Of a stretch of DNA of 64,000 bases, positions 1 through 64,000 are shown piece by piece (position 1 is the first letter of the stretch; every line of letters begins with the position of its first letter). The notes beneath the pieces are model-generated. The model saw nothing but the letters and a program-made list of their open reading frames with translations, did not search any database and had not been told where the DNA came from. Origin of the DNA: Rhizobiales bacterium NRL2. Its GTDB lineage: Bacteria; Pseudomonadota; Alphaproteobacteria; Minwuiales; Minwuiaceae. The stretch covers positions 62,001 through 126,000 of the forward strand of contig CP016093.1 in NCBI GenBank assembly GCA_001664005.1, written 5' to 3'. Position numbers and translations under genes: made by a program.

Positions 1-2146
1 ACCCGCCCATCGTGATCAGGCGGACGTCCGAACCGTTGCCCGAGAAATTACGAGCGTGGACCGAGCCGATGGAGATCAGGCGCGCGGCGACGGACGTCTC
101 GACCCAGTGGAAGACGTGCATGATCGGATACGGCGTCGGATCGTCGGACGGTGTCTGCGTCGAGAACAGGTTGTCGTTCGAGACCCCGTCAATGTAGCCG
201 GCCCCGATCCTGATCTCCTTGTAGCCCTGAAGGGTGAACAGGCGGACCGCAGCCGCGGTACCGCCGACCGAGCAGTTGTAGATCGAGTAGCCGTCTATCT
301 GGAGCCTCTCGGACTCCGAGCTCTCGCAGTACACCAGCGCGCCGGAGCCCTGCAAACGGACGCCGGGGTCGTCCGGGTCCTCAATGTCACCGCCGTAGCC
401 CTCGACCGACACGTAGCCGACGCGGATGTCGTCGGTCCCGAAGTACACCGCCGCCCGGTCCTCGCCGTCGTCGGCGAAGAGCTTGATCTTGTCGACGTCG
501 ATGTTGAAGCCCTTGGCCTGCGTCCCGGCGGCGCGGCGTGCGCCCTTGAACACGACGCTCGCCTCGTGGTGCCCGGCGTTGATCGCGAGAATCTGGCCGA
601 CGCTGGAGTTCTGCCCCTTGAAGTACACGGCGGTCGTGTCGGTCCGGTAGTAGCTGGTGACGCCCTCGATCAGGAGCTGGCCGATGAGCATGTTCTGACC
701 GAGCAGCCGGACGCCGTCGCAGGACGCGACCTGTGGTTCAGGGTCGCCGCTCTTCGGCACTCGGGCGTCATTGATGCCGGCCACTGCGACCCGGCCTATG
801 GACCAGCGGACACACAGGTCCTGCGCGTCGGGGTCGTCGTCGCCGAGCAGCAGGCCGTCCCCGTAGCCCGAGTTGATCATGTCGTCGCCGTCGAAGTGGT
901 CGTCGCTGTTAGGGACGGAGATGTCCCGAACATCGTAGTCGTCCACGTCCGCATACTTGACAGCGAGCGAGAAGGACAGGCCGCCGAGGCCGCCGACGCC
1001 GGTGATGTCGAGGAGGCGGAGGGTCGTGAGGTAGTACCCCCCGCCAACACGGCCATAGTCCTCCCTGAGCCTCGCCGTGAACTGCGCGCCGTTGCTGTAG
1101 TGCCAGCCCCGGATGTCGATGAGATCGACGTTCCCGGTCAGCTCATTGAAATTGTCGATGAGCGCCATGTTCTCGGTGTAGATGTTCCAGAAGCGGAACC
1201 CTGCCGAGAGGGGCCTGAACAGGACCGGGCCGCCGCTGCCACCGAGGAGCTTCGAGTTCCCGATGCCGACGACCGTCACTTCGGTCGTGAGGTCCTGCGT
1301 CGTCGCGTTCGGAATGTAGTACGAGCGCCCGTCGAGGATCAGGGTCTTCCCGTTGGTATGGGCGTCCTGAATCGCGCTGTCCCATGCCGCGCTATCGTCG
1401 GTCACGCCGTCTCCGGCGGCGGAGTACGCTTCGAGAGTGACGGAGGTGTCCCAGCCCACGGCTGCCTCAGCGGCAGCCTGGGCGGCTTCCGCTGCCGTCT
1501 GGGCGGCCTCCGCCGCTGTCTGGGCCGTGCCAGCGTTCGTCTCGGAGGTGGCCGCATTGGTCTCGGAGGTCGCCGCGGCGCTGGCACTGGCCGCCGCGTT
1601 CGTCTCGGAAGTCGCCGCGTTGGTCTCCGAGGTTGCCGCGGCGCTGGCGCTGGCCGCGGCCTCGGCGGCCTTGGTCAGCGCCTGGCCGATGGTGTCGTCG
1701 CCGGCCAGATCCGCGGCCACGGCCGAGATGTCGGCGATCGTGTCCGCCACGGCCTTCAGGTCAGCAGCGTCGATCGCGGCGGTCGAGCTGAAGTCGATGG
1801 TCTCGATCTTGTGGGTGTCGGTGACCGCCGGATCGATGGTCAACGTCGCCCCGTCCAGCGTGAACGCCCGCGTCGGCACGCCGTTGACGAAGACCATGAG
1901 CGCATCGGCCGATTTTGGCGTGGTCGACAGCGTCCAGTCGGTCTCCACCCCGTCGCCGGTGAAGTCGTCATGGGCCGGTCCGGCCTGGGCGGTGATGGCG
2001 GCGATCGCCTTGGCCAGGCTGTCGACGGTGCCGGCGTCGGTCTCGACGGTCGCCGAGGCGTCGCCGTGGACGATGGCGCCCAGCTTCTGCAGATCGATCA
2101 TCGCCTGGGCGAGCAGCGGGATGAACTGGCTGTAGTCGGTGGCCAT
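1..2146 (-). CDS. Phage tail fibre/tailspike with beta-helix (pectate-lyase-like) domain, partial
   Basis: The reading frame is open from an ATG at 2146 to the window edge (715 codons), so the C-terminus is missing. It follows the tip gene by 12 bases and has a GGAGGA Shine-Dalgarno. Residues 1-160 look like a tail-attachment region. Residues about 160-228 are an alanine-rich, probably coiled-coil stretch with repeated TSETNAA motifs, as in many phage fibre stalks. AYSAAGDGVTDDSAAW at about 240-255 is the usual entry to a right-handed beta-helix of the pectate_lyase_3 type, suggesting a receptor-binding or polysaccharide-degrading spike. The last gene of the tail operon is a common host-range determinant. 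No catalytic residues can be assigned. Confidence 0.85.
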   Translation of the reverse strand, partial: MATDYSQFIPLLAQAMIDLQKLGAIVHGDASATVETDAGTVDSLAKAIAAITAQAGPAHDDFTGDGVETDWTLSTTPKSADALMVFVNGVPTRAFTLDGATLTIDPAVTDTHKIETIDFSSTAAIDAADLKAVADTIADISAVAADLAGDDTIGQALTKAAEAAASASAAATSETNAATSETNAAASASAAATSETNAATSETNAGTAQTAAEAAQTAAEAAQAAAEAAVGWDTSVTLEAYSAAGDGVTDDSAAWDSAIQDAHTNGKTLILDGRSYYIPNATTQDLTTEVTVVGIGNSKLLGGSGGPVLFRPLSAGFRFWNIYTENMALIDNFNELTGNVDLIDIRGWHYSNGAQFTARLREDYGRVGGGYYLTTLRLLDITGVGGLGGLSFSLAVKYADVDDYDVRDISVPNSDDHFDGDDMINSGYGDGLLLGDDDPDAQDLCVRWSIGRVAVAGINDARVPKSGDPEPQVASCDGVRLLGQNMLIGQLLIEGVTSYYRTDTTAVYFKGQNSSVGQILAINAGHHEASVVFKGARRAAGTQAKGFNIDVDKIKLFADDGEDRAAVYFGTDDIRVGYVSVEGYGGDIEDPDDPGVRLQGSGALVYCESSESERLQIDGYSIYNCSVGGTAAAVRLFTLQGYKEIRIGAGYIDGVSNDNLFSTQTPSDDPTPYPIMHVFHWVETSVAARLISIGSVHARNFSGNGSDVRLITMGG
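1529..1654 (-). repeat. Two tandem 63-bp units in the tail-fibre stalk
   Basis: Residues 165-185 and 186-206 of the fibre are the same 21-residue unit (ASASAAATSETNAATSETNAA, with a final G in the second copy). At DNA level the two units are nearly identical, with third-position differences. They are followed by AQTAAEAA-type heptad-like repeats. Such units in phage stalks can change in number by recombination and so alter fibre length. Confidence 0.85.
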
Positions 2147-2158
2147 GGGTTCCTCCGA

Positions 2159-5100
2159 TCAGGGGCCTTCGCCCGGGTTGAGGGCGGGTGTCTGGAAGCT
2201 CGTCTGGCCCGTCCAGTTTAGCCCGGTCAGGGTGCCATCATGGGCGGCCATGCGGACGTAGTAGGTGTTGCCGCCGTAGAGGCCGGTGAGCGTGATTGAC
2301 GGGTTGGCGGCGGTCGCCTGGGAGCCGCCCCCGGGGCTGAAGGGCGAAGTGGCGAAGGCGACGACATAGCCCTGGACGTCGGCGTCGCCCACGGCGTTGC
2401 AGGAGACCGTTGCCCGGTTCTTGTCGATGACGGTCGTCGTGAGCCCGGTAGGCACCGAGGGCGCCGGATTGGCCCAGGTGTCGGCGGCCGGGTCGGCCAC
2501 GCCGCCCGAACCGACGCTGCGCACGCGGATCCGCGCGGTGCGGAACGGCCCGCCGTCTGCGGCCTGCTCGTCGGCCGTCCAGGACGCGGCGCCCGTGGCG
2601 GCAATCTCGGTCCGCTTCAGGCTCAGGCTGTCGGCCGCGGCGCCGCCCAGGAACTCGACGTCGTAGGAGGCCGCGCCTTCAACCGTGTCCCAGGTCCAGT
2701 CGAGGTCGCCGTTCGCCTGCTCGGTCAGCGCGAAGCTCGCGGCGTCGACCGCATCCGGCGGCGTGACCTGGTCGGAGATGTTGCGCACGATCCGCGTGCC
2801 CTCGCCGCCCGGCCCTTCGGCCCAGTACTCGACCACCAGCGAGTCGTCGACGTCGGGGACGATGCCCTTCAGCTCCGGCGCGGCCGAGGGCGTAAGCTCC
2901 GCGTAGTCGCCGCCATCCGCCCGGAAGCGCGCGCGGTAGAGCACCGCGCCCGGTGCGGACGGGCCGACCAGCGTCATCTCCCGGGCGTCGCCGAGATCGC
3001 GGAGCGCGATCTTCACGTCCAGCCAGACCGGCGATGACGAGTTCGCGCCGAGGCCGGCGGCGGCGACCTCCTCGGGCTGGGCGGTGTCGGTCTCGGCCGT
3101 GTGGACGCGGGCATCGTCGACGACCGCGGCGATGGCGACCGTGCCGTCCGGCCGGGGCTCGGTGTCCAGGATCAGCAGCTCGCGCCAGACCTGGTCGGCC
3201 TTGCCGAACATGGCCCGGGTCGCCTTCCGGCCGTCGCGCTTGAGCGCGATCCAGTCCTTCGGATTGCTGTGATGGTTGCGGCCCTGGGCCGGCTCGGCGA
3301 GATAGTCGGCCAGGTCGGCGGCGTCGATCACCAGCGTGCGCTCGTGCGCGCCGACCGTCGCCTTCACCGGGCCCCAGAGCTCGCCGTCCGGCGCCACCAG
3401 GCCGATGACGTGGTCGCCGCCCTCCGGATCGAGGGCGAAGGGCTCGTCGAGCGTCAGCGTCCGCCCGTCCGGCGAGAGGCCGGTCGCCATGGCGCTCTGG
3501 CCCCAGGCGGGGCGGTAATGGGCCAGCGCGATCTTCTGGCCGCGGCGCAGGAAGCGCCCGCGCTTGAGCGCCGAGAAGGTGACGAACAGCCGCCGGTAGC
3601 GGTGCGCCGCCGCTTCGGTCACGCCCTCGCGCCAGGCCTGGGGGAAGTTGTCGATGCCGGTGAAGCGGACGTCGGCGACCCGGTCGGGCGCGATGCCGTC
3701 CAGGGCAGCGATGACGTCGCGCTCGACGCCGGCGGCGTCGGTGAACAGCACCCGGGCGGCGTTTGCGTCCTCGGAGGTGACGTGGAGACGGCGGATCTGC
3801 AGCGAGCCGCGGACGATGTCGTGGGGCGCGAAGGCGGCGACCGGAATCGGCTGCGGCTCGTCGCGCCAGAAGGTGAGATCCGCGCCGATGCGGATCGGCT
3901 GGGCCCGGCCGGCCCGCAGCACGGCGGTGAGCTCCTCCCAGGGCGTCGCATCGCCGGTGAACAGGTGGTTGAACGTGTCGCCGCGCGCCGCCCAGGTCTC
4001 GGCCAGCGCCTGCAGCGTGGCGAGATCCACGCGGTGGTCGGCAAGGCCGGCCTGGCGGACATCCTGGGCGATGTGGCGCGCCGCCGCTTCGATCGCCGCG
4101 GTCGGGCCCTCGACCCATTCCTCGGCGTCCGCGTCCCAGTATTCATGGATGCCAGTCGCCACGGCGAACAGCGTCCGGCTCTGCGCCGTCGCCGCCGTGC
4201 CCTTGAAGCGGATCGCCAGCACCGTCTCGTCGTCGAAGACCTGGTCGGAGGGCACGAAGCCCTTCAGCCCCGACCAGACCGTGCGGTCGGAGGCGGCCGA
4301 GGTGCCGACCGTGTTGTTGGTGCGGCGGACGCGGACCTCGTAGCGGCCGCGGTCGACCGCATAGAGCTTGGAGAGCCGCTGCGGTGTCGTGGTGCCGGCG
4401 GTGAAGCTCTCCGCGCCCAGCAGCTCGAAGACCGCGCCTTCGACCGGATCGCCATTGTCGTCGATCTCGCGCGCCTCGACGCGCCAGGTCACGGTGGTCT
4501 GGCGGATGCGGTTAGAGACCGTCTTGAACATCGCGCCGGGCCATTCGATGTCGACGCCGATGCGGTCGGCGACCTGGCCGGCCGGGCAGGCGGCGAAGGG
4601 CCCGAGGAAGAGGTCGTCGGTGGTCTCGCCGCCCTCCAGCTCGTTCTCGGCGCGGAGCTTGGTGCCGGCCGGCTCGGAGGAGCTGGTGACGGCCGCGGGG
4701 AACAGCGTCACCGGGTCGCCGGGCTCGACGATCTCTATCTCCAGCGCGCCACCGGCGGCGGTCACGCCATCGGCCGCGGTCCAGATCACCGTGTCCTCGA
4801 ACTCCAGGCGGTCGAGGCGGACCTTGTCCCGGCCGAGGCTGTAGAGGGCGAAGACCAGGTGCTCGTTGTCGGCGAACTCGCCATAAGGCGGCGCGATCCA
4901 CTTCGGCGCGAAGCGGACCGTGCCGTGCAGCTCGGGGATGCGCTCGCCGGCGCGGACGATCTGGCCCGACAGCGTGGCGCGGAAGGCCTCGCCCGGTCCC
5001 GGCAGCGGCGGTGGCGCGGCAGGCGCGGACGGCGGGAACAGGGCGTTGATCAGGAAGCCGCCGGCGACCGTGACGGCGACGGTCAGCGCCGTCGCGGCGA

Positions 5101-5482
5101 TGCCGGTCAGCTCCAGGGCGATCGCCAGCTCCGGCGCCACCACCATCAGGGCGATCATGGCCACCATGGCGATGGGATTGGAGCCGCCCTCGCTATCGGC
5201 CGGCGGCGGCGGCGTGACGTAGAGCACGTCGCCGGCGAGGAAGCGGACGGTCTCCCACTCGTTCTCGCCCGTCAGCGGGTGAGAACGCAGCAGCGCCGAA
5301 GCGCCCTGCCAGCAGAGCGGCCGGGCCGGGGCTGCGTCGTCCAGCAGCATCAGCGCTGTCGCCGCCGTGATCCCGGTCGGCAGCTCGCGCACCTCCGCGC
5401 CCAGCAGCGGCCGGAGCGGATCCTTCGCGATCACCACGCGGACGCCGTTCGCCGGCAGGGGGCCTGTCAGAAGCAGGTTCAC
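2159..5482 (-). CDS. TipJ/lambda-J-like tail tip (host specificity) protein
   Basis: 1107 aa. The N-terminal 100 residues are followed by a hydrophobic stretch at about 105-150 (IAMVAMIALMVVAPELAIAL and onward), the usual feature of TipJ-family proteins of B3-like phages. A long tail-hub/attachment region follows. Two fibronectin-type-III-like domains end the protein: about 890-1000 (DWTWDTVEGAASYDVEFLGG) and about 1000-1100 (TGLYGGNTYYVRMAAHDG). It is expected to form the tail tip and contact the receptor with the downstream fibre. The start overlaps the stop of the NlpC/P60 gene by 4 bases (ATGA), which implies translational coupling. Confidence 0.88.
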   Translation of the reverse strand: MNLLLTGPLPANGVRVVIAKDPLRPLLGAEVRELPTGITAATALMLLDDAAPARPLCWQGASALLRSHPLTGENEWETVRFLAGDVLYVTPPPPADSEGGSNPIAMVAMIALMVVAPELAIALELTGIAATALTVAVTVAGGFLINALFPPSAPAAPPPLPGPGEAFRATLSGQIVRAGERIPELHGTVRFAPKWIAPPYGEFADNEHLVFALYSLGRDKVRLDRLEFEDTVIWTAADGVTAAGGALEIEIVEPGDPVTLFPAAVTSSSEPAGTKLRAENELEGGETTDDLFLGPFAACPAGQVADRIGVDIEWPGAMFKTVSNRIRQTTVTWRVEAREIDDNGDPVEGAVFELLGAESFTAGTTTPQRLSKLYAVDRGRYEVRVRRTNNTVGTSAASDRTVWSGLKGFVPSDQVFDDETVLAIRFKGTAATAQSRTLFAVATGIHEYWDADAEEWVEGPTAAIEAAARHIAQDVRQAGLADHRVDLATLQALAETWAARGDTFNHLFTGDATPWEELTAVLRAGRAQPIRIGADLTFWRDEPQPIPVAAFAPHDIVRGSLQIRRLHVTSEDANAARVLFTDAAGVERDVIAALDGIAPDRVADVRFTGIDNFPQAWREGVTEAAAHRYRRLFVTFSALKRGRFLRRGQKIALAHYRPAWGQSAMATGLSPDGRTLTLDEPFALDPEGGDHVIGLVAPDGELWGPVKATVGAHERTLVIDAADLADYLAEPAQGRNHHSNPKDWIALKRDGRKATRAMFGKADQVWRELLILDTEPRPDGTVAIAAVVDDARVHTAETDTAQPEEVAAAGLGANSSSPVWLDVKIALRDLGDAREMTLVGPSAPGAVLYRARFRADGGDYAELTPSAAPELKGIVPDVDDSLVVEYWAEGPGGEGTRIVRNISDQVTPPDAVDAASFALTEQANGDLDWTWDTVEGAASYDVEFLGGAAADSLSLKRTEIAATGAASWTADEQAADGGPFRTARIRVRSVGSGGVADPAADTWANPAPSVPTGLTTTVIDKNRATVSCNAVGDADVQGYVVAFATSPFSPGGGSQATAANPSITLTGLYGGNTYYVRMAAHDGTLTGLNWTGQTSFQTPALNPGEGP

Positions 5483-5964
5483 GGCTTCGCCTCCGCAGCC
5501 GGGCGGCAGGCCTCGATCGAGGTCCAGCTGCGCGCGCGTGCCGTCGACCAGGGCTCCAGCACCACGCCGTCGAAGCGGGCGCAGTGCAGCAGCCCCGTCG
5601 CGCCCTGGCCCAGCGCCGTCCAGGTGCCGACATGACAGAACGCGCCCCGGCGGAAGACGACGACGTCGCCATGGCGCCAGCCGGCGGTGGTGGCGAGCCG
5701 CGCCGCTTCCTCGCCCTCGGCGCGGGTCACCACCGGCCAGGCGGCGTCAAGCTCCGCGTCGGCGATGGCCTGGCGGAGCGCGGCGGCCGAGACGAGGTCG
5801 CCATAGTCGGCAAGGCTGACGGGCAGTTCGCGGCCCATCATCCCGCGCTGGACGAAGGCGGTGAAGCTGCCGCAGTCGAAGGCGTCGGGCCCGGCTGCGC
5901 CGCGTTCCCAGGGCAGCCCGATCAGCGGCCGGACGAAGCGAATGGAGTCCGAACGGTTCAGCAT
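5479..5964 (-). CDS. NlpC/P60-like tail-associated cysteine peptidase
   Basis: 161 aa, a small single-domain protein. The catalytic Cys is visible in FDCGSF (C31) and the catalytic His in FCHVG (H111), with the spacing of NlpC/P60 peptidases. In siphoviruses a gene of this type (lambda K-like) precedes the tip protein and is thought to cleave peptidoglycan during tail assembly or DNA entry. It lies between the DUF1833-like tail protein and TipJ, as expected for this position. Confidence 0.85.
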   Translation of the reverse strand: MLNRSDSIRFVRPLIGLPWERGAAGPDAFDCGSFTAFVQRGMMGRELPVSLADYGDLVSAAALRQAIADAELDAAWPVVTRAEGEEAARLATTAGWRHGDVVVFRRGAFCHVGTWTALGQGATGLLHCARFDGVVLEPWSTARARSWTSIEACRPAAEAKP

Positions 5965-5968
5965 CCCC

Positions 5969-6499
5969 TCAGCCCCCGATCAGCGGGTGGCTGGAGCGGG
6001 TGTAGATCAACCCCGCGGCCCGCTCCCAGTTGAACATGCCGGCGCGCGCCCGGACGGCGCGGTCGGTGGCGAGGCTCTCGCGGATCTCCAGGCCCTCGAC
6101 GATGGCGGCCGGGCCGGTGAGGTCGGTCGAGAGATACGAGCGGACGGTGAGCTCGACGGCGGCGTCGGAGGCGAGCGTCAGGTCGAGCACCCGCTCCAGC
6201 GCGGCGTTGGCGTTCATCGCCTCCAGCTCGATCTCGGGGCTTCGGTCGCGCTTGGTCGCCGGCCAGGTCAGCTGGAAGCCCGAGCGCTGGAAGGTCACGG
6301 TCTGCCCCGGATCCGCGGGCGCCGTCGCCTCCAGGGGCAGCTGGTGGGCGACGCGGTCGTTGACCACGCGCACCGGCTCGCTCAGCGCTGGATGGCGGAA
6401 CTCCAGGGTGACCAGCTCCACCTCGCCGGCCGGCAGCGAGGCCTCGTGCTCGCGGATCGCCAGGCTGGCGCGCTCGGCGTCTGTCAGATAGGCGGGCAT
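5969..6499 (-). CDS. DUF1833-like minor tail protein
   Basis: 176 aa starting MPAYLTDAERASLAIREHEA; the ATG overlaps the previous stop (ATGA). The sequence is mostly beta-strand-like (VELVTLEFRHPAL, VNDRVAHQLPLEA) and matches the general appearance of DUF1833 phage proteins found between the tape measure and the NlpC peptidase. It probably belongs to the distal tail. No enzymatic motif is visible. The frame is open much further upstream, but the 5' extension overlaps the next gene completely and is not credible. Confidence 0.75.
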   Translation of the reverse strand: MPAYLTDAERASLAIREHEASLPAGEVELVTLEFRHPALSEPVRVVNDRVAHQLPLEATAPADPGQTVTFQRSGFQLTWPATKRDRSPEIELEAMNANAALERVLDLTLASDAAVELTVRSYLSTDLTGPAAIVEGLEIRESLATDRAVRARAGMFNWERAAGLIYTRSSHPLIGG

Positions 6500-6993
6500 C
6501 AGGCCACCGCCGCCGGGTAATCGCTGTGCACCAGCTCGGCCAGATCGGCCAGCGCTTGGATGCCGGCCGCGCCCATGACCTCGGCGATCTGCATCGCCGC
6601 CAGCACGTCGGCCTCGGGCGTCGGCAGGTCGAGGATCTCGATCGGCGCGGCCACGATCCAGCGGTCGCCGTCCGGCTGGCCGGCGCGCCAGGGCTCGACG
6701 GCCATGCGGCACTCGGTCTCGACATAGGCCTCGCCCGTCCAGACCGGCATCAGGAAGGTCCGGGCGCCGCGGCCGAGATTGAGCCGCCACCAGCCCTTCA
6801 GGATCTCGAACTGGCGCAGCGTCATCTCGATCTCGACCGGGTAGCGCGCCGGCGTGACGGTGAAGAGCGATTCCCGGTCGGTCCAGCCCTGGTCCATCTC
6901 GACCGCGTTGAACGAGGTCATGGGCTGTAGCTGCAGCGGTTCGCGGAACGGCGTGTAGGGCACGCCGGCCGGCCATGTCACCGGGGCGCTCAC
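6499..6993 (-). CDS. Minor tail protein, unassigned family
   Basis: 164 aa. Aromatic residues and strands dominate (SFNAVEMDQGWTDRESLFTVTPARYPVEIEMTLRQFEILKGWWR), consistent with a distal-tail structural protein. It sits directly after the tape measure gene, with 4-bp ATGA overlaps on both sides, so it belongs to the same translation-coupled tail operon. I recognise the pattern from other B3-like phages but cannot name a defined family or activity. Confidence 0.7.
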   Translation of the reverse strand: MSAPVTWPAGVPYTPFREPLQLQPMTSFNAVEMDQGWTDRESLFTVTPARYPVEIEMTLRQFEILKGWWRLNLGRGARTFLMPVWTGEAYVETECRMAVEPWRAGQPDGDRWIVAAPIEILDLPTPEADVLAAMQIAEVMGAAGIQALADLAELVHSDYPAAVA

Positions 6994-9902
6994 GGGTTGG
7001 CCCTCGGCCGGGGCAGGCTCATGGGCAGGCCGCCGTCGCGCATGGCGGCGAAGACCGGGCCCTGGCCGGAGCGGAGGTCGGCAGCGATGTCGCCGGAGAC
7101 GTCGTCCTTCAGGCGCCGCAGGAAGTCGATGCGCAGCCCGCCGTCAGGCGTGCGGCTGGCCTTCGCCTCGGCCTCGCCGCCCAGGTGATTGTGGATCTCG
7201 ACGTTCATGCCGCCGCCGGCGACCTCGGCCCGGCCGGACGAGACCGCCGCCATGGCGCGCAGGCTCTCGGCCAGGCCGGAGATGGTCTGCGCCGTCGCCG
7301 CCTGCTGCGCCTCGGTCAGCACCCGCTCGCCTTCCAGCAGCACCGCCGGCACCTCGCGCGGGCCGAGGCCCGCGGCGGCCGTGCCCTCGTGATAGCGCGG
7401 CGCGGTGCGGAACAGCGCCGCATCGACGCTGAGCGGATCGCCGTCTCGGCCGACCTCGCCACCGCGATGGAACCGCGCGCCGAGCAGGTTGACGCCGGCC
7501 ACCGTGGGCGTCCCGATCGCGGTCGAGCCGGCCGCGCCGGCCGCCGGCGATCCGAGGCCGAAGAGCTCGCCGATGATGCCGCCCAGCTCGCCCAGCCCCT
7601 GTTGCAGGATCGGGCTGATCGACATCTGGAAGGCGAGGCGCGCCAGCTCGGCGACGGCGAAGTCGACGAAGTCGGAGAGCGAGGCCTTGCCCTGGACGAG
7701 GCCGACGAAGAAGTCCTCGGCCGAGCGGGTGGCGCGGTTGAACAGATCCTCGGAGACCGCGGCCCAGTCGCCCTGGACGGCTTCCGCCTCGGCCATGGCG
7801 CGCTCGATGCCGGCGGCCCAGTCGGTGCGCCGGTCCAGATCCTCGCGGTAGGCCTCGGCCAGCATCCCGTCATGGATGCGCTCGACGTCGGCGGCGAAAT
7901 CGGCATAGCCGGCCGCGGTCTCGTCCAGCCCGGCCAGGGCCTCGTCCCGCCAGCGGTCGGCGGCGGCCGTGGCCCGCTCATAGGAGGGCGCCAGCTGGTC
8001 GAGGCGCTGGGCGATGTCGTCGGTGGTCTGCTCGTGCAGCCGGGCGGTCTCCTCGGCCGCGCGGGCGGCTTCCTTGGTCGCCGTCGCATGGTCGCGCTCG
8101 GCCTGCTCGGCCAGCAGCAGCTCCGAGATCAGCGCCTCCAGCTCCAGGGCCTGGCGGCGGGTGACCTCGATCTTCGCGTCGGTCGCCTGCTCGACAATTC
8201 GGGCAGTCTGCTGCTCGGCCTCGATGTCGATCGCGGTCAGCCGCTCGAAATCAGGCGAGACCTGGCGGGCGCGGCGCAGGCGCTCGATCGCCGCCAGCTC
8301 GGCCTCCGCCTCGGCCATGGCGTCGGCGAAGGGGTTCTTCTTCGGCGCGCCGGTTCGACCGCCGCCCGCATCGATCTCGTCTTCATCGGGCTTCGGAGTG
8401 TTCAGCTCGTTGATGCGCCGCTGGGTCTCGACGATCTCCGCGTTGATCTTCTCCCATTCGGCCCGGTAGGCGGCGAGGTTCCGCTTTTCGGCGTTGATCT
8501 GGTCGTGAAGGGAATTGGCCCGGGCGAAGTTACCGCGCTCGACTACTGCCTGCTGTTCTTCCTCCATGGATCGGAGCAATGCGCGCTGCTGGGCGATTCC
8601 CGCGGCGGCCTCGTCGGCCTGGGTGACCAGCGCTTCCATCCGGAGTTCTGCCTGGGCGGCGGCCGTCTCGCGGGTCTTGCCGGTGAGCCGGCCGAGGGCG
8701 CGGGCCTGACGCTCGATCGCCTCGGTCGCGGTGTCCGTGTCGCCGCCGAAGTCGATCATCGACGCGGCGGCCGTGGCGGCGATGCCGGCGACCAGGCCGA
8801 TGGGGTTGGAGCGCATGGCGACGTTGAGGCCTCGCATGGCGATCGCCGCGCCGCCGGTCGCGGCGGCGAAGCCGGCCGTGGCGATCCGCGCGGTGGCGTA
8901 GCCGGCGGCGAGCGCCGCGATCGTCTCGACATTGCGGGCCGCGAAGACGGTGATGTCGCCGATCAGTTGGGCGACGGTAGAGAGCCCGTCGACCACGGCC
9001 GGATCCTGCAGGACGACGGCCAGTTCCTGCGCAGATTCCGTGACCGCGTCGAGGAAGCCGCCCTCGGCCAGCGCCACCTCCAGGTCGAAGATCGCCGTGC
9101 CGAAGCGGTTGAAGGCGGCCCGCGCCGATTCGGCGGCCGCCGGCACGCCCTCGGCGAACTCGCGGCGCAGCTGGCGGGCAAAGCGCGGGATGAAGTCGTC
9201 GGAGAAGAGCTCGCCCTGCTCCAGCATCTCCGAAAGCGCCTGGGTCGAGACGCCCATGGCCCGGGCGGCGACCTGGAAGGCGCCGGGCAGGACTTCGCCC
9301 AGCTGGCCGCGCAGCTCCTCGGCCGAGACCTTGCCCTTGGAGATCACCTGCTGGATCGCGAGCAGGGCGCGCTCGGTCTCGTTCGACGAGCGGCCGAGCA
9401 CGGTCATGGCCTCGGAGACGGCGGTGAAGATCTGGCGGGTCTGGCCGGCGTCGATCGCGGTGCCGCGGGTCGCGGCCGCCAGCGCCGTGAAACTCTCGAT
9501 CGCCGGCCGGAGCGAGAGGCCGAGACGGTCGGCCTCGGCGCGCACGAAACCCATGGCGTTGGCGCCGGCCTCCGCCGAGCCGGTGGCGACCGCCAGTGCG
9601 TTCGTCATGGATTCGACGGCGACGCCGGTCTCGGCGATCGAGCGGGCCACGCGCAGCGCGCCGAAGGCGGCCAGGGCGGCGACCACGCCGCGGACCGCGC
9701 GCTCCAGCTCGACGCCGGAGCGGGCCATGCGCTGCTGTTCGGCGGCCGCGGACCGGGTGGCGCGCTCGAAGCCGCGCTGGGCCTCGGCGGCGCGTTCGGT
9801 GGAGCGGTCCAGCCGCTCCAGCCCGGCCTCGGCCTCGCGGGTGGCGCCGCTGAAACCGGCGTCCCGGGCGGTGAGCGTCAGGCCGACGCGGTACTCGGTC
9901 AT
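6990..9902 (-). CDS. Tail tape measure protein
   Basis: 970 aa, the longest helical protein of the tail operon, which would set tail length. Residues about 90-240 carry the conserved tape-measure N-terminal block (SMTNALAVATGSAEAGANAM, then QQVISKGKVSAEELRGQLGE and SEMLEQGELFSDDFIPRF). The middle is long alanine/glutamate-rich coiled coil (about 380-690) and the C-terminal third has the glycine-rich and hydrophobic segments usual in lambda-family tape measures (GGIIGELFGLGSPAAGAAGS). It follows the frameshifted chaperone gene, exactly where the tape measure lies in siphovirus tail modules. Confidence 0.93.
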   Translation of the reverse strand: MTEYRVGLTLTARDAGFSGATREAEAGLERLDRSTERAAEAQRGFERATRSAAAEQQRMARSGVELERAVRGVVAALAAFGALRVARSIAETGVAVESMTNALAVATGSAEAGANAMGFVRAEADRLGLSLRPAIESFTALAAATRGTAIDAGQTRQIFTAVSEAMTVLGRSSNETERALLAIQQVISKGKVSAEELRGQLGEVLPGAFQVAARAMGVSTQALSEMLEQGELFSDDFIPRFARQLRREFAEGVPAAAESARAAFNRFGTAIFDLEVALAEGGFLDAVTESAQELAVVLQDPAVVDGLSTVAQLIGDITVFAARNVETIAALAAGYATARIATAGFAAATGGAAIAMRGLNVAMRSNPIGLVAGIAATAAASMIDFGGDTDTATEAIERQARALGRLTGKTRETAAAQAELRMEALVTQADEAAAGIAQQRALLRSMEEEQQAVVERGNFARANSLHDQINAEKRNLAAYRAEWEKINAEIVETQRRINELNTPKPDEDEIDAGGGRTGAPKKNPFADAMAEAEAELAAIERLRRARQVSPDFERLTAIDIEAEQQTARIVEQATDAKIEVTRRQALELEALISELLLAEQAERDHATATKEAARAAEETARLHEQTTDDIAQRLDQLAPSYERATAAADRWRDEALAGLDETAAGYADFAADVERIHDGMLAEAYREDLDRRTDWAAGIERAMAEAEAVQGDWAAVSEDLFNRATRSAEDFFVGLVQGKASLSDFVDFAVAELARLAFQMSISPILQQGLGELGGIIGELFGLGSPAAGAAGSTAIGTPTVAGVNLLGARFHRGGEVGRDGDPLSVDAALFRTAPRYHEGTAAAGLGPREVPAVLLEGERVLTEAQQAATAQTISGLAESLRAMAAVSSGRAEVAGGGMNVEIHNHLGGEAEAKASRTPDGGLRIDFLRRLKDDVSGDIAADLRSGQGPVFAAMRDGGLPMSLPRPRANP

Positions 9903-10306
9903 CCGCTACCTCCCGCCGCTTCGGCGAAGACGGAGACCGCGCCCGCCTCCAGCGCGCGGAGATCGCCGAACCGCGCCGCCGTCATGTCGATGCCGGTCAT
10001 GCGCGCCGTCGCCTCGACCGCCGAATAGTCCAGGGCGGCGGGACGGGACAGCGGCACGAAGCCGGCGCCGGCGGGGACGAGCTGCATCAGCTGCCGCCAC
10101 TGGCCCTGGACCAGGGCGAAGAGCTCGATCGCCGGTCCGGCCGAGGCCGGCAGGACCAGCAGCCCAGGCTCGGTCTCGGGCCGGCGCCGCCGCAGGCGCT
10201 CCAGCTGGTCCTCGCTCAGGCCCCATCGCTCGGCCTGGCGGATCGCCGAGGAGCTGCGCCGCGCCCGGCCGCCGGCGAAGCGCCGGCCGAGCTCGCGGAG
10301 TTTTTT
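9899..10306 (-). CDS. Tail assembly chaperone, downstream (-1 frame) part; DUF1799-like
   Basis: This frame codes about 135 residues (KKLRELGRRFAGG through LALDYSAVEATARMTGIDM-type sequence near the end) with no good start codon before the first Met at about 10089. It matches DUF1799, the downstream partner of tail chaperones in Mu-like siphoviruses. It overlaps the upstream chaperone frame by about 90 bases and joins it at an A-AAA-AAC slippery site, so it should be made as a fusion with the upstream protein (the lambda G-T arrangement). The chaperone would recruit tube subunits to the tape measure. Independent initiation cannot be excluded. Confidence 0.8.
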   Translation of the reverse strand, partial: KKLRELGRRFAGGRARRSSSAIRQAERWGLSEDQLERLRRRRPETEPGLLVLPASAGPAIELFALVQGQWRQLMQLVPAGAGFVPLSRPAALDYSAVEATARMTGIDMTAARFGDLRALEAGAVSVFAEAAGGSG

Positions 10307-10626
10307 CTGGCGTACTCCCGGCCCGACAGCGCCTGCCAGTAGGCCAGCACCGCCGCCTGGACGGCGGGGATGTGGCGCAGGAACTGCGCCTTGGCCGCCT
10401 CGGAGAACTCGATCTCGTCGCCGTCCGCGTCGCGGACCTCGGCCCAGCCGACCAGCACCCGGCCCAGGAAGGCGGCGTTGGATTCCTTCGCCAGCGGCTC
10501 GGCCTCGTCGACCGGCAGCCGCTCGAAGACGGCGGTGAACTCCTGGAAGGCCATGGTGCCGTCCGCCTGGGGGGCGGGCACGGCGACGGGCCACGAGAAC
10601 GTCTCGCGCTCGGAAAGGGTGAACAG
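10216..10626 (-). CDS. Tail assembly chaperone, upstream (0 frame) part, probable CTG start
   Basis: Tail chaperone N-terminal part, lying after the tail tube gene and before the tape measure. The frame is open from the tube gene's TAG onward. The family-like N-terminus LFTLSERETFSWPVAVPAP begins at a CTG at 10626, with AGGAGG spaced about 5 bases upstream. The next in-frame starts are a GTG at 10581 and an ATG at about 10551, and both would remove conserved N-terminal residues. I therefore place the start at CTG, by inference. Zero-frame translation ends at 10216 (136 aa); -1 slippage at 10300-10306 gives the longer fusion product. Confidence 0.75.
   Translation of the reverse strand: MFTLSERETFSWPVAVPAPQADGTMAFQEFTAVFERLPVDEAEPLAKESNAAFLGRVLVGWAEVRDADGDEIEFSEAAKAQFLRHIPAVQAAVLAYWQALSGREYARKNSASSAGASPAAGRGAAPRRSARPSDGA
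10300..10306 (-). promoter_or_regulatory. Programmed -1 ribosomal frameshift site A_AAA_AAC
   Basis: In the upstream chaperone frame the codons read AGA AAA AAC. The last A of AGA with the next six bases forms the X_XXY_YYZ heptamer A_AAA_AAC. Slipping back one base leads straight into the DUF1799-like frame (AAA AAA CTC CGC), which stays open to the start of the tape measure. The zero frame continues about 27 codons and stops at 10216. Programmed -1 shifts at this position are a conserved feature of long-tailed phages. Confidence 0.85.
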
Positions 10627-10635
10627 CTGCGCCTC

Positions 10636-11571
10636 CTACTTCGTGGTGATGGTGATCTCGTCGTCGCCCGACGAGGGCGTGATCTGCAGGTCCAGCGGCA
10701 TGGCCAGCACGCCGTCGCGGTCGGTGAACTGGCCGGTCTTGATCTGCACCGCCGGCATGGTGATCTCGACGATGTCGCCGCCGCTGGTGCCGTGGGTGAT
10801 GACGATCGCCTGCGTCCCGGCGGCCGCGGCCTCCTCGACCAGGTTCTTGGTCCCGATCGTCGGCAGGTCGAGGCTGATCCGCCCGGACATCCGCCGGCGG
10901 TTGATGCGCACGCCGCGATGGCCGGCCATGTCGTCGAAGCTGGGCCGGCGGCCGCAGTCGATCGAGAACTCGGAGACGCGCATGGCCTCCCCGCCGATGG
11001 TGATCGTGGTCTCGGCCGCGCCCACCGGCAGGCCCTCGGCGAAGGCGGGCAGCGAGCCGGTGATCTGTGCCGCCGCGGCGACCGCCTGGCGCAGGCCCAT
11101 CATCTGGAAGTTGATCCGCGGCACCTGGCCGGCGCGGCCCTCGATGACGGCATTGCCGCGCGCGCCCAGCAGGCGGCCGTCGACGCCGTCGATGTTGGGA
11201 TGGATCGCGACCGAGCCGTAGTCGGCCGAGACCGGCGCGAAGTCGACCTTGGTGTCGGCGGTCACCGTCTGGGCGAAGCCGCAGGCCAGCAGCAGCGCTG
11301 CCCAGTGGGGCACGGTGTCCAGCGCGGCGTCGTCGCCGCCGGCGGCGAGCTCGACGGAAAGGCCGATAGTGGCGTGCGGCGCGCCGGAGAACTGCTTCTT
11401 CGCGCCGGCCAGGCCGTCGACCAGCTCCCGGTCGCCCCAGTTCGCTGCCAGCGGGTTCCACTGCGGGCTGCCGACGCAGAGCACGGCGTCGCCGATCGCC
11501 GGCGTCGGGTCCGTGCCCTCGGTCTCCTCGGTCTTCGCCAGGATCAGGTACTCGTCGTAATCATAGGGCAC
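10636..11571 (-). CDS. Major tail (tube) protein
   Basis: 311 aa. Strand-rich protein placed between the tail terminator genes and the chaperone, which is the standard place for the tube subunit. It shows a conserved-looking core (VGSPQWNPLAANWGDRELVD, VPHWAALLLACGFAQT, RINFQMMGLRQA) resembling major tail proteins of B3/D3112-type Mu-like siphoviruses. It would polymerise as rings around the tape measure. The stop TAG lies 9 bases before the inferred CTG start of the next gene. Confidence 0.82.
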   Translation of the reverse strand: MPYDYDEYLILAKTEETEGTDPTPAIGDAVLCVGSPQWNPLAANWGDRELVDGLAGAKKQFSGAPHATIGLSVELAAGGDDAALDTVPHWAALLLACGFAQTVTADTKVDFAPVSADYGSVAIHPNIDGVDGRLLGARGNAVIEGRAGQVPRINFQMMGLRQAVAAAAQITGSLPAFAEGLPVGAAETTITIGGEAMRVSEFSIDCGRRPSFDDMAGHRGVRINRRRMSGRISLDLPTIGTKNLVEEAAAAGTQAIVITHGTSGGDIVEITMPAVQIKTGQFTDRDGVLAMPLDLQITPSSGDDEITITTK

Positions 11572-11574
11572 GGC

Positions 11575-11781
11575 TCAGTCCTCCTTGGGCGCCGGGGCCG
11601 GCTTCGGCCGGCGCGCGGGTTCGGTCTCGGCTTCGGCCCTGGCCCGGTGGGCCGGCCCGGCCTGGGGCCGGTGGGCGGGATCGGCGGGCGGCGCGGTGCG
11701 GCTGCCCTTCACCAGGCGCGCCGGCTTGTCGCCGGCCGGCTTCAGGTAGACGCCGCCGCGGCGGCGGGTGATCTCGGTCAT
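11575..11781 (-). CDS. Small basic, proline/alanine-rich phage protein
   Basis: 68 aa. It starts MTEITRRRGGVYLKPAGDKP and becomes a low-complexity Pro/Ala/Arg-rich tail, probably disordered. It overlaps the terminator-like gene upstream by 4 bases and lies 3 bases before the tube gene, so it fits the operon. It resembles the short gp38-type proteins found here in Mu-like phages, but only by position and by the first 25 residues. Confidence 0.6.
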   Translation of the reverse strand: MTEITRRRGGVYLKPAGDKPARLVKGSRTAPPADPAHRPQAGPAHRARAEAETEPARRPKPAPAPKED

Positions 11782-12209
11782 GACGTCACCTCGCGGGTCT
11801 CGACGCCGTCGAAGCGGAAGGCGTCTTCAAAGATCAGGATGCGGTCGGTCAGCTCGGCCAGGCGGCCGGAGACGGGGACGGGATTGTTGCGACCGGCCGG
11901 GTGGCGGAAGGCGACCAGCGCGCCGATCAGCCCGTCGCGGAGATCGGCCAGTTCGTCATTGCCGGCCGCGCCGGTGCCGCCGGCGACGTTGCGCACGACC
12001 GAGACGGCCGAGAATTCGTAGGTGATGCGCTGGCGCAGCACGGGCCCGGTCTCGCGGCCGCCGGTGCGGGTCTCGCCGGTGGGCAGAATGAACAGCGCCG
12101 GCAGGCGGGGCGCGTTCTCCAGCACCTCGCCCAGCTCGGCGGCGGCGCCGATGTCGAGATAGCCGAGGCCGGCGGCCTCCAGGTAATCGATGACGGGCTG
12201 GATCTTCAT
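11778..12209 (-). CDS. Mu gp37-like tail terminator protein
   Basis: 143 aa (MKIQPVIDYLEAAGLGYLDIGAAAELGEVLE). Proteins of this kind occur after the virion morphogenesis gene in Mu-like phages and are thought to cap the tail tube and join it to the head. The N-terminal helix (VIDYLEAAG) and the strand block LPALFILPTGETR fit a terminator fold. The start overlaps the preceding stop by 4 bases. The family call rests on synteny and general sequence character. Confidence 0.7.
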   Translation of the reverse strand: MKIQPVIDYLEAAGLGYLDIGAAAELGEVLENAPRLPALFILPTGETRTGGRETGPVLRQRITYEFSAVSVVRNVAGGTGAAGNDELADLRDGLIGALVAFRHPAGRNNPVPVSGRLAELTDRILIFEDAFRFDGVETREVTS

Positions 12210-12724
12210 GCCCCCGTTCCCGAGCTGGGCCCGCCGCCCGCGGCGGCGTCGAGGCGGCGGACGACGAGGTCTTCGACATCTCCTTGAAGCGCCGTTGAAA
12301 GGCCGATGAAGGGCCGCGCGGGGATCGTCACCTCGCGCTTGCGCACCCAGGCGCCGCCGATGCGGAAGACGAGGCCCTTCTTCGTCTTCGCGCGGATCGT
12401 GCCGCCGGTCTGGTGGATCGCGGCATAGACCAGGTTGGTGCCGACCGAGGCGGTGTCGGCCGTGGCCCGGCTCGTGATCGAGCGGCGCAGGCGTCCGGTG
12501 TCGGTCAGGGTCTGGCCGCCGGCGGCGCGGGCGCGGAGCGAGGGTTTCCAGGGCCGTCCGTCCGGCGCGGTCTCGGTATCGAAACGCTCCAGGGTGTGGC
12601 TCTCCATCTGCTCCGCGATCGAGCGCATGATCGGCGTGAGATCCTCGCCGGCCTGGCGGAGCCGCCGGAGCCCGCCCCGGGCGCGCTCGAAGCCGTCGAC
12701 ATCGATGGTGAGCTGCAGCGCCAT
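12206..12724 (-). CDS. Phage virion morphogenesis protein (Mu gpG / P2 gpS family)
   Basis: 172 aa. Clear family signs: RRLRQAGEDLTPIMRSIAEQMESHTLERFD in the N-terminal half, the middle W-P-L-R block with LTDTGRLRRSIT, then YAAIHQTGGTIRAKTKKGLVF and the terminal RPFIGLS. In P2 and Mu, members act in tail or head completion. In Mu this gene lies beside F, but here it is with the tail terminator genes, so it is likely a head-tail joining protein. ATGA-type overlap with the previous gene. Confidence 0.88.
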   Translation of the reverse strand: MALQLTIDVDGFERARGGLRRLRQAGEDLTPIMRSIAEQMESHTLERFDTETAPDGRPWKPSLRARAAGGQTLTDTGRLRRSITSRATADTASVGTNLVYAAIHQTGGTIRAKTKKGLVFRIGGAWVRKREVTIPARPFIGLSTALQGDVEDLVVRRLDAAAGGGPSSGTGA

Positions 12725-13149
12725 CAGAGGCCCTTCAGGCTCTGCCGCGAGAAGGTCCGGCCCGGGCTGGTGAACTCGGGCGCGCCCTCGGAGGCCGCGG
12801 CGCTGTCGCCGGCGTCGTCGTCGCCCAGGCTCATCAGCCCGCGGGCCACCTGCTGCAGGCCCTTCACCGCGGCCTCGTGCCGGGTCCGGACGGTCTCGGG
12901 GACGCTGTGGACGTGCAGGTAGTAGCGGGCCATGTCGGCCGCCCAGGCGGTGAGCTGCGCCGGCGGGTCGGCCAGGGGCAGCGTGTAGCGCTTGACCAGG
13001 TAGCCGTTGATCTCCGCCTCGGCCGTGGCGATGGCGCTGTCCAGGACGCTGTCGACGATGGCGCCGGCCTGGCCGTCGCGGTCGGTCAGCTGCTCCAGTT
13101 CCCGGGCCCCGAAGCGGGCGGTCATGTCGGCCTTGGTGGTGTAGGTCAT
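12724..13149 (-). CDS. DUF1320 protein (Mu gp36-like, head-tail connector)
   Basis: 141 aa. The N-terminal YTTKADMTARFGARELEQLTD and helix block IVDSVLDSAIATAEAEINGYLVKRYTLPL are typical of DUF1320, which corresponds to Mu gp36, a small helical adaptor at the head-tail joint. The C-terminal 30 residues are acidic and probably disordered. It is the first gene after a 166-base gap, but the shared strand and order place it in the structural operon. Confidence 0.88.
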   Translation of the reverse strand: MTYTTKADMTARFGARELEQLTDRDGQAGAIVDSVLDSAIATAEAEINGYLVKRYTLPLADPPAQLTAWAADMARYYLHVHSVPETVRTRHEAAVKGLQQVARGLMSLGDDDAGDSAAASEGAPEFTSPGRTFSRQSLKGL

Positions 13150-13315
13150 GGCTCGGCCCCGGTGAGAGAAAGGTGGCCGTCTCTCCGGCCTGTCACGCCC
13201 ATGCCTCAGACGTCGCAGCCGGCGTCCGCCCGCCGGCGGGCCTACTCACCCGCTCCACGCGCCAGCCCTGCCGCCGCGCTTCGACACGAGCTTTCGCTCG
13301 GGATCTTCTCGGACG
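13150..13315. other. Non-coding gap with a GC palindrome
   Basis: 166 bases without a credible gene, between gp36 and the gp35-like gene. It contains the 14-base palindrome GCCCGCCGGCGGGC near 13227-13240 and a GAGC-TTTC-GCTC mini-hairpin close to 13290. Neither is followed by a T-run. It might be an RNA processing or partial termination site that changes head-to-tail gene dosage, but the sequence does not decide this. Confidence 0.35.
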
Positions 13316-13753
13316 TCAGCTTCCGCCGCCGCCCTCATTGTCGCCGTCGTTGCCGTCGTCGCTGCCGCCCGGGCCGTCGTTTTCCTTCATCGCCTGGAAG
13401 GCGGCCCAGGAGGTCGCGATCGTGGCGGCGGGGATGGCGAAGCCGGCGATGCGCTCGACGGACTTCGCCTTCGGCGTGCCGTCCCGGGTGAAGTCCTTCG
13501 CCTGGTCCAGGCCGGGGAAGACGTCGAGCAGCGTCTCGTGGATCTCCGCCGCGGGTCTGGGCGCGTCGGCCGGTTCGGGGGCGTCCTCCAGGCGGGCGAC
13601 CAGCATCGGGTCGGCCAGGATGGCCTCCACCTGGTCGGGCCGGAAATCGGCGGCGGGCGCCTCGGTCCGCTCGGCCGGCCAGGCGCGGCCGGCGCGGCGG
13701 AAGCCGGGCCGCTTGGCGGTCACCACCAGGATCCTGTTCTCGTAGGCGTGCAT
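13316..13753 (-). CDS. Mu gp35-like (HI1506-related) phage protein
   Basis: 145 aa. The N-terminus (ENRILVVTAKRPGFRRAGRAW) and the following block ADFRPDQVEAILADPMLVARL are the known pattern of Mu gp35/HI1506-related proteins, found right after the major capsid gene. The C-terminus ends in a Gly/Asp-rich low-complexity tail. Start chosen at 13753 because GGAG is 6 bases upstream; an ATG two codons earlier abuts the GGAG. Function is unknown; position suggests head completion. Confidence 0.72.
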   Translation of the reverse strand: MHAYENRILVVTAKRPGFRRAGRAWPAERTEAPAADFRPDQVEAILADPMLVARLEDAPEPADAPRPAAEIHETLLDVFPGLDQAKDFTRDGTPKAKSVERIAGFAIPAATIATSWAAFQAMKENDGPGGSDDGNDGDNEGGGGS

Positions 13754-13764
13754 GGTCATCTCCG

Positions 13765-14658
13765 TCAGCCCAGCCACGGCACGACCAGCAGCTCGGCCGT
13801 GCCCTTGTAGACGTTGGTGGCGCCGGCGGCGTCGCGCTCGGCATTGAGGATTTCCAGCGCCTCGCCCTCCAGCGAAGGCGGCACGACCAGCAGCCGCGGC
13901 ATGACCCCGATCGGGCGGCCGTGATCGCCGGTCATCCCCATCAGGCTCTCGCGGGCGATCTTGTAGTTCGCCTTGTTGAGGGTCTGCTTGGAGCCCCAGG
14001 CGAACTGCCAGAAGCCGAAACCGACATTGCGACGGTGCTTGATGCCGTACTTGTATTCGTCGCTGTTGAAGACCGGCTCGTCGGTGGGCGCGTCCTGGCG
14101 GACCAGCGGGCCCTCCTGGCGGACCTGGTGGATCAGCGGCTTCAGCGGCCGGCTGACGTCCATCAGGAACCAGGGCGTGCCGGAGCCGCCATCGGTGTTG
14201 GCGACCGACTGGACCTCGCCGTTCTCGTCCAGCACCGGGTGGTCGGTGTCGAAGAAGTTCTGCCCGTCATAGCAGACGGTGGAGAAGCCGGCCTTGAGCA
14301 GCGGCCAGACCAGCTGGTCCGGGTGCGCCGCGGCGGAGCGGCCCATCTCCTCGAACATCGGTGCGTAGACGCCGTACTTGTCGTCCTCGATGTGGTCCAC
14401 CGGCACGCCGAGGGTCAGCTCGAACTTCCGGTTCTTGATCGAGTAGTCGTGCTGCTGAAGGTTCTGCACGACCCGGTCGCCGAACCATTCGCGCAGGTTC
14501 GGCACCTGGCCGAGCCAGCCATACTCCTCCTCGGAGGTGGTCGACGGCACGCGGGTCGCGACCCGCGGCCACTGCGGCTGGTGCTGGCCGATGCCGCTCT
14601 GGAAGCTCGCCTTGAACCCCGTGAAGAGCGTGGCGAGGTTGCCCCGGTTGATGATCAT
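13765..14658 (-). CDS. Mu gpT-like major capsid protein
   Basis: 297 aa, close to the Mu gpT length. Characteristic blocks are visible: LFTGFKASFQSGI near the N-terminus, WLGQVPNLREWFGDRVV, the GVPVDHIEDDKYGVYAPMFEEMG helix and FFDTDHPV. This is the HK97-fold coat protein that builds the Mu head. It sits after the protease/scaffold and decoration genes, as in Mu (I/Z then T). Confidence 0.95.
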   Translation of the reverse strand: MIINRGNLATLFTGFKASFQSGIGQHQPQWPRVATRVPSTTSEEEYGWLGQVPNLREWFGDRVVQNLQQHDYSIKNRKFELTLGVPVDHIEDDKYGVYAPMFEEMGRSAAAHPDQLVWPLLKAGFSTVCYDGQNFFDTDHPVLDENGEVQSVANTDGGSGTPWFLMDVSRPLKPLIHQVRQEGPLVRQDAPTDEPVFNSDEYKYGIKHRRNVGFGFWQFAWGSKQTLNKANYKIARESLMGMTGDHGRPIGVMPRLLVVPPSLEGEALEILNAERDAAGATNVYKGTAELLVVPWLG

Positions 14659-14675
14659 GGTGCTGGAAGCTCCGC

Positions 14676-15515
14676 TCAGTAGGTGATTTCGAGGACGGTG
14701 TCGGCCACCCTGGCCGCGCTGTTCGCGCCGCCCACGGTGATCTCGATGACGTCGCCCGCTTCGACCGTGTTGGCGGCCGTGGGCGTCGCCACGTCGACGT
14801 CGCCGGCGGCCGAGCCGCTCTCGGCGATCGTGATCACGCCGTTGGTCACGGGCGTGCCGTTGATCGAGAGCGTCAGCGTCGCGTCGCCGTCCGCCAGGGC
14901 GCCGTCGATGACCGAGCGGAACTTGCTGATATCGCCGGCGAGCGGCGCCACCAGGCGGTAGACGTCGGTGCCGCTCAGATCCGCGGCCTTCGCCGTCAGA
15001 TACGCCTTGTTGGCGCCGATGTTGGCCCGCGCCGTGGCGGCGGCGGCGACGTCGCTCAGATTGTTGGCCGCCACCAGGCCGCCATCGGGACTGGCCAGAA
15101 CCTGCGGGCCGGTCTCGACCCAGACGCCCTGGGCGTCCACGTCGCGGATCACGCCGGCCGGGCTGCGGGCGCCGGTGTCCGAAATCTTCGCGACCGTCTG
15201 GTCGTCGACGATCCAGCAGACCGAGCCGATGTCGGCCTTGGCGATGGCGTCGCCGCCTTCCGAATTGGCCCAGCGGAAGACGCCGGCGCGGACCCGGACG
15301 GTCAGCGCATCATTGGCGCCGGCGGAATTGTCGACCCGCTCCTCGGCGCGGCCGATGGCGACCTTCGCCGTCGCCGTGGCGCCGGGCTGGGCGCGGCCGT
15401 TGGCGTCCATCATCACCAGCGAGCCGGCATGGATGAGGGTCGCGGCGAGCATGTTGTATTGCGCGAAGACGCCATCGATCAGCGGCGTGTTGCGGTCGGC
15501 GGAAAGCGCGGTCAC
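14676..15515 (-). CDS. Probable capsid decoration/cement protein
   Basis: 279 aa located between the protease/scaffold gene and gpT. The N-terminal 120 residues look like a DUF2190/head-decoration type beta domain (AGSLVMMDANGRAQPGATATAKVAIGRAEE, VRVRAGVFRWANSEGGDAI). The C-terminal 150 residues form a second, repeat-rich beta domain ending DTVLEITY, so this version is longer than simple cement proteins. Role in stabilising the head is inferred from place and fold type. Confidence 0.6.
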   Translation of the reverse strand: MTALSADRNTPLIDGVFAQYNMLAATLIHAGSLVMMDANGRAQPGATATAKVAIGRAEERVDNSAGANDALTVRVRAGVFRWANSEGGDAIAKADIGSVCWIVDDQTVAKISDTGARSPAGVIRDVDAQGVWVETGPQVLASPDGGLVAANNLSDVAAAATARANIGANKAYLTAKAADLSGTDVYRLVAPLAGDISKFRSVIDGALADGDATLTLSINGTPVTNGVITIAESGSAAGDVDVATPTAANTVEAGDVIEITVGGANSAARVADTVLEITY

Positions 15516-16102
15516 TGGCTGGTCTCCTCGTTCTCGTCACGGGCGGCCTTGAAGGCCTCGGCCGTGAGGCCCATCGACCGCGCGACCTGCAGCTCCTCGG
15601 CCGACAGACCGGACTTGTCCTTGGGCGCGGCAGCGGTGCCGATGGCCGGGTCGCGGCCGGCGGCGACGATCACCGGGGCCTTCTCCGCCCAGGCGGCGAA
15701 GCCCTCCGGATCGGCGGCGGCGTAGTTCATCGCCCACTCGTTGAGCGCGGGCGAGACCTTGCCGGCCTTGGTCGCGGCCTCGACCGCCGTCTGCGCGCCG
15801 GAGGCGGCGTTCGCCGTCTCCAGCTTCTCGACGCGGGCCGCCAGCTCGTCATAGGCAGGCTTCGGCACGTACTTCTTCGGGTCGGGCTCGGCGGCAGCGG
15901 TCTGCAGCTTCGCCGCGACGCCGGTGGCCACCGCCTCGGTCAGCTCGTCCTGGCCGGCGGCCTTCGCGATCTTGGCTGCGGCCGTCTCCAGGGCGGTGTG
16001 CGAGTTGGAGAGCTCGCCGGCCGCGGTCACGATGGCGGCGGCGTCGGCGTCGTCCTTCAGGCCGAACGCCTTGCGGAGCGCAGCCAGCTGTTCCTTGGTC
16101 AT
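15512..16102 (-). CDS. Internal-start scaffold protein (Mu gpZ-like)
   Basis: Same frame as protease I, starting at the internal ATG of MTKEQLAALRKAFGLK (16102), which would give a 196-aa scaffold. An AGGAGG lies at 16114-16119 on the minus strand, 11 bases before this ATG; that spacing is slightly long but usable. Mu produces gpZ in just this way. Whether the internal product is made here is an inference from the layout. Confidence 0.6.
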   Translation of the reverse strand: MTKEQLAALRKAFGLKDDADAAAIVTAAGELSNSHTALETAAAKIAKAAGQDELTEAVATGVAAKLQTAAAEPDPKKYVPKPAYDELAARVEKLETANAASGAQTAVEAATKAGKVSPALNEWAMNYAAADPEGFAAWAEKAPVIVAAGRDPAIGTAAAPKDKSGLSAEELQVARSMGLTAEAFKAARDENEETSQ

Positions 16103-16591
16103 GGTGGGGTCGTCCTCCTGGGCGTGTGCGACCGCAGGCAGCTCCTGGATCGCGGGAACATTGACCAGACCGGCGCCGACGATGCGGGTAACGTTGCCCG
16201 CCTTGTCGGTGCCGAAGGCCGGAGAGATGAAGCGGTAAGCCTTGTCGGCGAGCGCCTCGCGGCCCTCGGCGGTCCACTCGACGCGGCCGCGGATGGCGCC
16301 GTCGGCGGCGACCTCCAGGCGGTCGATCCAGCCGACCGCGCGGCCGGCGCGGCCGGGCCGGGGCTTGTGGATGTCGTGATCGAAGTCGATGGGCAGGACG
16401 CGGCCGGCGGCCGTGGCGAGCGAGGTCTCGACGACCTTGGCCGCGTCGGTCACCCGCCAGGAGGCGCGGCCATCGACGGGCACGACCTCGGCGCCGCCGG
16501 CGGGCCAGAGCGTGATCCATTCCCCGTCCCCGGCCGCCTGGGCGGCGGCGGTGACGGGCTGGGGCTGTCCATATGCGAATTGCCGATCCAT
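15512..16591 (-). CDS. Mu gpI-like head maturation protease with fused scaffold
   Basis: 359 aa. The N-terminal half (about 1-160) resembles Mu protease I: WITLWPAGGAEV, VLPIDFDHDIHKP, then FISPAFGTDKAGNVTRIVGAGLVNVPAI. Residues about 164-359 are a charged helical scaffold region (TMTKEQLAALRKAFGLKDDADAA). In Mu the scaffold Z is the C-terminal part of I made from an internal start, and the same layout is seen here. The gene is the first of its operon and is preceded by a palindrome also found before the lysis genes. Confidence 0.9.
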   Translation of the reverse strand: MDRQFAYGQPQPVTAAAQAAGDGEWITLWPAGGAEVVPVDGRASWRVTDAAKVVETSLATAAGRVLPIDFDHDIHKPRPGRAGRAVGWIDRLEVAADGAIRGRVEWTAEGREALADKAYRFISPAFGTDKAGNVTRIVGAGLVNVPAIQELPAVAHAQEDDPTMTKEQLAALRKAFGLKDDADAAAIVTAAGELSNSHTALETAAAKIAKAAGQDELTEAVATGVAAKLQTAAAEPDPKKYVPKPAYDELAARVEKLETANAASGAQTAVEAATKAGKVSPALNEWAMNYAAADPEGFAAWAEKAPVIVAAGRDPAIGTAAAPKDKSGLSAEELQVARSMGLTAEAFKAARDENEETSQ

Positions 16592-16627
16592 GGGGCCGAC
16601 TGTGCGGCTCCCGGCCCGGCCGGATAA

Positions 16628-16646
16628 GGGCGTAACGGTTACGCCC
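16628..16646 (-). promoter_or_regulatory. Putative late-promoter activator site upstream of protease I (PI-like)
   Basis: A perfect 19-bp palindrome, GGGCGTAACGGTTACGCCC, 36 bases upstream of the protease I start. On the transcribed strand it is followed by TTATCC. A 16/19 match with the same flank (ATAAGGGCG on the plus strand) lies before the lysis operon and nowhere else that I found. Mu has C-activated late promoters with dyad sites at exactly these two places (Plys and PI). The phage's Mor-like protein is the likely ligand. Confidence 0.7.
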
Positions 16647-16809
16647 CAGCGGGCCTCGGATCGGTCAGGAAGGGGCGATGAGCATGGCCGTCGATGGGTG
16701 GACGGTCAATCAGGTCCTATGCTGATCGATATCTTGCGCCCTCAACTTGACCTCGACTTCTTCGGGGAGTGTCATTCTCGTCCCCAGTTTGAATGGAAGG
16801 ATGCGGCCG

Positions 16810-17043
16810 ATGACAACACGCAGCCGCCGAAAGATCGTCTGTCAGTGTGGCCACCAGGGCCTTCTTACGCTCAGTGAGAACGACCAACCATTTAGCTCTC
16901 TATGGGAGCAGTATGGCCTAGATGGGTTTGAAGGCGGGTCGATCACCATCACCAACTACGCGGACATGCCGAAGGACGTGCTCGCCGCATTGAAACCCAA
17001 ATGCCCTCAATGCGGCGAGACGGGTAATGTTAGCTACGCGTAA
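16810..17043 (+). CDS. Small zinc-ribbon protein (phage cargo)
   Basis: 77 aa, on the strand opposite to the phage operons. Two metal-binding knuckles are visible: CQCGH near the N-terminus and CPQCG near the C-terminus (about residues 10-13 and 65-68), giving a likely Zn-binding fold. Start ATG at 16810 has AAGGA 8 bases upstream. A weak TTGACC...TGTCAT promoter (17-base spacer) lies at 16747-16775. Codon use is less GC-biased than in the phage structural genes, which fits later acquisition. No named family recognised. Confidence 0.7.
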   Translation: MTTRSRRKIVCQCGHQGLLTLSENDQPFSSLWEQYGLDGFEGGSITITNYADMPKDVLAALKPKCPQCGETGNVSYA

Positions 17044-17091
17044 GTTAGTCTGTACTGCGCTGCAAATCACATCGGAGAAGGACTTACCTCA

Positions 17092-17361
17092 ATGCAAACT
17101 ATTGTCCGGTTTTCTCTCAATCGCGACAAAGGGAGCAAGCTCAGAAATGCACTGACCCCGATACTTGAGGGAGCTGGGATCAAGAAGGTCAGCACCGGCA
17201 CGTACAAGGGGGATGTCACCGAGGCGGTTCTACGCAATGTCCTCGCACAATTTTGGAATGCCATGGGTGCGCACATGGGACCAGCACATCTCGACCATTT
17301 CTGGATGTACGCGGACAATGAAGATGCCCCTAAAAGGGGCCTTGAGACTGATCCGGTGTGA
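17092..17361 (+). CDS. Unassigned 89-aa protein, possible small alpha/beta fold
   Basis: Starts MQTIVRFSLNRDKGSKLRN with a GGAGAAGGA ribosome site. The pattern of a first strand (TIVRFSL), a helix (SKLRNALTPILEGAG), a second strand and a helix ending FWNAMG, then LDHFWMYAD resembles ferredoxin-like small proteins such as VapD/Cas2-type folds, but only loosely. It lies 48 bases after the zinc-ribbon gene on the same strand, so the two may be co-transcribed. Codon use differs from the phage backbone. No function is claimed. Confidence 0.65.
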   Translation: MQTIVRFSLNRDKGSKLRNALTPILEGAGIKKVSTGTYKGDVTEAVLRNVLAQFWNAMGAHMGPAHLDHFWMYADNEDAPKRGLETDPV

Positions 17362-17501
17362 GATGGTCTTATCATCTGGACGGAATCCCGCGGATTCGCT
17401 AGGATTCTTGTGGTGGGTCGTCGGGTTGCCCGGGCCGCTGGCAGAAGATTGCTGGGGGGCGTCCCTGAGACGGTCAGCGCGGGAGATGCTGGCCTGGAAG
17501 C

Positions 17502-18386
17502 TCAGGGATCAGACGGGTCCGGGGCCCACCATTGTTTCGGATATCCGTAGAACCGAAAGATGTCCTCCTGATCCGGGAGCAATTCCGACTTCTTGAGAGA
17601 TGGCATCAGCTTGACGCCGTAGCCTGAAACCGACTCTAGCTTGGTGTCGCGGGGCCGAGCCATCCTGGGACCGAGCAATTTGGCAAAGGTCGGGTCGCAT
17701 GCACCTGTGCTGAAGCGGTCGCAGGCCTTGAAGAAGGCGCTGGCTACGACGTCAGCGAGCTGAAGGCCAGCACGCTCATTGTGCGTGTAGACTTTCAAGA
17801 GGTCGTAGTCGATCGATGGCCAGTGGATGCGGCCGATATTCAGGTAGGTGTTGGTTCCCTGGTAGCGAATCCACTGATAGTAGGCACCCATCTGGGCGTA
17901 CGAAAAGCCGCCTCGATTACTGTATTCGATCCGGATTTTGCGCGGTTCGCCATGGTGCTGCAGGGAGTGCCAGTGAACATAGTCCGTCGCCCTCTCCAAC
18001 AGCAGCCTCGTCATCCAGCAATAGAACCAGTTCTTCGCCGGAATCTTTTCCGCAAGCGGGTTGCGATAGCCGCGCATGTTCTTCTTGTTGGAGCAAACTA
18101 CAAAGTAGCGCGCACTCAGGTCTGCCATCGCCTGACAGACGTGCAGCTTCTTGGCGGGATTGAGCCGGCGAAAATGAAAGTCGCGCGTCACTCTGCCTGG
18201 CAGTCCATTGCGAATGTCGCGAACCCAATCCTTGACCTCCGCCTCCCTCGACGCGCGAATGAGGACGCCGGCGATGATCAGCCATTCGCTGGATCCACCG
18301 TCATCCAATGGGCGAACCCGCTTGAGGCCATCGTCGCCAGCTTCGTCAATGTAGAGGATGTAGTCGAAGTCCTTCTCAAGCGACAT
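17502..18386 (-). CDS. DUF3800 domain protein
   Basis: 294 aa. The N-terminal FDYILYIDEAGDDGLKR motif and the C-terminal LQLADVVASAFFKACD motif are the defining ends of DUF3800, a family with a predicted RNase-H-like nuclease fold often found in phages and near defence genes. The acidic residues of YIDEAGD and of LQLADVV would form the metal site if it is active. It lies 101 bases after the DUF3892 gene on the same strand, suggesting co-transcription, and converges with the 89-aa gene. Enzymatic activity and target are unknown. Confidence 0.88.
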   Translation of the reverse strand: MSLEKDFDYILYIDEAGDDGLKRVRPLDDGGSSEWLIIAGVLIRASREAEVKDWVRDIRNGLPGRVTRDFHFRRLNPAKKLHVCQAMADLSARYFVVCSNKKNMRGYRNPLAEKIPAKNWFYCWMTRLLLERATDYVHWHSLQHHGEPRKIRIEYSNRGGFSYAQMGAYYQWIRYQGTNTYLNIGRIHWPSIDYDLLKVYTHNERAGLQLADVVASAFFKACDRFSTGACDPTFAKLLGPRMARPRDTKLESVSGYGVKLMPSLKKSELLPDQEDIFRFYGYPKQWWAPDPSDP

Positions 18387-18487
18387 TGTGAGCTCCAGCG
18401 CTCATCGCGGTCAGCCAATCGAGATTCCGCGGACTTTGGCTGCACCGCGACATGCAACAGGCGTCGGGTGCAGCCATATCTGCTACC

Positions 18488-18778
18488 TCAGCCGCAAGTC
18501 GGCAGGCTGAGCAGGTTGTTCGGCTCCGCGCCATCGTTTTCGGTCTTCAGGTATTTCCGACCGTTCCGCGACGCCACGATGACATTGACCGGCTTCCCGC
18601 CACCCTGGGTCCAGAACGCCCAGGTGCCGTTCTCGATCCCGGCGATCGCTTTGTCCAGGGGGAGCCGCCACGGACCGCCCCCGTTCTTCGCGCCGGTCTT
18701 GCCGCCGATCGAGTCGATGCGGCGGTCCTCGTCCGCTCCGTCCGGGATGATGCAGGTGATTTCGTGTCGAGCAGCCAT
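18488..18778 (-). CDS. DUF3892 domain protein
   Basis: 96 aa. HEITCIIPDGADEDRRIDSIGG at the start and YLKTENDGAEPNNLLSLPTC at the end are the conserved borders of DUF3892, a small family of unknown role. The middle (DKAIAGIENGTWAFW) is also typical. A strong AAGGAGG lies 5 bases before the ATG. It is the first gene of a likely two-gene unit with DUF3800. A strongly structured 345-base region lies upstream. Confidence 0.85.
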   Translation of the reverse strand: MAARHEITCIIPDGADEDRRIDSIGGKTGAKNGGGPWRLPLDKAIAGIENGTWAFWTQGGGKPVNVIVASRNGRKYLKTENDGAEPNNLLSLPTCG

Positions 18779-19124
18779 TCTGGCCTCCTTTTGTGATGGA
18801 GGCCCGGCTTGACTGAATCGGCTTGTTCCCGCTTACTGCGAGGGCTTTCGTACAAGCATCCCGCGCCGGGCCTCCGGTTTCTCGGGATTGGATTCGGGCC
18901 GGGTGGCACCCCGGCCCGAATCACTTCAGCCTTACAGGGATTCCATATTCTCAGCCGATTCGCTACCGGTACGACCCGGCCTGTCGGGCCTTGTCAGCCG
19001 GTTTGGTCGGGGATGTATTGCGCACGAGGCGAGACGCGAGAGAACGACCGAATGACTTTCGCATAAATCGAGACGATTGCGGGCCTCGCCACCGCAGGCG
19101 ACGCGGACGGACAGGGTGAGCGAT
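18779..19124. other. Non-coding region with two strong inverted repeats
   Basis: 346 bases with no credible gene, between divergent DUF3892 (-) and the 238-aa gene (+), so it must hold the promoters for both. It contains a perfect 11-bp inverted repeat GGAGGCCCGGC/GCCGGGCCTCC (18798-18808 and 18865-18875). It also contains a perfect 13-bp hairpin GATTCGGGCCGGG/CCCGGCCCGAATC with a 6-base loop (18891-18922). Neither hairpin is followed by a T-run. A structured leader, a small RNA or a remnant repeat are all possible. Confidence 0.6.
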
Positions 19125-19841
19125 ATGGATCCAGATGATCTTGATGATGTATTGGCGAAAGTCGAATGGGCCGACTACCAGATAGATGCGCTTGAAAAAG
19201 GTCTCAAAGAGTTCCTGGATCGAAAGCCCTATCGACTTAGGCCAGAACCAGACCCCGAGGGACACGGTCTGATCTACTTTTTCAAGGCTGCGGCGCCTGT
19301 GCCGCGAGCCGTTGGCGTTCAAACGGGCGCCATCATTCACGCCCAACGTAGTGCGCTCGACCTCCTCGCTTGTGCGCTCGCTGCACGCAATGGACGCCCG
19401 GTGCCTACCGATACCTGTTTTCCGTTCGCCAGATCGGAGCAACAGCTTGCCGACAAGAGGACAAAGAGAAAGATCCGGGCCCTTTCCGAAGCTGATCAGG
19501 CGGCGGTCCTCGCATTTCGTCCTTACCGTGGTGGCAATGCACCTCTTTACGCGCTCCATGACCTTGATCGGATGGACAAGCATCGAAAGCTCTTAGTGTG
19601 CGGCGTGGACCGGGGCGAGGTCGCTTTCACCGGCTCAGGCTTCCTTGGCATGATGGCGTTTTTTGAGGGACCGTTTCACGATGGCGATCCAGTTGCGCGT
19701 TGGGACGCGCGGGGCCTTGAGCTAAATATCTCGCTCGACGTGACACTGGCTGAGGTTCCGGATATCGGCCGCCCACCGGCCGTCCAGCTACTTCGAAGCT
19801 TCAGCGGAATGACCCGAGCGATCATTGAAACGTTCAGATGA
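19125..19841 (+). CDS. Unassigned 238-aa protein (phage cargo)
   Basis: Starts MDPDDLDDVLAKVEWADYQIDALEKGLKEFL; the ATG at 19125 is preceded by GGGTGAG. A central block GAIIHAQRSALDLLACALAARNG, followed by CFPFA, resembles a recurrent hypothetical family with a (G)xxxHNxRSALDxL helix, perhaps HEPN-like, but I cannot assign it with confidence. A coiled N-terminus and a strand-rich C-terminus follow. It is isolated on the plus strand inside the accessory island and is followed 50 bases later by a strong hairpin. Confidence 0.65.
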   Translation: MDPDDLDDVLAKVEWADYQIDALEKGLKEFLDRKPYRLRPEPDPEGHGLIYFFKAAAPVPRAVGVQTGAIIHAQRSALDLLACALAARNGRPVPTDTCFPFARSEQQLADKRTKRKIRALSEADQAAVLAFRPYRGGNAPLYALHDLDRMDKHRKLLVCGVDRGEVAFTGSGFLGMMAFFEGPFHDGDPVARWDARGLELNISLDVTLAEVPDIGRPPAVQLLRSFSGMTRAIIETFR

Positions 19842-20103
19842 ACGCACCCCGCCGGTAGCGCTCGGCATCACCTGCCACTCGTACTTCAAAATGGCGCCCT
19901 CTAGGCAGAGGGCGCCATGGATTCGTCATTTTCATCGACTACTAATGACGGATGTCGTCCAATGGTCGGACCGATAGAGAGCGCCCCAGAATCGGCAGGT
20001 GGCCTTCACCGGCCCGATGACCGGAACGACCCCTCTCGGGGCTCCTGCCCCCTTTTAGCGTCTATTATTCGTCTATTAGAAACCGGAGTCCGGTGGCTGG
20101 TAG
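19842..20103. other. Gap between the 238-aa gene and the inverted-repeat element
   Basis: 262 bases without a gene. It holds the terminator hairpin at 19891-19918, a CCCC-TCT-CGGGG mini-stem near 20030-20045, and two direct GTCTATTA copies (20060-20067 and 20071-20078) in an AT-richer stretch. Nothing else is recognisable. Confidence 0.5.
19891..19918 (-). terminator. Strong intrinsic terminator between head operon and accessory island
   Basis: Perfect 12-bp stem ATGGCGCCCTCT/AGAGGGCGCCAT with loop AGGC. On the minus strand it is followed by TTTTGAA, so it should stop leftward transcripts that have passed terminase, portal and gpF. It lies 50 bases after the plus-strand 238-aa gene and may also serve that gene, although no T-run follows on the plus strand. 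This would separate the lysis/packaging transcript from the protease I transcript. Confidence 0.7.
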
Positions 20104-20159
20104 TGTCTCAGTTTGAAATTTGCCCACCCTTGACGCGGGTTCGCATCGGTCTCTTGGCT

Positions 20160-20187
20160 CCTATATGCTTGGCGGTGGGCATATAGG
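20160..20187 (+). promoter_or_regulatory. Hairpin that covers the ribosome-binding site of the 75-aa gene
   Basis: CCTATATGC (20160-20168) pairs with GCATATAGG (20179-20187) across a 10-base loop. The right arm includes the first bases of AGGAG, the Shine-Dalgarno for the GTG start at 20197. Translation could therefore depend on opening of this stem. Confidence 0.5.
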
Positions 20188-20196
20188 AGAACCACG

Positions 20197-20424
20197 GTGA
20201 CCTTCTACCGAGTCTGGAACAGGAGTGACGATGCAGGTGAGGTCTATTGGGTTTCGGCAGAGTCGGAGAAGCACGCTCGCCGGCTCGTGGCGCTCAACGC
20301 TGAGGAAACGCTTGAACCGGAAGACTCATTCCGGCTCGAATGTGAGGTGAGCGACGAAAAGCGCCCGCCGTTTGGCCTTATCTACCGCCGACTTCGTGGG
20401 CCCCTTATGATTGAGAAGCGATAG
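20197..20424 (+). CDS. Unassigned 75-aa protein inside the inverted-repeat element
   Basis: GTG start with AGGAG 7 bases upstream. The protein reads MTFYRVWNRSDDAGEVYWVSAESEKHARRLVALNAEETLEPEDSF, a plausible small alpha/beta fold with a helix at SEKHARRLVALNAEE. Codon use looks real, with no low-complexity runs. It is followed 2 bases later by a second frame. No family recognised. Confidence 0.55.
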   Translation: MTFYRVWNRSDDAGEVYWVSAESEKHARRLVALNAEETLEPEDSFRLECEVSDEKRPPFGLIYRRLRGPLMIEKR

Positions 20425-20426
20425 CC

Positions 20427-20738
20427 ATGCCCAAGGAATTCCAATTGGCATTGGGTGGCGTAGTCCTTTTGATGAACCATGCAATCGCCGAACCGATTAC
20501 GTCTCATTCTTCGAAGACGTGGCCCACCATTGGCGAATGCTGGGCGACGCTCTCGCCGACGGTGTTTTTGTTCATTGATGAGTTTGGGTTTTCTAGGCTC
20601 ACCCAAAACTCGTCCGATCGAATCGAACATGAAGTAACCGATAGCGTGTCCGGGCGCGTTGTTTTGCGGGCCGGCTGCATCCGGGTTCCGAACAGCAGCC
20701 CCGCGATCTTCCGGCGCTACCTCGAGATTTCAAACTGA
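20427..20738 (+). CDS. Possible 103-aa protein at the right end of the inverted-repeat element
   Basis: ATG two bases after the previous stop; the stop codon lies inside the right terminal repeat. The product (MPKEFQLALGGVVLLMNHAIAEP, then an uncharged Ser/Thr-rich middle) has no recognised domain and weak coding character. It may be genuine because of the tight spacing, or a chance open frame. Confidence 0.35.
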   Translation: MPKEFQLALGGVVLLMNHAIAEPITSHSSKTWPTIGECWATLSPTVFLFIDEFGFSRLTQNSSDRIEHEVTDSVSGRVVLRAGCIRVPNSSPAIFRRYLEISN

Positions 20739-20742
20739 GACA

Positions 20743-20894
20743 TTGGCCGGCCCTCGCGCTTTCATCGTCCGCGCCGCGTCGCTATATTGAGGCCCAGGCG
20801 GCGCGACACGGTGACATTCTCCCTGCCGTAGCAGGCGCCATTGGCGTCGAGCGCCATGCGGGGTTCTGTGGGAGGCCCCGCCGCCGCCTTCTTC
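20743..20894. other. Gap between gpF and the inverted-repeat element
   Basis: 152 bases downstream of gpF. A 31-codon minus-strand frame (MALDANGACYGRENVTVSRRLG...) is open here and could be a broken remnant of a gene cut by the element, but it is too short to support. No hairpin or promoter is obvious. Confidence 0.3.
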
Positions 20895-22082
20895 TCACCT
20901 CAAGCGACGGCCGCGACGGCGGAGCCGGTCGAACTCGCCCGGGCCCAGGGCGCGGAAGAACGAGACCAGAAACGCCGCCGAGCCTTCGAGATTGGCCTTG
21001 GCGACCGCGACGTAGCGACGATCCCGGATCTCGGTGAAGAGGGCCATTCGGCCATCCGGCTGCAGCACCGCCTCGCCCTCGCGGAAGATCTCCGGTAGCA
21101 GGCGATACTCGTCGAGCGTCAGCTCCGGGTGGCCGGGATTGCCCGGCAACTCGCCGCGCTGCTTCCGCATGGTGTCGGCCGAGAGATCCACGCGCCGGAC
21201 CTCGGTACCGATCGCGGCGGCGAACGCCTCGTCCAGCCAGGCGACGGGCGCGGCGCCCCCGGCGGTACCGTGGACGATGTCCTCGAAATGCGGGCTCTTC
21301 ACCGCGGCCCTGGCGGCGGCATGGCCCCAGTCCGCGTCCGCATACCTGGCTGGATCGGGGAAACGCCCCTCGGCCGCCATGCCGACATTGTGGCCCCAGC
21401 CCGGATCGATGCCGGCCGGCGCGTCGATCACCTCGCGGGTCCGGCGGTTGACGTGCGCCCGGCCGGGTCCGGACTCGGGCGGCTCGGTCACCGACCAGCC
21501 GCGGCGGCGCATCTGGCCCTCGGAGACCTGCTGCACCTGGCAGCGGCAGCGCCAGCCATTGGGCGGGTAGTGCGTCTGCCAGAACGGATGGTCGACCGGC
21601 AGCAGCGTGCCGTGCCAGGCGCGGTGCTGCGGCCGCGTGCGGCCGTCCAGGACGGCGACGTAGCGAAGGTATGGCAGATCCTGTTTCGTCGCCTGGATGC
21701 GGGTCCAGTGGCCGGCGGCGTGGGCGGCGCGGAGATTGGCGTCGTAGATGATGCGAAGCCGCCGGTCGGAGCCGAGCTGCGCCTCGATCGTCTCGCCGGT
21801 GAGCGCGTCGAACATGGGCTTGCGGCCCCACCAGCCCAGCTCCTTCAGCCGGGGCGTGAGCGTCTTCCGGAACTCCTGGAACGTCGTCCCGCTGGCCAGG
21901 GCGCGGTCGACCTCGCCGCGGATCGCCTCCAGCACGTCGAGGCGCATCGCCTTGGCGACGGTGAAGGCCTGGCCGTGCTGCTCGGCCGAGACGTCGCGCC
22001 AGCTGAAGCCGGTGCGGTAGCCCTTGGAGCGGAAGAAGGCGACGGCCTCGGCCGGCGGCAGGGGCGTCAGCTCCAGGGGCAT
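20895..22082 (-). CDS. Mu gpF-like minor head protein
   Basis: 395 aa. N-terminal PPAEAVAFFRSKGYRTGFSWRDV, the middle RLRIIYDANLRAAHAAGHW and the segment YLRYVAVLDGRTRPQHRAWHGTLLPVDHPFWQTHYPPNGWRCRC are diagnostic of the phage head morphogenesis (SPP1 gp7/Mu F) family. The protein is a minor head component thought to act at the portal during packaging. It follows the portal gene by 3 bases. It is the last gene of the packaging operon before the accessory island, where Mu would continue with G and I. Confidence 0.92.
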   Translation of the reverse strand: MPLELTPLPPAEAVAFFRSKGYRTGFSWRDVSAEQHGQAFTVAKAMRLDVLEAIRGEVDRALASGTTFQEFRKTLTPRLKELGWWGRKPMFDALTGETIEAQLGSDRRLRIIYDANLRAAHAAGHWTRIQATKQDLPYLRYVAVLDGRTRPQHRAWHGTLLPVDHPFWQTHYPPNGWRCRCQVQQVSEGQMRRRGWSVTEPPESGPGRAHVNRRTREVIDAPAGIDPGWGHNVGMAAEGRFPDPARYADADWGHAAARAAVKSPHFEDIVHGTAGGAAPVAWLDEAFAAAIGTEVRRVDLSADTMRKQRGELPGNPGHPELTLDEYRLLPEIFREGEAVLQPDGRMALFTEIRDRRYVAVAKANLEGSAAFLVSFFRALGPGEFDRLRRRGRRLR

Positions 22083-22085
22083 CGC

Positions 22086-23681
22086 CTACGCCTCGTCATC
22101 GAGGCCCACCCCGATGCGGCCGGCAAGCTTCGCCTGGAACAGGATGTCGCCCAGCCTTTCCACCGCGCCGTCCGGCGGTTCGCCGCCGACCAGCCGGCGC
22201 AGGCGCCGTTCGAAATCGTCGAAGTCCGCCGCCTCGGCCAGTTCGCCCAGGGCGTCGGCCACGAGATCCGAGAGCGGGTCGTAGCCCTCCGATTCCAGCG
22301 CCGCGATCGCGAGATTGTCGAGCATGTCGGCTTCCGCGCCGGTCGCAGCTGCGGTCGTGAGGCGGTCGCGCCGGGCGGCGGTCTCGGCCGGGTCGGCCGC
22401 GGGATCGTCCTGCTCCTGCTGCGGCGGGGCTGCCTGCGGCGCCGGCGCCACCAGCAGCTCGGCGTCCTCGTCCGGATCGGCGAAGCCCAGCATGTCGCGG
22501 ATCTCCGACATCTGCACCTTCAGGCCCATCGGCACGAAGGTCTTGAGCCCGGCGATGCGCTGGGCGAGCGGGATGTCGTCGGGCGCGACCAGGCGCATCC
22601 TGGGATAGGCGCGCCGCGGCCCGAGGTTGAGATCGACCAGCGGTTTGACCAGGTCGCGCGCCAGCGTGGCGCAGAGCTGGCGGGCGTCGGCGTCGCGGAT
22701 GTCCTCGCGGACGTCGTCGTGGACCCGGCCCACGGCATGGCCGCCGGCAATGGCGTCGGTGGTCGCGGTCTGGCCCAGCACCAGCTTGGAGACCTGCTGG
22801 TCGAGATAGGCGCAGAGCCGCTCGAACAGGTCGATATTGCCGGCGAGCTTGGCCTCGATCAGCTCGATCTCCATCGAGCGCGGCACGATGCCGGCCATGT
22901 CGGTGCCGATGGCGCTGACGGCGTTGAGCAGGATCTTCCGGTCTTCCGCGCTCGCGCCGGCGTCGTAGCGGCCGATGCGGATCGGGTGGCCGAAGGTCTC
23001 GGCAAAGACGATCCAGTCCTTCAGCCCGAAGTTCTGGAACAGGTAGAGCCAGGCCGCCGCCCGGGCCAGGCCGTTGCGGATCGGGATGCCGGACTTGGCG
23101 CGGGCATGGTGGGTGATGAACTTGAACGGCGCCAGTGGCAGGTCGCCGGCGATGTCGCGGAGCAGCAGCGTCGTGCCGTCCTCGATCGACGGCCGGAACC
23201 AGCGCGGGTCGCGCCACTCCAGGCGCTCGGGCCACCAGGACCGCGCCTCCCGGATCCAGATGATCTCGGCCACGGCATAGCCCTTGGCGATGCCGTCCAG
23301 CAGGTCGATCAGCTCCTCCTCGATGCCGTCGCGCACCAGCGCCTCGCGCACCAGGTCAGCGGCCTTCACGTCGTCGGCCGCGTCGGAGGCGGCCTCGACC
23401 TGCAGCTCCAGCCCGGCGACGGCGCGCTTTCGGACGCCGACGACGGCGGCGTAGTGGAGGTACTTCTCCTCCATCGCCTCGGCCAGTTCCAGATAGCCGG
23501 TGGGCTCGCCCTGCTCGGCGTCGAGCAGGAGCCGCGCCAGCCGGACGGGCGTGAGCCCCGCTTCCGGGTGGTCGGAAATCACCTGGCGGACGGAGCGGAG
23601 CGACGGCGCCGCCAGCTCCTCGGTCAGCTTGCCCCGCTCGATCGGGCGGCCGTACTGGTCCAGGATTCTCGTCTCGGGCAT
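22086..23681 (-). CDS. Mu gp29-like portal protein (DUF935)
   Basis: 531 aa. Family marks: RILDQYGRPIERGKL at the start, ASPLRSVRQVISDHPE-type segment, LRDIAGDLPLAPFKFITHHARAKSG, and KLVLGQTATTDAIAGGHAVGRVH. Forms the portal ring through which DNA is packaged. The ATG at 23681 overlaps the terminase stop by one base (TGATG); a GTG just before it is an alternative start. Residues about 395-430 are a Gln/Pro/Ala-rich linker. Confidence 0.93.
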   Translation of the reverse strand: MPETRILDQYGRPIERGKLTEELAAPSLRSVRQVISDHPEAGLTPVRLARLLLDAEQGEPTGYLELAEAMEEKYLHYAAVVGVRKRAVAGLELQVEAASDAADDVKAADLVREALVRDGIEEELIDLLDGIAKGYAVAEIIWIREARSWWPERLEWRDPRWFRPSIEDGTTLLLRDIAGDLPLAPFKFITHHARAKSGIPIRNGLARAAAWLYLFQNFGLKDWIVFAETFGHPIRIGRYDAGASAEDRKILLNAVSAIGTDMAGIVPRSMEIELIEAKLAGNIDLFERLCAYLDQQVSKLVLGQTATTDAIAGGHAVGRVHDDVREDIRDADARQLCATLARDLVKPLVDLNLGPRRAYPRMRLVAPDDIPLAQRIAGLKTFVPMGLKVQMSEIRDMLGFADPDEDAELLVAPAPQAAPPQQEQDDPAADPAETAARRDRLTTAAATGAEADMLDNLAIAALESEGYDPLSDLVADALGELAEAADFDDFERRLRRLVGGEPPDGAVERLGDILFQAKLAGRIGVGLDDEA

Positions 23682-25168
23682 CACCAGGCTCCCTTCGATC
23701 GCGCGAAACCGGCGAGCGACGGCGGCCCGTCATCGTCCTCGGCCCGGCGGCCCAGCACGCCGGCGCGGCCGCTGGACGTGTCGGTGACGGCCTCGTAGCC
23801 ATATTCGAACGCGCCCTCGGCGGCCGCGGCGGCGGCCAGGGCGTAGGCCCAAAAGATGTCGGCGTGGACGGTGTCGTCGTTGACCAGGCGCGGCGCGCCG
23901 GTCGGGCCAGCGACGCGCTTGATGGCGCGCAGGTCGGCGCGGATCTCCGGGCTGTCGGGGATGCGGATGGTGCCGTTCTCGAAGCGCTCCTTCAGGACCG
24001 TGGCCAGGTCGAGCCGCCGTGGGCCGGACAGGATCACGCCCTCGCAGCGCTCATGGCCGTGGCGCGCCTGGATCTCCTCGACCACCGCTTCGCCCATGCC
24101 GGTCTGGTCCATGGCCAGGCGGACGACGCGGTAGTCGCGCATCATCCGGCCGATCTCGTCGTACTGCTCGGCGAAGCGGCGGTTGTGCATGTAGGTCTCT
24201 TCGCGCAGCCAGAGCACGTCGCCGACCATCTCGAAGGGCGCGATGACGGACAGGTCGCGGCGGCGCGCCACGTCCCAGCCGGAGAAGACGAGGCCCTTTT
24301 GGTAAAGCTCGGGCCGGCCCGCTTCCGGGTGCTGCGCGGCGATGATGTCGTCCAGGCCGATCCAGGAGCCCGCGCCGGTCGAGGGCACGCAATCCAGTTC
24401 CTCGGCCGCGTCGGCGCCGTAGAAGGCGCGGATTTCGGCGCACCAGGCCTCGCGGCCTTCCGCGCTCGCCTCGCGCCCGGTGACCAGGCAGATGCGCTCG
24501 TAGAGCCCTTCGGCGATCGCGTCGTCGAAGGTGATGGTCAAGGTCGCGCCCTTGCGCCGGCCGGCGCGGATCTCGTCGATCAGCTGGTTGAACGGATTGT
24601 CGACGCCGTTGTGCGTGGAGACCACGATCACCGAGCCGCCCCACATCAGCAGCGCCATGGCCGCCTTCAGCACCTCGGCGAGATCCGAGTAGAACGCCGC
24701 CTCGTCCAGGATCACCAGGCCCTGCTTGCCGCGCAGCGCCCGGGCGACAGAGGGCAGCGCCACCACCTCGAAGCCCGAGGCGAACTTCACCCGGAAGGCC
24801 TTGATGTCCTTCTGATCGTCCTCCAGGACGATCTCGTCCATCTCGCCGGCGGCCATGCCGAAGGCGCGCGCCCACATGCCGACCACGTCGATGAACTCGC
24901 GCGCCATCTCCAGGTCGTAGCCCATGTACCAGACGTCCATGCCGCCCTCGCCGCGGGCGGCTGCGGCCGTGAGCGCGGCATGCGAGGCCATGCCCCAGGT
25001 CAGGCCGATACGGCGCGATTTGTCGATCACCAGCAGCGCCGAGACCGACGTCATGGTGACGGCCCGCGCCTGATAGGGCAGCAGGATGTCGCCGCGGGGC
25101 ATGGCCTTCATCGCGGCCGGCAGCTCGGCCGTCTTCGGGATCAGCTGCTCGATCGGGCTGTCGCTCAT
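23681..25168 (-). CDS. Mu gp28-like terminase large subunit
   Basis: 495 aa. ATPase part: adapted Walker A KSRRIGLTWG (about residues 50-59) and Walker B GLVILDEAAF (about 149-158), with VVSTHNG as coupling motif. Nuclease part: the RNase-H-like acidic segments SGWDVARRRDLSVIAPF, LAMDQTGMGEAVVEEI and the late DD/H-rich VNDDTVHADIFWAYALA. It translocates and cuts DNA in headful packaging of integrated copies. Overlaps the small terminase gene by 4 bases. Confidence 0.94.
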   Translation of the reverse strand: MSDSPIEQLIPKTAELPAAMKAMPRGDILLPYQARAVTMTSVSALLVIDKSRRIGLTWGMASHAALTAAAARGEGGMDVWYMGYDLEMAREFIDVVGMWARAFGMAAGEMDEIVLEDDQKDIKAFRVKFASGFEVVALPSVARALRGKQGLVILDEAAFYSDLAEVLKAAMALLMWGGSVIVVSTHNGVDNPFNQLIDEIRAGRRKGATLTITFDDAIAEGLYERICLVTGREASAEGREAWCAEIRAFYGADAAEELDCVPSTGAGSWIGLDDIIAAQHPEAGRPELYQKGLVFSGWDVARRRDLSVIAPFEMVGDVLWLREETYMHNRRFAEQYDEIGRMMRDYRVVRLAMDQTGMGEAVVEEIQARHGHERCEGVILSGPRRLDLATVLKERFENGTIRIPDSPEIRADLRAIKRVAGPTGAPRLVNDDTVHADIFWAYALAAAAAAEGAFEYGYEAVTDTSSGRAGVLGRRAEDDDGPPSLAGFARSKGAW

Positions 25169-25722
25169 GCGGCGATGCCCAGGATCGCGTGGCGGATGCC
25201 CTTGACCGTTTCGGCCGAGAGCCCCTGCGCCTTCGCCGCCGCCTCGGCCTTGTCGGCGCTCGCTTCGCGCTCATTGCGGCGGGCTTCCTCGACCTTGGTC
25301 TCGAAGTCCTGGTCCAGGCGGGCGGCGCGCGCCAGCTCGGCCAGGCCCTTGCCGATATTGGCGATCGCCTTCGGGTCCAGGACGCCGCCTTCCTGGTCCA
25401 CCTGGGCCAGCAGGTCGAAGACGAAGGTCCGGGCCATCTCCACCAGGAGGCGGCCCTGCTTGCCCTGCATGGCCGCATCCGGCAGCTCCCTGGCCAGCGC
25501 CTCGGTCATCTCGCGCGACTGGCGGAGCCGCGACGCGGTGCGCTCGTGGTTGACCATGAAGCGATGCGCCGACGACCGCGAGACGCTGATCTCGTGCGGC
25601 GCCAGCAGCTCGGCCAGGAAGGTGGTGAAATCGTCGACCGAGCGGTTCTCGTCGCCGAGCCAGCGCTTGATGGTCTGACGGACGTCGGAGGGCAGACGGT
25701 CGATCTGGTGGCGCGGGGGCAT
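25165..25722 (-). CDS. DUF3486 protein (Mu gp27-like, small terminase candidate)
   Basis: 185 aa. Starts MPPRHQIDRLPSDVRQTIKRWLGD, the typical DUF3486 N-terminus with an HTH-like fold (LLAPHEISVSRSSAHRFMVNHE), followed by a long helix. The position immediately before the large terminase supports a small-terminase role. Start at 25722 because the ATG directly follows the previous stop (TGAGATG); the longer frame upstream only overlaps gp26. Confidence 0.88.
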   Translation of the reverse strand: MPPRHQIDRLPSDVRQTIKRWLGDENRSVDDFTTFLAELLAPHEISVSRSSAHRFMVNHERTASRLRQSREMTEALARELPDAAMQGKQGRLLVEMARTFVFDLLAQVDQEGGVLDPKAIANIGKGLAELARAARLDQDFETKVEEARRNEREASADKAEAAAKAQGLSAETVKGIRHAILGIAA

Positions 25723-25723
25723 C

Positions 25724-26029
25724 TCAGCCGAGCTCGCTGGGCCGGGGACGCTCCACGCCGTCGACATGCTCCTCGCCGCGGGCCACCGTCAGGCCCCTGT
25801 CGGTCAGCTTCGCCAGGACATAGGGGCCGACGATCTCGGTGGCGACCAACTCCCGGTCCTCCATCCACGACAGGTGCGCCTTGACGTCGGATTCCGTCAG
25901 CGACTGCGCCGTGGAGACTTCCAGGGCCCGGCGGATGATCGCGTGGTTCTGGCTGTAGCCGGCGTCGGCCGCCAACAGGCGCAGGATCTCGCGGCGCACC
26001 ATGGCGCGGATGGATGCGGCAAGGCTCAT
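25724..26029 (-). CDS. Mu gp26-like winged-helix phage protein (VpaChn25_0724 family type)
   Basis: 101 aa. ASIRAMVRREILRLLAADAGYSQNHAIIRRALE followed by DVKAHLSWMEDRELVATEIVG and KLTDRGLTVARG is a winged-helix pattern as in ArsR-like proteins. In Mu-like phages a protein of this kind precedes gp27. A DNA-binding or packaging-accessory role is likely but not shown. ATGA overlap with the upstream gene. Confidence 0.78.
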   Translation of the reverse strand: MSLAASIRAMVRREILRLLAADAGYSQNHAIIRRALEVSTAQSLTESDVKAHLSWMEDRELVATEIVGPYVLAKLTDRGLTVARGEEHVDGVERPRPSELG

Positions 26030-26472
26030 CGGTTCTCACCCCTCTGCAGTGCGCCGGCCTCGGGAATGTGATGGCGGACGAGGATCTCCATCAGGCGCTT
26101 CAGCCCGCCTATGTCGGCATGCGCGCCCTGCACTTCGGAGGCCATGGCGGTCACCGCGTCCTTCACGTTCGAGACGCGGTCGTGCAGCCGCTGCAGGTCC
26201 TCGTGGCCGGGCGCGTACTGGTGCCGCAGCTCCAGCTCCTGCAGCCGCTTGTCATGTTCGTCGAGGGACTTCTTGATCTCCGAGGAGACCTCGGCGAGCT
26301 CTGTGCGGATGGACGACGAGACACTCGCCAGCTGCTCGGTCATGTTCGCGGAGACGTTGGCCATCTCCTGCTTTGCCGACGTGCGGATCGACCAGGCGAC
26401 CCAGCCGACCAGCATGTTGATGATGACCGTGATCACCGGAACGATGATCGGGATCCAGTTGATCTCCTCCAT
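26026..26472 (-). CDS. DUF2730 protein (Mu gp25-like), membrane anchor plus coiled coil
   Basis: 148 aa. One N-terminal transmembrane segment (IPIIVPVITVIINMLVGWVAW, about residues 7-27) is followed by a long coiled coil (MANVSANMTEQLASVSSSIRTELAEVSSEIKK) and helices to the C-terminus. This layout is that of DUF2730. It lies among lysis genes, so a spanin-like or lysis-accessory role is possible but unproved. Confidence 0.8.
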   Translation of the reverse strand: MEEINWIPIIVPVITVIINMLVGWVAWSIRTSAKQEMANVSANMTEQLASVSSSIRTELAEVSSEIKKSLDEHDKRLQELELRHQYAPGHEDLQRLHDRVSNVKDAVTAMASEVQGAHADIGGLKRLMEILVRHHIPEAGALQRGENR

Positions 26473-26486
26473 TGCGCCGCCCCCTC

Positions 26487-27095
26487 CTACGAACCGTCGC
26501 GGCCGGTCAGGCGGCCGAGGATGGAGCCGATCACGCCGGGCCCGCGGTTCACGCCGGCGGCCGTCTTCTTGTCTTCGGAGCGCTTCCAGACGCTGACGCC
26601 CAGCACTGACAGCGCGACCAGCCAGATCGGCGCGATCGACGCGATGGCGTCGCCCAGCGCGATGAAGATGTTCGGGGCCTCGCGCGGCTCCGTGATCGCG
26701 ACCCAGCCGATGATGAACACCAGGCCCAGCATGGTCAGCGCCCAGGTGATGGCGACGGCGTAGCCCAGCGTCGGCCGCCAGCGCCGGACATACGGATCGT
26801 CGGAGGCGATCTCGGCGCGCATGGTCTCGTTGACCTGGCGGTGGCGGTCGACTTCCGAATCGATCTCGGCCAGCTCAATCGCGGTCGCCTGGCGCTGCAG
26901 CTCGGCCACCAGCTTCGGATCGGCCCGGAGCCGCTCGATCGCCTGCTCGGGCGTCTCGGCGCCGGTCACGCGCCTGGCCACGTCGACGACCTTGGTGGCG
27001 ACGCGCTCGCCGTTCTCGCCATTGATCAGCCGCCCGATCGACGGCAGGAACTCGGTGACCAGCGGCAAGGCCGCGGCGATGATGGCGGGGATCAT
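26487..27095 (-). CDS. Holin-like protein with three membrane segments
   Basis: 202 aa. An amphipathic N-terminus (IPAIIAAALPLVTEFLPSIGRLI), a charged helical middle and at least two strong transmembrane helices (TLGYAVAITWALTMLGLVFIIGWVA and IAPIWLVALSVLGVSVW) with a basic C-terminus. This matches the 3TM phage holin family. It directly follows the endolysin with an ATGA overlap, so it should time lysis. Confidence 0.82.
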   Translation of the reverse strand: MIPAIIAAALPLVTEFLPSIGRLINGENGERVATKVVDVARRVTGAETPEQAIERLRADPKLVAELQRQATAIELAEIDSEVDRHRQVNETMRAEIASDDPYVRRWRPTLGYAVAITWALTMLGLVFIIGWVAITEPREAPNIFIALGDAIASIAPIWLVALSVLGVSVWKRSEDKKTAAGVNRGPGVIGSILGRLTGRDGS

Positions 27096-27577
27096 GCTTC
27101 GCCCGCCCGGAAGTTGGCGGCGTTGGGCATCCGGCCGAAGAACGCGCTCACGTCGAAGCACGGGCAGGCCTTGCCCTGGTTGACGTCCCGGTGGCCGATC
27201 ACGCGCCTGATTGTGGGGAAGCGCCGGCGCAGGTGCTCGACCAGCACGGTCAGCGCCAGCATCTGCGCCGCGGTGTAGTTGAAGTCCGGCCGGTCTGCGT
27301 CCTCGGCCCTGCCGCCGACCAGGCAGATGCCGATCGAGTTGGCGTTGTGGCCATAGGCGTGGGCGCCGATCTCCTCGTCGACGTCGCCGTCTCGGTCCAG
27401 ATCGCGGCCCGGCTCCGTCTTGCCGCTGCGGCGGATGACGTAGTTGTAGCCGATGTCATCCCAACCGCGCCCCTCCGGCGGCGGGTTGGTGTGCCACGGC
27501 CGCATTTCCGCGACCCCGATGTCCATACTCGGCGGGGTGTGGGCGCCGTGGACGATGATGGTGTCGATATGGCGCAA
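27092..27577 (-). CDS. Endolysin, N-acetylmuramoyl-L-alanine amidase (Amidase_2)
   Basis: 161 aa. Cleaves the amide bond between MurNAc and L-Ala in peptidoglycan. Zinc ligands visible: H10 in IIVHGAHT, H129 in IGHRDVNQGKACPCFD, and C138 in the same segment; the GYNYVI strand is also conserved. No signal peptide, so it needs the adjacent holin. First gene of the lysis/packaging operon, with a Plys-like palindrome 63 bases upstream. Confidence 0.93.
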   Translation of the reverse strand: MRHIDTIIVHGAHTPPSMDIGVAEMRPWHTNPPPEGRGWDDIGYNYVIRRSGKTEPGRDLDRDGDVDEEIGAHAYGHNANSIGICLVGGRAEDADRPDFNYTAAQMLALTVLVEHLRRRFPTIRRVIGHRDVNQGKACPCFDVSAFFGRMPNAANFRAGEA

Positions 27578-27639
27578 ACCGCGCTCCCAGGGCCGGGGTG
27601 ATTTGCGGCCATGGTCGAGCTTCCGGCGCGAAGGAATAA

Positions 27640-27658
27640 GGGCGCAGCGGCTACGCCC
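27640..27658 (-). promoter_or_regulatory. Putative late-promoter activator site upstream of lysis operon (Plys-like)
   Basis: GGGCGCAGCGGCTACGCCC, a 19-bp palindrome with one mismatch, 63 bases before the endolysin. It matches the perfect palindrome before protease I at 16 of 19 bases and has the same ATAAGGGCG flank. On the transcribed strand it is followed by TTATTC. See the site at 16628-16646. Confidence 0.7.
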
Positions 27659-27691
27659 CGCCTGAGTCTCTATATTCCCTGAGAATGAAAC

Positions 27692-28258
27692 CTACGGGAG
27701 ATTTTTGCGTCTATCAAACCAAGGGGAGTGAACCCCGCGCATCACCATGCTGGTTCTCTCCACCACTTCGATGAACACCTCGCGAAGGTACTGGGGGTCG
27801 AATTCCCGAAATACAAATGGCTGGATTGGATTGTTTTTCAGGCGTCGGCAGATTTCCACGATCTTTGGATCTGAAAAATCTCTCGCCGATCGCTCGTGTG
27901 CAAACCGATTCCTAATTTCGGAGATTCTTTCGATCGTGTCGCGGGTCTCCTGACCATAGAAGCCAAACGCTTGCAGGACATCAGCCTTGGCCTTCGCACT
28001 TCCAAGAGGGGTGGGACCAGGGCCAGCGATCCTCTTCCAGAGCTTTCTCTTTTTGCTGCGCTCCTGATCGTTGTCTTTCTCGTCAACGACAGTTGCTGAA
28101 AATTGCTTGCGAAGTAGAGCCTCTAGTTCGTCCTCTAGATTGGTAGCAGCCAATATTGCGGCGGCGCGAGGACTCTCTCCTTCCAGTTCGCCGTAATATG
28201 CTTGGATATCGTCGAAGGCGGCTTCGAGCGCGGCTCGTAGCTCGTCGTCGTCATCCAT
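27692..28258 (-). CDS. MltR-family/HEPN-like protein (phage cargo)
   Basis: 188 aa. AAAILAATNLEDELEALLRKQF and LGSAKAKADVLQAFGFYGQETRDTIERISEIRNRFAHE are the conserved parts of the MltR (mannitol repressor) family, an all-helical fold related to HEPN. The RNRFAH motif is the Rx4-6H-type signature of HEPN RNases. Not a Mu core gene; its codon use is less GC-biased. It lies between the Mor-like activator and the lysis promoter, a usual place for cargo. It could be a phage-encoded exclusion or toxin protein; the role is inference. Confidence 0.75.
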   Translation of the reverse strand: MDDDDELRAALEAAFDDIQAYYGELEGESPRAAAILAATNLEDELEALLRKQFSATVVDEKDNDQERSKKRKLWKRIAGPGPTPLGSAKAKADVLQAFGFYGQETRDTIERISEIRNRFAHERSARDFSDPKIVEICRRLKNNPIQPFVFREFDPQYLREVFIEVVERTSMVMRGVHSPWFDRRKNLP

Positions 28259-28332
28259 GCCGTCCTCCTACAACAGCGCAACCATCAGAATTCTGGCCTC
28301 GCGCAGCCCCGATGTCGATTCCAGCGCTACTG

Positions 28333-28686
28333 TCAGACGCGTAGTTCTCCCTGTGCATTCTCAGGATCTCGGCGATCCCATGCCTGCGCCGTCCGCCGGG
28401 ATATGCGCACTGCGTGCCCCGCGCGCTCCTGGCTCCAGCCCTTCGAGCGGAGCCAGCGGTAGATCGACTTCTTCGCCAGCGGGATCTCCAGTCGCTCGTC
28501 GGCCAGTTCTGCGACCACCGCCCGGGCCGCCTCGATCCCGACGATGTCGGCCAAGTCGGATCCCTCGGCCCGCTGGGGCACGCGCAGCCGCGTGCCGCCG
28601 CGCGCCAGCGCAAGCTCCAGCGCCGCCTCGACGCCGGCGGCGTCGGCCACCAGGTTGAGCGTGGCGGGAAGCCGGCCCTCAGCCAT
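28333..28686 (-). CDS. Mor/C-like middle-late transcription activator
   Basis: 117 aa. DLADIVGIEAARAVVAELADERLEIPLAKKSIYRWLRSKGWSQERAGHAVRISRRTAQAWDRR shows the dimerisation block, beta-strand linker and C-terminal helix-turn-helix expected of Mor/C. It follows GemA and precedes the late region as in Mu. It is the best candidate to bind the two 19-bp palindromes ahead of the lysis and protease operons. Overlaps gemA by 8 bases. Confidence 0.75.
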   Translation of the reverse strand: MAEGRLPATLNLVADAAGVEAALELALARGGTRLRVPQRAEGSDLADIVGIEAARAVVAELADERLEIPLAKKSIYRWLRSKGWSQERAGHAVRISRRTAQAWDRRDPENAQGELRV

Positions 28687-29416
28687 GGCCGGCCCTGTCT
28701 TCCGGGATACCCTCGGCCTTGCGGATGCGCCGGCCCAAGGCGGCGATGACGCGGTCCAGCTCCTCGGCCGAGAGTTCGTCCAGCCGCGGCGGGTAGTGGT
28801 CCATCGGCCGCGCGGTGCGCCCGATCGCTGCGGCGAGATAGAACGCGTCGTCGGTCTTCATCTGGCCCAGCGCGTGCAGCCTGCGCCCCTGGGCGGCCAG
28901 CACCGCCAGCCGGTCGCGGATAGCGATGGAGCCCAGGTTCGCTGGCCGGCCGGCAAAGTCCCAGCGCGACCAGGCCACGCCGGCCTCGCGGGCGAGAAAG
29001 TCCTTCAGCCCCTCGACCACCTTCATGGCGTCTTCGCCGTGCTGCCACTCGGCGCGTTCGACGCCGGTGACGTTCCCGGCCCAGGCGCTCAGCGCCTCGT
29101 CGGAGCGGTCGCGGACGACGCCCAGGTGCCAGCCGGAAATCCACAGGGCTCGGATCTTTGAAAGCATGCCACTGGACGCTCGCGCGCCCGGGGTGGCGGA
29201 GGGCCGGCGGGCGCGCGCCTTCTTGACAGACCGGAAGCCCCTTTCCCGGAAGTGCTCGACCAGCTCGACCAGCTGGGCGTCGCTCAACGCGGTTCGGGTA
29301 CGGCACCCGAACTTCGCCTCCAGCAGGTCGCGGAAGTCGTCATCCTCAATTCCCAGCTGCTTGACCGCGATCGCGGACTTGGCCAGCAGCGCCTTCCGGT
29401 TCGCCGAGACGCTCAC
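28679..29416 (-). CDS. gemA: GemA-like regulatory protein (Mu gp16, DUF1018)
   Basis: 245 aa. KSAIAVKQLGIEDDDFRDLLEAKFG and ALSDAQLVELVEHFRERGF, then SKIRALWISGWHLGVV and AWAGNVTGVERAEWQHGEDAMKVVEGLKDFL, are diagnostic for DUF1018/GemA. In Mu this protein alters host gene expression and DNA supercoiling. It ends the early operon. The start overlaps the methyltransferase stop by 4 bases. Confidence 0.9.
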   Translation of the reverse strand: MSVSANRKALLAKSAIAVKQLGIEDDDFRDLLEAKFGCRTRTALSDAQLVELVEHFRERGFRSVKKARARRPSATPGARASSGMLSKIRALWISGWHLGVVRDRSDEALSAWAGNVTGVERAEWQHGEDAMKVVEGLKDFLAREAGVAWSRWDFAGRPANLGSIAIRDRLAVLAAQGRRLHALGQMKTDDAFYLAAAIGRTARPMDHYPPRLDELSAEELDRVIAALGRRIRKAEGIPEDRAGHG

Positions 29417-30138
29417 AGCCCCATCTCCTGCTGCACGGCCGCGGCCTTCTCGGCCCGCTTCTTCGCCCGCTCGGCGGCCTCCTCGGCGCGCCTGGCGGCG
29501 ACCTGTTCAGCGTATGGCGTGTAGTCTTCCGCGCGCTCCAGCTCGGCCCGGCAGGGCGGTATGAACCCGAGCGGCTGCGCCAGGGCGCCGGCTTGCCAGA
29601 CAAACCAGGCATAGGCAGTCGCGCTGGAGGCCTCCGGGTCGAGCATGTTCTTGACGATCGGCACACGCTCGCTGAAAACCCAGACACGGGTCGGCGCTTC
29701 CGGCAGCCACAGTCTCTCGCGGCGCTCGGCGCCCTCCAGTAGCTGCAGCCGGGCGAAGATCGCAACAAACGGGGCCAGCTCCAGCGCGCGCAGGATGAAA
29801 GGCAGCGCCAGCCGGAACGGCGGGTTGGCGATGATCCAGTCGGACGCCGGCAGAACGGGCTTCGGCAGGCCGATGAAGTCGTGAAGGAAGCCGGCCGCCT
29901 CAACAAACGGATAGGGGTGCACGTCGCTGGCGTGCACGGTCTCGAAAAATTCGCTCAACGGCCGCGCCATGTCGCCCTGGCCGCAGCACGGGTCCCAGAC
30001 GGTCTGGCTGGGGTACCAGCTCTCGACGCAGTGGTGGAACAGCGCCCGCGTCGCCCAGGGCGGCGTCGGGAAGAAGTCCAAGGAGTCGTGCGGCTCGCGC
30101 CGCTGCGCCATCACGGCATGGCTGCGGTTCTGGCTCAT
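29413..30138 (-). CDS. Phage DNA adenine methyltransferase-like protein
   Basis: 241 aa. DPCCGQGD (about residues 48-55) is a variant SAM-binding motif I; ASDWIIANPPF (about 102-112) is catalytic motif IV with NPPF, as in N6-adenine MTases. FFPTPPWATRALF near the start is common in phage MTases. No target recognition domain is obvious and the C-terminus is a charged AAERAKKRAEKAAA helix. Likely masks phage DNA against host restriction. Confidence 0.82.
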   Translation of the reverse strand: MSQNRSHAVMAQRREPHDSLDFFPTPPWATRALFHHCVESWYPSQTVWDPCCGQGDMARPLSEFFETVHASDVHPYPFVEAAGFLHDFIGLPKPVLPASDWIIANPPFRLALPFILRALELAPFVAIFARLQLLEGAERRERLWLPEAPTRVWVFSERVPIVKNMLDPEASSATAYAWFVWQAGALAQPLGFIPPCRAELERAEDYTPYAEQVAARRAEEAAERAKKRAEKAAAVQQEMGL

Positions 30139-30139
30139 C

Positions 30140-30409
30140 TCAGCCCTCGATGTCGCAGCGATAGCCGGGCCGCTCGCGCGCCTCGGCGTCCGCCGCCTCG
30201 GCCAGACGCCGCAGGCAGTGCTGGCAGGCTACCTGTTGCGGCAGGATTAGCTCGGCGTTCAGCACCTCGTTGGCCTCCGTCACCGCACGGGTGATCACCT
30301 GCCGGCGTTCAGCGCTGCGCGAGGAGCGCCCGGCCGGTGCGGCCGCCAGCGCGAGGTTCATCATCACGCGGCGCATCTCCTCGACGGTGGTGGTCGGGCG
30401 CGACGGCAT
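30140..30409 (-). CDS. Small early phage protein with Cys pair
   Basis: 89 aa. Begins MPSRPTTTVEEMRRVMMNLALAAAPAG. The C-terminal part carries CQHCLRRLAEAADAEARERPGYRC, a possible metal-binding group. One base separates it from the methyltransferase gene, so it belongs to the early operon. No known family. Confidence 0.65.
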   Translation of the reverse strand: MPSRPTTTVEEMRRVMMNLALAAAPAGRSSRSAERRQVITRAVTEANEVLNAELILPQQVACQHCLRRLAEAADAEARERPGYRCDIEG

Positions 30410-30411
30410 TG

Positions 30412-30783
30412 TCAGCTCCCGAAGTCCGCGGCGATCCGCTGGGCGGCGTCGAGCGCCAGGCCGATCATGGATGCCGGCGCGGTCTCCGCCCGGCGGTCCA
30501 GGTTCTCCGGATCGACCGGGCCGGTGGCGACGCGGGCCAGCGAGCGGCGCAGCGCCTCCAGCGGGATGCCGTGCTGCAGGGCGACCGACGCCATCACGGC
30601 CGCGTCCTCCAGGGCGTGGCGAGTCTCCGAGCCCTCCTTGCCGGCGAAGATGAAGATCTCGCGTAATTCGCCGGTTGCCGGGTCGAAGCCGCAGCTGACA
30701 TCGGCTGAGAGGCCGTTGCGCTCGATGGTCTCGGAGACGGACGGCCGCCGCTCCGGCAGGCGCTTGCGGGCAGCCGCGCTCAT
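30412..30783 (-). CDS. Stand-alone TSCPD-domain protein
   Basis: 123 aa. GELREIFIFAGKEGSETRHALEDAAVMASVALQHGIPLEALRRSLA matches the TSCPD domain otherwise found at the end of B12-dependent ribonucleotide reductases (NrdJ). No reductase domain is present; in phages such single-domain proteins are common and of unknown role. Start taken at 30783 because upstream codons only overlap the next gene and the ATG sits on its stop region. Confidence 0.8.
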   Translation of the reverse strand: MSAAARKRLPERRPSVSETIERNGLSADVSCGFDPATGELREIFIFAGKEGSETRHALEDAAVMASVALQHGIPLEALRRSLARVATGPVDPENLDRRAETAPASMIGLALDAAQRIAADFGS

Positions 30784-31424
30784 GACGCGCTCGCCAGCTC
30801 GGCAGGCGCCCTGGCGCTGGCGAGATCGATGGTCACCGGCGTCCACGGCTCGCGCGGATGGTCGCGCTTGTAGAAGCGGACATACTCGCGGCTGCCCTGG
30901 ATGCGGATGGAGTCGTTCAGCGCCGCGATAGCCTGCCGCCAGCCGTCGTCGTCGATCTCCAGCCGGCGGAGCCCGAACAGCGCCTCGCGGTTGATCCGGC
31001 CCTCCTTGTCGACCTGGAAGGCGTGGTCGACCAGCGTGCGGATCTTCGCGTCCGCGCCCTCCGACCAGGCCGAGATGCAGGCGTCGAACAGCTCCTTGGC
31101 GACCTGCAGCTCGGGCCCGAAGGTGAGCGAGTCCTGCACCTGGACCGAGACCTTCATGCAGCCGTCGAAGGTGGTCAGGGTGACGTTGCCCTTCTTGCCG
31201 CCGCGCGTGACGCCGTACTTCTCGGACAGCAGGTCCATGAAGGTCGCGACGTCGTCGAAGGTGTGGCCGCGGAAGCGCGCGATCTGTGCGTTCAGCTCCT
31301 CGGCATAGCCCAGGATCTTGCGGACCGTCTGGTCCTCCAGGCGCTCGTGGTCCTTGACCATGTCCTCAGGCACCAGTCGGCCCTTCGCGTCCATGATGAA
31401 GCCAGCGGGGATTTCGACATTCAT
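30780..31424 (-). CDS. DUF3164 protein (Mu-like early gene)
   Basis: 214 aa. PAGFIMDAKGRLVPEDMVKDHERLEDQTVRKI, then the GKKGNVTLTTFDGCMKVSVQVQD strand block and ALNDSIRIQGSREYVRFYKRD are typical of DUF3164, a constant early gene in Mu-like phages with no proven function. The start follows 67 non-coding bases. Overlap of 4 bases with the TSCPD gene. Confidence 0.88.
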   Translation of the reverse strand: MNVEIPAGFIMDAKGRLVPEDMVKDHERLEDQTVRKILGYAEELNAQIARFRGHTFDDVATFMDLLSEKYGVTRGGKKGNVTLTTFDGCMKVSVQVQDSLTFGPELQVAKELFDACISAWSEGADAKIRTLVDHAFQVDKEGRINREALFGLRRLEIDDDGWRQAIAALNDSIRIQGSREYVRFYKRDHPREPWTPVTIDLASARAPAELASAS

Positions 31425-31491
31425 TGATCAGCTCCTTGCCCAGATGAGGTGAAGCCAGCGCAGCTGCTGGCGGATAAAGCGCCGGAGGTGG

Positions 31492-31941
31492 CTACGGCGT
31501 CTCATCGGCGAAGCCCTCCCGCAGCAGGTTCAGCGTCTGCCGGATGTCATCGGCCAGGGCCTCCAGCCGGCGGATCGCACGGATGCGCTCGACCCGTTCG
31601 ACGTTGCGCGCCAGCAGGGAGGGAAGATCGGCCAGATCGCTGTCCGACATCAGCGCATCGACGACGGCCGCGACCTCCGGCCTGTCCTCGATCGCGAGTT
31701 CGATCTTGTGGACGGCGTGCAGGATGGTGGTGTGGTCGCGATCAAAGAAGCGGCCGATCTCGGGCATCGACTTCCCCAGCCGACGCCAGATCACGTAGGC
31801 GGCGATCTGGCGGGCCTCGGCGACGTCATGGGCCTTCCGGCTGCTCAGCATGCAGTACAGGTCGACGCCGCAAACGACGGCCGTCCGTTCGGCGATCCGC
31901 ATCATCGGGCTCGCCGGCGCCTGGATCGAAATCGCGTTCAT
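31492..31941 (-). CDS. DnaA domain-IV-like DNA-binding protein
   Basis: 149 aa. AHDVAEARQIAAYVIWRRLGKSMPEIGRFFDRDHTTILHAVHKIE closely follows the DnaA C-terminal DNA-binding domain, including the DHTT signature loop, but no AAA+ domain is present. The C-terminal half is a long charged helix. Might bind phage or host DnaA-box-like sequences. Belongs to the early operon between MuB and DUF3164. Confidence 0.82.
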   Translation of the reverse strand: MNAISIQAPASPMMRIAERTAVVCGVDLYCMLSSRKAHDVAEARQIAAYVIWRRLGKSMPEIGRFFDRDHTTILHAVHKIELAIEDRPEVAAVVDALMSDSDLADLPSLLARNVERVERIRAIRRLEALADDIRQTLNLLREGFADETP

Positions 31942-32276
31942 CTCCGCCCCCTGAAATCTTCCAGACGCACCACTGGCTGCGTCGGGTCGGGCTCGAAGCT
32001 CGCCACCTCGCCGAAGCCGTCCATCTGCTGCGACGCGGCCTCGCGGTAGCCCGCCGGCGGCGGCACTTCGCCCGGCCGGCAGACGCGGACCGTCGAGCCG
32101 CCAAGGGCGTGCTGAACGGGCTGGGCGACCGCCCGCATCAGCTCCAATTCGGCGACCCGTTCGATCGCCTCCTCGAAGCCGAGCAGCGCATACTGAAGCC
32201 GTTCCTCGGTGAGCTCGCCGCTCCGCATCAGGTCGCGGAGCTGGTCGACATGGTGTTGCAGATCAGTGCTGAGCAT
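31938..32276 (-). CDS. Small helical early phage protein
   Basis: 112 aa starting MLSTDLQHHVDQLRDLMRSGELTEERLQYALLGFEEAIERVAELE. N-terminal half is helical; the rest is a proline-rich linker (PGEVPPPAGYR). Overlaps MuB by 14 bases and the DnaA-like gene by 4 bases. No family recognised. Confidence 0.65.
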   Translation of the reverse strand: MLSTDLQHHVDQLRDLMRSGELTEERLQYALLGFEEAIERVAELELMRAVAQPVQHALGGSTVRVCRPGEVPPPAGYREAASQQMDGFGEVASFEPDPTQPVVRLEDFRGRR

Positions 32277-33234
32277 TGTCGCCTCCATCCTCGGAGAGCC
32301 GCTTCCAGGCGGCGCTGACGTGGGTGACGTTGAGCGGCTCCCCCTTGCTGTTGGCAAAGGCGCTCGCGATGCGCAGCACCTTGGTCATGCCGCGGAGCGC
32401 GCCCGGCTTGGTGGCGACCGCCTTCAGCAGCCGGACCGTGTCCGGGTCGGTGACCTTCCAGGCGCCGATCAGTTCGCAGACGTCTTCCGGCCAGGGCTTG
32501 CCTCGCGTGAACCGCATGCCGATCCGGCTGAACAGCTGCGCGAACTCCGGCCGCCGGCCCTCGCCCTGCAGCCGACCGTAGACACTCTCGTTGCCCACCA
32601 GCGCGATACCGACGCCGTAGAGGTCGTGGAGCGAGCGGAGCTGGTCGAGCGCCTTGGAGACCAGGTGCTGGGCTTCGTCGACGATCAGCAGCCCGCCCGT
32701 GTCGCGCACCCGGGCGCCGATGGCCTCGGGAAGCTTCGTCGGGCTCTTCTCGGTCAGCTGCAGCGCCTGGGCGATGACCTGGAGCATCGGATAGACGTTC
32801 GCCGTCGACGGCTGCATGGTCGCCATCCAGACATTCGGGTTCGTCCCGGCGTAATGCCCGCAGGCCGTGGTCTTGCCGATGCCGGCGCCGCCGGCGACGA
32901 CGACGATGTCCGGCCCGATTTGCGCCCATTGCAGGACGTCGGTCACACTCGAAGCGGTCCGGGTTTTCACGAACATCGGCGCCTGCGGCAGGGACGATCG
33001 GGCGCGTTTGCGCTCCTCGCGGGAAGCCAGCCAGAGCTGCACCTTGCCGGCGACATTGTCGTTCCGGCCGGTATAGGTGCCCGACAGCCAGGCGCTCATG
33101 GTCGGTGCGGCAATGCCGGCGTCCCGGGCGGCTGAGGCGTGAGAAAGGTTCTCGTCCGCAATCAGCTTCTTCGCCTCGGCGCGGATCGCCTCGATCTCGG
33201 CGTCTGTAAGGGTCTGGTCCTTGGGAGCGTTCAT
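32263..33234 (-). CDS. MuB-like transposition target ATPase
   Basis: 323 aa. N-terminal HTH (SHASAARDAGIAAPTMSAWL, about 31-50) as in MuB, then an AAA ATPase with Walker A GGAGIGKTT (115-123) and Walker B LLIVDEAQH (182-190), and a C-terminal helical domain. MuB binds target DNA, delivers it to the transposase and gives target immunity. Lies 63 bases downstream of MuA. Confidence 0.93.
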   Translation of the reverse strand: MNAPKDQTLTDAEIEAIRAEAKKLIADENLSHASAARDAGIAAPTMSAWLSGTYTGRNDNVAGKVQLWLASREERKRARSSLPQAPMFVKTRTASSVTDVLQWAQIGPDIVVVAGGAGIGKTTACGHYAGTNPNVWMATMQPSTANVYPMLQVIAQALQLTEKSPTKLPEAIGARVRDTGGLLIVDEAQHLVSKALDQLRSLHDLYGVGIALVGNESVYGRLQGEGRRPEFAQLFSRIGMRFTRGKPWPEDVCELIGAWKVTDPDTVRLLKAVATKPGALRGMTKVLRIASAFANSKGEPLNVTHVSAAWKRLSEDGGDNAQH

Positions 33235-33297
33235 GCTGTAGCCTTTCGCTTGTGCAGTTGATGCTCAGGGGGCTCGGTCGTTCGCGCGGCCGGCCCC

Positions 33298-35241
33298 CTA
33301 CTCGTCGATCAGCCGGAGGTGACGGCGCTCCTGCGCCATCGTCCGGGCGAACGCCTCGTCGAAATCGAAATCCTGTTCCTCTGCCGGCGCCGCCGCGGCC
33401 GCCTGACTGCCATTCGCGACCAGCCGGATGGCCGGGGCCTCGGGCGCAGACGGCTCGTCGACGTCGGGCAGCAGCCGCGCGTACTCTTCGAGCGTGAGCG
33501 ACCTCTCGATCTCCGCCGCTTCCTTCGTCGCGCGCTTGAAGGCGTTGCGTTTGCGGTTGTGGTCGCGCGCCTGGCCCGTGTCCGCGAAGCCGGCTGCCTC
33601 CAGGCACGCGGCCTCGGCGATCATCTGCCCGTCCAGGCGGTAGACGGTGATGCCGTCGTGGAGATGATCGGGGTCGAAGCGGACGGTCAGGGCCTCGCCG
33701 GCGTGTTCGACCAGCGCCTCGGACCAGTAGCGGTTGCCCAGCAGCCGGATCGAGCCGGACTCACGGTCGGCGCGGACCTTCTCGGCGGCGAGCATGCACA
33801 TGCGCAGCTGCTCCGGCGTCGCCTTCCGTATCAGCGACTGGCCGTAGCTCTGCCGGAACGCTTCCTCGAAGCTGAGCTTCCGGCGGCAGACCCGCGTGTT
33901 GCGGCCCGGCCGCGTGTTGTGCAGGCGGATGCCCTGCTCGACGGTCTCGATGAAGGTCTCCACCGGGACCGCCTTCGATCCGTAGTTCTCGGGCTTCGCG
34001 GCGGGGCTGTTGCCGGTATATGCGCCCTCGAAGGCCGGGTGCTTGGCGATGGAATCGCAGAGGTCTCTGAAGGCCCGCTCGATCGGCTTCGACTGGCCGC
34101 TGTATGGCCGGGTCCAGTGGATCTCCATGCCCAGCGCCGTCAGCACGCCGGCGGGCTCCTCGGGCTTCACCTTGAAGCGATAACGGTTGGGCGTGCCGCC
34201 GGTGATCCACTTCGATGCGAAGCCCCGGCCATTGTCGAGCCAGACACGGTCGGGAATGCCGTACTTGCGGAAGACGTCGCCGAAGGCGAGCCGCACCGAA
34301 TCGGCGTTTTCGCTGACATCGAAGCGCCAGCCCAGGATGGCGCCGGAATAGAGGTCCTGGATGGCGACCATCATCGGCCGCACGATCGAGCCGTCGTACC
34401 AGCGCACGAAGACGTCCCACTTGTGGCCGTCAGCGTTGACCGCCTCCAGGGCGTGGAACATGGAGCGGTCGCGCTCCTGCGGCGGGTAGAGCCGGTGCAG
34501 GGCGTCATAGCCCTCGCGCAGCAGTACCTGGACAGGCCGCGGGATTTCGTTCTCCAGCCGCCGTTGCAGGGTGCGCTTCGCCGGGATGTCCCAGCCGTGC
34601 TCGGCGGCGGCGAGCTCCAGCCGCTGGTAGCAAGTCTCGAAGCTCGGCTTCGACAGCCGGAGATAGTCGGCCCTCAGAAACTCCCAGGCGCGCGGATCGC
34701 ATCCGGCGGTCTTCGTCCGGCCGGTGTGCTTCGGCGCCAGCGCGGGCAACCAGTCGGCGCGATCGAGACCCGCCACCAGGCGGAACCAGTCATAGACCGC
34801 CGACTTGCCGACCTTGTGGGCGTTGGCGACGGCGCAGACGGCGTTGTTCTTCGACATGCCGCCGCGCTTCAGCGCCTCGATCTCCTCCAGGACCTTCAGC
34901 CGTTCCCGCGCCTTGCGCTTCCGGCTGTCCGGCAGGCTCTCGAACCAGCTCCAGTCGACCCGCTCGGCGGTCGATCCCGGCGTCGCCGGCGCGGCCGTGT
35001 CGGCGGGCGCGGCCAGTGCGGTTTTGGCCAGCGCCATCTGCGCCCGCTCGGGCAGGACGCTGCGGTGGTATTCCATGCCTCCGCCGCGGCCCTTCCGCTT
35101 CCGGGCCAGAGGCTCGCCGGCGACGGTCACGCGATCGGCCCAGCCCTCGCGCTTGGCAACGCGGATAACGGCGCTCTTTGTCGTCGGTAGGCCGCTCAGC
35201 GCGGCCTCCGCCAGCTCGGCCGCTGTCCACCAGTCCTTCAT
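33298..35241 (-). CDS. MuA-like DDE transposase
   Basis: 647 aa, near the 663 aa of Mu A. Residues 1-60 are a Mu-type DNA-binding winged helix (WWTAAELAEAALSGLPTTKSAV). The catalytic core has D271 in VNADGHKWD, D336 in VWLDNGRGF and E388 in KPIERAF, the DDE triad with spacing close to MuA. A Mu-transposase C-terminal beta domain follows (VRFDPDHLHDGITVYRLDG). Drives integration and replicative transposition. ATG overlaps the preceding stop (ATGA). Confidence 0.95.
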   Translation of the reverse strand: MKDWWTAAELAEAALSGLPTTKSAVIRVAKREGWADRVTVAGEPLARKRKGRGGGMEYHRSVLPERAQMALAKTALAAPADTAAPATPGSTAERVDWSWFESLPDSRKRKARERLKVLEEIEALKRGGMSKNNAVCAVANAHKVGKSAVYDWFRLVAGLDRADWLPALAPKHTGRTKTAGCDPRAWEFLRADYLRLSKPSFETCYQRLELAAAEHGWDIPAKRTLQRRLENEIPRPVQVLLREGYDALHRLYPPQERDRSMFHALEAVNADGHKWDVFVRWYDGSIVRPMMVAIQDLYSGAILGWRFDVSENADSVRLAFGDVFRKYGIPDRVWLDNGRGFASKWITGGTPNRYRFKVKPEEPAGVLTALGMEIHWTRPYSGQSKPIERAFRDLCDSIAKHPAFEGAYTGNSPAAKPENYGSKAVPVETFIETVEQGIRLHNTRPGRNTRVCRRKLSFEEAFRQSYGQSLIRKATPEQLRMCMLAAEKVRADRESGSIRLLGNRYWSEALVEHAGEALTVRFDPDHLHDGITVYRLDGQMIAEAACLEAAGFADTGQARDHNRKRNAFKRATKEAAEIERSLTLEEYARLLPDVDEPSAPEAPAIRLVANGSQAAAAAPAEEQDFDFDEAFARTMAQERRHLRLIDE

Positions 35242-35699
35242 CAGCGGATGCCCTTCCGGGCGAGCCGGCGGGCCATGTCGTAGTGGCGGTCCAGGTCTTC
35301 CTTGGCGTCGGCCAGCTGGCCCACTTCGACCCAGGGCAGCCAGCGGTCCTCGATCACCGACCAGCCCAACGGCTCCGCCGCGATCTGCAGCAACCGGCGG
35401 TCGCCGGTGACATGGACCAGCGCCATCAGCCTGAGATAGCTGATCGTGTGCTCTTCCTTTGCCGGGCTGGCATAGGCGTCGAGCGTCGACTTGCTGACAG
35501 GCTCTCCCAGCCACTCCGACATGGCCTTCGCCACCTCGCTGCGGTCGAGGTCGCAGTCGTTCAGCGTCTCGGAAATGGCCCGCGCGATCCTGATCCTGAG
35601 GTCGGCGGCGCGGACGCGCTGCTCGTCATAGCGCGCCACCAGCTTGGGCGGCTCCCAGGCGAACAGGTCCATGGTCTGCTGGTCCCGCCGCCGCGCCAT
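35241..35699 (-). CDS. Early phage protein, probable DNA-binding helical
   Basis: 152 aa. MARRRDQQTMDLFAWEPPKLV, then RIRIARAISETLNDCDLDRSEVAKAMSEWLGEPVSKSTLDAYAS, a helix-turn-helix-like region (RSEVAKAMSEWLGEPVSKSTLDAY). This type of protein recurs next to MuA in alphaproteobacterial Mu-like phages. Coupled to both neighbours by 1- to 3-base overlaps. Role unknown. Confidence 0.75.
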   Translation of the reverse strand: MARRRDQQTMDLFAWEPPKLVARYDEQRVRAADLRIRIARAISETLNDCDLDRSEVAKAMSEWLGEPVSKSTLDAYASPAKEEHTISYLRLMALVHVTGDRRLLQIAAEPLGWSVIEDRWLPWVEVGQLADAKEDLDRHYDMARRLARKGIR

Positions 35700-36535
35700 C
35701 AGATGCGCTCCAGGCGGTAGCCGCGGGCGGCGACGGCGTCGGCCAGCTCGTCCTCGTCCAGCTCGGCAACGAAGGCGCGCCGCTCGTCGGCCGAGGCCCG
35801 GTTCCAGAGGTTCCACATGCGGCTGGTCGGCGTCTTCGCCTCGGGCGCTTCGGTCTCGCCGTCGATCATCGCCAGGGCGCCGGCGACGCTCGCCGCGCGG
35901 GCGTCCTCGTCGTCGGCCGTCAGCAACAGGGCGACGCGCTGTTGCTTCCGCGGTTCCAGCCGCGACAGCGACTCCAGCTCCCGCTGGCTGTCCTCGAACG
36001 GGGTGCCGCGCAGCCTGTCGGCGGCGAGCTCGTCCAGGTCGTGGCCGATCAGCGCCTGCCGCTGAATGGTCCGCTCGCTGCATCCGGCGCGAACTGCTAC
36101 CGATCGATACCAAGATGCCAACCGTGGCACATTGGTAGTGTCATCGCTTCGTCGATCGCCGCCGTGTCTGGCGCCGGTGCGCTCCTGGAAAAGACACTTC
36201 AGCTGGTGCAGGAACTGGCACCGCTCCAGCGCCGAGAGCTCGATGCGGCACAGGTTCTCCATCAACTCACGCTCGCGCCGGGCATTCGCGTCGTCCTCGC
36301 AGACGAGCACGTCGATCTCTTCGTGGCCGAGTTCCCGGACCGCGGTCAGCCGGTGCAGCCCGGCGACCAGGCGCCAGCGCCCATTCTCGTCCTGGCCGAC
36401 TTCGATCGGGTTGCGCAGCCCATGGACTTCGATGTCCGCCTTGAGGGCCTCCAGCGCCTGCCGGTCGACGGGACGGATGCGGCGCCCGACAAGGATGTCG
36501 GCGACGGGGATGCGCTTCAGGACGAGACCGGTCAT
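35699..36535 (-). CDS. ParB/Spo0J-like nuclease-domain protein
   Basis: 278 aa. LKRIPVADILVGRRIRPVDRQALEALKADIEVHGLRNPIEV and WRLVAGLHRLTAVRELGHEEIDVLV form the ParB N-terminal fold (residues about 5-85), with GLHRLTA in place of GERRxxA. A helix-turn-helix (RSVAVRAGCSERTIQRQALIG) follows. No parA is present. In a transposing phage this is unlikely to be plasmid partition; it may control early transcription or DNA topology. Confidence 0.82.
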   Translation of the reverse strand: MTGLVLKRIPVADILVGRRIRPVDRQALEALKADIEVHGLRNPIEVGQDENGRWRLVAGLHRLTAVRELGHEEIDVLVCEDDANARRERELMENLCRIELSALERCQFLHQLKCLFQERTGARHGGDRRSDDTTNVPRLASWYRSVAVRAGCSERTIQRQALIGHDLDELAADRLRGTPFEDSQRELESLSRLEPRKQQRVALLLTADDEDARAASVAGALAMIDGETEAPEAKTPTSRMWNLWNRASADERRAFVAELDEDELADAVAARGYRLERI

Positions 36536-36735
36536 GGCGCAGTACTCGAGACGCCAAGGTGCCAGCCGCCGCAGAATTCGCAGCGATAGGCCTCGCGGCC
36601 CTTGATCTTCCGTCGGCCCTTGAGGGCGCGGTGCGCGAGGGTGCCATTCGGAAAGCGCTTCTTGCCGGCGCACTGGGCCAGCTGCGCTTCATGCTTGGAT
36701 AGCGTCGTCGGGCGGAGCTTGGTGCGGGCGGCCAT
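36532..36735 (-). CDS. Small zinc-finger-like early phage protein
   Basis: 67 aa. AQCAGKKRFPNGTLAHRALKGRRKIKGREAYRCEFCGGWHLG has a C..C/H pattern (YRCEFCGGWHLG) typical of small phage zinc proteins. Start at 36735 (MAARTKLRPTTL); overlaps ParB-like start by 4 bases. Role unknown. Confidence 0.72.
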   Translation of the reverse strand: MAARTKLRPTTLSKHEAQLAQCAGKKRFPNGTLAHRALKGRRKIKGREAYRCEFCGGWHLGVSSTAP

Positions 36736-36737
36736 GT

Positions 36738-37031
36738 CTACGCCGCCTCCCGCTTTTGACACTGACTCCGGCTGCGGGCGGCGCTACGGTTCGGGCTGGA
36801 GAGACGGCGGTTGCCGTCGGCGTCGAACCATTCGGGCCAGAGCTCGTGCACGCTCGTGCCCAGGAACTCGGCGATGATGCGGTTGCCGGTCGGCTGTGGC
36901 CGGCGGGTGGCGCAGCGGATCGTCGAGGTTGAAACGCCGTGACGGCGGGCGAGTTCCGACATGGACCCGATCCGCTTGCGGATCTCGGCCATGAGGTCGT
37001 TCGGGTCTGCGTTCCTTGCCTTCTGGGCCAT
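36738..37031 (-). CDS. Ner-like (Nlp family) early regulator
   Basis: 97 aa. An HTH with SMSELARRHGVSTSTIRCATRRPQPTGNRIIAEFLGTSVHELWPEWFDADGNRR, the diagnostic Ner/SfsB ending. In Mu, Ner represses both the early and the repressor promoters. Here it is the first gene of the early operon, divergent from the repressor across 192 bases, exactly the Mu position. Confidence 0.92.
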   Translation of the reverse strand: MAQKARNADPNDLMAEIRKRIGSMSELARRHGVSTSTIRCATRRPQPTGNRIIAEFLGTSVHELWPEWFDADGNRRLSSPNRSAARSRSQCQKREAA

Positions 37032-37223
37032 CCGTCTCTCTGTCCGATCGCCGGTCCCGCCAGGCCGGCTTTGTTCGCGCTATGCGCATCGCAACTGAGA
37101 CGAGGCTATACCAATGAATTGGACACTAACAACCAGAATTTTTCGGTCACAGTTCGATTCCGCCGATAACGCACGGCCGATGGCATCTATTTCAATTATA
37201 ATTCAGTAGGTTAGGCTAGTTCT
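37032..37223. promoter_or_regulatory. Divergent early/repressor promoter region
   Basis: 192 bases, AT-richer than the rest of the phage, between Ner (-) and repressor (+). An ATTATAAT stretch at 37195-37202 offers a TATAAT -10 on either strand, though no good -35 is visible. One operator-like GGTCACAGTT lies at 37145-37154. Expected to hold the early promoter and the repressor promoter. Confidence 0.65.
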
Positions 37224-37281
37224 GTGGCTGGACCCAAGAACCGTGACCAGGCGGTCACAGTTGATTCATCAAACAGTGACC
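37145..37281. promoter_or_regulatory. Cluster of GTGACC operator half-sites
   Basis: Four copies of GTGACC/GGTCAC: 37145-37150 (reverse), 37243-37248 (forward), 37253-37258 (reverse), 37276-37281 (forward). The middle two form the palindrome GTGACC-AGGC-GGTCAC. Longer similarity exists between CGGTCACAGTTCGATTC (37144) and CGGTCACAGTTGATTC (37252). Three copies are inside the first codons of the repressor gene. They look like binding sites of the repressor or Ner. Confidence 0.55.
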
Positions 37282-38006
37282 AGTTTACCGGCCGCATTCG
37301 CCAGGTCGTTGGTGAAGAGAGTGTACGGAATTTCGCCAAGCGCGCAGGCCTGGGCACTTCGACGCTTCAGCACATCATCGAAGGTGGAAAGCCAGGGGTG
37401 GACAAGCTGGTTGCTATCGCCCGGGCAGGAGGCGTAACGGTCGATTGGCTGGCTACGGGCGAAGGACCGATGCGGCCAGACGAGCCGCCGGTACAGGAAC
37501 AGAGCCTGACGCAGACCCAGCTCACCGACATCCGGGAACGCGTGAAGGCGATTGAGAACGGCGTGGGCAACGCCAACGGCCTGGAGCCTGGATTCGTCAT
37601 GATTCCCCGCTACGACGTCGAGGCATCGGCTGGGCCCGGCATGTTCGCTGATGCCGAGAATGTCATTGATTATATGGCCTTCCAGCGGAAATGGGTGCGC
37701 CAGGCGCTCCGCGCAGACCCGGACCACCTGGTCCTGATCACGGCCGCCGGCGATTCCATGGAGCCGGTCATCCGCTCCGGAGACCTGCTGCTGATCGACA
37801 CCTCGATCGACCACTTCCGCGACGACGCCATCTACGTCATCGCCATGGCCGGCAATCTGGTGGTCAAGCGCATCCAGCGCTTCTTCACCGGCGGCGTCTC
37901 GGTGAAGTCCGACAATCCCGCCTATGTTGAGCAGACCATCGGCGCGGGCGAGCTCGACCAGGTCCACGTCGCCGGTCGTGTCCGCTGGATTGGCAGGCTC
38001 ATCTGA
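37224..38006 (+). CDS. S24-type phage repressor (cI/LexA-like)
   Basis: 260 aa, GTG start. HTH domain about residues 30-75 (SVRNFAKRAGLGTSTLQHIIEGGKPGVDKLVAIA). Linker, then peptidase S24 with cleavage site A136-G137 in EASAGPG, nucleophile S178 (AAGDSMEP) and K215 (LVVKRIQR). Should hold lysogeny and self-cleave on RecA activation, unlike the Mu c repressor, which is not an S24 protein. Start is the first in-frame codon after the promoter region, with only a weak ribosome site. Confidence 0.92.
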   Translation: MAGPKNRDQAVTVDSSNSDQFTGRIRQVVGEESVRNFAKRAGLGTSTLQHIIEGGKPGVDKLVAIARAGGVTVDWLATGEGPMRPDEPPVQEQSLTQTQLTDIRERVKAIENGVGNANGLEPGFVMIPRYDVEASAGPGMFADAENVIDYMAFQRKWVRQALRADPDHLVLITAAGDSMEPVIRSGDLLLIDTSIDHFRDDAIYVIAMAGNLVVKRIQRFFTGGVSVKSDNPAYVEQTIGAGELDQVHVAGRVRWIGRLI

Positions 38007-38362
38007 TGGGCCGATCGACGCCCTCTGATAGACCTCTCAAAGGTCGCTCATAGGATCGCCCCCGATTCCGGTTTCAACTGGCGAGGTCCGCCCGAACGAC
38101 CGCCACTCCGAATTCGAACGCCATCACAGCCGCCGGTCAGCGCGCCATCCACAAGCCCCGGTTTTCCGCGCCGTCCCGCATAGTCCCGCCTCGTCCCGGA
38201 AAGTCCCGGGTCACTCCAGATTCAAGTGTCGGTTAACAGGTATTCCGCCGGTCCCAGGACGCGCGGTGCGCTGGCACAACAACCCTCGGAGCGCGTCTTT
38301 CGCCGGGCCGGCCGGCAGCAAGTCATTGTCCGGAGCCGCCGGAACCGGTATCTGACATCGCC
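38007..38362. other. Phage left end and host junction, no gene
   Basis: 356 bases between the repressor and dcd. The first part (to about 38212) is taken as the phage end, with a small GACCT-CTCAA-AGGTC inverted repeat near 38031-38045 and the decamer array at 38173-38208. The remaining about 150 bases should be host DNA upstream of dcd and must contain its promoter if that was not cut by the insertion. Confidence 0.5.
38173..38212 (-). repeat. Four GTCCCG decamers at the probable phage left end
   Basis: GTCCCG occurs at 38173, 38183, 38193 and 38203, exactly 10 bases apart, with variable four-base spacers. Read inward on the minus strand the end is TGACCCGGGACT followed by CGGGAC repeats, starting with the TG expected for Mu-like ends. 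One-turn spacing puts every copy on the same DNA face, as for a transposase-binding array. The boundary base is inferred. Confidence 0.55.
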
Positions 38363-39496
38363 ATGACTTCAGAGGCCGCCGCCCCCCGCGCCCGCACGAC
38401 GGGCATCCTGCCCAGCCAGGCGCTGCGGCGCGTGATCGCCGAGGGCGCGGTCGCGGCCGATGGCGGCGTGCCCGACGAGATCATCCAGCCTTCCAGCCTC
38501 GACCTGCGTCTCGGACCGCGGGCCTGGCGGGTGCGGACCTCGTTCCTGCCGGGCAAGGGCGTGGCGGTCGCCGACAAGCTCAACCGGCTGACCATGCACG
38601 AGATCGACCTCACGAAGCCGGCGGTGCTCGAGCGCGGCTGCGTCTACATGGTGGAGCTGCAGGAGCGGCTGGACCTGCCGCGCGACATGTGGGCCAAGGC
38701 CAATCCGAAGAGCTCGACGGGCCGGCTCGACGTCTTCACCCGGCTGGTCACCGACGGCTGCGAGAGCTTCGAGACCGTGGAGGCCGGCTATCGCGGCCCG
38801 CTCTATCTGGAGATCGCGCCGCGCACCTTCTCGGTGAAGGTCCGCGCCGGGCAGCGGCTGAACCAGCTGCGCATCTGGCGCGGCCGGCCCGGCACCTCCG
38901 ACAGCCTGCACCGGGAGCTCAACGAACGCGCGCCGCTGGTCGACCCGGCGAGCCTGGAGGGCGACCAGCCGACCTTCCGCGACGGGCTGTGGGTCTCGGT
39001 GGATCTGTCGGGCGAGGCCTATGGCGGGCTGATCGGCTACCGCGCGCGCCGCCACGCGCCGCTGATCGACCTGGACCTGATCGACCATTACCCGGTCGAG
39101 GACTTCTGGGAGCCGATCCACGCCAACGCCGAGCGCACGCTGATCCTGGACCCCAACCAGTTCTACATCCTGGTCAGCCGGGAGCGGGTCGCCGTGCCGC
39201 CGGATTCGGCCGCCGAGATGGTCGCCTACGACACCTCCTTCGGCGAGTTCCGCATCCATTACGCCGGCTTCTTCGATCCCGGCTTCGGCTATGACGGCGG
39301 CGGCAAGGGCGGCACGCCGGCAGTGCTGGAAGTGCGCAGCCACGAGGTCCCCTTCGAGATCGCCCACGGCCAGCGCGTCTGCCGGCTGGTCTACGAACGG
39401 CTGCTGGAGCCGCCGGAAACGCTCTACGGCGCCGGCATCGGCAGCCACTATCAGGGCCAGGGGCTGAAGCTGGCCAAGCACTTCATCCAGGGCTGA
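38363..39496 (+). CDS. dcd: dCTP deaminase (DCD family, long alphaproteobacterial form)
   Basis: 377 aa. Deaminates dCTP to dUTP for thymidylate synthesis. IQPSSLDLRLGPRAWRVR and WAKANPKSSTGRLDVFTRLVTDG show the dUTPase-like fold; a second, related half follows (PVEDFWEPIHANAERTLILDPNQFYILVSRERVAVP, then GEFRIHYAGFFDPGFGYD), which makes this the double-domain form common in Alphaproteobacteria. The prophage sits about 150 bases upstream, so the promoter may be disturbed. Confidence 0.9.
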   Translation: MTSEAAAPRARTTGILPSQALRRVIAEGAVAADGGVPDEIIQPSSLDLRLGPRAWRVRTSFLPGKGVAVADKLNRLTMHEIDLTKPAVLERGCVYMVELQERLDLPRDMWAKANPKSSTGRLDVFTRLVTDGCESFETVEAGYRGPLYLEIAPRTFSVKVRAGQRLNQLRIWRGRPGTSDSLHRELNERAPLVDPASLEGDQPTFRDGLWVSVDLSGEAYGGLIGYRARRHAPLIDLDLIDHYPVEDFWEPIHANAERTLILDPNQFYILVSRERVAVPPDSAAEMVAYDTSFGEFRIHYAGFFDPGFGYDGGGKGGTPAVLEVRSHEVPFEIAHGQRVCRLVYERLLEPPETLYGAGIGSHYQGQGLKLAKHFIQG

Positions 39497-39660
39497 GGGC
39501 GTCGCCGTGTGCGGCGGCGGCGTGTGGCTGTCGCCCTCGGACTTGATCCAAGGGCCTGTGTCGTGGCGGTTCCGGTTCACAAGTCCTCCCCGGAACGGGG
39601 TCCGGGGCAGGCTCGTCGAGCCCGAGGACGTCAGGTGAGTGGACGCATCCCCCACCCTGC

Positions 39661-39710
39661 CCTCCCCCTTCCCGAAGGGGGAGGGTGACCCGCGTCAGCG
39701 GGCCGGGAGG
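39661..39710. repeat. Palindromic intergenic repeat (CCTCCCCCTT type)
   Basis: CCTCCCCCTT (39661-39670), loop CCCG, AAGGGGGAGG (39675-39684), then a GTGACCCGCGTCAGCGGG stem. This resembles dispersed GC-rich intergenic repeats of alphaproteobacterial genomes. It lies between dcd (+) and the coiled-coil gene (-), which converge, and could end both transcripts though no T-run follows. The rest of the 239-base gap shows nothing. Confidence 0.55.
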
Positions 39711-39735
39711 GGGTCGATGGCGGATGTCGGGGCGG

Positions 39736-40503
39736 TCAGCGGCCGAACAGGCCCAGGAAACCGCCGCGGCCGGGCTTGCCCGGGCGGCCGTCATCCACCG
39801 CGGGACGCGGGCCGCCGTCGATGCGGTCCATGCGCTCCGCCAGCTTCTGCAGCGCGCGTTCCAGCGGCCCCAGCTCGCCGGCGCCGCCCGCGGGGCGGCG
39901 GGAGACTTCCTCGCGCAGCCGGGCCACTTCCTGGCGCAGGCGCGAGACCTCGTCGTGCAATTCGTCCATCTCGTCTTCCAGCGGATCGACGCGGGTGGCG
40001 GCGGGCTCGGGCGGCGCGGCGCGGCGGCGCGCCGGCGCGCGGAACTCGGGATCGGCCTCCGGTCCGGGCTGGCGGCGGCGGGCCGGCTGTCTCGGATCGA
40101 AATCGTCGGATTCGCGTTCTGCATCGCGCCGGGCGACGCCGCGCATGGCGGGCTCGGCTTCCTCGCGCCGGGCGCGGGGCGCGGGGCGCGGTTCGTAGCG
40201 ATCGTCGTATTCGGGTTCGGCGCGCGCCCCCCGGCGCGGCTCCACATGCGCCATGTCGCGCTCGCGGAGCGCTTCGGTGCGCGCGGCCGACAGGCGGCGG
40301 ATGCGCTCGCGCAGGCTGGTGTCCACATTGCCGGCGGCGTCCGGCCCTCCTTCGGCCGGCTCACGGCGGCCCCGGCCCAGGCTCTCGGCCACGGGCGGCG
40401 GGGCGTCGACGGCGACGCGGGGCTCGCCGGCCGCCGGGCGCTCGCGCCAGCGGCTGGCATCGGCGATCTCCTGCCGCTGACCGGGTTTCGTGATGTCACT
40501 CAT
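39736..40503 (-). CDS. Hypothetical protein, disordered with C-terminal coiled coil
   Basis: 255 aa from MSDITKPGQRQEIADASRW. Most of it is Arg/Glu/Pro-rich and probably disordered. Residues about 175-225 (DPLEDEMDELHDEVSRLRQEVARLREEVSR) are a clear coiled coil and the end is GRGGFLGLFGR. No family recognised. An ATG two codons upstream is an alternative start. Cytoplasmic, perhaps scaffold-like. Confidence 0.7.
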   Translation of the reverse strand: MSDITKPGQRQEIADASRWRERPAAGEPRVAVDAPPPVAESLGRGRREPAEGGPDAAGNVDTSLRERIRRLSAARTEALRERDMAHVEPRRGARAEPEYDDRYEPRPAPRARREEAEPAMRGVARRDAERESDDFDPRQPARRRQPGPEADPEFRAPARRRAAPPEPAATRVDPLEDEMDELHDEVSRLRQEVARLREEVSRRPAGGAGELGPLERALQKLAERMDRIDGGPRPAVDDGRPGKPGRGGFLGLFGR

Positions 40504-40603
40504 GGCCATGGCGTCTGGCTGCGCCTCCATCCGGGAACGGAACGGTTAATCTAGCATTAACGTGACAGCAAGGATTGCGCCAGTTCCGCCGACCCTGCCG
40601 TCT

Positions 40604-41620
40604 CTAGGCCGCGCGCGCCGCGGGCGTCCAGTCGACAACGTCGGCGGCGGCCTCCAGCAACCGCGCGTTGGCGCCGGGGCGGCGGGCTTCCTCGCCCAGC
40701 ATGCGCCGGAAACGCCGCGCGCCCGGCCGGCCATTGGCGAGGCCCAGCATGTGCCGGGCGATACGCGACAGCGGCGCGCCGGCCGCCATCTCCCGCTCCA
40801 CATAGGGGATCATGGCCAGCACCGCGGCGCGCCCGTCGGCCAGCGGCGGCTCGGCGCCGAAGATCCCGCGCTCGGCCTCGGCCAGCAGCATCGGACGGTG
40901 ATAGGCCTCCCGCCCCACCATGACGCCGGCCAGGCGCCGGCCTTCCTCCAGGCAGGCCTCAATGGTCGTCAGCCCGCCGTTCAGCACGACGGGCAGGCCG
41001 TGAAACCGTTCGCCCATGCGGCGGACAAGGCCGTAGTCCAGCGGCGGCACGTCCCGGTTCTCCTTCGGGCTCAGCCCCTGCAACCAGGCCTTGCGGGCGT
41101 GGACGATCACCGCGTCGGCCCCGGCGTCGCGGACCCGCGCGATGAAGTCCGGCAGCACCGTCTCCGGGTCCTGGTCGTCGACGCCGATGCGGCATTTCAC
41201 GGTGACCGGCACGGCGACCGCGCGCTTCATGGCCGCGACGCCGCGCGCGACAAGCTCCGGCTCCCGCATCAGGCAGGCGCCGAAGCGGCCCGACTGCACA
41301 CGGTCGGAGGGGCAGCCGCAGTTCAGGTTGATCTCGTCATAGCCGGCCTGTTCGCCCATCGCCGCGGCGCGGGCGAGATCGTCCGGCTCGCTGCCGCCGA
41401 TCTGCAGCGCCACCGGATGCTCCGCCGGGTCGAAGCGCAGCAGGTCCTCGCGGGGCCCGTGGATCAGCGCGCCGGTCGTCACCATCTCGGTATAGAGCCG
41501 CGTGCGGGGCGAGATCAGCCGCAGCAGATAGCGGTCGTGCCGGTCGGTCCAGTCCATCATCGGCGCGACCGAGAAGGCCCAGGGCGAAAGCGCGGGCGAT
41601 ATGGGGCCGGGCTGGCTCAT
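40604..41620 (-). CDS. dusA: tRNA-dihydrouridine synthase A
   Basis: 338 aa. FMN enzyme that reduces U20/U20a in the tRNA D-loop. FSVAPMMDWTDRHDRYLLRLISPRTRLYTEMV at the start, INLNCGCPSDRVQSGRFGACLM with the catalytic Cys, KCRIGVDDQD, VHARKAWLQGLSPKENRDVPPLDY and LNGGL are all DusA hallmarks. Start at 41620 (MSQPGPISPAL), since the longer open frame upstream overlaps another gene's leader. Single-gene unit. Confidence 0.95.
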   Translation of the reverse strand: MSQPGPISPALSPWAFSVAPMMDWTDRHDRYLLRLISPRTRLYTEMVTTGALIHGPREDLLRFDPAEHPVALQIGGSEPDDLARAAAMGEQAGYDEINLNCGCPSDRVQSGRFGACLMREPELVARGVAAMKRAVAVPVTVKCRIGVDDQDPETVLPDFIARVRDAGADAVIVHARKAWLQGLSPKENRDVPPLDYGLVRRMGERFHGLPVVLNGGLTTIEACLEEGRRLAGVMVGREAYHRPMLLAEAERGIFGAEPPLADGRAAVLAMIPYVEREMAAGAPLSRIARHMLGLANGRPGARRFRRMLGEEARRPGANARLLEAAADVVDWTPAARAA

Positions 41621-41803
41621 GGCGGAACAGATAGTCGATCCGTCGCGCCGCCGCCAGTTGCTGCCTTTGCCTGGATCGCGAATCCGGTTCGATGATCCGA
41701 CAGGCGACAGCACAAAGAATTCGCTCTCCGGGTATGGAACAAGGCGTTGTCGCCGCGTATGCTCCAGTTCAGACGGATGCATGGCTGAAGCGGGGAATCC
41801 TCT

Positions 41804-42145
41804 TTGAAACTGGGGCGCGAAGTGGTTGCGGCGCTGTTCTGCATGGCGATCGTCATCTGGTCCGTTCTGCCCGCAGTCTCCCATGCGCAAGCCCTGCTCA
41901 CGACACAAGAGAACCAGCTGGAAAAGGCCGCCGAACACGGCCATTCGCATGATCTCGATTACGATCCGGCTCACGCGCAGCATGGTCACGGACATGACGC
42001 CGCCGCACATGATCATTCCCCGGCGCTGCTTCAGTTCGGCGATGCGTCCAGCCGCTTGCCCGGCGTCAGGGACGACCGGCGTCTCACGGGATCGCCATTG
42101 AAGCCGTCCCGAATGTTCCGCATCGACAAACCTCCGCGCGCCTGA
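41804..42145 (+). CDS. Exported histidine-rich protein, possible metal chaperone
   Basis: 113 aa, TTG start. Signal peptide about residues 1-28 (VVAALFCMAIVIWSVLPAVSHA). The mature part is His/Asp-rich: HGHSHDLDYDPAHAQHGHGHDAAAHDHS, a likely Zn/Ni/Co-binding loop in the periplasm. Next gene is HupE/UreJ-like and the third a membrane anchor, so the three probably handle a divalent metal. No conserved family seen outside the His tract. Confidence 0.65.
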   Translation: MKLGREVVAALFCMAIVIWSVLPAVSHAQALLTTQENQLEKAAEHGHSHDLDYDPAHAQHGHGHDAAAHDHSPALLQFGDASSRLPGVRDDRRLTGSPLKPSRMFRIDKPPRA

Positions 42146-42205
42146 CCGATGCCGCGCATCCAGCGCGGCCGCAGCCATCAGTCAGCACAGACCGGAGATC
42201 ATTCC

Positions 42206-42934
42206 ATGACCGCAGTTTCCCGGGGTCGGAGCGCCCTGGCCATTGGCCGTATCGCGCTTCTGCCCTGTCTCGCACTCATCGTGCTCGCAACGAATACCGG
42301 CCCGGCCCTCGCCCACAACGTCACCGCAGGCGACGCCGGGTACATCCAGGAGATCTGGGGCGTAAAGCTCATTCCGTTCGCCTATCTGGGCGCCAAGCAC
42401 ATGATGACCGGCTACGACCACATCCTGTTTCTTCTGGGCGTCGTGTTCTTCCTCTACCGGATGAAGGACGTAGGCATCTATGTAAGCCTTTTCGCCGTCG
42501 GCCATTCGACCACCATGCTCGCCGGCGTCTGGTTCGGATGGGGCATCAACGCCTACATCATCGACGCCATCATCGGGCTCTCGGTCGTCTACAAGGCTCT
42601 CGACAATCTGGGCGCCTATCAGCGGTGGTTCGGATTCCAGCCCGACACGAAGCTCGCCACGCTCATCTTCGGCCTGTTTCACGGGACAGGCCTGGCGACG
42701 AAAATCCTCGAGTACCGGATCGCGCCGGACGGGCTTCTGCCCAATCTGCTGGCTTTCAACGTGGGCGTCGAGATCGGCCAGATACTGGCGCTCGCCGTCA
42801 TCCTGATCGCCATGAGTTACTGGCGGAGAAGCCCGAGATTCTTCGCCCAGGCCTACACCGCAAATGTCGTCATGATGTTCATGGGCTTCATGCTCATGGG
42901 CTTCCAGATCGCCGGCTACTACGCCGCAGTCTGA
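42206..42934 (+). CDS. HupE/UreJ-family membrane protein
   Basis: 242 aa with a signal or first TM helix and about 6 further helices. KHMMTGYDHILFLLGVVFFLYRM, SLFAVGHSTTMLAGVWFG and LIFGLFHGTGLATKI are the conserved His-containing HupE/UreJ segments. HupE/UreJ proteins are nickel (or cobalt) permease candidates. GGAG 8 bases before the ATG at 42206. Acts in the inner membrane. Confidence 0.88.
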   Translation: MTAVSRGRSALAIGRIALLPCLALIVLATNTGPALAHNVTAGDAGYIQEIWGVKLIPFAYLGAKHMMTGYDHILFLLGVVFFLYRMKDVGIYVSLFAVGHSTTMLAGVWFGWGINAYIIDAIIGLSVVYKALDNLGAYQRWFGFQPDTKLATLIFGLFHGTGLATKILEYRIAPDGLLPNLLAFNVGVEIGQILALAVILIAMSYWRRSPRFFAQAYTANVVMMFMGFMLMGFQIAGYYAAV

Positions 42935-42950
42935 AGCATTGGAGACACAG

Positions 42951-43568
42951 ATGTTCAACGCAGAGAAACCCAGCCTCGAAGAACTGCCGAGCTCGCGCCA
43001 GTTGCTTCGTTCGACCCTCCTCGCGGCCCTGTCCGCGCTGGCGATCCTCATCGCCGTCGTCCTGCCGGCGGAGTACGGCATCGACCCGACCGGCGCCGGC
43101 CGCGTGCTGGGATTGACCGAAATGGGCGAAATCAAGCAGGAACTCGAGAAGGAAGCCGAACAGGACGGCGAATCCCATGGCGGAGCGGACCAGAGCTCGA
43201 ACCCGTTCAGCCGTATCGTCAGCCTGTTCATCTCGACCGCAAACGCCCAGGAATCCTGGCGGGACACCGTGACGTTCACACTGGAGCCCGGCGAATATAC
43301 CGAGATGAAGCTGGCCATGGCGGAAGGAAATTTCGCCGAATATGCGTGGAACGCAGAGGGCGGGCGGATCAACTACGACCTCCACGCCCATGGCGGCGGC
43401 GAGTCGGTGACCTACGAGAAGGGCAGGGGCAAGACCTCGGGGGATGGCAGCTTCACCGCGCCGTTCCCGGGCAATCACGGCTGGTTCTGGCGCAACCGCG
43501 ACAGCACCCCGATTACCGTGACCCTGAAGATCCGCGGCGATTACAGCGAACTCGTGCGGAGCAACTAG
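42951..43568 (+). CDS. Transmembrane anchor protein linked to HupE
   Basis: 205 aa. One TM helix near the N-terminus (LLAALSALAILIAVVLPAEYGI, about 25-46), a charged linker, and a periplasmic beta domain (YTEMKLAMAEGNFAEYAWNAEGGRINYDLHAH through GNHGWFWRNRDSTPITVTLKIRGDY). This type is commonly annotated as a transmembrane anchor protein beside HupE/UreJ. Start at 42951 with GGAG 6 bases upstream. Confidence 0.8.
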   Translation: MFNAEKPSLEELPSSRQLLRSTLLAALSALAILIAVVLPAEYGIDPTGAGRVLGLTEMGEIKQELEKEAEQDGESHGGADQSSNPFSRIVSLFISTANAQESWRDTVTFTLEPGEYTEMKLAMAEGNFAEYAWNAEGGRINYDLHAHGGGESVTYEKGRGKTSGDGSFTAPFPGNHGWFWRNRDSTPITVTLKIRGDYSELVRSN

Positions 43569-43702
43569 CAACGGAGGCGGTCGTTCACGGATGAACGGCC
43601 GCCCCTCCCCAGACGCGCCGGCGCGAGCCCCCGCCTTGACTGGACCGGCGGGAAGCCGAAGATCGGGCGAAAGCATTCACGCATCCGGGGAGGATGATCG
43701 AG

Positions 43703-45433
<1,731 letters not shown>

Positions 45434-46069
45434 ATGGGACAACTCCGCTTCATCTATTTCGCCGACCCCATGTGCTCCTGGTGCTGGGGCTTCTCGCCCA
45501 ATCTGGAGAAGATCCGCGCGGCCTGGCCCGACATCCCCGTCCGCCTCGGCATGGGCGGGCTCTATCCGGGGGTGACGAAGCCCATGTCGACGCGGGTCAA
45601 GGCGGAGGTCGCCAATCACTGGCACCATGTCGAGGAGGCGACCGGTCAGCCCTTCGACCACCGCTTCTTCGAGCGCGAGGGCTTCGTCTACGACACGCTG
45701 CCGTCCAGCCAGGCGCTGGTGGCGGTGAAGCAGATCACGGGCGAGAACGGCCTCGACTTCCTGGCGCGGCTGCACGGCGCCTTCTACCGCGACAACCGCG
45801 ACCTGACCGACGCCGAGGTGCTGGCCGACATCGCCGGGGAACACGGCGTCGACCGCGCGGCCTTCCGGGAGATGTTCGAGAGCGACCGGGCGCGCCAACT
45901 CACCGAACGCGACATCGGCTTCGCCCGCCAGCTCGGCGTGCAGGGCTTTCCGGCGCTGCTGGGCTATGACGAGGAGCGCTACCGCCTGATCTCCATGGGC
46001 TGGCAGAGCTGGGACTGGCTGCGCCAGGTCATCGACCGCTGGATCTCGAAATCCGCCACGGTGAACTGA
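45434..46069 (+). CDS. DsbA/FrnE-like thioredoxin-fold protein
   Basis: 211 aa, no signal peptide, so cytoplasmic. Active-site CSWC (C14-C17) in FADPMCSWCWGFS, and cis-Pro region LGVQGFPALLGY. This is the DSBA oxidoreductase type called FrnE-like. Its ATG follows the fadD-like TAA without a gap (TAAATG), so translation is coupled. Substrate unknown. Confidence 0.85.
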   Translation: MGQLRFIYFADPMCSWCWGFSPNLEKIRAAWPDIPVRLGMGGLYPGVTKPMSTRVKAEVANHWHHVEEATGQPFDHRFFEREGFVYDTLPSSQALVAVKQITGENGLDFLARLHGAFYRDNRDLTDAEVLADIAGEHGVDRAAFREMFESDRARQLTERDIGFARQLGVQGFPALLGYDEERYRLISMGWQSWDWLRQVIDRWISKSATVN

Positions 46070-46199
46070 GGGACGCCGCCCCCCCGCGCGCGTCCTGCGC
46101 GGCGCAAAGCGCCGGCGTGAACGCAACCGCAGACGGCGGCACGCATCCTGCTATTCTCCCCGCCGGACGGGCGGAGGCGTATCAGGATGACGCGGAACG

Positions 46200-46748
46200 A
46201 TGCAGGTTGAGGCGACGGCCATTCCCGAAGTGCGGATCGTCCGGCCCGCGCGGCACGGCGACGGGCGCGGCTTCTTCTCCGAGGTCTGGAACCGGCGCGC
46301 GCTGGCCGAGGCGGGCATCGAGGCCGACTTCGTGCAGGACAACCACGTCCTGAACGGCCGGGCCGGGACGCTGCGCGGCCTGCACCTGCAGCTTGCGCCC
46401 AGCCCGCAGGCCAAGCTGGTGCGCTGTCTGCGCGGCGCCATCCTCGACGTCGCGGTTGACGTCCGCCGCGGCTCGGCCACCTTCGGGCGGCACGTGGCCG
46501 TCGAGCTTTCGGGCGAGAACTGGGCGCAGCTCTGGGTGCCCGAAGGCTTCGCGCACGGTTATTGTACGCTGACCGACGGCGCGGAGGTGATCTACAAGGT
46601 GACGGGCTATTACGACGCGCAGGCCGAGCGGGGCGTCCGCTTCGACGACCCGGCGCTGGGCATCGACTGGCCCGTCGAGCCGGCGGCGGCGATCCTGTCG
46701 GAGAAGGACCGCGCCTGGCCGGACCTCGCCGGCTTCGGCGGGGTGTGA
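46200..46748 (+). CDS. rfbC: dTDP-4-dehydrorhamnose 3,5-epimerase
   Basis: 182 aa, normal size. Third step of dTDP-L-rhamnose synthesis. DGRGFFSEVWNRR, VQDNHVLNGRAGTLRGLHLQ (with the catalytic His), RCLRGAILDVAVDVRRGS and WVPEGFAHGYCTLTDGAEVIYKVT are family hallmarks. First gene of rfbCBDA; all four genes are tightly packed and presumably co-transcribed for O-antigen or exopolysaccharide. Confidence 0.96.
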   Translation: MQVEATAIPEVRIVRPARHGDGRGFFSEVWNRRALAEAGIEADFVQDNHVLNGRAGTLRGLHLQLAPSPQAKLVRCLRGAILDVAVDVRRGSATFGRHVAVELSGENWAQLWVPEGFAHGYCTLTDGAEVIYKVTGYYDAQAERGVRFDDPALGIDWPVEPAAAILSEKDRAWPDLAGFGGV

Positions 46749-46753
46749 GCGCC

Positions 46754-47791
46754 ATGCGGATTCTCGTCACCGGCGGCTGCGGCTTCATCGGATCGGCGCT
46801 GGTGCGGCGGCTCGTGGCCGACGGCGCCGAGGTGCTGAACCTCGACTGCCTGACCTATGCCGGCCTGCCGCAGAACGTGGCGAGCGTGGCGGACCGGCCG
46901 GGCTACCGCTTCCTGAAGGCCGACATCTGCGACAAGGCGGCGATGACGGAAGCCTTCGCGGGCTTCCGGCCCGAGGCGGTGATGCACCTGGCCGCCGAAA
47001 GCCATGTCGACCGCTCCATCGACGGGCCGGGCGAATTCATCCGCACCAATGTCACGGGCACCGAAGTGCTGCTGGAATGCGCGCTGGACCACTGGCGCGG
47101 CCTGGACGAGGCGGCGCGGGCGGGCTTCCGCTTCCTGCACGTCTCCACCGACGAGGTCTATGGCGCGCTGGCCGGCGAGGGGCATTTCCGCGAGGGCGAT
47201 CCCTACCGCCCGACCAGCCCCTATGCCGCCTCCAAGGCCGGCGCCGACCACCTGGTGCGAGCCTTTCACGCCACCTACGGCCTGCCGGTGCTGATCACCA
47301 ATTGCGGCAACAATTACGGCCCCTTCCAATTCCCCGAGAAGCTGATTCCGGTGATCATCCTCAACGCGCTGGCCGGCGAACCGCTGCCGGTCTACGGGCA
47401 GGGCCTGAACGTGCGCGACTGGATCCATGTCGACGACCATGTCGGCGCCCTGCTCCGCGTGCTCGACGCCGGCCGGCCGGGCGAGACCTATCTGGTCGGC
47501 GCACGGGGCGAGCGGCGCAATATCGACCTGGTGCGGGCGATCTGCGCCGTGCTGGACGAAACACCCGAGGCGCGCCACCGCCCGCATACGGACCTGATCC
47601 GCTTCGTCGGCGACCGGCCCGGCCACGATTTCCGCTACGCCATCGACCCGGCAAAGATCGAGGGCGAACTGGGCTGGCGGCCGGCGCGGAGCTTCGAGGA
47701 CGGCATCCGGGAGACCGTCCGCTGGTATCTGGACAACCGCGACTGGATCGGCGCGGTGCACGACCGGCGGCGGCTGGGGAGCGCGGCATGA
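46754..47791 (+). CDS. rfbB: dTDP-glucose 4,6-dehydratase
   Basis: 345 aa. SDR-type enzyme converting dTDP-glucose to dTDP-4-keto-6-deoxyglucose. [14 protein letters not shown] site at residues 6-16, active-site STDEVYG, and Y-K in [24 protein letters not shown] and [15 protein letters not shown] are also typical. A GTG three codons upstream, overlapping the rfbC stop, is an alternative start. Stop overlaps rfbD (ATGA). Confidence 0.96.
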
Positions 47792-48669
47792 CGGTGCTGA
47801 TCCTGGGCGCGGGCGGACAGGTGGGCTCGGCGCTGCGCTGGCGGGCGCTGGCGCGCGGGGCCTCGACCGTCGGACTCGCCCACACGGACCTGGACATCGC
47901 CGACCGCGACATCGTCCGCGCCGTGATCGACGAGGTCCGCCCCACGACGGTGATCAACTGCGCCGCCTATACCGACGTCGACGGGGCGGAGACCGACGAG
48001 GCGGGGGCGGAGCGAGTCAACCGCGACGGCGCCGGCCATGTCGCCGCCGCCTGCGCGCCGCTCGGCGTGCCGCTGATCCACCTGTCGACCGACTATGTCT
48101 TCGACGGCGCCAGACCCACGGCCTGGCGCGAGGACGATCCCGTGAGCCCCGTCGGCGTCTACGCCCGCACCAAGGAGGCCGGGGAGCGCGCCGTGCGCGA
48201 CGCCTGGGGCAAGCACGTGATCCTGCGCACCGCCTGGGTCTTCGGCGGGATCGGGCGCAATTTCGTCAAGACCATGCGCCGGCTCGCCGATCAGGGCCAG
48301 ACGACGATCCGCGTCGTCGACGACCAGCGCGGCGGCCCGACGCCGGCGGAGGCCATCGCCGACGCCTGCCTCGACATCGCCGAACGCTGCGGCAGCGCCG
48401 ACATCGTGCCCTGGGGCACCTACCATTTCTGCGGCGCGCCTTCGGTCACCTGGCGGGAGTTCGCCGAGGCGGTGCTGGCCGACCGGCCGGAGGTGACCGT
48501 CACGCCCTGCGCCAGCGCGGAGTTCGACCGCCCCGCCCCGCGGCCGGCCAATTCGGTGCTGGACTGCACCCGCATCCGCGCCGCCTTCGGTGTCGAGCAG
48601 CCCGACTGGCGGCCCTATCTGACACGCCTGCTGGGCGATCTGGGCGAAGCGACCGAGGAGGCGTCATGA
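47788..48669 (+). CDS. rfbD: dTDP-4-dehydrorhamnose reductase
   Basis: 293 aa. Last step to dTDP-L-rhamnose. [16 protein letters not shown](P) site, [39 protein letters not shown] (Y-K pair) and RTAWVFG are diagnostic. It overlaps both neighbours by ATGA junctions. Confidence 0.96.
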
Positions 48670-49535
48670 AGGGCATCCTGCTGGCCGGTGGTGCGGGCAT
48701 GCGGCTGCACCCGATGACGCGCGTGGTCTCCAAGCAGCTGCTGCCCGTCTACGACAAGCCGATGGTCTACTACCCGCTGGCGACGCTGATGCTGGCCGGC
48801 ATCCGCGAGATCCTGCTGATCTCGACGCCCGAGGACCTGCCGCGCTTCGAGACGCTGCTGGGCGACGGCCGCGGCTGGGGCCTGGAGATTGCCTATGCCG
48901 AACAGGCCGAGCCGCGCGGCATCGCCGAGGCCCTGATCATCGCGGAGGATTTCACCGCCGGGGAGAAGTGCGCCCTGGTGCTGGGCGACAACATCTTCTA
49001 CGGCCGCGGCTTCTCCGGCCTGCTGCGGGAAGCGGCGGACTTCGGCGAAGGCGCCGTGGTCTTCGCCTACCAGGTCGCCGATCCCGAACGCTATGGCGTT
49101 GTCGCCTTCGATGCGGAGGGCCGCGCGACCGACATCGTCGAAAAGCCCGCGCGGCCGCCCTCGCCCTACGCGGTCACGGGGCTCTACTTCTACGACGGCC
49201 GGGCGGCGGAGATCGCGCGCGGGGTGGCGCCGTCGCCCCGGGGCGAACTGGAGATCACCGACGTCAACCGGCTCTACCTCGCCGAGGGGCGGCTGAAGGT
49301 GGAGAAACTGGGCCGCGGCTTCGCCTGGCTGGACACCGGCACGCCGGTCAGCCTGCTGGAGGCGGCGGAGTTCATCCACGCCGTCGAGAAGCGCCAGGGC
49401 CTGAAGATCTCCGCGCCCGAGGAAGTCGCCTGGCGCATGGGCTGGATCGGCGACGAGCACCTGCGCGACCTGGCCGAAGCGATGAAGGGCAACGACTACG
49501 GCCGGTATCTGATAGGCTTGCTCGAGACGCGATAG
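48666..49535 (+). CDS. rfbA: Glucose-1-phosphate thymidylyltransferase
   Basis: 289 aa. Makes dTDP-glucose from dTTP and Glc-1-[35 protein letters not shown] nucleotide signature at residues 4-37, GDNIFYG metal site, [26 protein letters not shown] and [12 protein letters not shown]. Ends the rfb operon. Confidence 0.96.
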
Positions 49536-49558
49536 GCAATCCTGGGGAGGAGATAGCG

Positions 49559-50320
49559 ATGGCGGTCGAACTCTACGCCATGACCTGCGGCTGGCTGACC
49601 ATGAGCCTGAAGGCCATGCTCGAAGGCGCCGAGGGCAAGATCAAGGTGCCGGTGCCGACCTATCTGGTGAAGCACCCGAAGGGCAATGTGCTGTTCGACA
49701 GCGGCCTCAACAAGCAGGTCCAGACGGACCCGGAAGGCCGGCTGGGCAAGATCGCGCAGTACTACGCCATCGACTTCGAGCCGGGCGAGGACGTCGCGGC
49801 TCGGCTGGAGGTGCTGGGCGTCGGGCCCGGCGACATCGACTACCTGATCAACAGCCACCTGCACTTCGATCATTGCGGCGGCAACGACGCCCTGCCCGAC
49901 TGCCCCGTCGTCGTGCAGCGCCGCGAGTGGGAGGCGGCCAACGATCCCGACATGGCGGCGAAGATCGGCTTCATGAAGCAGGACTTCGACCACGGCCACG
50001 ACCGTATCCTGGCCGACGGCGAGCATGACATCTTCGGCGATGGCGCGGTGGTCTGTCTGCCCACCTACGGCCATACGCCCGGCCACCAGTCGCTGAAGGT
50101 GCGGACGGCCGGCGGCGACGTGGTGCTGACCGGCGACGCCTGCTATCTGCGCCGCACGCTGGAGGAAATGCGCCTGCCGCTGATCCTGCACGATGCGGAC
50201 GAGATGCGGACCAGCCTGCGCAAGCTGAAGGAACTGCAGGACCGCGGCGCACGCATCTTCTACGGCCATGATCCCGAATTCTGGGCGACCGTGCCCCAGG
50301 CCCCGGCAGCCGTGGCCTGA
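49559..50320 (+). CDS. N-acyl-homoserine-lactonase-like metallo-beta-lactamase-fold hydrolase
   Basis: 253 aa. HLHFDH dinuclear metal motif (H100, H102, D104, H105), then TYGHTPGHQ, LTGDACY and FYGHDPEFW as further ligands. N-terminal CGWLTMSLKAMLEG and PVPTYLVKHPKGNVLFDSG resemble the AttM/AiiA AHL lactonases, which open homoserine-lactone signals. Strong GGGGAGGAG before the ATG. A general lactonase role is equally possible. Confidence 0.83.
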   Translation: MAVELYAMTCGWLTMSLKAMLEGAEGKIKVPVPTYLVKHPKGNVLFDSGLNKQVQTDPEGRLGKIAQYYAIDFEPGEDVAARLEVLGVGPGDIDYLINSHLHFDHCGGNDALPDCPVVVQRREWEAANDPDMAAKIGFMKQDFDHGHDRILADGEHDIFGDGAVVCLPTYGHTPGHQSLKVRTAGGDVVLTGDACYLRRTLEEMRLPLILHDADEMRTSLRKLKELQDRGARIFYGHDPEFWATVPQAPAAVA

Positions 50321-50421
50321 GTCCCGGCCGGAGCGCCCGCAATGCCGCCGGTCTTACCGTTTTGTGAACGAATACCGGGCAGGATCGGCTATCTTGAGCA
50401 TCCAGGGGTGCGGAGGAGACG

Positions 50422-52656
50422 TTGAGCCTGCCGGCGGACCACGACCTGTTGCATTCGGCGATCCGCGGCGACGCGCGCCCGACGGGCGTGTTCCGCGTCG
50501 CCGGCGCGACGCTGCGTCCGGTCGTCGTCAGCGACTCCCTCAAGGCCGCACTCGACGTTGCCGACGATGACGCCGTGGCGCAGGCGTTCGAGGATGCCGG
50601 CGGCGTGCCCTGGCTGCAGTCTCACGCCCGCTCCCGCCGTCCGCTGGAGCTGGCCGCAGGCAAGCACCGGCTGGTCATGTCGGCGCGCAGTATCGGTGAC
50701 GACGGCCTGCAGGTCCGCGGCGTCGACGCCGAGCAGGCGGAGGTCTCCAACACCCTGACCGCGGACATCATCGGCGGGCTCTCCAACGACGAGACCGGCG
50801 TCGTCTTCCTCGATCCGGCCGGCCGGGTGCTGGCGGTCAACTACGCCTTCTATCGCTATTTCCCGGCAGTCCCCGGCTTTCCGCGCCTGGGCGAGCCCTT
50901 CGCCGAACTGGTGCGTGGCGCCATCGCCCATGGCTACCTCCCCCAGGCCGCCGGCCGCGAGGAACGCTTCGTGCGGTGGACGGTCGATCACTTCATGGGC
51001 GAGAGCGCGGAGCCGATCAGCGTGCTGTCGGGCGCGGGACGCTGGATCAACACCAGCCGGATGCGGTTCCGCAACGGCGCCGTCGCCATCCTGCTGATCG
51101 ACATGACCGAGATGCGCCAGGAGCTCGAGCAGCTTACGTCCTTCGCGCAGAACACCCGCAACATGGTCTTCGTGCGCGTCGCGGATGGCAGCTCGACCGC
51201 GCGCGTCTGGGGACAGGACGCCAAACGCATCCTGGGCGAGCGCATGGGACGCAGCCGCGTGGAGCTGTCGGGCTGGCGCGCGTGCATCCACCCGGAAGAC
51301 CGCGAACGCTACGAGGCCGCGCTGGCGCAACGTCAGAAGACCGGCGAGGCCTACGAAATGGAGTTCCGCTTCGTCCATCCGGAGGACGGCCGCATCGTGT
51401 GGCTGCTGGAGAACGGCTGGCGCTCGATCGACAGCGTGACCGGCCAGATCTATCTGGACAACTATCTGCTCGACATCACCGAGCGCAAGGAGGCCGACGC
51501 GGAGCTGCGCCACAACGAAGTGCGCTTCCAGGAGTTCGCGGAGATGGCCGCGGACTGGGCCTTCGAGGCCGATGCCGACATGAATCTGACCTGGATCTCG
51601 CAGAACTTCAGCGAGATCAGCGGCATGTCGACCGCCCGTTATGTCGGCCGCTCATGGGCCGAGATCACCGAGGCGGTGCTGCCGGACCTGCCGCGCGACC
51701 AGGTTCGCATGTGGCGTACCCTGCTGAAGACGTGGAGCGAGCGGCAGCCGTTCCGCATCTCGCCGCTGCTGTTCCGTTTTCCGGGCGGCAATGACCGCAT
51801 GGTGGAAGTGGGCGGCACGCCGGTGTTCGACCATCGCGGCCGCTTCGTCGGCCATCGCGGCATCGCCCGCGACGTCACGCCGTTCGTCAGGGCGCGCGAG
51901 GACGCCCGTGCGGCGATGCGGGCCGCCGAGGCTGCGAACCGCGCCAAGTCCGAGTTCATCGCCAACATGAGCCACGAGCTCAGGACGCCGCTGAACGCCA
52001 TCATCGGCTTCGCCCATGTCATGGAGCAGGAGATGTTCGGGCCGATGACGAACGCGCGCTATCACGGCTACGCGGCCGACATCGCCGCCAGCGGCCAGCA
52101 CCTGCTCAGCCTGGTCAACGACGTCCTCGACCTGTCCCGGATCGAGGCCGACCGCGTGAAGGTCGACCGTGAGACCGTGGCCGTTTGCCCGGAGGTCGAC
52201 CGCGTGCTGTCGCTGTTCCGGGAGAGCGCCGGCCGGCGGCGGCTGTACAGCAATGGCTGCAGCGCCTGCACCGTCCAGGCCGACCGGCGGCTGCTGCGGC
52301 AGATGCTGATCAATCTGGTGGGCAACGCGGTGAAGTTCACCGGCGAGGACGGGGAAATCCGCGTGGACGTGACGGTGGAAGGGGACGAACTGCGTCTCAC
52401 CGTCACCGATGACGGCATCGGCATGAACGCCGACGATATCCGCACGGCGCTGGAGCCTTTCGGCCGCGCCGCCGGGGCGGACATCGCCGGCGGCACGGGG
52501 CTCGGCCTGCCCCTGACGCGCAAGCTGGCGGAGCTGCATGGCGGCTCCCTGTCGATCAAGTCGACGCCGCGCAAGGGCACCTCGGTGATGCTGATGCTGC
52601 CCCGGGCGGAGGCCGACGCCGCGCTGACCGGCGGCAGCGCCCGCATGTCCGCCTGA
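50422..52656 (+). CDS. Soluble PAS-domain sensor histidine kinase
   Basis: 744 aa, TTG start with GGAGGAG upstream; no membrane helix. PAS-like domains at about 110-230, 245-355 and 365-490. HisKA has the phospho-acceptor H518 in FIANMSHELRTPLNAIIGF; the ATPase part has NLVGNAVKFT, DDGIGM and GGTGLGLPLTRKL. No receiver domain, so an external regulator is needed. An HPt gene lies 9 bases away on the opposite strand. Confidence 0.92.
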   Translation: MSLPADHDLLHSAIRGDARPTGVFRVAGATLRPVVVSDSLKAALDVADDDAVAQAFEDAGGVPWLQSHARSRRPLELAAGKHRLVMSARSIGDDGLQVRGVDAEQAEVSNTLTADIIGGLSNDETGVVFLDPAGRVLAVNYAFYRYFPAVPGFPRLGEPFAELVRGAIAHGYLPQAAGREERFVRWTVDHFMGESAEPISVLSGAGRWINTSRMRFRNGAVAILLIDMTEMRQELEQLTSFAQNTRNMVFVRVADGSSTARVWGQDAKRILGERMGRSRVELSGWRACIHPEDRERYEAALAQRQKTGEAYEMEFRFVHPEDGRIVWLLENGWRSIDSVTGQIYLDNYLLDITERKEADAELRHNEVRFQEFAEMAADWAFEADADMNLTWISQNFSEISGMSTARYVGRSWAEITEAVLPDLPRDQVRMWRTLLKTWSERQPFRISPLLFRFPGGNDRMVEVGGTPVFDHRGRFVGHRGIARDVTPFVRAREDARAAMRAAEAANRAKSEFIANMSHELRTPLNAIIGFAHVMEQEMFGPMTNARYHGYAADIAASGQHLLSLVNDVLDLSRIEADRVKVDRETVAVCPEVDRVLSLFRESAGRRRLYSNGCSACTVQADRRLLRQMLINLVGNAVKFTGEDGEIRVDVTVEGDELRLTVTDDGIGMNADDIRTALEPFGRAAGADIAGGTGLGLPLTRKLAELHGGSLSIKSTPRKGTSVMLMLPRAEADAALTGGSARMSA

Positions 52657-52665
52657 CGCGGCGGT

Positions 52666-53028
52666 TTAGCCCGAAAGGTAGCGGGCGCGGAAGGCCCGGT
52701 CCGTTTCCCGCCACAGTTCCGGCAGGTTCCTGACCGCCGTCCCCACGGCATCGACCCGGCCATCGCGCGCGTCCCGCTCGATCGCCGCGGCATGGCGGCT
52801 CAGCCGCGGCGCGCCATAGGTCGCCGCGGTGCTCTTGAGGGCGTGCGCCTGAAAGCCGACCGCCCCGATGTCGCGCCCGTCCATGGCCGTCTCGATGGCC
52901 GCCACCCGTTCCCGCGCCTCGTCAAGGAACCCGGCGACCAGAACGCCCACGATATCGCCGGTGTCATCGCCGGCCAGCTCGGCCAGGGTGGATTCGTCCA
53001 GCACGTCGAGGGTATCGGCGGCGTTCAT
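52666..53028 (-). CDS. HPt phosphotransfer protein
   Basis: 120 aa, a single four-helix HPt domain. Phospho-His H62 in FQAHALKSTAATYGA. Carries phosphate between receivers in multi-step phosphorelays. It converges with the PAS kinase gene and overlaps the HCCA-isomerase-like gene by 4 bases. A hybrid kinase and a receiver protein are encoded 7 kb away and are possible partners. Confidence 0.9.
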   Translation of the reverse strand: MNAADTLDVLDESTLAELAGDDTGDIVGVLVAGFLDEARERVAAIETAMDGRDIGAVGFQAHALKSTAATYGAPRLSRHAAAIERDARDGRVDAVGTAVRNLPELWRETDRAFRARYLSG

Positions 53029-53618
53029 CCCGCCTCCAGCGCGGCGTCGACGAAATCGAGCCGGTCCTGCCCCCAGAATATCTCGTCGCCGACGACATAG
53101 GTCGGCGCGCCGAAGACACCGCGGGCGACGGCCTGGTCGGTCTCGGCGGCGCGTATGGCGTTGGCGTCGTAGCGCCCGGCGGCCCGTTCCAGCGCCCCCG
53201 GGTCCATACCGGCCTCCGTGACCACTTCCCGGATCGTGCGGGCGAGGCCGATATCGCGCTCCTCGGCCCAGACCGCGCGCATGAAGCGGCCGGCCAGGTC
53301 CATCGCATCCAGGCCCTCGGCCCGCGCGGCGATCACGGTTTCGGCGGCGCGCGTCTCGTCGGCAGGGAAATACGCCGGCTTCAGGTTGAGTTCGACGCCG
53401 AGCCGTTCACGCCAGCGCCGCAGTTCCTGCAGGCGATAGGCCTGGCGCTCCAGCGCGCGCTTCGGCAACGGCAGCCCGCCGGTGCGTTCGAAGATGGCCA
53501 GCACGTTGACCGGATGGATCGTCACCTCGGCGCCGTGGCGGGCGGCGATGTCCCGCAGACGCCCATGGCCCAGATAGGTCCAGGGCGAGGTGAGCGCGCA
53601 GTAATAGTCTACACGCAA
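53025..53618 (-). CDS. 2-hydroxychromene-2-carboxylate isomerase-like protein (DSBA fold)
   Basis: 197 aa. VDYYCALTSPWTYLGHGRL has the catalytic Ser in SPW; YFPADETRAAE and GVFGAPTYVVGDEIFWGQDRLDFVDAAL are the other conserved parts. Related to kappa-class GSTs. Start at TTG 53618 because GGGGAGG is 7 bases upstream; a GTG at 53639 overlaps the dgt stop and puts the ribosome site inside the gene. Substrate uncertain. Confidence 0.83.
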   Translation of the reverse strand: MRVDYYCALTSPWTYLGHGRLRDIAARHGAEVTIHPVNVLAIFERTGGLPLPKRALERQAYRLQELRRWRERLGVELNLKPAYFPADETRAAETVIAARAEGLDAMDLAGRFMRAVWAEERDIGLARTIREVVTEAGMDPGALERAAGRYDANAIRAAETDQAVARGVFGAPTYVVGDEIFWGQDRLDFVDAALEAG

Positions 53619-53635
53619 TCGCTTTCCTCCCCGAT

Positions 53636-54907
53636 TCACTCCTGCCAGGCCACTGCGCCGTTAACCATACCGGCATTCTCGCGAAATTGCTGCAACGCAT
53701 AACCGTCCGTCATGCCGGAGACGTGATCGGTCGCCGCCAGAGCGCGGTCATAGGCCGAAAGGCCCGGATCGGCCGCCTGGATGGCGCAGTCCATCAGCCA
53801 GGCGATGGCCCGGTCGGCGCCGAAGCGGCGATCGTAATCGATGTCGGGCACGAAGACTTCGCGCGCGGTCACCTCGGCGATGTCGCGCAGGACGCCCCGG
53901 GCCGGCACCCGCTCCAGCATGGCGGCGCGGCGGCGGCCGTCCAGCAGCCCGGGCTCGTCCGCGAGGAACACCTCGATCACCTGCTCGATCAGCCGTCCGA
54001 TCGCCTTCGCCCTCAGATAGGCGATGCGCCGCGGCTCCTCGTCGATCTCGCCATAGCGCCGCGTCGGGCCGGCCACGGCCGCCAGCAGCGCCTCTGTGTC
54101 GGCGAAGCCGAGCTTGCCCAGCTTGAAGCCGTCCTCCAGGTCGACGATCGAGTAACAGATGTCGTCGGCGGCCTCGACCAGATAGGCCAGCGGATGGCGC
54201 AGCCAGCGCCCCTCCGCAACCTGCTCCAGACCAAGCTCGTCCGCCAGACGGCGGAAGATTGAAGCCTCCGCCTGCATGACGCCGAACTTCTTCGCACCGG
54301 CGTCGAGGCCGGTCGCGTCGCCCGCGCTGTCGGAGAGGCGCGGATACTTGCCGAACGCGCCCAGCGTCGCCGCCGTCAGCCTGAGCCCGCCATTGTCGCG
54401 CCAGTTCTGCAGACGGGTGAGAATACGGAAGCCCTGGGCGTTGCCTTCGAAGCGCAGCAGGTCCTCGCGCTGGCCGCCCGTGAGCAGGGCGATGATGGCC
54501 TGACCGCGCCGCGAGCCGGCGAACCAGCCGCGGATGAGATCCTCGCCGCGATGGCCGAAGGGCGGGTTGCCGATGTCGTGGGCGAGGCAGGCGGCGGAGA
54601 CGATGTGGCCGAACTCGGCCGCGCCCAGCCCCTCCGGCAGGCGGCGGCGGCCGGCGATGACCTGGCCCACGCCGGCCCCCAGCGAGCGGCCGACGGAGGC
54701 GACCTCGAGACTGTGGGTCAGGCGCGTGCGGACATAGTCGTTGCCCGGCTTCGGATGGGCCTGGGTCTTGTCCTGCAGCCGCCGGAACGCCGAGCAGAAG
54801 ACGATGCGGTCGAAATCCTTCTGGAACGGACTGCGCGCCGGGTCCACCGGGTCCGGCGCGTCGCCCGCCATGCGGTTGGCCGATAGCAGTCGCCGCCAGT
54901 CCATCAT
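53636..54907 (-). CDS. dgt: Deoxyguanosine triphosphate triphosphohydrolase (dGTPase-like)
   Basis: 423 aa. HD-type hydrolase of dNTPs to nucleoside and triphosphate. FQKDFDRIVFCSAFRRLQDKTQ, THSLEVASVGRSLG, CLAHDIGNPPFGHRGE (HD pair) and YLVEAADDICYSIVDLEDG (final D) are the metal and substrate motifs. Two consecutive ATGs at the start. Divergent from the acyl-CoA synthetase pair. Confidence 0.94.
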   Translation of the reverse strand: MMDWRRLLSANRMAGDAPDPVDPARSPFQKDFDRIVFCSAFRRLQDKTQAHPKPGNDYVRTRLTHSLEVASVGRSLGAGVGQVIAGRRRLPEGLGAAEFGHIVSAACLAHDIGNPPFGHRGEDLIRGWFAGSRRGQAIIALLTGGQREDLLRFEGNAQGFRILTRLQNWRDNGGLRLTAATLGAFGKYPRLSDSAGDATGLDAGAKKFGVMQAEASIFRRLADELGLEQVAEGRWLRHPLAYLVEAADDICYSIVDLEDGFKLGKLGFADTEALLAAVAGPTRRYGEIDEEPRRIAYLRAKAIGRLIEQVIEVFLADEPGLLDGRRRAAMLERVPARGVLRDIAEVTAREVFVPDIDYDRRFGADRAIAWLMDCAIQAADPGLSAYDRALAATDHVSGMTDGYALQQFRENAGMVNGAVAWQE

Positions 54908-55027
54908 CCGACCGGAACCGTCCCGTTTCGCACATGCCCCGCCGGCGATTCGTCCGCGCCCACTTCACAGCATCGGGACCGGCCAGTAAAGATGAACGGC
55001 AGGAAGCGGTTTCTGGGGAGGGGCGGC

Positions 55028-56566
55028 ATGGAAGAAGCTCTCTTACTGTCGGGCGAACGGCGCATGACGCGCGAGGAACTCAACGCCAATGTGGCGCGCG
55101 CGGCCGGCGGTTTCGAGAGCCTGGGGGTCGGCGAGGACGATTCCGTCTGTCTGATGCTGCGCAACGACTTTCCCTTCTTCGAGGCGTCCATGGGCGCGAC
55201 CCTGGCCGGGGCCTATGCCGTGCCCATCAACTGGCACAACACCGCCGACGAGACACGCTATATTCTGGAGGACTGCGACGCCCGCGCCCTGGTGATCCAC
55301 GCCGACCTCCTGCCCCGGGTTGCGCACGCCGTGCCGGAAACCTGCCGCGTCTTCGTCGTGGCGACGCCGCCGGAGATCGCCGCCGCCTACGGCCTGGCGC
55401 CCGACAGCCTCGCCGTGCCGGCGGACCGCACCGACTGGGCCGCGTGGCTGGCCGGACAGCCGCCCTTCACCCGGGAACCGGCGACCCAGCGCACCAACAT
55501 GATCTACACCTCCGGCACCACCGGAAACCCGAAGGGCGTCCGCCGCGATCCGGCCGATCTGGAAACCCAGGCGCGGATGAACCAGCTGTTCGAGATCGTC
55601 TTCGGTCTCAGGAACGACCCCTCGATCCGCACCGTGATCACCGGGCCGATGTATCATTCCGCGCCCAACGCCTACGGCCTCTGGTCGGCGAAGCTGGCGG
55701 GGCTCGTGATCCTGCAGCCCCGTTTCGACGCCGAGGAGCTGCTGGCACTGATCGAGGAACACCGGATTACCCACGTCCACATGGTGCCGACCATGTTCGT
55801 GCGCCTGCTGAAACTGCCCGAGACGGTCCGCTCGAAATACGACCTGTCCTCGCTGGAGTTCGTGGTTCACGCCGCCGCCCCCTGTCCGCCGGACGTGAAG
55901 CGCCGGATGATCGAGTGGTGGGGGCCGGTGATCAATGAATACTACGGCGGCACGGAGACGGGCGCGGTGTTCTTCCACACCGCCGAGGAGGCGCTGAAGA
56001 AGCCCGGCACCGTCGGCCGCGCCCTGCCCTGGGCGGATGTCCGCATCGTCGACGACGGCCTGAAGGAGCTGCCGCCGGGCGAGATCGGCGAGGTCTACAT
56101 GCGGCTGATGGGCTGGCCCGACTTCACCTACAACAAGAACGACGCCAAGCGCGCCGAGGTCGGCCTGGAGCATCTGGTGAGCTGCGGCGACGTGGGCTTT
56201 CTGGACGAGGACGGCTACCTGTTCCTCTGCGATCGCAAGCGCGACATGGTCATCTCCGGCGGCGTCAACATCTACCCCGCCGAGATCGAGAACACCCTGA
56301 TCGGCATGCCCGGCGTCAAGGACTGCGCCGTCTTCGGCATCCCCGACGACGAGTATGGCGAGAGCCTGGCCGCCCATGTCCAGCTCGAACCCGGCGGCCC
56401 GGTGAGCGAGGCCGACATCCGCGGCTGGCTCTCGGCGCGGCTGGCGAAGTTCAAGGTGCCGAAGCGGATCGTCTTCGAGGCCGAGCTGCCGCGGCAGGAC
56501 TCGGGCAAGATCTTCAAGCGCAAGCTCCGCGAACCCTATTGGGAGGACGCGGGCCGCCAGATCTGA
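55028..56566 (+). CDS. Acyl-CoA synthetase (AMP-binding), first of tandem pair
   Basis: 512 aa. IYTSGTTGNPKGVRR, YYGGTETG, DVGFLDEDGYLFLCDRKRDMVISGGVNIYPAEIE and the catalytic K in SGKIFKRKLREPYW. Start at 55028 (MEEALLLSGERRM) with GGGGAGG 6 bases upstream. Strong similarity along the whole length to the next gene shows a tandem duplication. Substrate cannot be read from the sequence. Confidence 0.9.
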   Translation: MEEALLLSGERRMTREELNANVARAAGGFESLGVGEDDSVCLMLRNDFPFFEASMGATLAGAYAVPINWHNTADETRYILEDCDARALVIHADLLPRVAHAVPETCRVFVVATPPEIAAAYGLAPDSLAVPADRTDWAAWLAGQPPFTREPATQRTNMIYTSGTTGNPKGVRRDPADLETQARMNQLFEIVFGLRNDPSIRTVITGPMYHSAPNAYGLWSAKLAGLVILQPRFDAEELLALIEEHRITHVHMVPTMFVRLLKLPETVRSKYDLSSLEFVVHAAAPCPPDVKRRMIEWWGPVINEYYGGTETGAVFFHTAEEALKKPGTVGRALPWADVRIVDDGLKELPPGEIGEVYMRLMGWPDFTYNKNDAKRAEVGLEHLVSCGDVGFLDEDGYLFLCDRKRDMVISGGVNIYPAEIENTLIGMPGVKDCAVFGIPDDEYGESLAAHVQLEPGGPVSEADIRGWLSARLAKFKVPKRIVFEAELPRQDSGKIFKRKLREPYWEDAGRQI

Positions 56567-56580
56567 GAGGATTTCCATGT

Positions 56581-56683
56581 GTCATCCCCGATGGCGCCCG
56601 CGCCACTCGGGGATCGTTTCGAAACGGGCGCTCCGGCTGTGGAAGCCGATCCCCGCGCACCGCGGTGCGGCGGCGGGGATGAC
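56581..56683. repeat. 103-bp palindromic repeat with GTCATCCCCG ends
   Basis: Begins GTCATCCCCG and ends CGGGGATGAC, an exact 10-bp inverted repeat. Inside, CGGGGATCG and CGATCCCCG form a second stem around the GTTTCGAAAC palindrome. Such GTCATCCCCG-ended units are dispersed in many alphaproteobacterial genomes. It fills the gap between the two acyl-CoA synthetase genes, which explains the spurious open frame upstream of the second gene. Confidence 0.7.
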
Positions 56684-56702
56684 GAAGAAGGACAAGCAAG
56701 GC

Positions 56703-58244
56703 ATGAACCCAGAACCGGGCGTGATCATCAGCGGCGACCGGCAACGGGCGCAGGAGGCCCGGGCGGCCAACGCGGCCCGCATGGCCAGGGCGCTCCACGA
56801 CAGCGGCGTCCGCGCCGACGACTGCGTGGCGATCTACCTGCGCAACGACTTCCCCTTCTTCGAGACCTCTGCCGCCTGCACCCTGATCGGGGCCTACGCC
56901 ACGCCGATCAACTGGCACTACACCGCCGAAGAAGCCGGTTACATCCTGCGCGACTGCGACGCGAAGGTGGTGGTGATCCATTCCGACCTGCTGGCGAACA
57001 TCCGCACCGCCATCCCCGAGGGCGTCACCGTCGTCGCCGTGCCGACGCCGCCGGAGATCGCCGCCGCCTATGGCGTGAGCCCGCCCGCCAGCCTGCCCCA
57101 GGGCGTCGTCGCCTATGACGACTTCATCGCCGGCCTGGAGCCCTGGACCGATCCGCCGCCGGCCAGCCGGGGCACGATGATCTACACCTCCGGCACCACG
57201 GGCCACCCGAAGGGTGTCCGCCGCGACCCGCTGGACGAGGACGCCCAGGCCCGTCAGGCCGAGCAGATCTTCGAGGGCTTCGGCATCCCCGCCGACTGTT
57301 CGGCCGTCCGCACGGTGATGACCGGGCCGATGTACCATTCCGCGCCCAACGCCTACGGTCTCGCCGCCGCGCGCAATGGCGCCTTCATCTACCTGCAGGC
57401 GCGCTTCGACGCCGAGGATCTGCTGCGGATCGTCCAGGACTACCGCATCACCCACATGCACGTGGTGCCGACCATGTTCGTGCGGTTGCTGAGGCTGCCC
57501 GAGGAAGTGCGGGCGAAATACGACGTCTCCAGCCTGGTTCACGTCATCCACGGCGCCGCGCCCTGCCCGCCCGAGGCCAAGCGGCGCATGATCGAGTGGT
57601 GGGGGCCGGTGATCTACGAATATTACGGCTCGACCGAGAACGGCCTCGTCACCGTCGTGACCTCGAAGATGGCGACCGAAAAGCCGGGCACCGTCGGCAA
57701 GCCGATCTCCAGCAACCACATCCGCATACTGGACGACGATCACAACGATCTGCCGCCCGGCGAGATCGGCGAGGTCTACATCTGGCGGCCCAACCGCACC
57801 GACTTCACCTACAACAAGCGCGACGACGCCCGCCGGGAGATCGACGTCGAGGGCTTCCTGACCAATGGCGACATGGGCTGGCTGGACGAGGACGGCTGCC
57901 TGTTCCTGGCCGACCGCAAGAACGACATGGTCATTTCTGGCGGCGTGAACATCTATCCGGCGGAGATCGAGAAGGCGCTGGTCGGCATGCCGGGCGTCAA
58001 GGACTGCGCCGTCTTCGGCATTCCCGACGCCGAGTTCGGCGAGGCGCTGGCGGCACATGTGGAGCGGGCCGATCCGTCGGTCGGCGAGGACGCGGTGAAA
58101 CGCTACCTGGCCCAGCATGTCGCCCGCTACAAGATCCCGCGCACCATCGTCTTCGCCGACAGCCTGCCGCGCGAGGATTCCGGCAAGATCTTCAAGCGCA
58201 AGCTCCGCGAGCCCTACTGGGAAGGCATGCCGCGCAGGATCTAG
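56703..58244 (+). CDS. Acyl-CoA synthetase (AMP-binding), second of tandem pair
   Basis: 513 aa. Same motifs as the first copy: IYTSGTTGHPKGVRR, YYGSTENG, GWLDEDGCLFLADRKNDMVISGGVNIYPAEIE and SGKIFKRKLREPYW. Start at 56703 (MNPEPGVIISGDRQ); codons upstream belong to the palindromic repeat. Copies differ in the substrate-facing region (for example YYGSTENG against YYGGTETG), so they may use different acids. Confidence 0.9.
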   Translation: MNPEPGVIISGDRQRAQEARAANAARMARALHDSGVRADDCVAIYLRNDFPFFETSAACTLIGAYATPINWHYTAEEAGYILRDCDAKVVVIHSDLLANIRTAIPEGVTVVAVPTPPEIAAAYGVSPPASLPQGVVAYDDFIAGLEPWTDPPPASRGTMIYTSGTTGHPKGVRRDPLDEDAQARQAEQIFEGFGIPADCSAVRTVMTGPMYHSAPNAYGLAAARNGAFIYLQARFDAEDLLRIVQDYRITHMHVVPTMFVRLLRLPEEVRAKYDVSSLVHVIHGAAPCPPEAKRRMIEWWGPVIYEYYGSTENGLVTVVTSKMATEKPGTVGKPISSNHIRILDDDHNDLPPGEIGEVYIWRPNRTDFTYNKRDDARREIDVEGFLTNGDMGWLDEDGCLFLADRKNDMVISGGVNIYPAEIEKALVGMPGVKDCAVFGIPDAEFGEALAAHVERADPSVGEDAVKRYLAQHVARYKIPRTIVFADSLPREDSGKIFKRKLREPYWEGMPRRI

Positions 58245-58298
58245 GGAGGGCCTCGGGTGCATGGTTTCTGGCGGTTCAATCGAACAGCGAAGACCGTC

Positions 58299-59552
58299 CT
58301 AGAGCAGCGCCTCCTCGAAGGGGAAGCGGCTGAGCAATTCGGTGCCGGTTTCGGTGACCAGAAGCTGCTGCTCCAGCTTGACGCCCTCACCGCCCGCGGC
58401 CTCGCCGATGAAGCTCTCGACGCAGAGCGTCATGCCGGGTTCGATCACGCCGTCATAGCCGGCGTCGGGGAAATCGGCGCGGTGGTAGAGATAGGGGTAC
58501 TCCCCGGTCATGCCGCAGCCGTGCGCCGACAGGTAATAGCGGTGAGCGTGATAGCGCTCGGGAATGTCCCAGGCCCGCTCGGCGTAGTCGCGGAAGCTCA
58601 TTCCGGGGCGGATGATGGACATGTTGTGCTGCACCTGCTCCAGCGCCGTGCGGTAGAGGGTCCGCTGAGTCCCGCTCGGCCGGTCCGGTCCGGCGTGGAA
58701 GGTGCGTGAGAAGTCCGAATAGTAGCCGTGGCAGCCGACCACGTCGGCGTCCAGCGCGATCAGTTCGTTCGCGCCGATGACCTTGGTCCCGGCTTCCTGA
58801 AACCAGGGATTGGTCCGCTCGCCGGAGTTCAGCAGCCGGGTCTCGCAATAGTCGGCGTTGCGCGCGATCACACCGCGCTGCAGCACAGACCAGAGTTCGT
58901 TTTCGGTGATACCGGGGCGGATGGCTTCCCGCATCTCCGCCATCGCCGCCTCCGTGGCGCGCAGCGAGGCGACGACGCATTTGACCTCCTCGGCCGACTT
59001 GATCGCCCGCGCCCGCTCCACCGGCGCCTGGGCGTCAACGAGGCGGAGCCCCTCGGTCGCCAGCGCCAGGGCCGTGCCGGCGTTGAGCCGCTCCAGCCCC
59101 ACGACCGGGTCCGGGCCGCAGAGCTCGCGCAGCAGGGCCGCCATCTCCGCCGCCCAGCGCCGCTCCCGCGCGGCGATGTCCTCGCCCGCGGCGACATAGC
59201 TGGCCGTCATCGCCGGGCGCACCTCGTCGACGGTGTCGTAGCCTTCCGCGAGGTGCGCGGCGCCGGTGAACTCGAACAGGATCGACCGGTCCGCCGTGAG
59301 CACCAGATAGCGCGAGGGTGCGTTGCGGGAGGTGAAGACCTGCATGTTCCGCGTACCGGTGGCGTAGCGGATGTTGACGGAATCGGAGAGGATCAGGGCC
59401 TGGATGTCCCGCCGCGCCATCTCGGCGCGCACCCGGCCCAGCCTGTAGCGGCGGACGGCGGCAAGGTCGATGCCGGCGCTTTCCGGCGCCAGATCGAGCA
59501 GCTTCAGATCGGGATGGACGGCGCGGTCGCGGTGCCAGTCGAGTTCAGCCAT
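58299..59552 (-). CDS. M24-fold protein of the DddP (DMSP lyase) type
   Basis: 417 aa. The N-terminal creatinase-like domain has VNIRYATGTRNMQVF; then ETRLLNSGERTNPWFQEAG. Candidate metal ligands D268, D270, D280, H344, E379, E394 keep exactly the spacing I recall for DddP (D295, D297, D307, H371, E406, E421), and Y339 fits DddP Y366. The proposed catalytic base D377 would be G350 here, followed by E351. So the fold is DddP-like, but DMSP cleavage is uncertain; another M24-type hydrolase activity is possible. Converges with the acyl-CoA synthetase pair. Confidence 0.78.
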   Translation of the reverse strand: MAELDWHRDRAVHPDLKLLDLAPESAGIDLAAVRRYRLGRVRAEMARRDIQALILSDSVNIRYATGTRNMQVFTSRNAPSRYLVLTADRSILFEFTGAAHLAEGYDTVDEVRPAMTASYVAAGEDIAARERRWAAEMAALLRELCGPDPVVGLERLNAGTALALATEGLRLVDAQAPVERARAIKSAEEVKCVVASLRATEAAMAEMREAIRPGITENELWSVLQRGVIARNADYCETRLLNSGERTNPWFQEAGTKVIGANELIALDADVVGCHGYYSDFSRTFHAGPDRPSGTQRTLYRTALEQVQHNMSIIRPGMSFRDYAERAWDIPERYHAHRYYLSAHGCGMTGEYPYLYHRADFPDAGYDGVIEPGMTLCVESFIGEAAGGEGVKLEQQLLVTETGTELLSRFPFEEALL

Positions 59553-59614
59553 GGGCTGAGCTTGGGCCAGCGGGCCGCGCGGCGTCCAGTCAGATCGCGA
59601 CCCCGGGACGTCGC

Positions 59615-59995
59615 TCAGGCGGCGGCGGGGTTCGCGGCCAGACAGGCCTCGATCTTGCGCAGCAGGCGCGGCATGTCGACGGGCTTGGTGTCGAAGTCGC
59701 TGCAGCCGACCTGCACGCTGCGCTCCCGGTCGCTGGCCAGCGCATGGGCGGTCAGCGCGATCACCGGAATGCCGGCGGTCTTCGGGTTGGCCTTGATACG
59801 GCGGGTCGCCTCCCAGCCGTCCATCTCGCCCAGGGCGATATCCATCAGGATCAGGTCGGGCAGTTCCTGCTCCGCCGCGGCGACGCCGCTCGGGCCGTCG
59901 ATGGCGAACACCACCGAATAGCCGCGGCGTTCCAGCCGCCGGCCCAGCATGTCGCGGTTCATCTCGTTGTCTTCGACCAGCAGGATGTCAGCCAT
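59615..59995 (-). CDS. Single-domain response regulator (CheY-like)
   Basis: 126 aa, one receiver domain. Acidic pocket E8/D9, phospho-acceptor D52 in DLILMDIALGEMDG, T82 in LTAHA and K104 in FDTKPVD. No output domain. It overlaps the hybrid kinase gene by 8 bases, so it is co-made with it, probably as a diffusible phosphate carrier. Confidence 0.92.
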   Translation of the reverse strand: MADILLVEDNEMNRDMLGRRLERRGYSVVFAIDGPSGVAAAEQELPDLILMDIALGEMDGWEATRRIKANPKTAGIPVIALTAHALASDRERSVQVGCSDFDTKPVDMPRLLRKIEACLAANPAAA

Positions 59996-62285
59996 TCGCG
60001 GCCTCCCTGAGCGGTGCGCCGTCCGGTTCCAGGATGGACAGCGCGGTGTTCGAGATGTACTCGCCGGACTCGTCGGCGTCGACGGCGAGGGCGAAATCGG
60101 GCAGGGCGAGCCGGTCGTCGGCGTCGTAGGCGGCGCCGAGCAGCGCCAGCAGCGACAGGCCGTCGAAGTCCGCCAGGGCGGCCGCGAAGGCGTCGAAGGC
60201 GGGGTTCGGGGCCGCGCTGTCGACGATCACCAGCGCGGGCCGCGCCTGCTGGGCGCGGGTCAGCGCGATGCCGAAATCGGGCACGGCGACGACGTTCCAG
60301 CCCTGGCTGCGCAGCAGCCCTGCGGCCTCGCGGCCGGCGTCGCCGTCATCGTCGACCAGCAGCACATAGTCGCGGCGCGGCGCGTCATTGGCGCGGCCGA
60401 CGGCCTCCAGCAGCGCCTCGCGGTCGACCGGTTTCACAAGATAGTCGGCGGCCCCCAGTTCGAAGCCCTGCCGCCGGTCGTCGACGATGGTCTGCACGAT
60501 GACCGGGATGTCGCGCGTGGCAGCGTCGGTGCCGAGCTGTTCCAGCAGCCGCCAGCCGTCGGTCGCGGGCGCGGCGACATCGAGCACGATCACGTCGGGC
60601 CGGGCCTCGCCCGCCAGCTGGCGCGCCTCGCGGGCATCGCCGCAGATGAGAACCCTGTAGTTCTCCTTCTTCAGGATGCGTTCCATCAGTTCGAGCGCCG
60701 GGGGGTCGTGGTCGATGATCAGGACACTGTCGCCCGTCTCGCCGGTTTCGTCGGCGATGGCCCGGTGTTCGGAGACGGCGCGGATGCTGGTGGTTTCCAG
60801 CGCGATGTCGCGGCGATCGGCATCGCTGGCGACCGACTGGCCGGCGGGCTGGTTGGCGGGCAGGACGATGGTGAACACCGTGCCCTCGCCCAGCACGCTT
60901 TCGACGGTGATGTCGCCGCCCATCAGGCGGCAGAGCTTCTGGCTGAGCGACAGGCCGAGGCCGGTGCCGCCGAAGCGCGACGAGATCGAAGGCGCGGCCT
61001 GGCTGAAATTCTTGAACAGGTGGTCGATCTGTTCCTGCGCGATGCCGATGCCGGTGTCGGTGACGGCGATACGGAACCAGTCGCGGCCGGCCACATTCTC
61101 CCGCCGGGCGGTCAGGGTCACGCGTCCGTTCTGGGTGAACTTGGCCGCGTTCGAAAGCAGGTTGAGCAGGGCCTGGCGCAGCTTGGTGACATCGCACTCC
61201 AGCGTGCCCAGCTCGCGCTCGCGCTCCACCACCAGTTCGTTGGCGTTCTTGGCGACGAGCTGACGGCAGGTAGCGGCGACTTCGTCGATGAAATCGCCGA
61301 GTTCGACCTCCTCGGTGTAGAGCTCCATCTTGCCGGCCTCGATCTTGGAGAGATCGAGCACCTCGGTGACCAGCGCCAGCAGATGCTTGCCGGCGGCGTT
61401 GATCTTCTTCAGGTCGGCGGAATCCTCGCCGCGGCCATCGATCTCCGCGTCTTCCAGCAGCATCTCGGAATAGCCGATGACGGCGTTCAGCGGCGTGCGC
61501 AGCTCGTGGCTCATCTTGGCCAGGAACTCGGACTTGGCGCCATTGGCGCGCTCGGCGTCGTCCTTGGCCTCGACCAGCTGGGACATGGTCGCGCGGTGAC
61601 GCTGGATCTCCGCCAGCAGCTCCGACTGCGAGTCGACCACATTGGCGTAGTAGACCGCCATCATGGAGACGTAGATCATGGCGCAGATGGTCGAGACGAT
61701 GCCGACCGGCACCAGGTTCTCCGCCGCCATGTGCACGGGGAAGCCGCCGCCGAACAGGTAGACGGCGTAGAACGCCGCCAGGCCGGAGCCCGTCATGCCG
61801 AAGACGAAATAGCGCGTGGTGTAGCTGGAGCCGAGATAGAAGAAGGCCAGCAGCGGTACGATCAGCAGCCAGACCAGGAAGGGCGAGCTGACGCCGCCAT
61901 AATGGTAGGAGCCCCACAGGATCGCGAACACCAGATCCAGAACCGAAACCAGCGCCAGGACCGTATAGGCCTTCTGCGGATCGAAGAAGCGGAAGCACAG
62001 CTTCAGCGCCCAGGGAAAGGCCCAGAACAGCGAGATCGAGGCGGCCAGGATCCAGACATGCGGCGACGGCGCGGGGTCGAGCAGCAGCAGCACTGCCGTG
62101 ATGGTGTGGCCCAGCAGCGGGCCCAGCGTGTGGCTGATCATGAACATCCGCATGCGCTGCGCGATGGGCCGGTCGGCCAGCACGGATTCCGGAATGAAGG
62201 AATCGATGAAGCGGTAGAGCGGCGATTTCTTCGGCGCGGCCTGCATGTCGGCTCTCTCGGCGGTTTCACTCATCTCCGACGACAT
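59988..62285 (-). CDS. Membrane hybrid sensor histidine kinase with two receiver domains
   Basis: 765 aa. Six predicted TM helices between about 48 and 215, no clear periplasmic sensor. HisKA H260 in FLAKMSHELRTPLNAVIGY; ATPase NLLSNAAKFT, DTGIGI and GGTGLGLSLSQKL. Receiver 1 about 520-635 (VIVLDVAAP), receiver 2 about 645-755 (LVDDDGDAG, VIVDSAAP). Works with the overlapping response regulator; an HPt protein is encoded 7 kb away. Confidence 0.92.
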   Translation of the reverse strand: MSSEMSETAERADMQAAPKKSPLYRFIDSFIPESVLADRPIAQRMRMFMISHTLGPLLGHTITAVLLLLDPAPSPHVWILAASISLFWAFPWALKLCFRFFDPQKAYTVLALVSVLDLVFAILWGSYHYGGVSSPFLVWLLIVPLLAFFYLGSSYTTRYFVFGMTGSGLAAFYAVYLFGGGFPVHMAAENLVPVGIVSTICAMIYVSMMAVYYANVVDSQSELLAEIQRHRATMSQLVEAKDDAERANGAKSEFLAKMSHELRTPLNAVIGYSEMLLEDAEIDGRGEDSADLKKINAAGKHLLALVTEVLDLSKIEAGKMELYTEEVELGDFIDEVAATCRQLVAKNANELVVERERELGTLECDVTKLRQALLNLLSNAAKFTQNGRVTLTARRENVAGRDWFRIAVTDTGIGIAQEQIDHLFKNFSQAAPSISSRFGGTGLGLSLSQKLCRLMGGDITVESVLGEGTVFTIVLPANQPAGQSVASDADRRDIALETTSIRAVSEHRAIADETGETGDSVLIIDHDPPALELMERILKKENYRVLICGDAREARQLAGEARPDVIVLDVAAPATDGWRLLEQLGTDAATRDIPVIVQTIVDDRRQGFELGAADYLVKPVDREALLEAVGRANDAPRRDYVLLVDDDGDAGREAAGLLRSQGWNVVAVPDFGIALTRAQQARPALVIVDSAAPNPAFDAFAAALADFDGLSLLALLGAAYDADDRLALPDFALAVDADESGEYISNTALSILEPDGAPLREAANG

Positions 62286-62347
62286 GCTGATACCCGCCGC
62301 TTAAGTTACGGTTAACCGCGAGGCAGAATTTGGGGGCAGGGGAAGTT

Positions 62348-62698
62348 TCAGGCGCAGCTGGAACGGCGCGGTTCGCCGAGAAAGGCGCCCGTGATGACGC
62401 GCTCGAAGAGCTGCACCGACTGGTTGCCCGCCGGATCGACGAAGCGCAGGCCGATCTCCCGGACGGAACGCCAGACGATCTCGGCGGTGATGCGGATGCC
62501 GTCGACCATGAACTCGATCACGTCCGCCGAAAGCGCCATGGGATGGTCGATCGTCACCCGTGCGCCGGACAGACTGATGTCGCGCAACCGGCAGGTGACG
62601 GACACGCCGCCTTCGGTGATGGCGGCGAGCATCGAGCGTACGAGTTCGATCCGGCTGTGCCGGCGACGGTCGGAGTATTTCGTTTCGATCCGTTGCAC
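62348..62698 (-). CDS. PilZ-domain protein (c-di-GMP binding)
   Basis: 116 aa, PilZ domain. RRRHSR near the N-terminus and DISLSGARV (DxSxxG) are the c-di-GMP-binding motifs; IVWRSVREIGLRFVD completes the barrel. GTG start at 62698 with GGGAAG upstream; a longer frame from 62818 begins with a proline-rich stretch that looks non-coding. A 62-base gap separates it from the hybrid kinase. Confidence 0.85.
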   Translation of the reverse strand: MQRIETKYSDRRRHSRIELVRSMLAAITEGGVSVTCRLRDISLSGARVTIDHPMALSADVIEFMVDGIRITAEIVWRSVREIGLRFVDPAGNQSVQLFERVITGAFLGEPRRSSCA

Positions 62699-63025
62699 TT
62701 GCTTCCCACCCCGATGGTTTCGGATTACCTCTGGGGCGGTCCTAGCAATCCCCGTTCCAGAAAACGCGACGGTCGTCACATTCGATATCGGAGGGGGGAG
62801 CGGTGGCGGGAGGGGCATCGTCGAAGCAGCCGGAAGCCGCGGCTTCCGGGCAACGGGGCGGGACGGGAAAGGGATCGCTGCCGATCCATTGTGTGACCCG
62901 GAAACCGCACGGTCATGCAGAACGCGAGGCCGGCGAGGCGCCGCCGGGCCGCCGGACCGGGCAAAAGCGTCCGGCCCGGCAGGAAATTCACCGCGGGCCG
63001 GCGGACCGGCCCGCGGCGTCCGTCG
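62699..63025. other. Intergenic region with palindromes and the SDR terminator
   Basis: 327 bases without a credible gene. It contains the 20-base perfect palindrome CCGGAAGCCGCGGCTTCCGG (62830-62849) and, just after the SDR stop, the hairpin CCGCGGGCCGG-CGGA-CCGGCCCGCGG (62991-63016). The promoter for the PilZ gene should lie in the left part. Confidence 0.5.
62991..63016 (-). terminator. Probable terminator after the SDR gene
   Basis: Perfect 11-bp stem with a 4-base loop, 10 bases after the SDR stop codon. On the minus strand it is followed by TGAATTTCC, a weak T-tract, so termination may be only partly Rho-independent. Confidence 0.5.
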
Positions 63026-63946
63026 TCAGACCGGATCCCAGGAGAACACGTCGGCGGAGCGTTCGAGCTCGAAGAACGACTTCTCCAGCGCCGGCATGCC
63101 GTGCTCGGCGATGGTCTCCGGCGTCCAGCCTTCGGCGCGGTGGGCCGAGCGGATCGGCCGCGGCTGGCTGAACAGGAAGATCTCGTTGGCGCGCACGCCG
63201 AAGATCTGGCCCGTGACATGGGCCGCGGCGTCGGAGGCGAGATAGACCGCCAGCGGCGCCTGCTGCGCCGGGGTCATGCGCTTGATCTTCTCCAGCCGCG
63301 CCTGCTGCTCGGGCGTGTCCGAAGGGATGGTGCCGATCATCCGCGACCAGGCGAAGGGCGAGATGCAGTTGGAGCGCACGCCGAAGCGCTGCATGTCCAG
63401 GGCGATCGACTTCGACAGGCCGACGATGCCCAGCTTGGCCGCGGCGTAGTTGGCCTGGCCGAAATTGCCGATCAGGCCCGAGGTCGAGGTGAAGTGGATC
63501 ATCGACCCGGAGCCCTGCTCGCGGAAATAGGGCGCGACCGAGCGGGCGACGTTGAAGGAGCCCTTCAGATGGACCTGGATGACCATGTCCCAGTCGGGCT
63601 CGTTCATCTTGTGGAAGATGACGTCGCGCAGGATGCCGGCATTGTTGACGATGCAGTCCACCTGGCCGAAGGCGTCGACGGCAGTCTTGATCATGTCCTC
63701 GGTGTCGCGGCGTTCGGCGACCGAGCCGAAATGCGGGATGGCCTTGCCGCCGGCATCCTCGATCGCGGCCACGATGTCGCGCGCCGGCTTCTCGTCGCCG
63801 CCGTCGCCCGAAACCGAACCGCCCAGATCGTTGACCACCACCCTGGCGCCGTGCGCAGCCATCAGTTTGGCGATCTCGCCGCCGATGGCGCCGCCGCCGC
63901 CGGTGACGACGCAGACCTTGCCGTCCAGCATCTTCGCTTCGCTCAT
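63026..63946 (-). CDS. Short-chain dehydrogenase, (3R)-hydroxyacyl-CoA dehydrogenase type
   Basis: 306 aa. VTGGGGAIGGEIAKLMAAHGARVVVNDLGG (NAD site), NNAGILRD, STSGLIGNFGQANYAAAKLGIVGLSKSIA (S-Y-K catalytic set) and NCISPFAWSRM. The VVNDLGGSVSGDG pattern and the C-terminal extension resemble the dehydrogenase part of the multifunctional beta-oxidation enzyme HSD17B4. Likely acts in acyl-CoA metabolism. GAGAGAAGA ribosome site before the ATG. Confidence 0.88.
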   Translation of the reverse strand: MSEAKMLDGKVCVVTGGGGAIGGEIAKLMAAHGARVVVNDLGGSVSGDGGDEKPARDIVAAIEDAGGKAIPHFGSVAERRDTEDMIKTAVDAFGQVDCIVNNAGILRDVIFHKMNEPDWDMVIQVHLKGSFNVARSVAPYFREQGSGSMIHFTSTSGLIGNFGQANYAAAKLGIVGLSKSIALDMQRFGVRSNCISPFAWSRMIGTIPSDTPEQQARLEKIKRMTPAQQAPLAVYLASDAAAHVTGQIFGVRANEIFLFSQPRPIRSAHRAEGWTPETIAEHGMPALEKSFFELERSADVFSWDPV

Positions 63947-64000
63947 TGTCTTCTCTCTCCCCGGATTGGTCGTGAATGATGTCTCGCGGGCGCCGCGCGT

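Follow-up and report, generated by a model that had tools for sequence, protein, structure and literature searches.

In trees built from sequence alignments, a 417-aa M24 protein of Rhizobiales bacterium NRL2, encoded in a 64,000-nt stretch of contig CP016093.1 (here the window), falls in a deep Gly lineage next to the Asp-type lineage of DddP. As judged from alignment and a structure model, the protein keeps the DddP fold, the six metal ligands, and the Tyr366 equivalent, and it combines a conserved Gly with shifted site residues and with neither Asp377 nor the peptidase histidines. Gene context in some genomes suggests a role of this lineage in the catabolism of small choline/glycine-betaine-type quaternary-ammonium solutes.

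Fold and active-site residues

The gene and the two codons at issue are as follows.

58299..59552, minus strand: Gly-type DddP-like M24 gene; 417 aa, ATG start, no internal stop
58500..58505, minus strand: G350-E351 codons in the motif HGCGMTGEYP, computed from the ORF coordinates

The window protein scores 111.7 bits with Peptidase_M24 (PF00557; gathering cutoff, 23) and 39.1 bits with Creatinase_N. The NCBI DddP model NF043017 gives 301.6 bits against an equivalog cutoff of 600, in a match that starts only at position 50; the DoeA model TIGR02993 gives 40.2 bits against a cutoff of 613, and NF038259 gives 48.8 bits. The best solved relatives are four DddP sequences (E values of 2e-66 to 8e-64), followed by Xaa-Pro dipeptidases from 2e-16, and identity to DddP is 30 to 35%. 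An AlphaFold2 model from a 45-row alignment (pLDDT 90.3, pTM 0.88; residues 1 to 21 below pLDDT 50) ranked DddP entries first in Foldseek, with a TM of 0.89 by query. VIA-align superposed the model on four DddP entries with Z of 46.5 to 46.7 and an rmsd of 1.9 to 2.1 over 404 to 405 residues. The Z of 46.7 to RdDddP, against about 35 for the next M24 entries (34.4 for DoeA and 34.2 for creatinase), bears out the DddP fold assigned in a preliminary description of this DNA, and the active-site change would therefore sit on an otherwise similar scaffold.

The metal ligands of the window protein are D268, D270, D280, H344, E379, and E394. In phmmer alignments against 4rzy, 4s00, and 4s01, they correspond to RlDddP D295, D297, D307, H371, E406, and E421, and Y339 corresponds to Y366, all at the constant offset of 27 that had been read from the sequence earlier. 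At the same offset, G350 stands for D377, the replacement already proposed, and E351 for E378. The N-domain offset is 22 because five residues are inserted in DddP. The DddP numbering used earlier is confirmed because the chain sequences of 4s01 and 4s00, titled D377N and Y366A, differ at exactly those places. The Glu adjoining G350, to which the preliminary description drew attention, is indeed present but is not special: it equals DddP E378, which is Glu in 87/87 ingroup rows of the rooted tree described below and in 13/13 DddP rows. Glu351 had been considered as a replacement base and was ruled out, given its invariance in the ingroup rows and in the 3 outgroup rows aligned at this site. 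DddP and the Asp-type rows never vary at this Glu, so it is no compensating residue. The window protein also lacks both M24 peptidase histidines, their positions being F251 and G350. According to section 9 of one review (PMC5395565), these histidines bind substrate, and DddP has Phe and Asp instead. F251 also sits where DoeA outgroup rows have His.

Phylogeny of the glycine and aspartate types

Scanning a collection of genome contigs yielded 594 candidate stretches, 589 of them confirmed, and the best 80 loci were used, a sample that leans to close relatives. Thirty-two of these best 80 of 589 loci encode orthologues at 64 to 81% identity, with HG[CV]GM[TS]GEYP in 32/32, in Roseovarius, Aliiruegeria, Oricola, Pararhizobium, Nisaea, Kiloniella, Halomonas, Burkholderia, Nocardiopsis, and actinobacterial MAGs. 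At this range of identity, the query clade thus spreads over Alphaproteobacteria, Gammaproteobacteria, Burkholderia, and Actinomycetota. Site 350 is Gly in 72 and Asp in 8 of the best 80 of 589 loci, a ratio biased toward the query. Alphaproteobacterial DddP and DddP-like proteins were added to the scan loci for the site and tree comparisons. The first tree comprised 112 of 140 rows, 28 having been omitted as near-duplicates, as fragments, as the query's own copy, or, in one case, for a stop in the frame; the second was thinned and supplemented with nine outgroup M24 rows, for 96 rows in total (87 ingroup). Both are of the quick kind, with SH-aLRT support only, and the groups submitted to the AU test were picked after tree inspection.

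Site 350 follows the groups closely when Gly rows L077 and L135 and other-M24 rows L002 and L003 are left aside. It is Gly in 38/38 query-clade rows, in 9/9 Pseudomonas/Halomonadaceae rows, in every row of two further groups (4/4 and 6/6), and in 3/3 Bacillaceae rows, and it is Asp in 13/13 rows over the NCBI DddP cutoff and in 34/35 other Asp-type rows. The constancy across the 38 query-clade sequences argues that Gly350 is more than a chance substitution. On the rooted tree, site 350 changes twice over the 87 ingroup rows (47 Gly and 40 Asp), and the Tyr366 equivalent is Tyr in 87/87. The outgroup does not polarize the Gly/Asp change, its rows showing His, Trp, or a gap at site 350.

The Asp-type rows (41, including the later Gly row L098) form one branch, with an unstarred SH-aLRT value of 94. 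Constraining the 46 Gly rows (without L098) to one clade improved the fit over that of the free tree by 20.7 log units, with a p-AU of 0.828, and the AU test neither proves nor rejects a single Gly-type clade. A clade joining the query clade and true DddP was rejected (p-AU 8.7e-9), and both trees and the AU test put the window protein outside the clade of proteins over the DddP cutoff. To the question of inside or beside DddP, phylogeny thus answers beside, and the protein belongs to a separate deep lineage rather than being a DddP that has lost a residue.

Two side observations concern the distribution of the types. L098 (5107-6273) is the sole Gly protein among Asp-type rows, and it also differs from its sister L101 at sites 76, 235, and 278; these joint differences, with n = 1, are suggestive of a linked change. 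Two alphaproteobacterial genomes (G036 and G042) each encode four DddP-like proteins at E ≤ 1e-30, those of G036 being of both Gly and Asp types.

Beyond site 350, the pocket differs between the lineages. Eight sites (73, 76, 235, 278, 348, 349, 350, and 357) read WHWCLCDY in the 13 DddP rows, and the annotated DddP of Paracoccus yeei departs from this set at the first site. The 22 rows that represent the query clade on the 96-row tree have FRYYMTGH, once FRYYMSGH. The window protein carries the lineage markers F73, R76, Y235, Y278, and H357, the equivalence of F73 with DddP W95 being one of alignment only. Arg at site 76 occurs in 47/47 Gly rows versus 4/40 Asp rows, Tyr or Phe at 235 in 46/47 versus 0/40, Tyr at 278 in 42/47 versus 0/40, Phe or Tyr at 73 in 45/47 versus 3/40, and His at 357 in 40/47 versus 2/40. 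These residues are co-inherited, and the tree holds only two independent Gly/Asp contrasts; sign tests therefore cannot reach significance, and covariation was dropped as proof. The residue pattern suggests that Gly350 is part of a retooled active site.

Gene neighborhoods

Four further genes of the window lie next to the M24 gene or close to it.

54992..56566, plus strand: second acyl-CoA synthetase, PRK12406 subfamily over cutoff; its one solved relative at E ≤ 1e-60 is FadD13
56577..58244, plus strand: acyl-CoA synthetase, PRK12406 subfamily over cutoff; convergent with the M24 gene and 54 nt from it
59615..59995, minus strand: single-domain response regulator, 62 nt upstream of the M24 gene
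59988..62285, minus strand: hybrid histidine kinase, next gene upstream of the response regulator

The two synthetases had been put forward as possible activators of acrylate or a related acid. Both genes are present, but they are not conserved partners. We compared stretches of 13 to 18 kb from six relatives (G001, G002, G003, G004, G006, and G049), those of G001 and G006 extending on one side for only about 2 kb beyond the gene. G004, whose protein is 98% identical, is the sole one that shares the synthetases, response regulator, and kinase, and no window neighbor, these or any other, was found in the other five stretches. A functional link through acrylate activation was rejected on this account and because both synthetases belong to a broad subfamily.

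Two other members of the genus, L141 and L142, show a different arrangement, with TAXI-TRAP transporter genes upstream on the gene's strand. A ThDP enzyme is encoded directly upstream in L141 (PRK08199, 621 bits; cutoff, 539), L144, and L145, a count that leaves out a putative ThDP gene between the TRAP gene and the M24 gene in L142. The L141 cluster is flanked by a divergent OpuAC gene (166.3 bits). The host genome, one 4.70-Mb contig, has its ThDP, TAXI, TRAP, and OpuAC homologues clustered at 3.21 to 3.22 Mb and the M24 gene at 0.12 Mb, which speaks against a betaine-related function. It also encodes two MTTB-family and two OpuAC genes.

Elsewhere in the window, a run of small genes on the minus strand (20895-33234) looks like a prophage or related element. 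Solved phage portal proteins are matched (E, 5.6e-74) by its 532-aa protein encoded at 22086-23684, and the 395-aa neighbor of this portal-like protein had no match in the PDB. GC content falls to 0.608 at 16 to 20 kb. At 50422-53028, a histidine-kinase-like gene (HELRTPLNAI motif by eye) stands beside one for a 120-aa HPt-like protein (LuxU-like; E, 9.8e-8); the response regulator and the hybrid kinase of the M24 locus are some 6 kb away, and these genes may possibly form a phosphorelay set with them.

Betaine-handling genes appear beside some orthologues. The 110 neighbor proteins (≤2 genes away, ≥100 aa; 31 loci) include LysR (10), DAO (4), OpuAC (3), GCV_T (3), MTTB (2), and SBP_bac_5 (2). 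In Oricola indica (L031, 8376-13835), the M24 gene lies in a tight operon between genes for an MTTB protein, whose gene overlaps it by 4 nt, and a DAO/GcvT protein, after a 4-nt gap. This MTTB protein matches the solved glycine betaine methyltransferase 9yce at 1.1e-93. L034 has the order MTTB-M24 gene-SBP_bac_5, and both MTTB proteins score far below the TMA methyltransferase cutoff (266.3 in L031 and 273.9 in L034 versus 525). A single 5.7-kb gammaproteobacterial MAG contig (L053) shows the order BetA-BetB-M24 gene, with BetA over both its NCBI cutoffs (815.3 bits; cutoff, 732.1) and BetB over that of PRK13252 (720.8 bits; cutoff, 593) but below that of a second betaine-aldehyde model (649.0 versus 668.6). 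L050 and L059 have OpuAC as the adjoining gene; in L046, it comes second, with a porin gene in between. In L176, a BCCT gene adjoins the M24 gene (530.6 bits to the glycine betaine BCCT model, below its cutoff of 650). A supplementary set of six loci comprises one with BCCT, one with DctPQM TRAP genes, and four with nothing diagnostic; one of the six (L175), whose contig equals that of L051 in length, is probably a repeat.

A betaine-type marker, loose ones included, lies within three genes in 8/31 orthologue loci, and 23/31 have none. Markers are enriched near the gene in the query clade (12/172 near versus 4/312 far; Fisher p 0.002), in a post hoc comparison for which they were picked from the same loci and generic aldehyde dehydrogenases were counted. 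At other Gly loci, pooled markers show no enrichment (12/229 near versus 20/414 far; p 0.85), the far set consisting mainly of generic aldehyde dehydrogenases. Taken by itself, OpuAC is found at 4/172 near versus 0/312 far positions in the query clade, one of the four (L050, third gene) belonging with a second DddP-like gene, and at 12/229 positions within three genes versus 0/414 further away in 39 other Gly loci. The eight Asp-type loci have markers at 0/42 near and 1/51 far positions.

The sister Gly groups have neighborhoods of their own. The order in Halomonadaceae is oxygenase-like gene-M24-OpuAC, Pseudomonas has the same with Opp genes, and the rhizobial group has a GlxA regulator and isochorismatase as neighbors. 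The oxygenase-like gene gives a weak Pfam HalD match (39.8 bits; cutoff, 26), and a comparison of its product with the PDB gave no meaningful match. In Halomonas sp. ML-15 (L050, 10001-16175), there are two Gly-type DddP-like genes in facing orientation, and a separate OpuAC gene follows each of them. The second is preceded by an oxygenase-like gene and encodes HGVGMNGEYP, the motif of the Halomonadaceae group. Two plasmids carry Asp-type DddP-like M24 genes near an aromatic-ring-hydroxylating dioxygenase annotation: one from Paraburkholderia (L147), with GlxA and LysR regulators, and one from Rhodobacteraceae (L148), with a ThDP decarboxylase and a 2-hydroxy-3-oxopropionate reductase nearby.

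Putative function and relation to known enzymes

The earlier alternative of a changed mechanism or a different substrate finds support in its general form only. The substrate is probably other than DMSP because the lineage is separate, D377 is absent, and betaine-handling neighbors occur in some genomes. Our tentative proposal, to which we give a little less than an even chance, is a putative metal-dependent enzyme of quaternary-ammonium (betaine-type) catabolism that probably cleaves a C-N bond. By analogy with DddP, the metal site would hold the carboxylate of the substrate, perhaps with help from R76, and the aromatic residues F73, Y235, W250, Y278, and Y339 would hold the onium group; the substrate might be a quaternary-ammonium acid or alcohol. 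Either Tyr339 or the lineage-specific His357 could act as the base in place of Asp377. The choice of a C-N bond as the one cleaved is a guess guided by the neighbor genes.

An ordinary M24 hydrolase of the prolidase or aminopeptidase P kind, for which Opp or TRAP systems would import a dipeptide-like or amide substrate, is unlikely but deserves some weight. The Peptidase_M24 and Creatinase_N matches fit it, as does the annotation of plasmid-borne homologues as "Xaa-Pro peptidase family protein" (others are annotated as "aminopeptidase P family protein"). Opp-type genes adjoin the gene in L034 and in Pseudomonas relatives, and TRAP genes occur in L141, L142, and L177. However, Phe251 and Gly350 replace both substrate-binding histidines, and RlDddP, which also lacks the two, is described as having no measurable Val-Pro activity (PMC5395565).

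That the window protein is still a DMSP (or DMSOP) lyase, with Tyr339 or His357 serving as the base for Asp377, is rather improbable. DddP proteins are its closest solved relatives, with the six ligands and Tyr366 kept, and betaine importers can carry DMSP too, which counts for this alternative and against the betaine reading. In the account of Hehemann et al. (2014; PMC4108388), Asp377 is called invariant in DddP lyases and is the favored catalytic base, with Tyr366 named as an alternative base. Against a lyase of DMSP stand the presence of D377 with the whole WHWCLCDY set in 13/13 proteins over the NCBI DddP cutoff, the subthreshold score and position outside the DddP clade, and BetA-BetB and MTTB beside orthologues, which point to nitrogen compounds.

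An ectoine hydrolase or creatinase is very hard to credit: both are M24-fold enzymes of small solutes, but their family scores fall far below that of DddP, five DoeA-type rows have Tyr at a metal-His site where the window protein has His, and a DoeA-like protein (586.4 bits, below the cutoff of 613) is encoded elsewhere in the host genome. Equally remote is a degenerate, catalytically dead DddP, which would explain the lack of a proposed catalytic residue but not the retention of ligands, Tyr, and Gly in every query-clade row across phyla, a pattern unlike decay.

More specific, and quite doubtful at present, is the idea that the Gly lineage comprises metal-dependent C-N lyases, nitrogen counterparts of DMSP lyase with Tyr339 or His357 as the base, which might split a betaine or a related onium acid, yielding, for instance, trimethylamine and acrylate from beta-alanine betaine. 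If so, the sulfur chemistry of DddP would be one branch of a wider onium-cleaving family. Should the betaine link hold, the turnover of quaternary-ammonium compounds by marine and soil bacteria would include one more candidate step, and the Oricola indica operon is a good genetic test case for such a betaine pathway.

The fold and family are already known. We recognized no description of the Gly-type lineage among the papers listed for DddP, M24 peptidases, and betaines, a literature with subscription papers mostly outside its scope. As a marker gene for the production of DMS, DddP is in wide use, and DddP-like proteins below the DddP cutoff are common: in a set of 337 alphaproteobacterial genomes, the DddP model has matches at E ≤ 1e-60 in 70, and its cutoff is passed in 13. 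A BLAST threshold of E < 1e-70 served to assign DddP in one review (PMC5395565). Two-sequence BLASTP of the window protein against an annotated DddP gives 5e-79, a value that varies with database size; therefore, loose cutoffs may count the Gly lineage among DMS producers. The fingerprint of sites 377, 76, and 235 offers a simple filter, and the Gly lineage is a natural comparison for the role of Asp377 in the DddP pocket.

Among known systems, DoeA and creatinase share the M24 fold (Z about 34) and small-solute substrates with the window protein but have much lower family scores, and DoeA rows lack the metal His and lie in the tree outgroup. M24 peptidases (prolidase and aminopeptidase P) have the pita-bread fold (Z about 29 to 35), M24-type metal ligands, and an HG.G...E.P-type motif in common with it; they differ in their substrate-binding histidines, replaced here by F251 and G350, and in having five ligands rather than six, the distinction stated for DddP in the review (PMC5395565). 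Asp-type DddP-like proteins below the cutoff (such as L011, L015, and L012) are of the same overall family and have the same ligands, yet their residue at site 377 is Asp and their pocket has the W/H/W/C set; two of them, L011 and L015, come from the window's own family and genus. DddP itself (RlDddP 4rzy/4s00/4s01 and RdDddP 4b28; NF043017) is closest, sharing the fold over 404 to 405 residues at about 2 Å, the six metal ligands, Tyr366, the NPWF motif, and Glu378. The window protein, at about half the NCBI cutoff score and outside the DddP clade, departs from it in lacking Asp377 and, by alignment, in the changes of W95 to F73, H98 to R76, W262 to Y235, C305 to Y278, and Y384 to H357.
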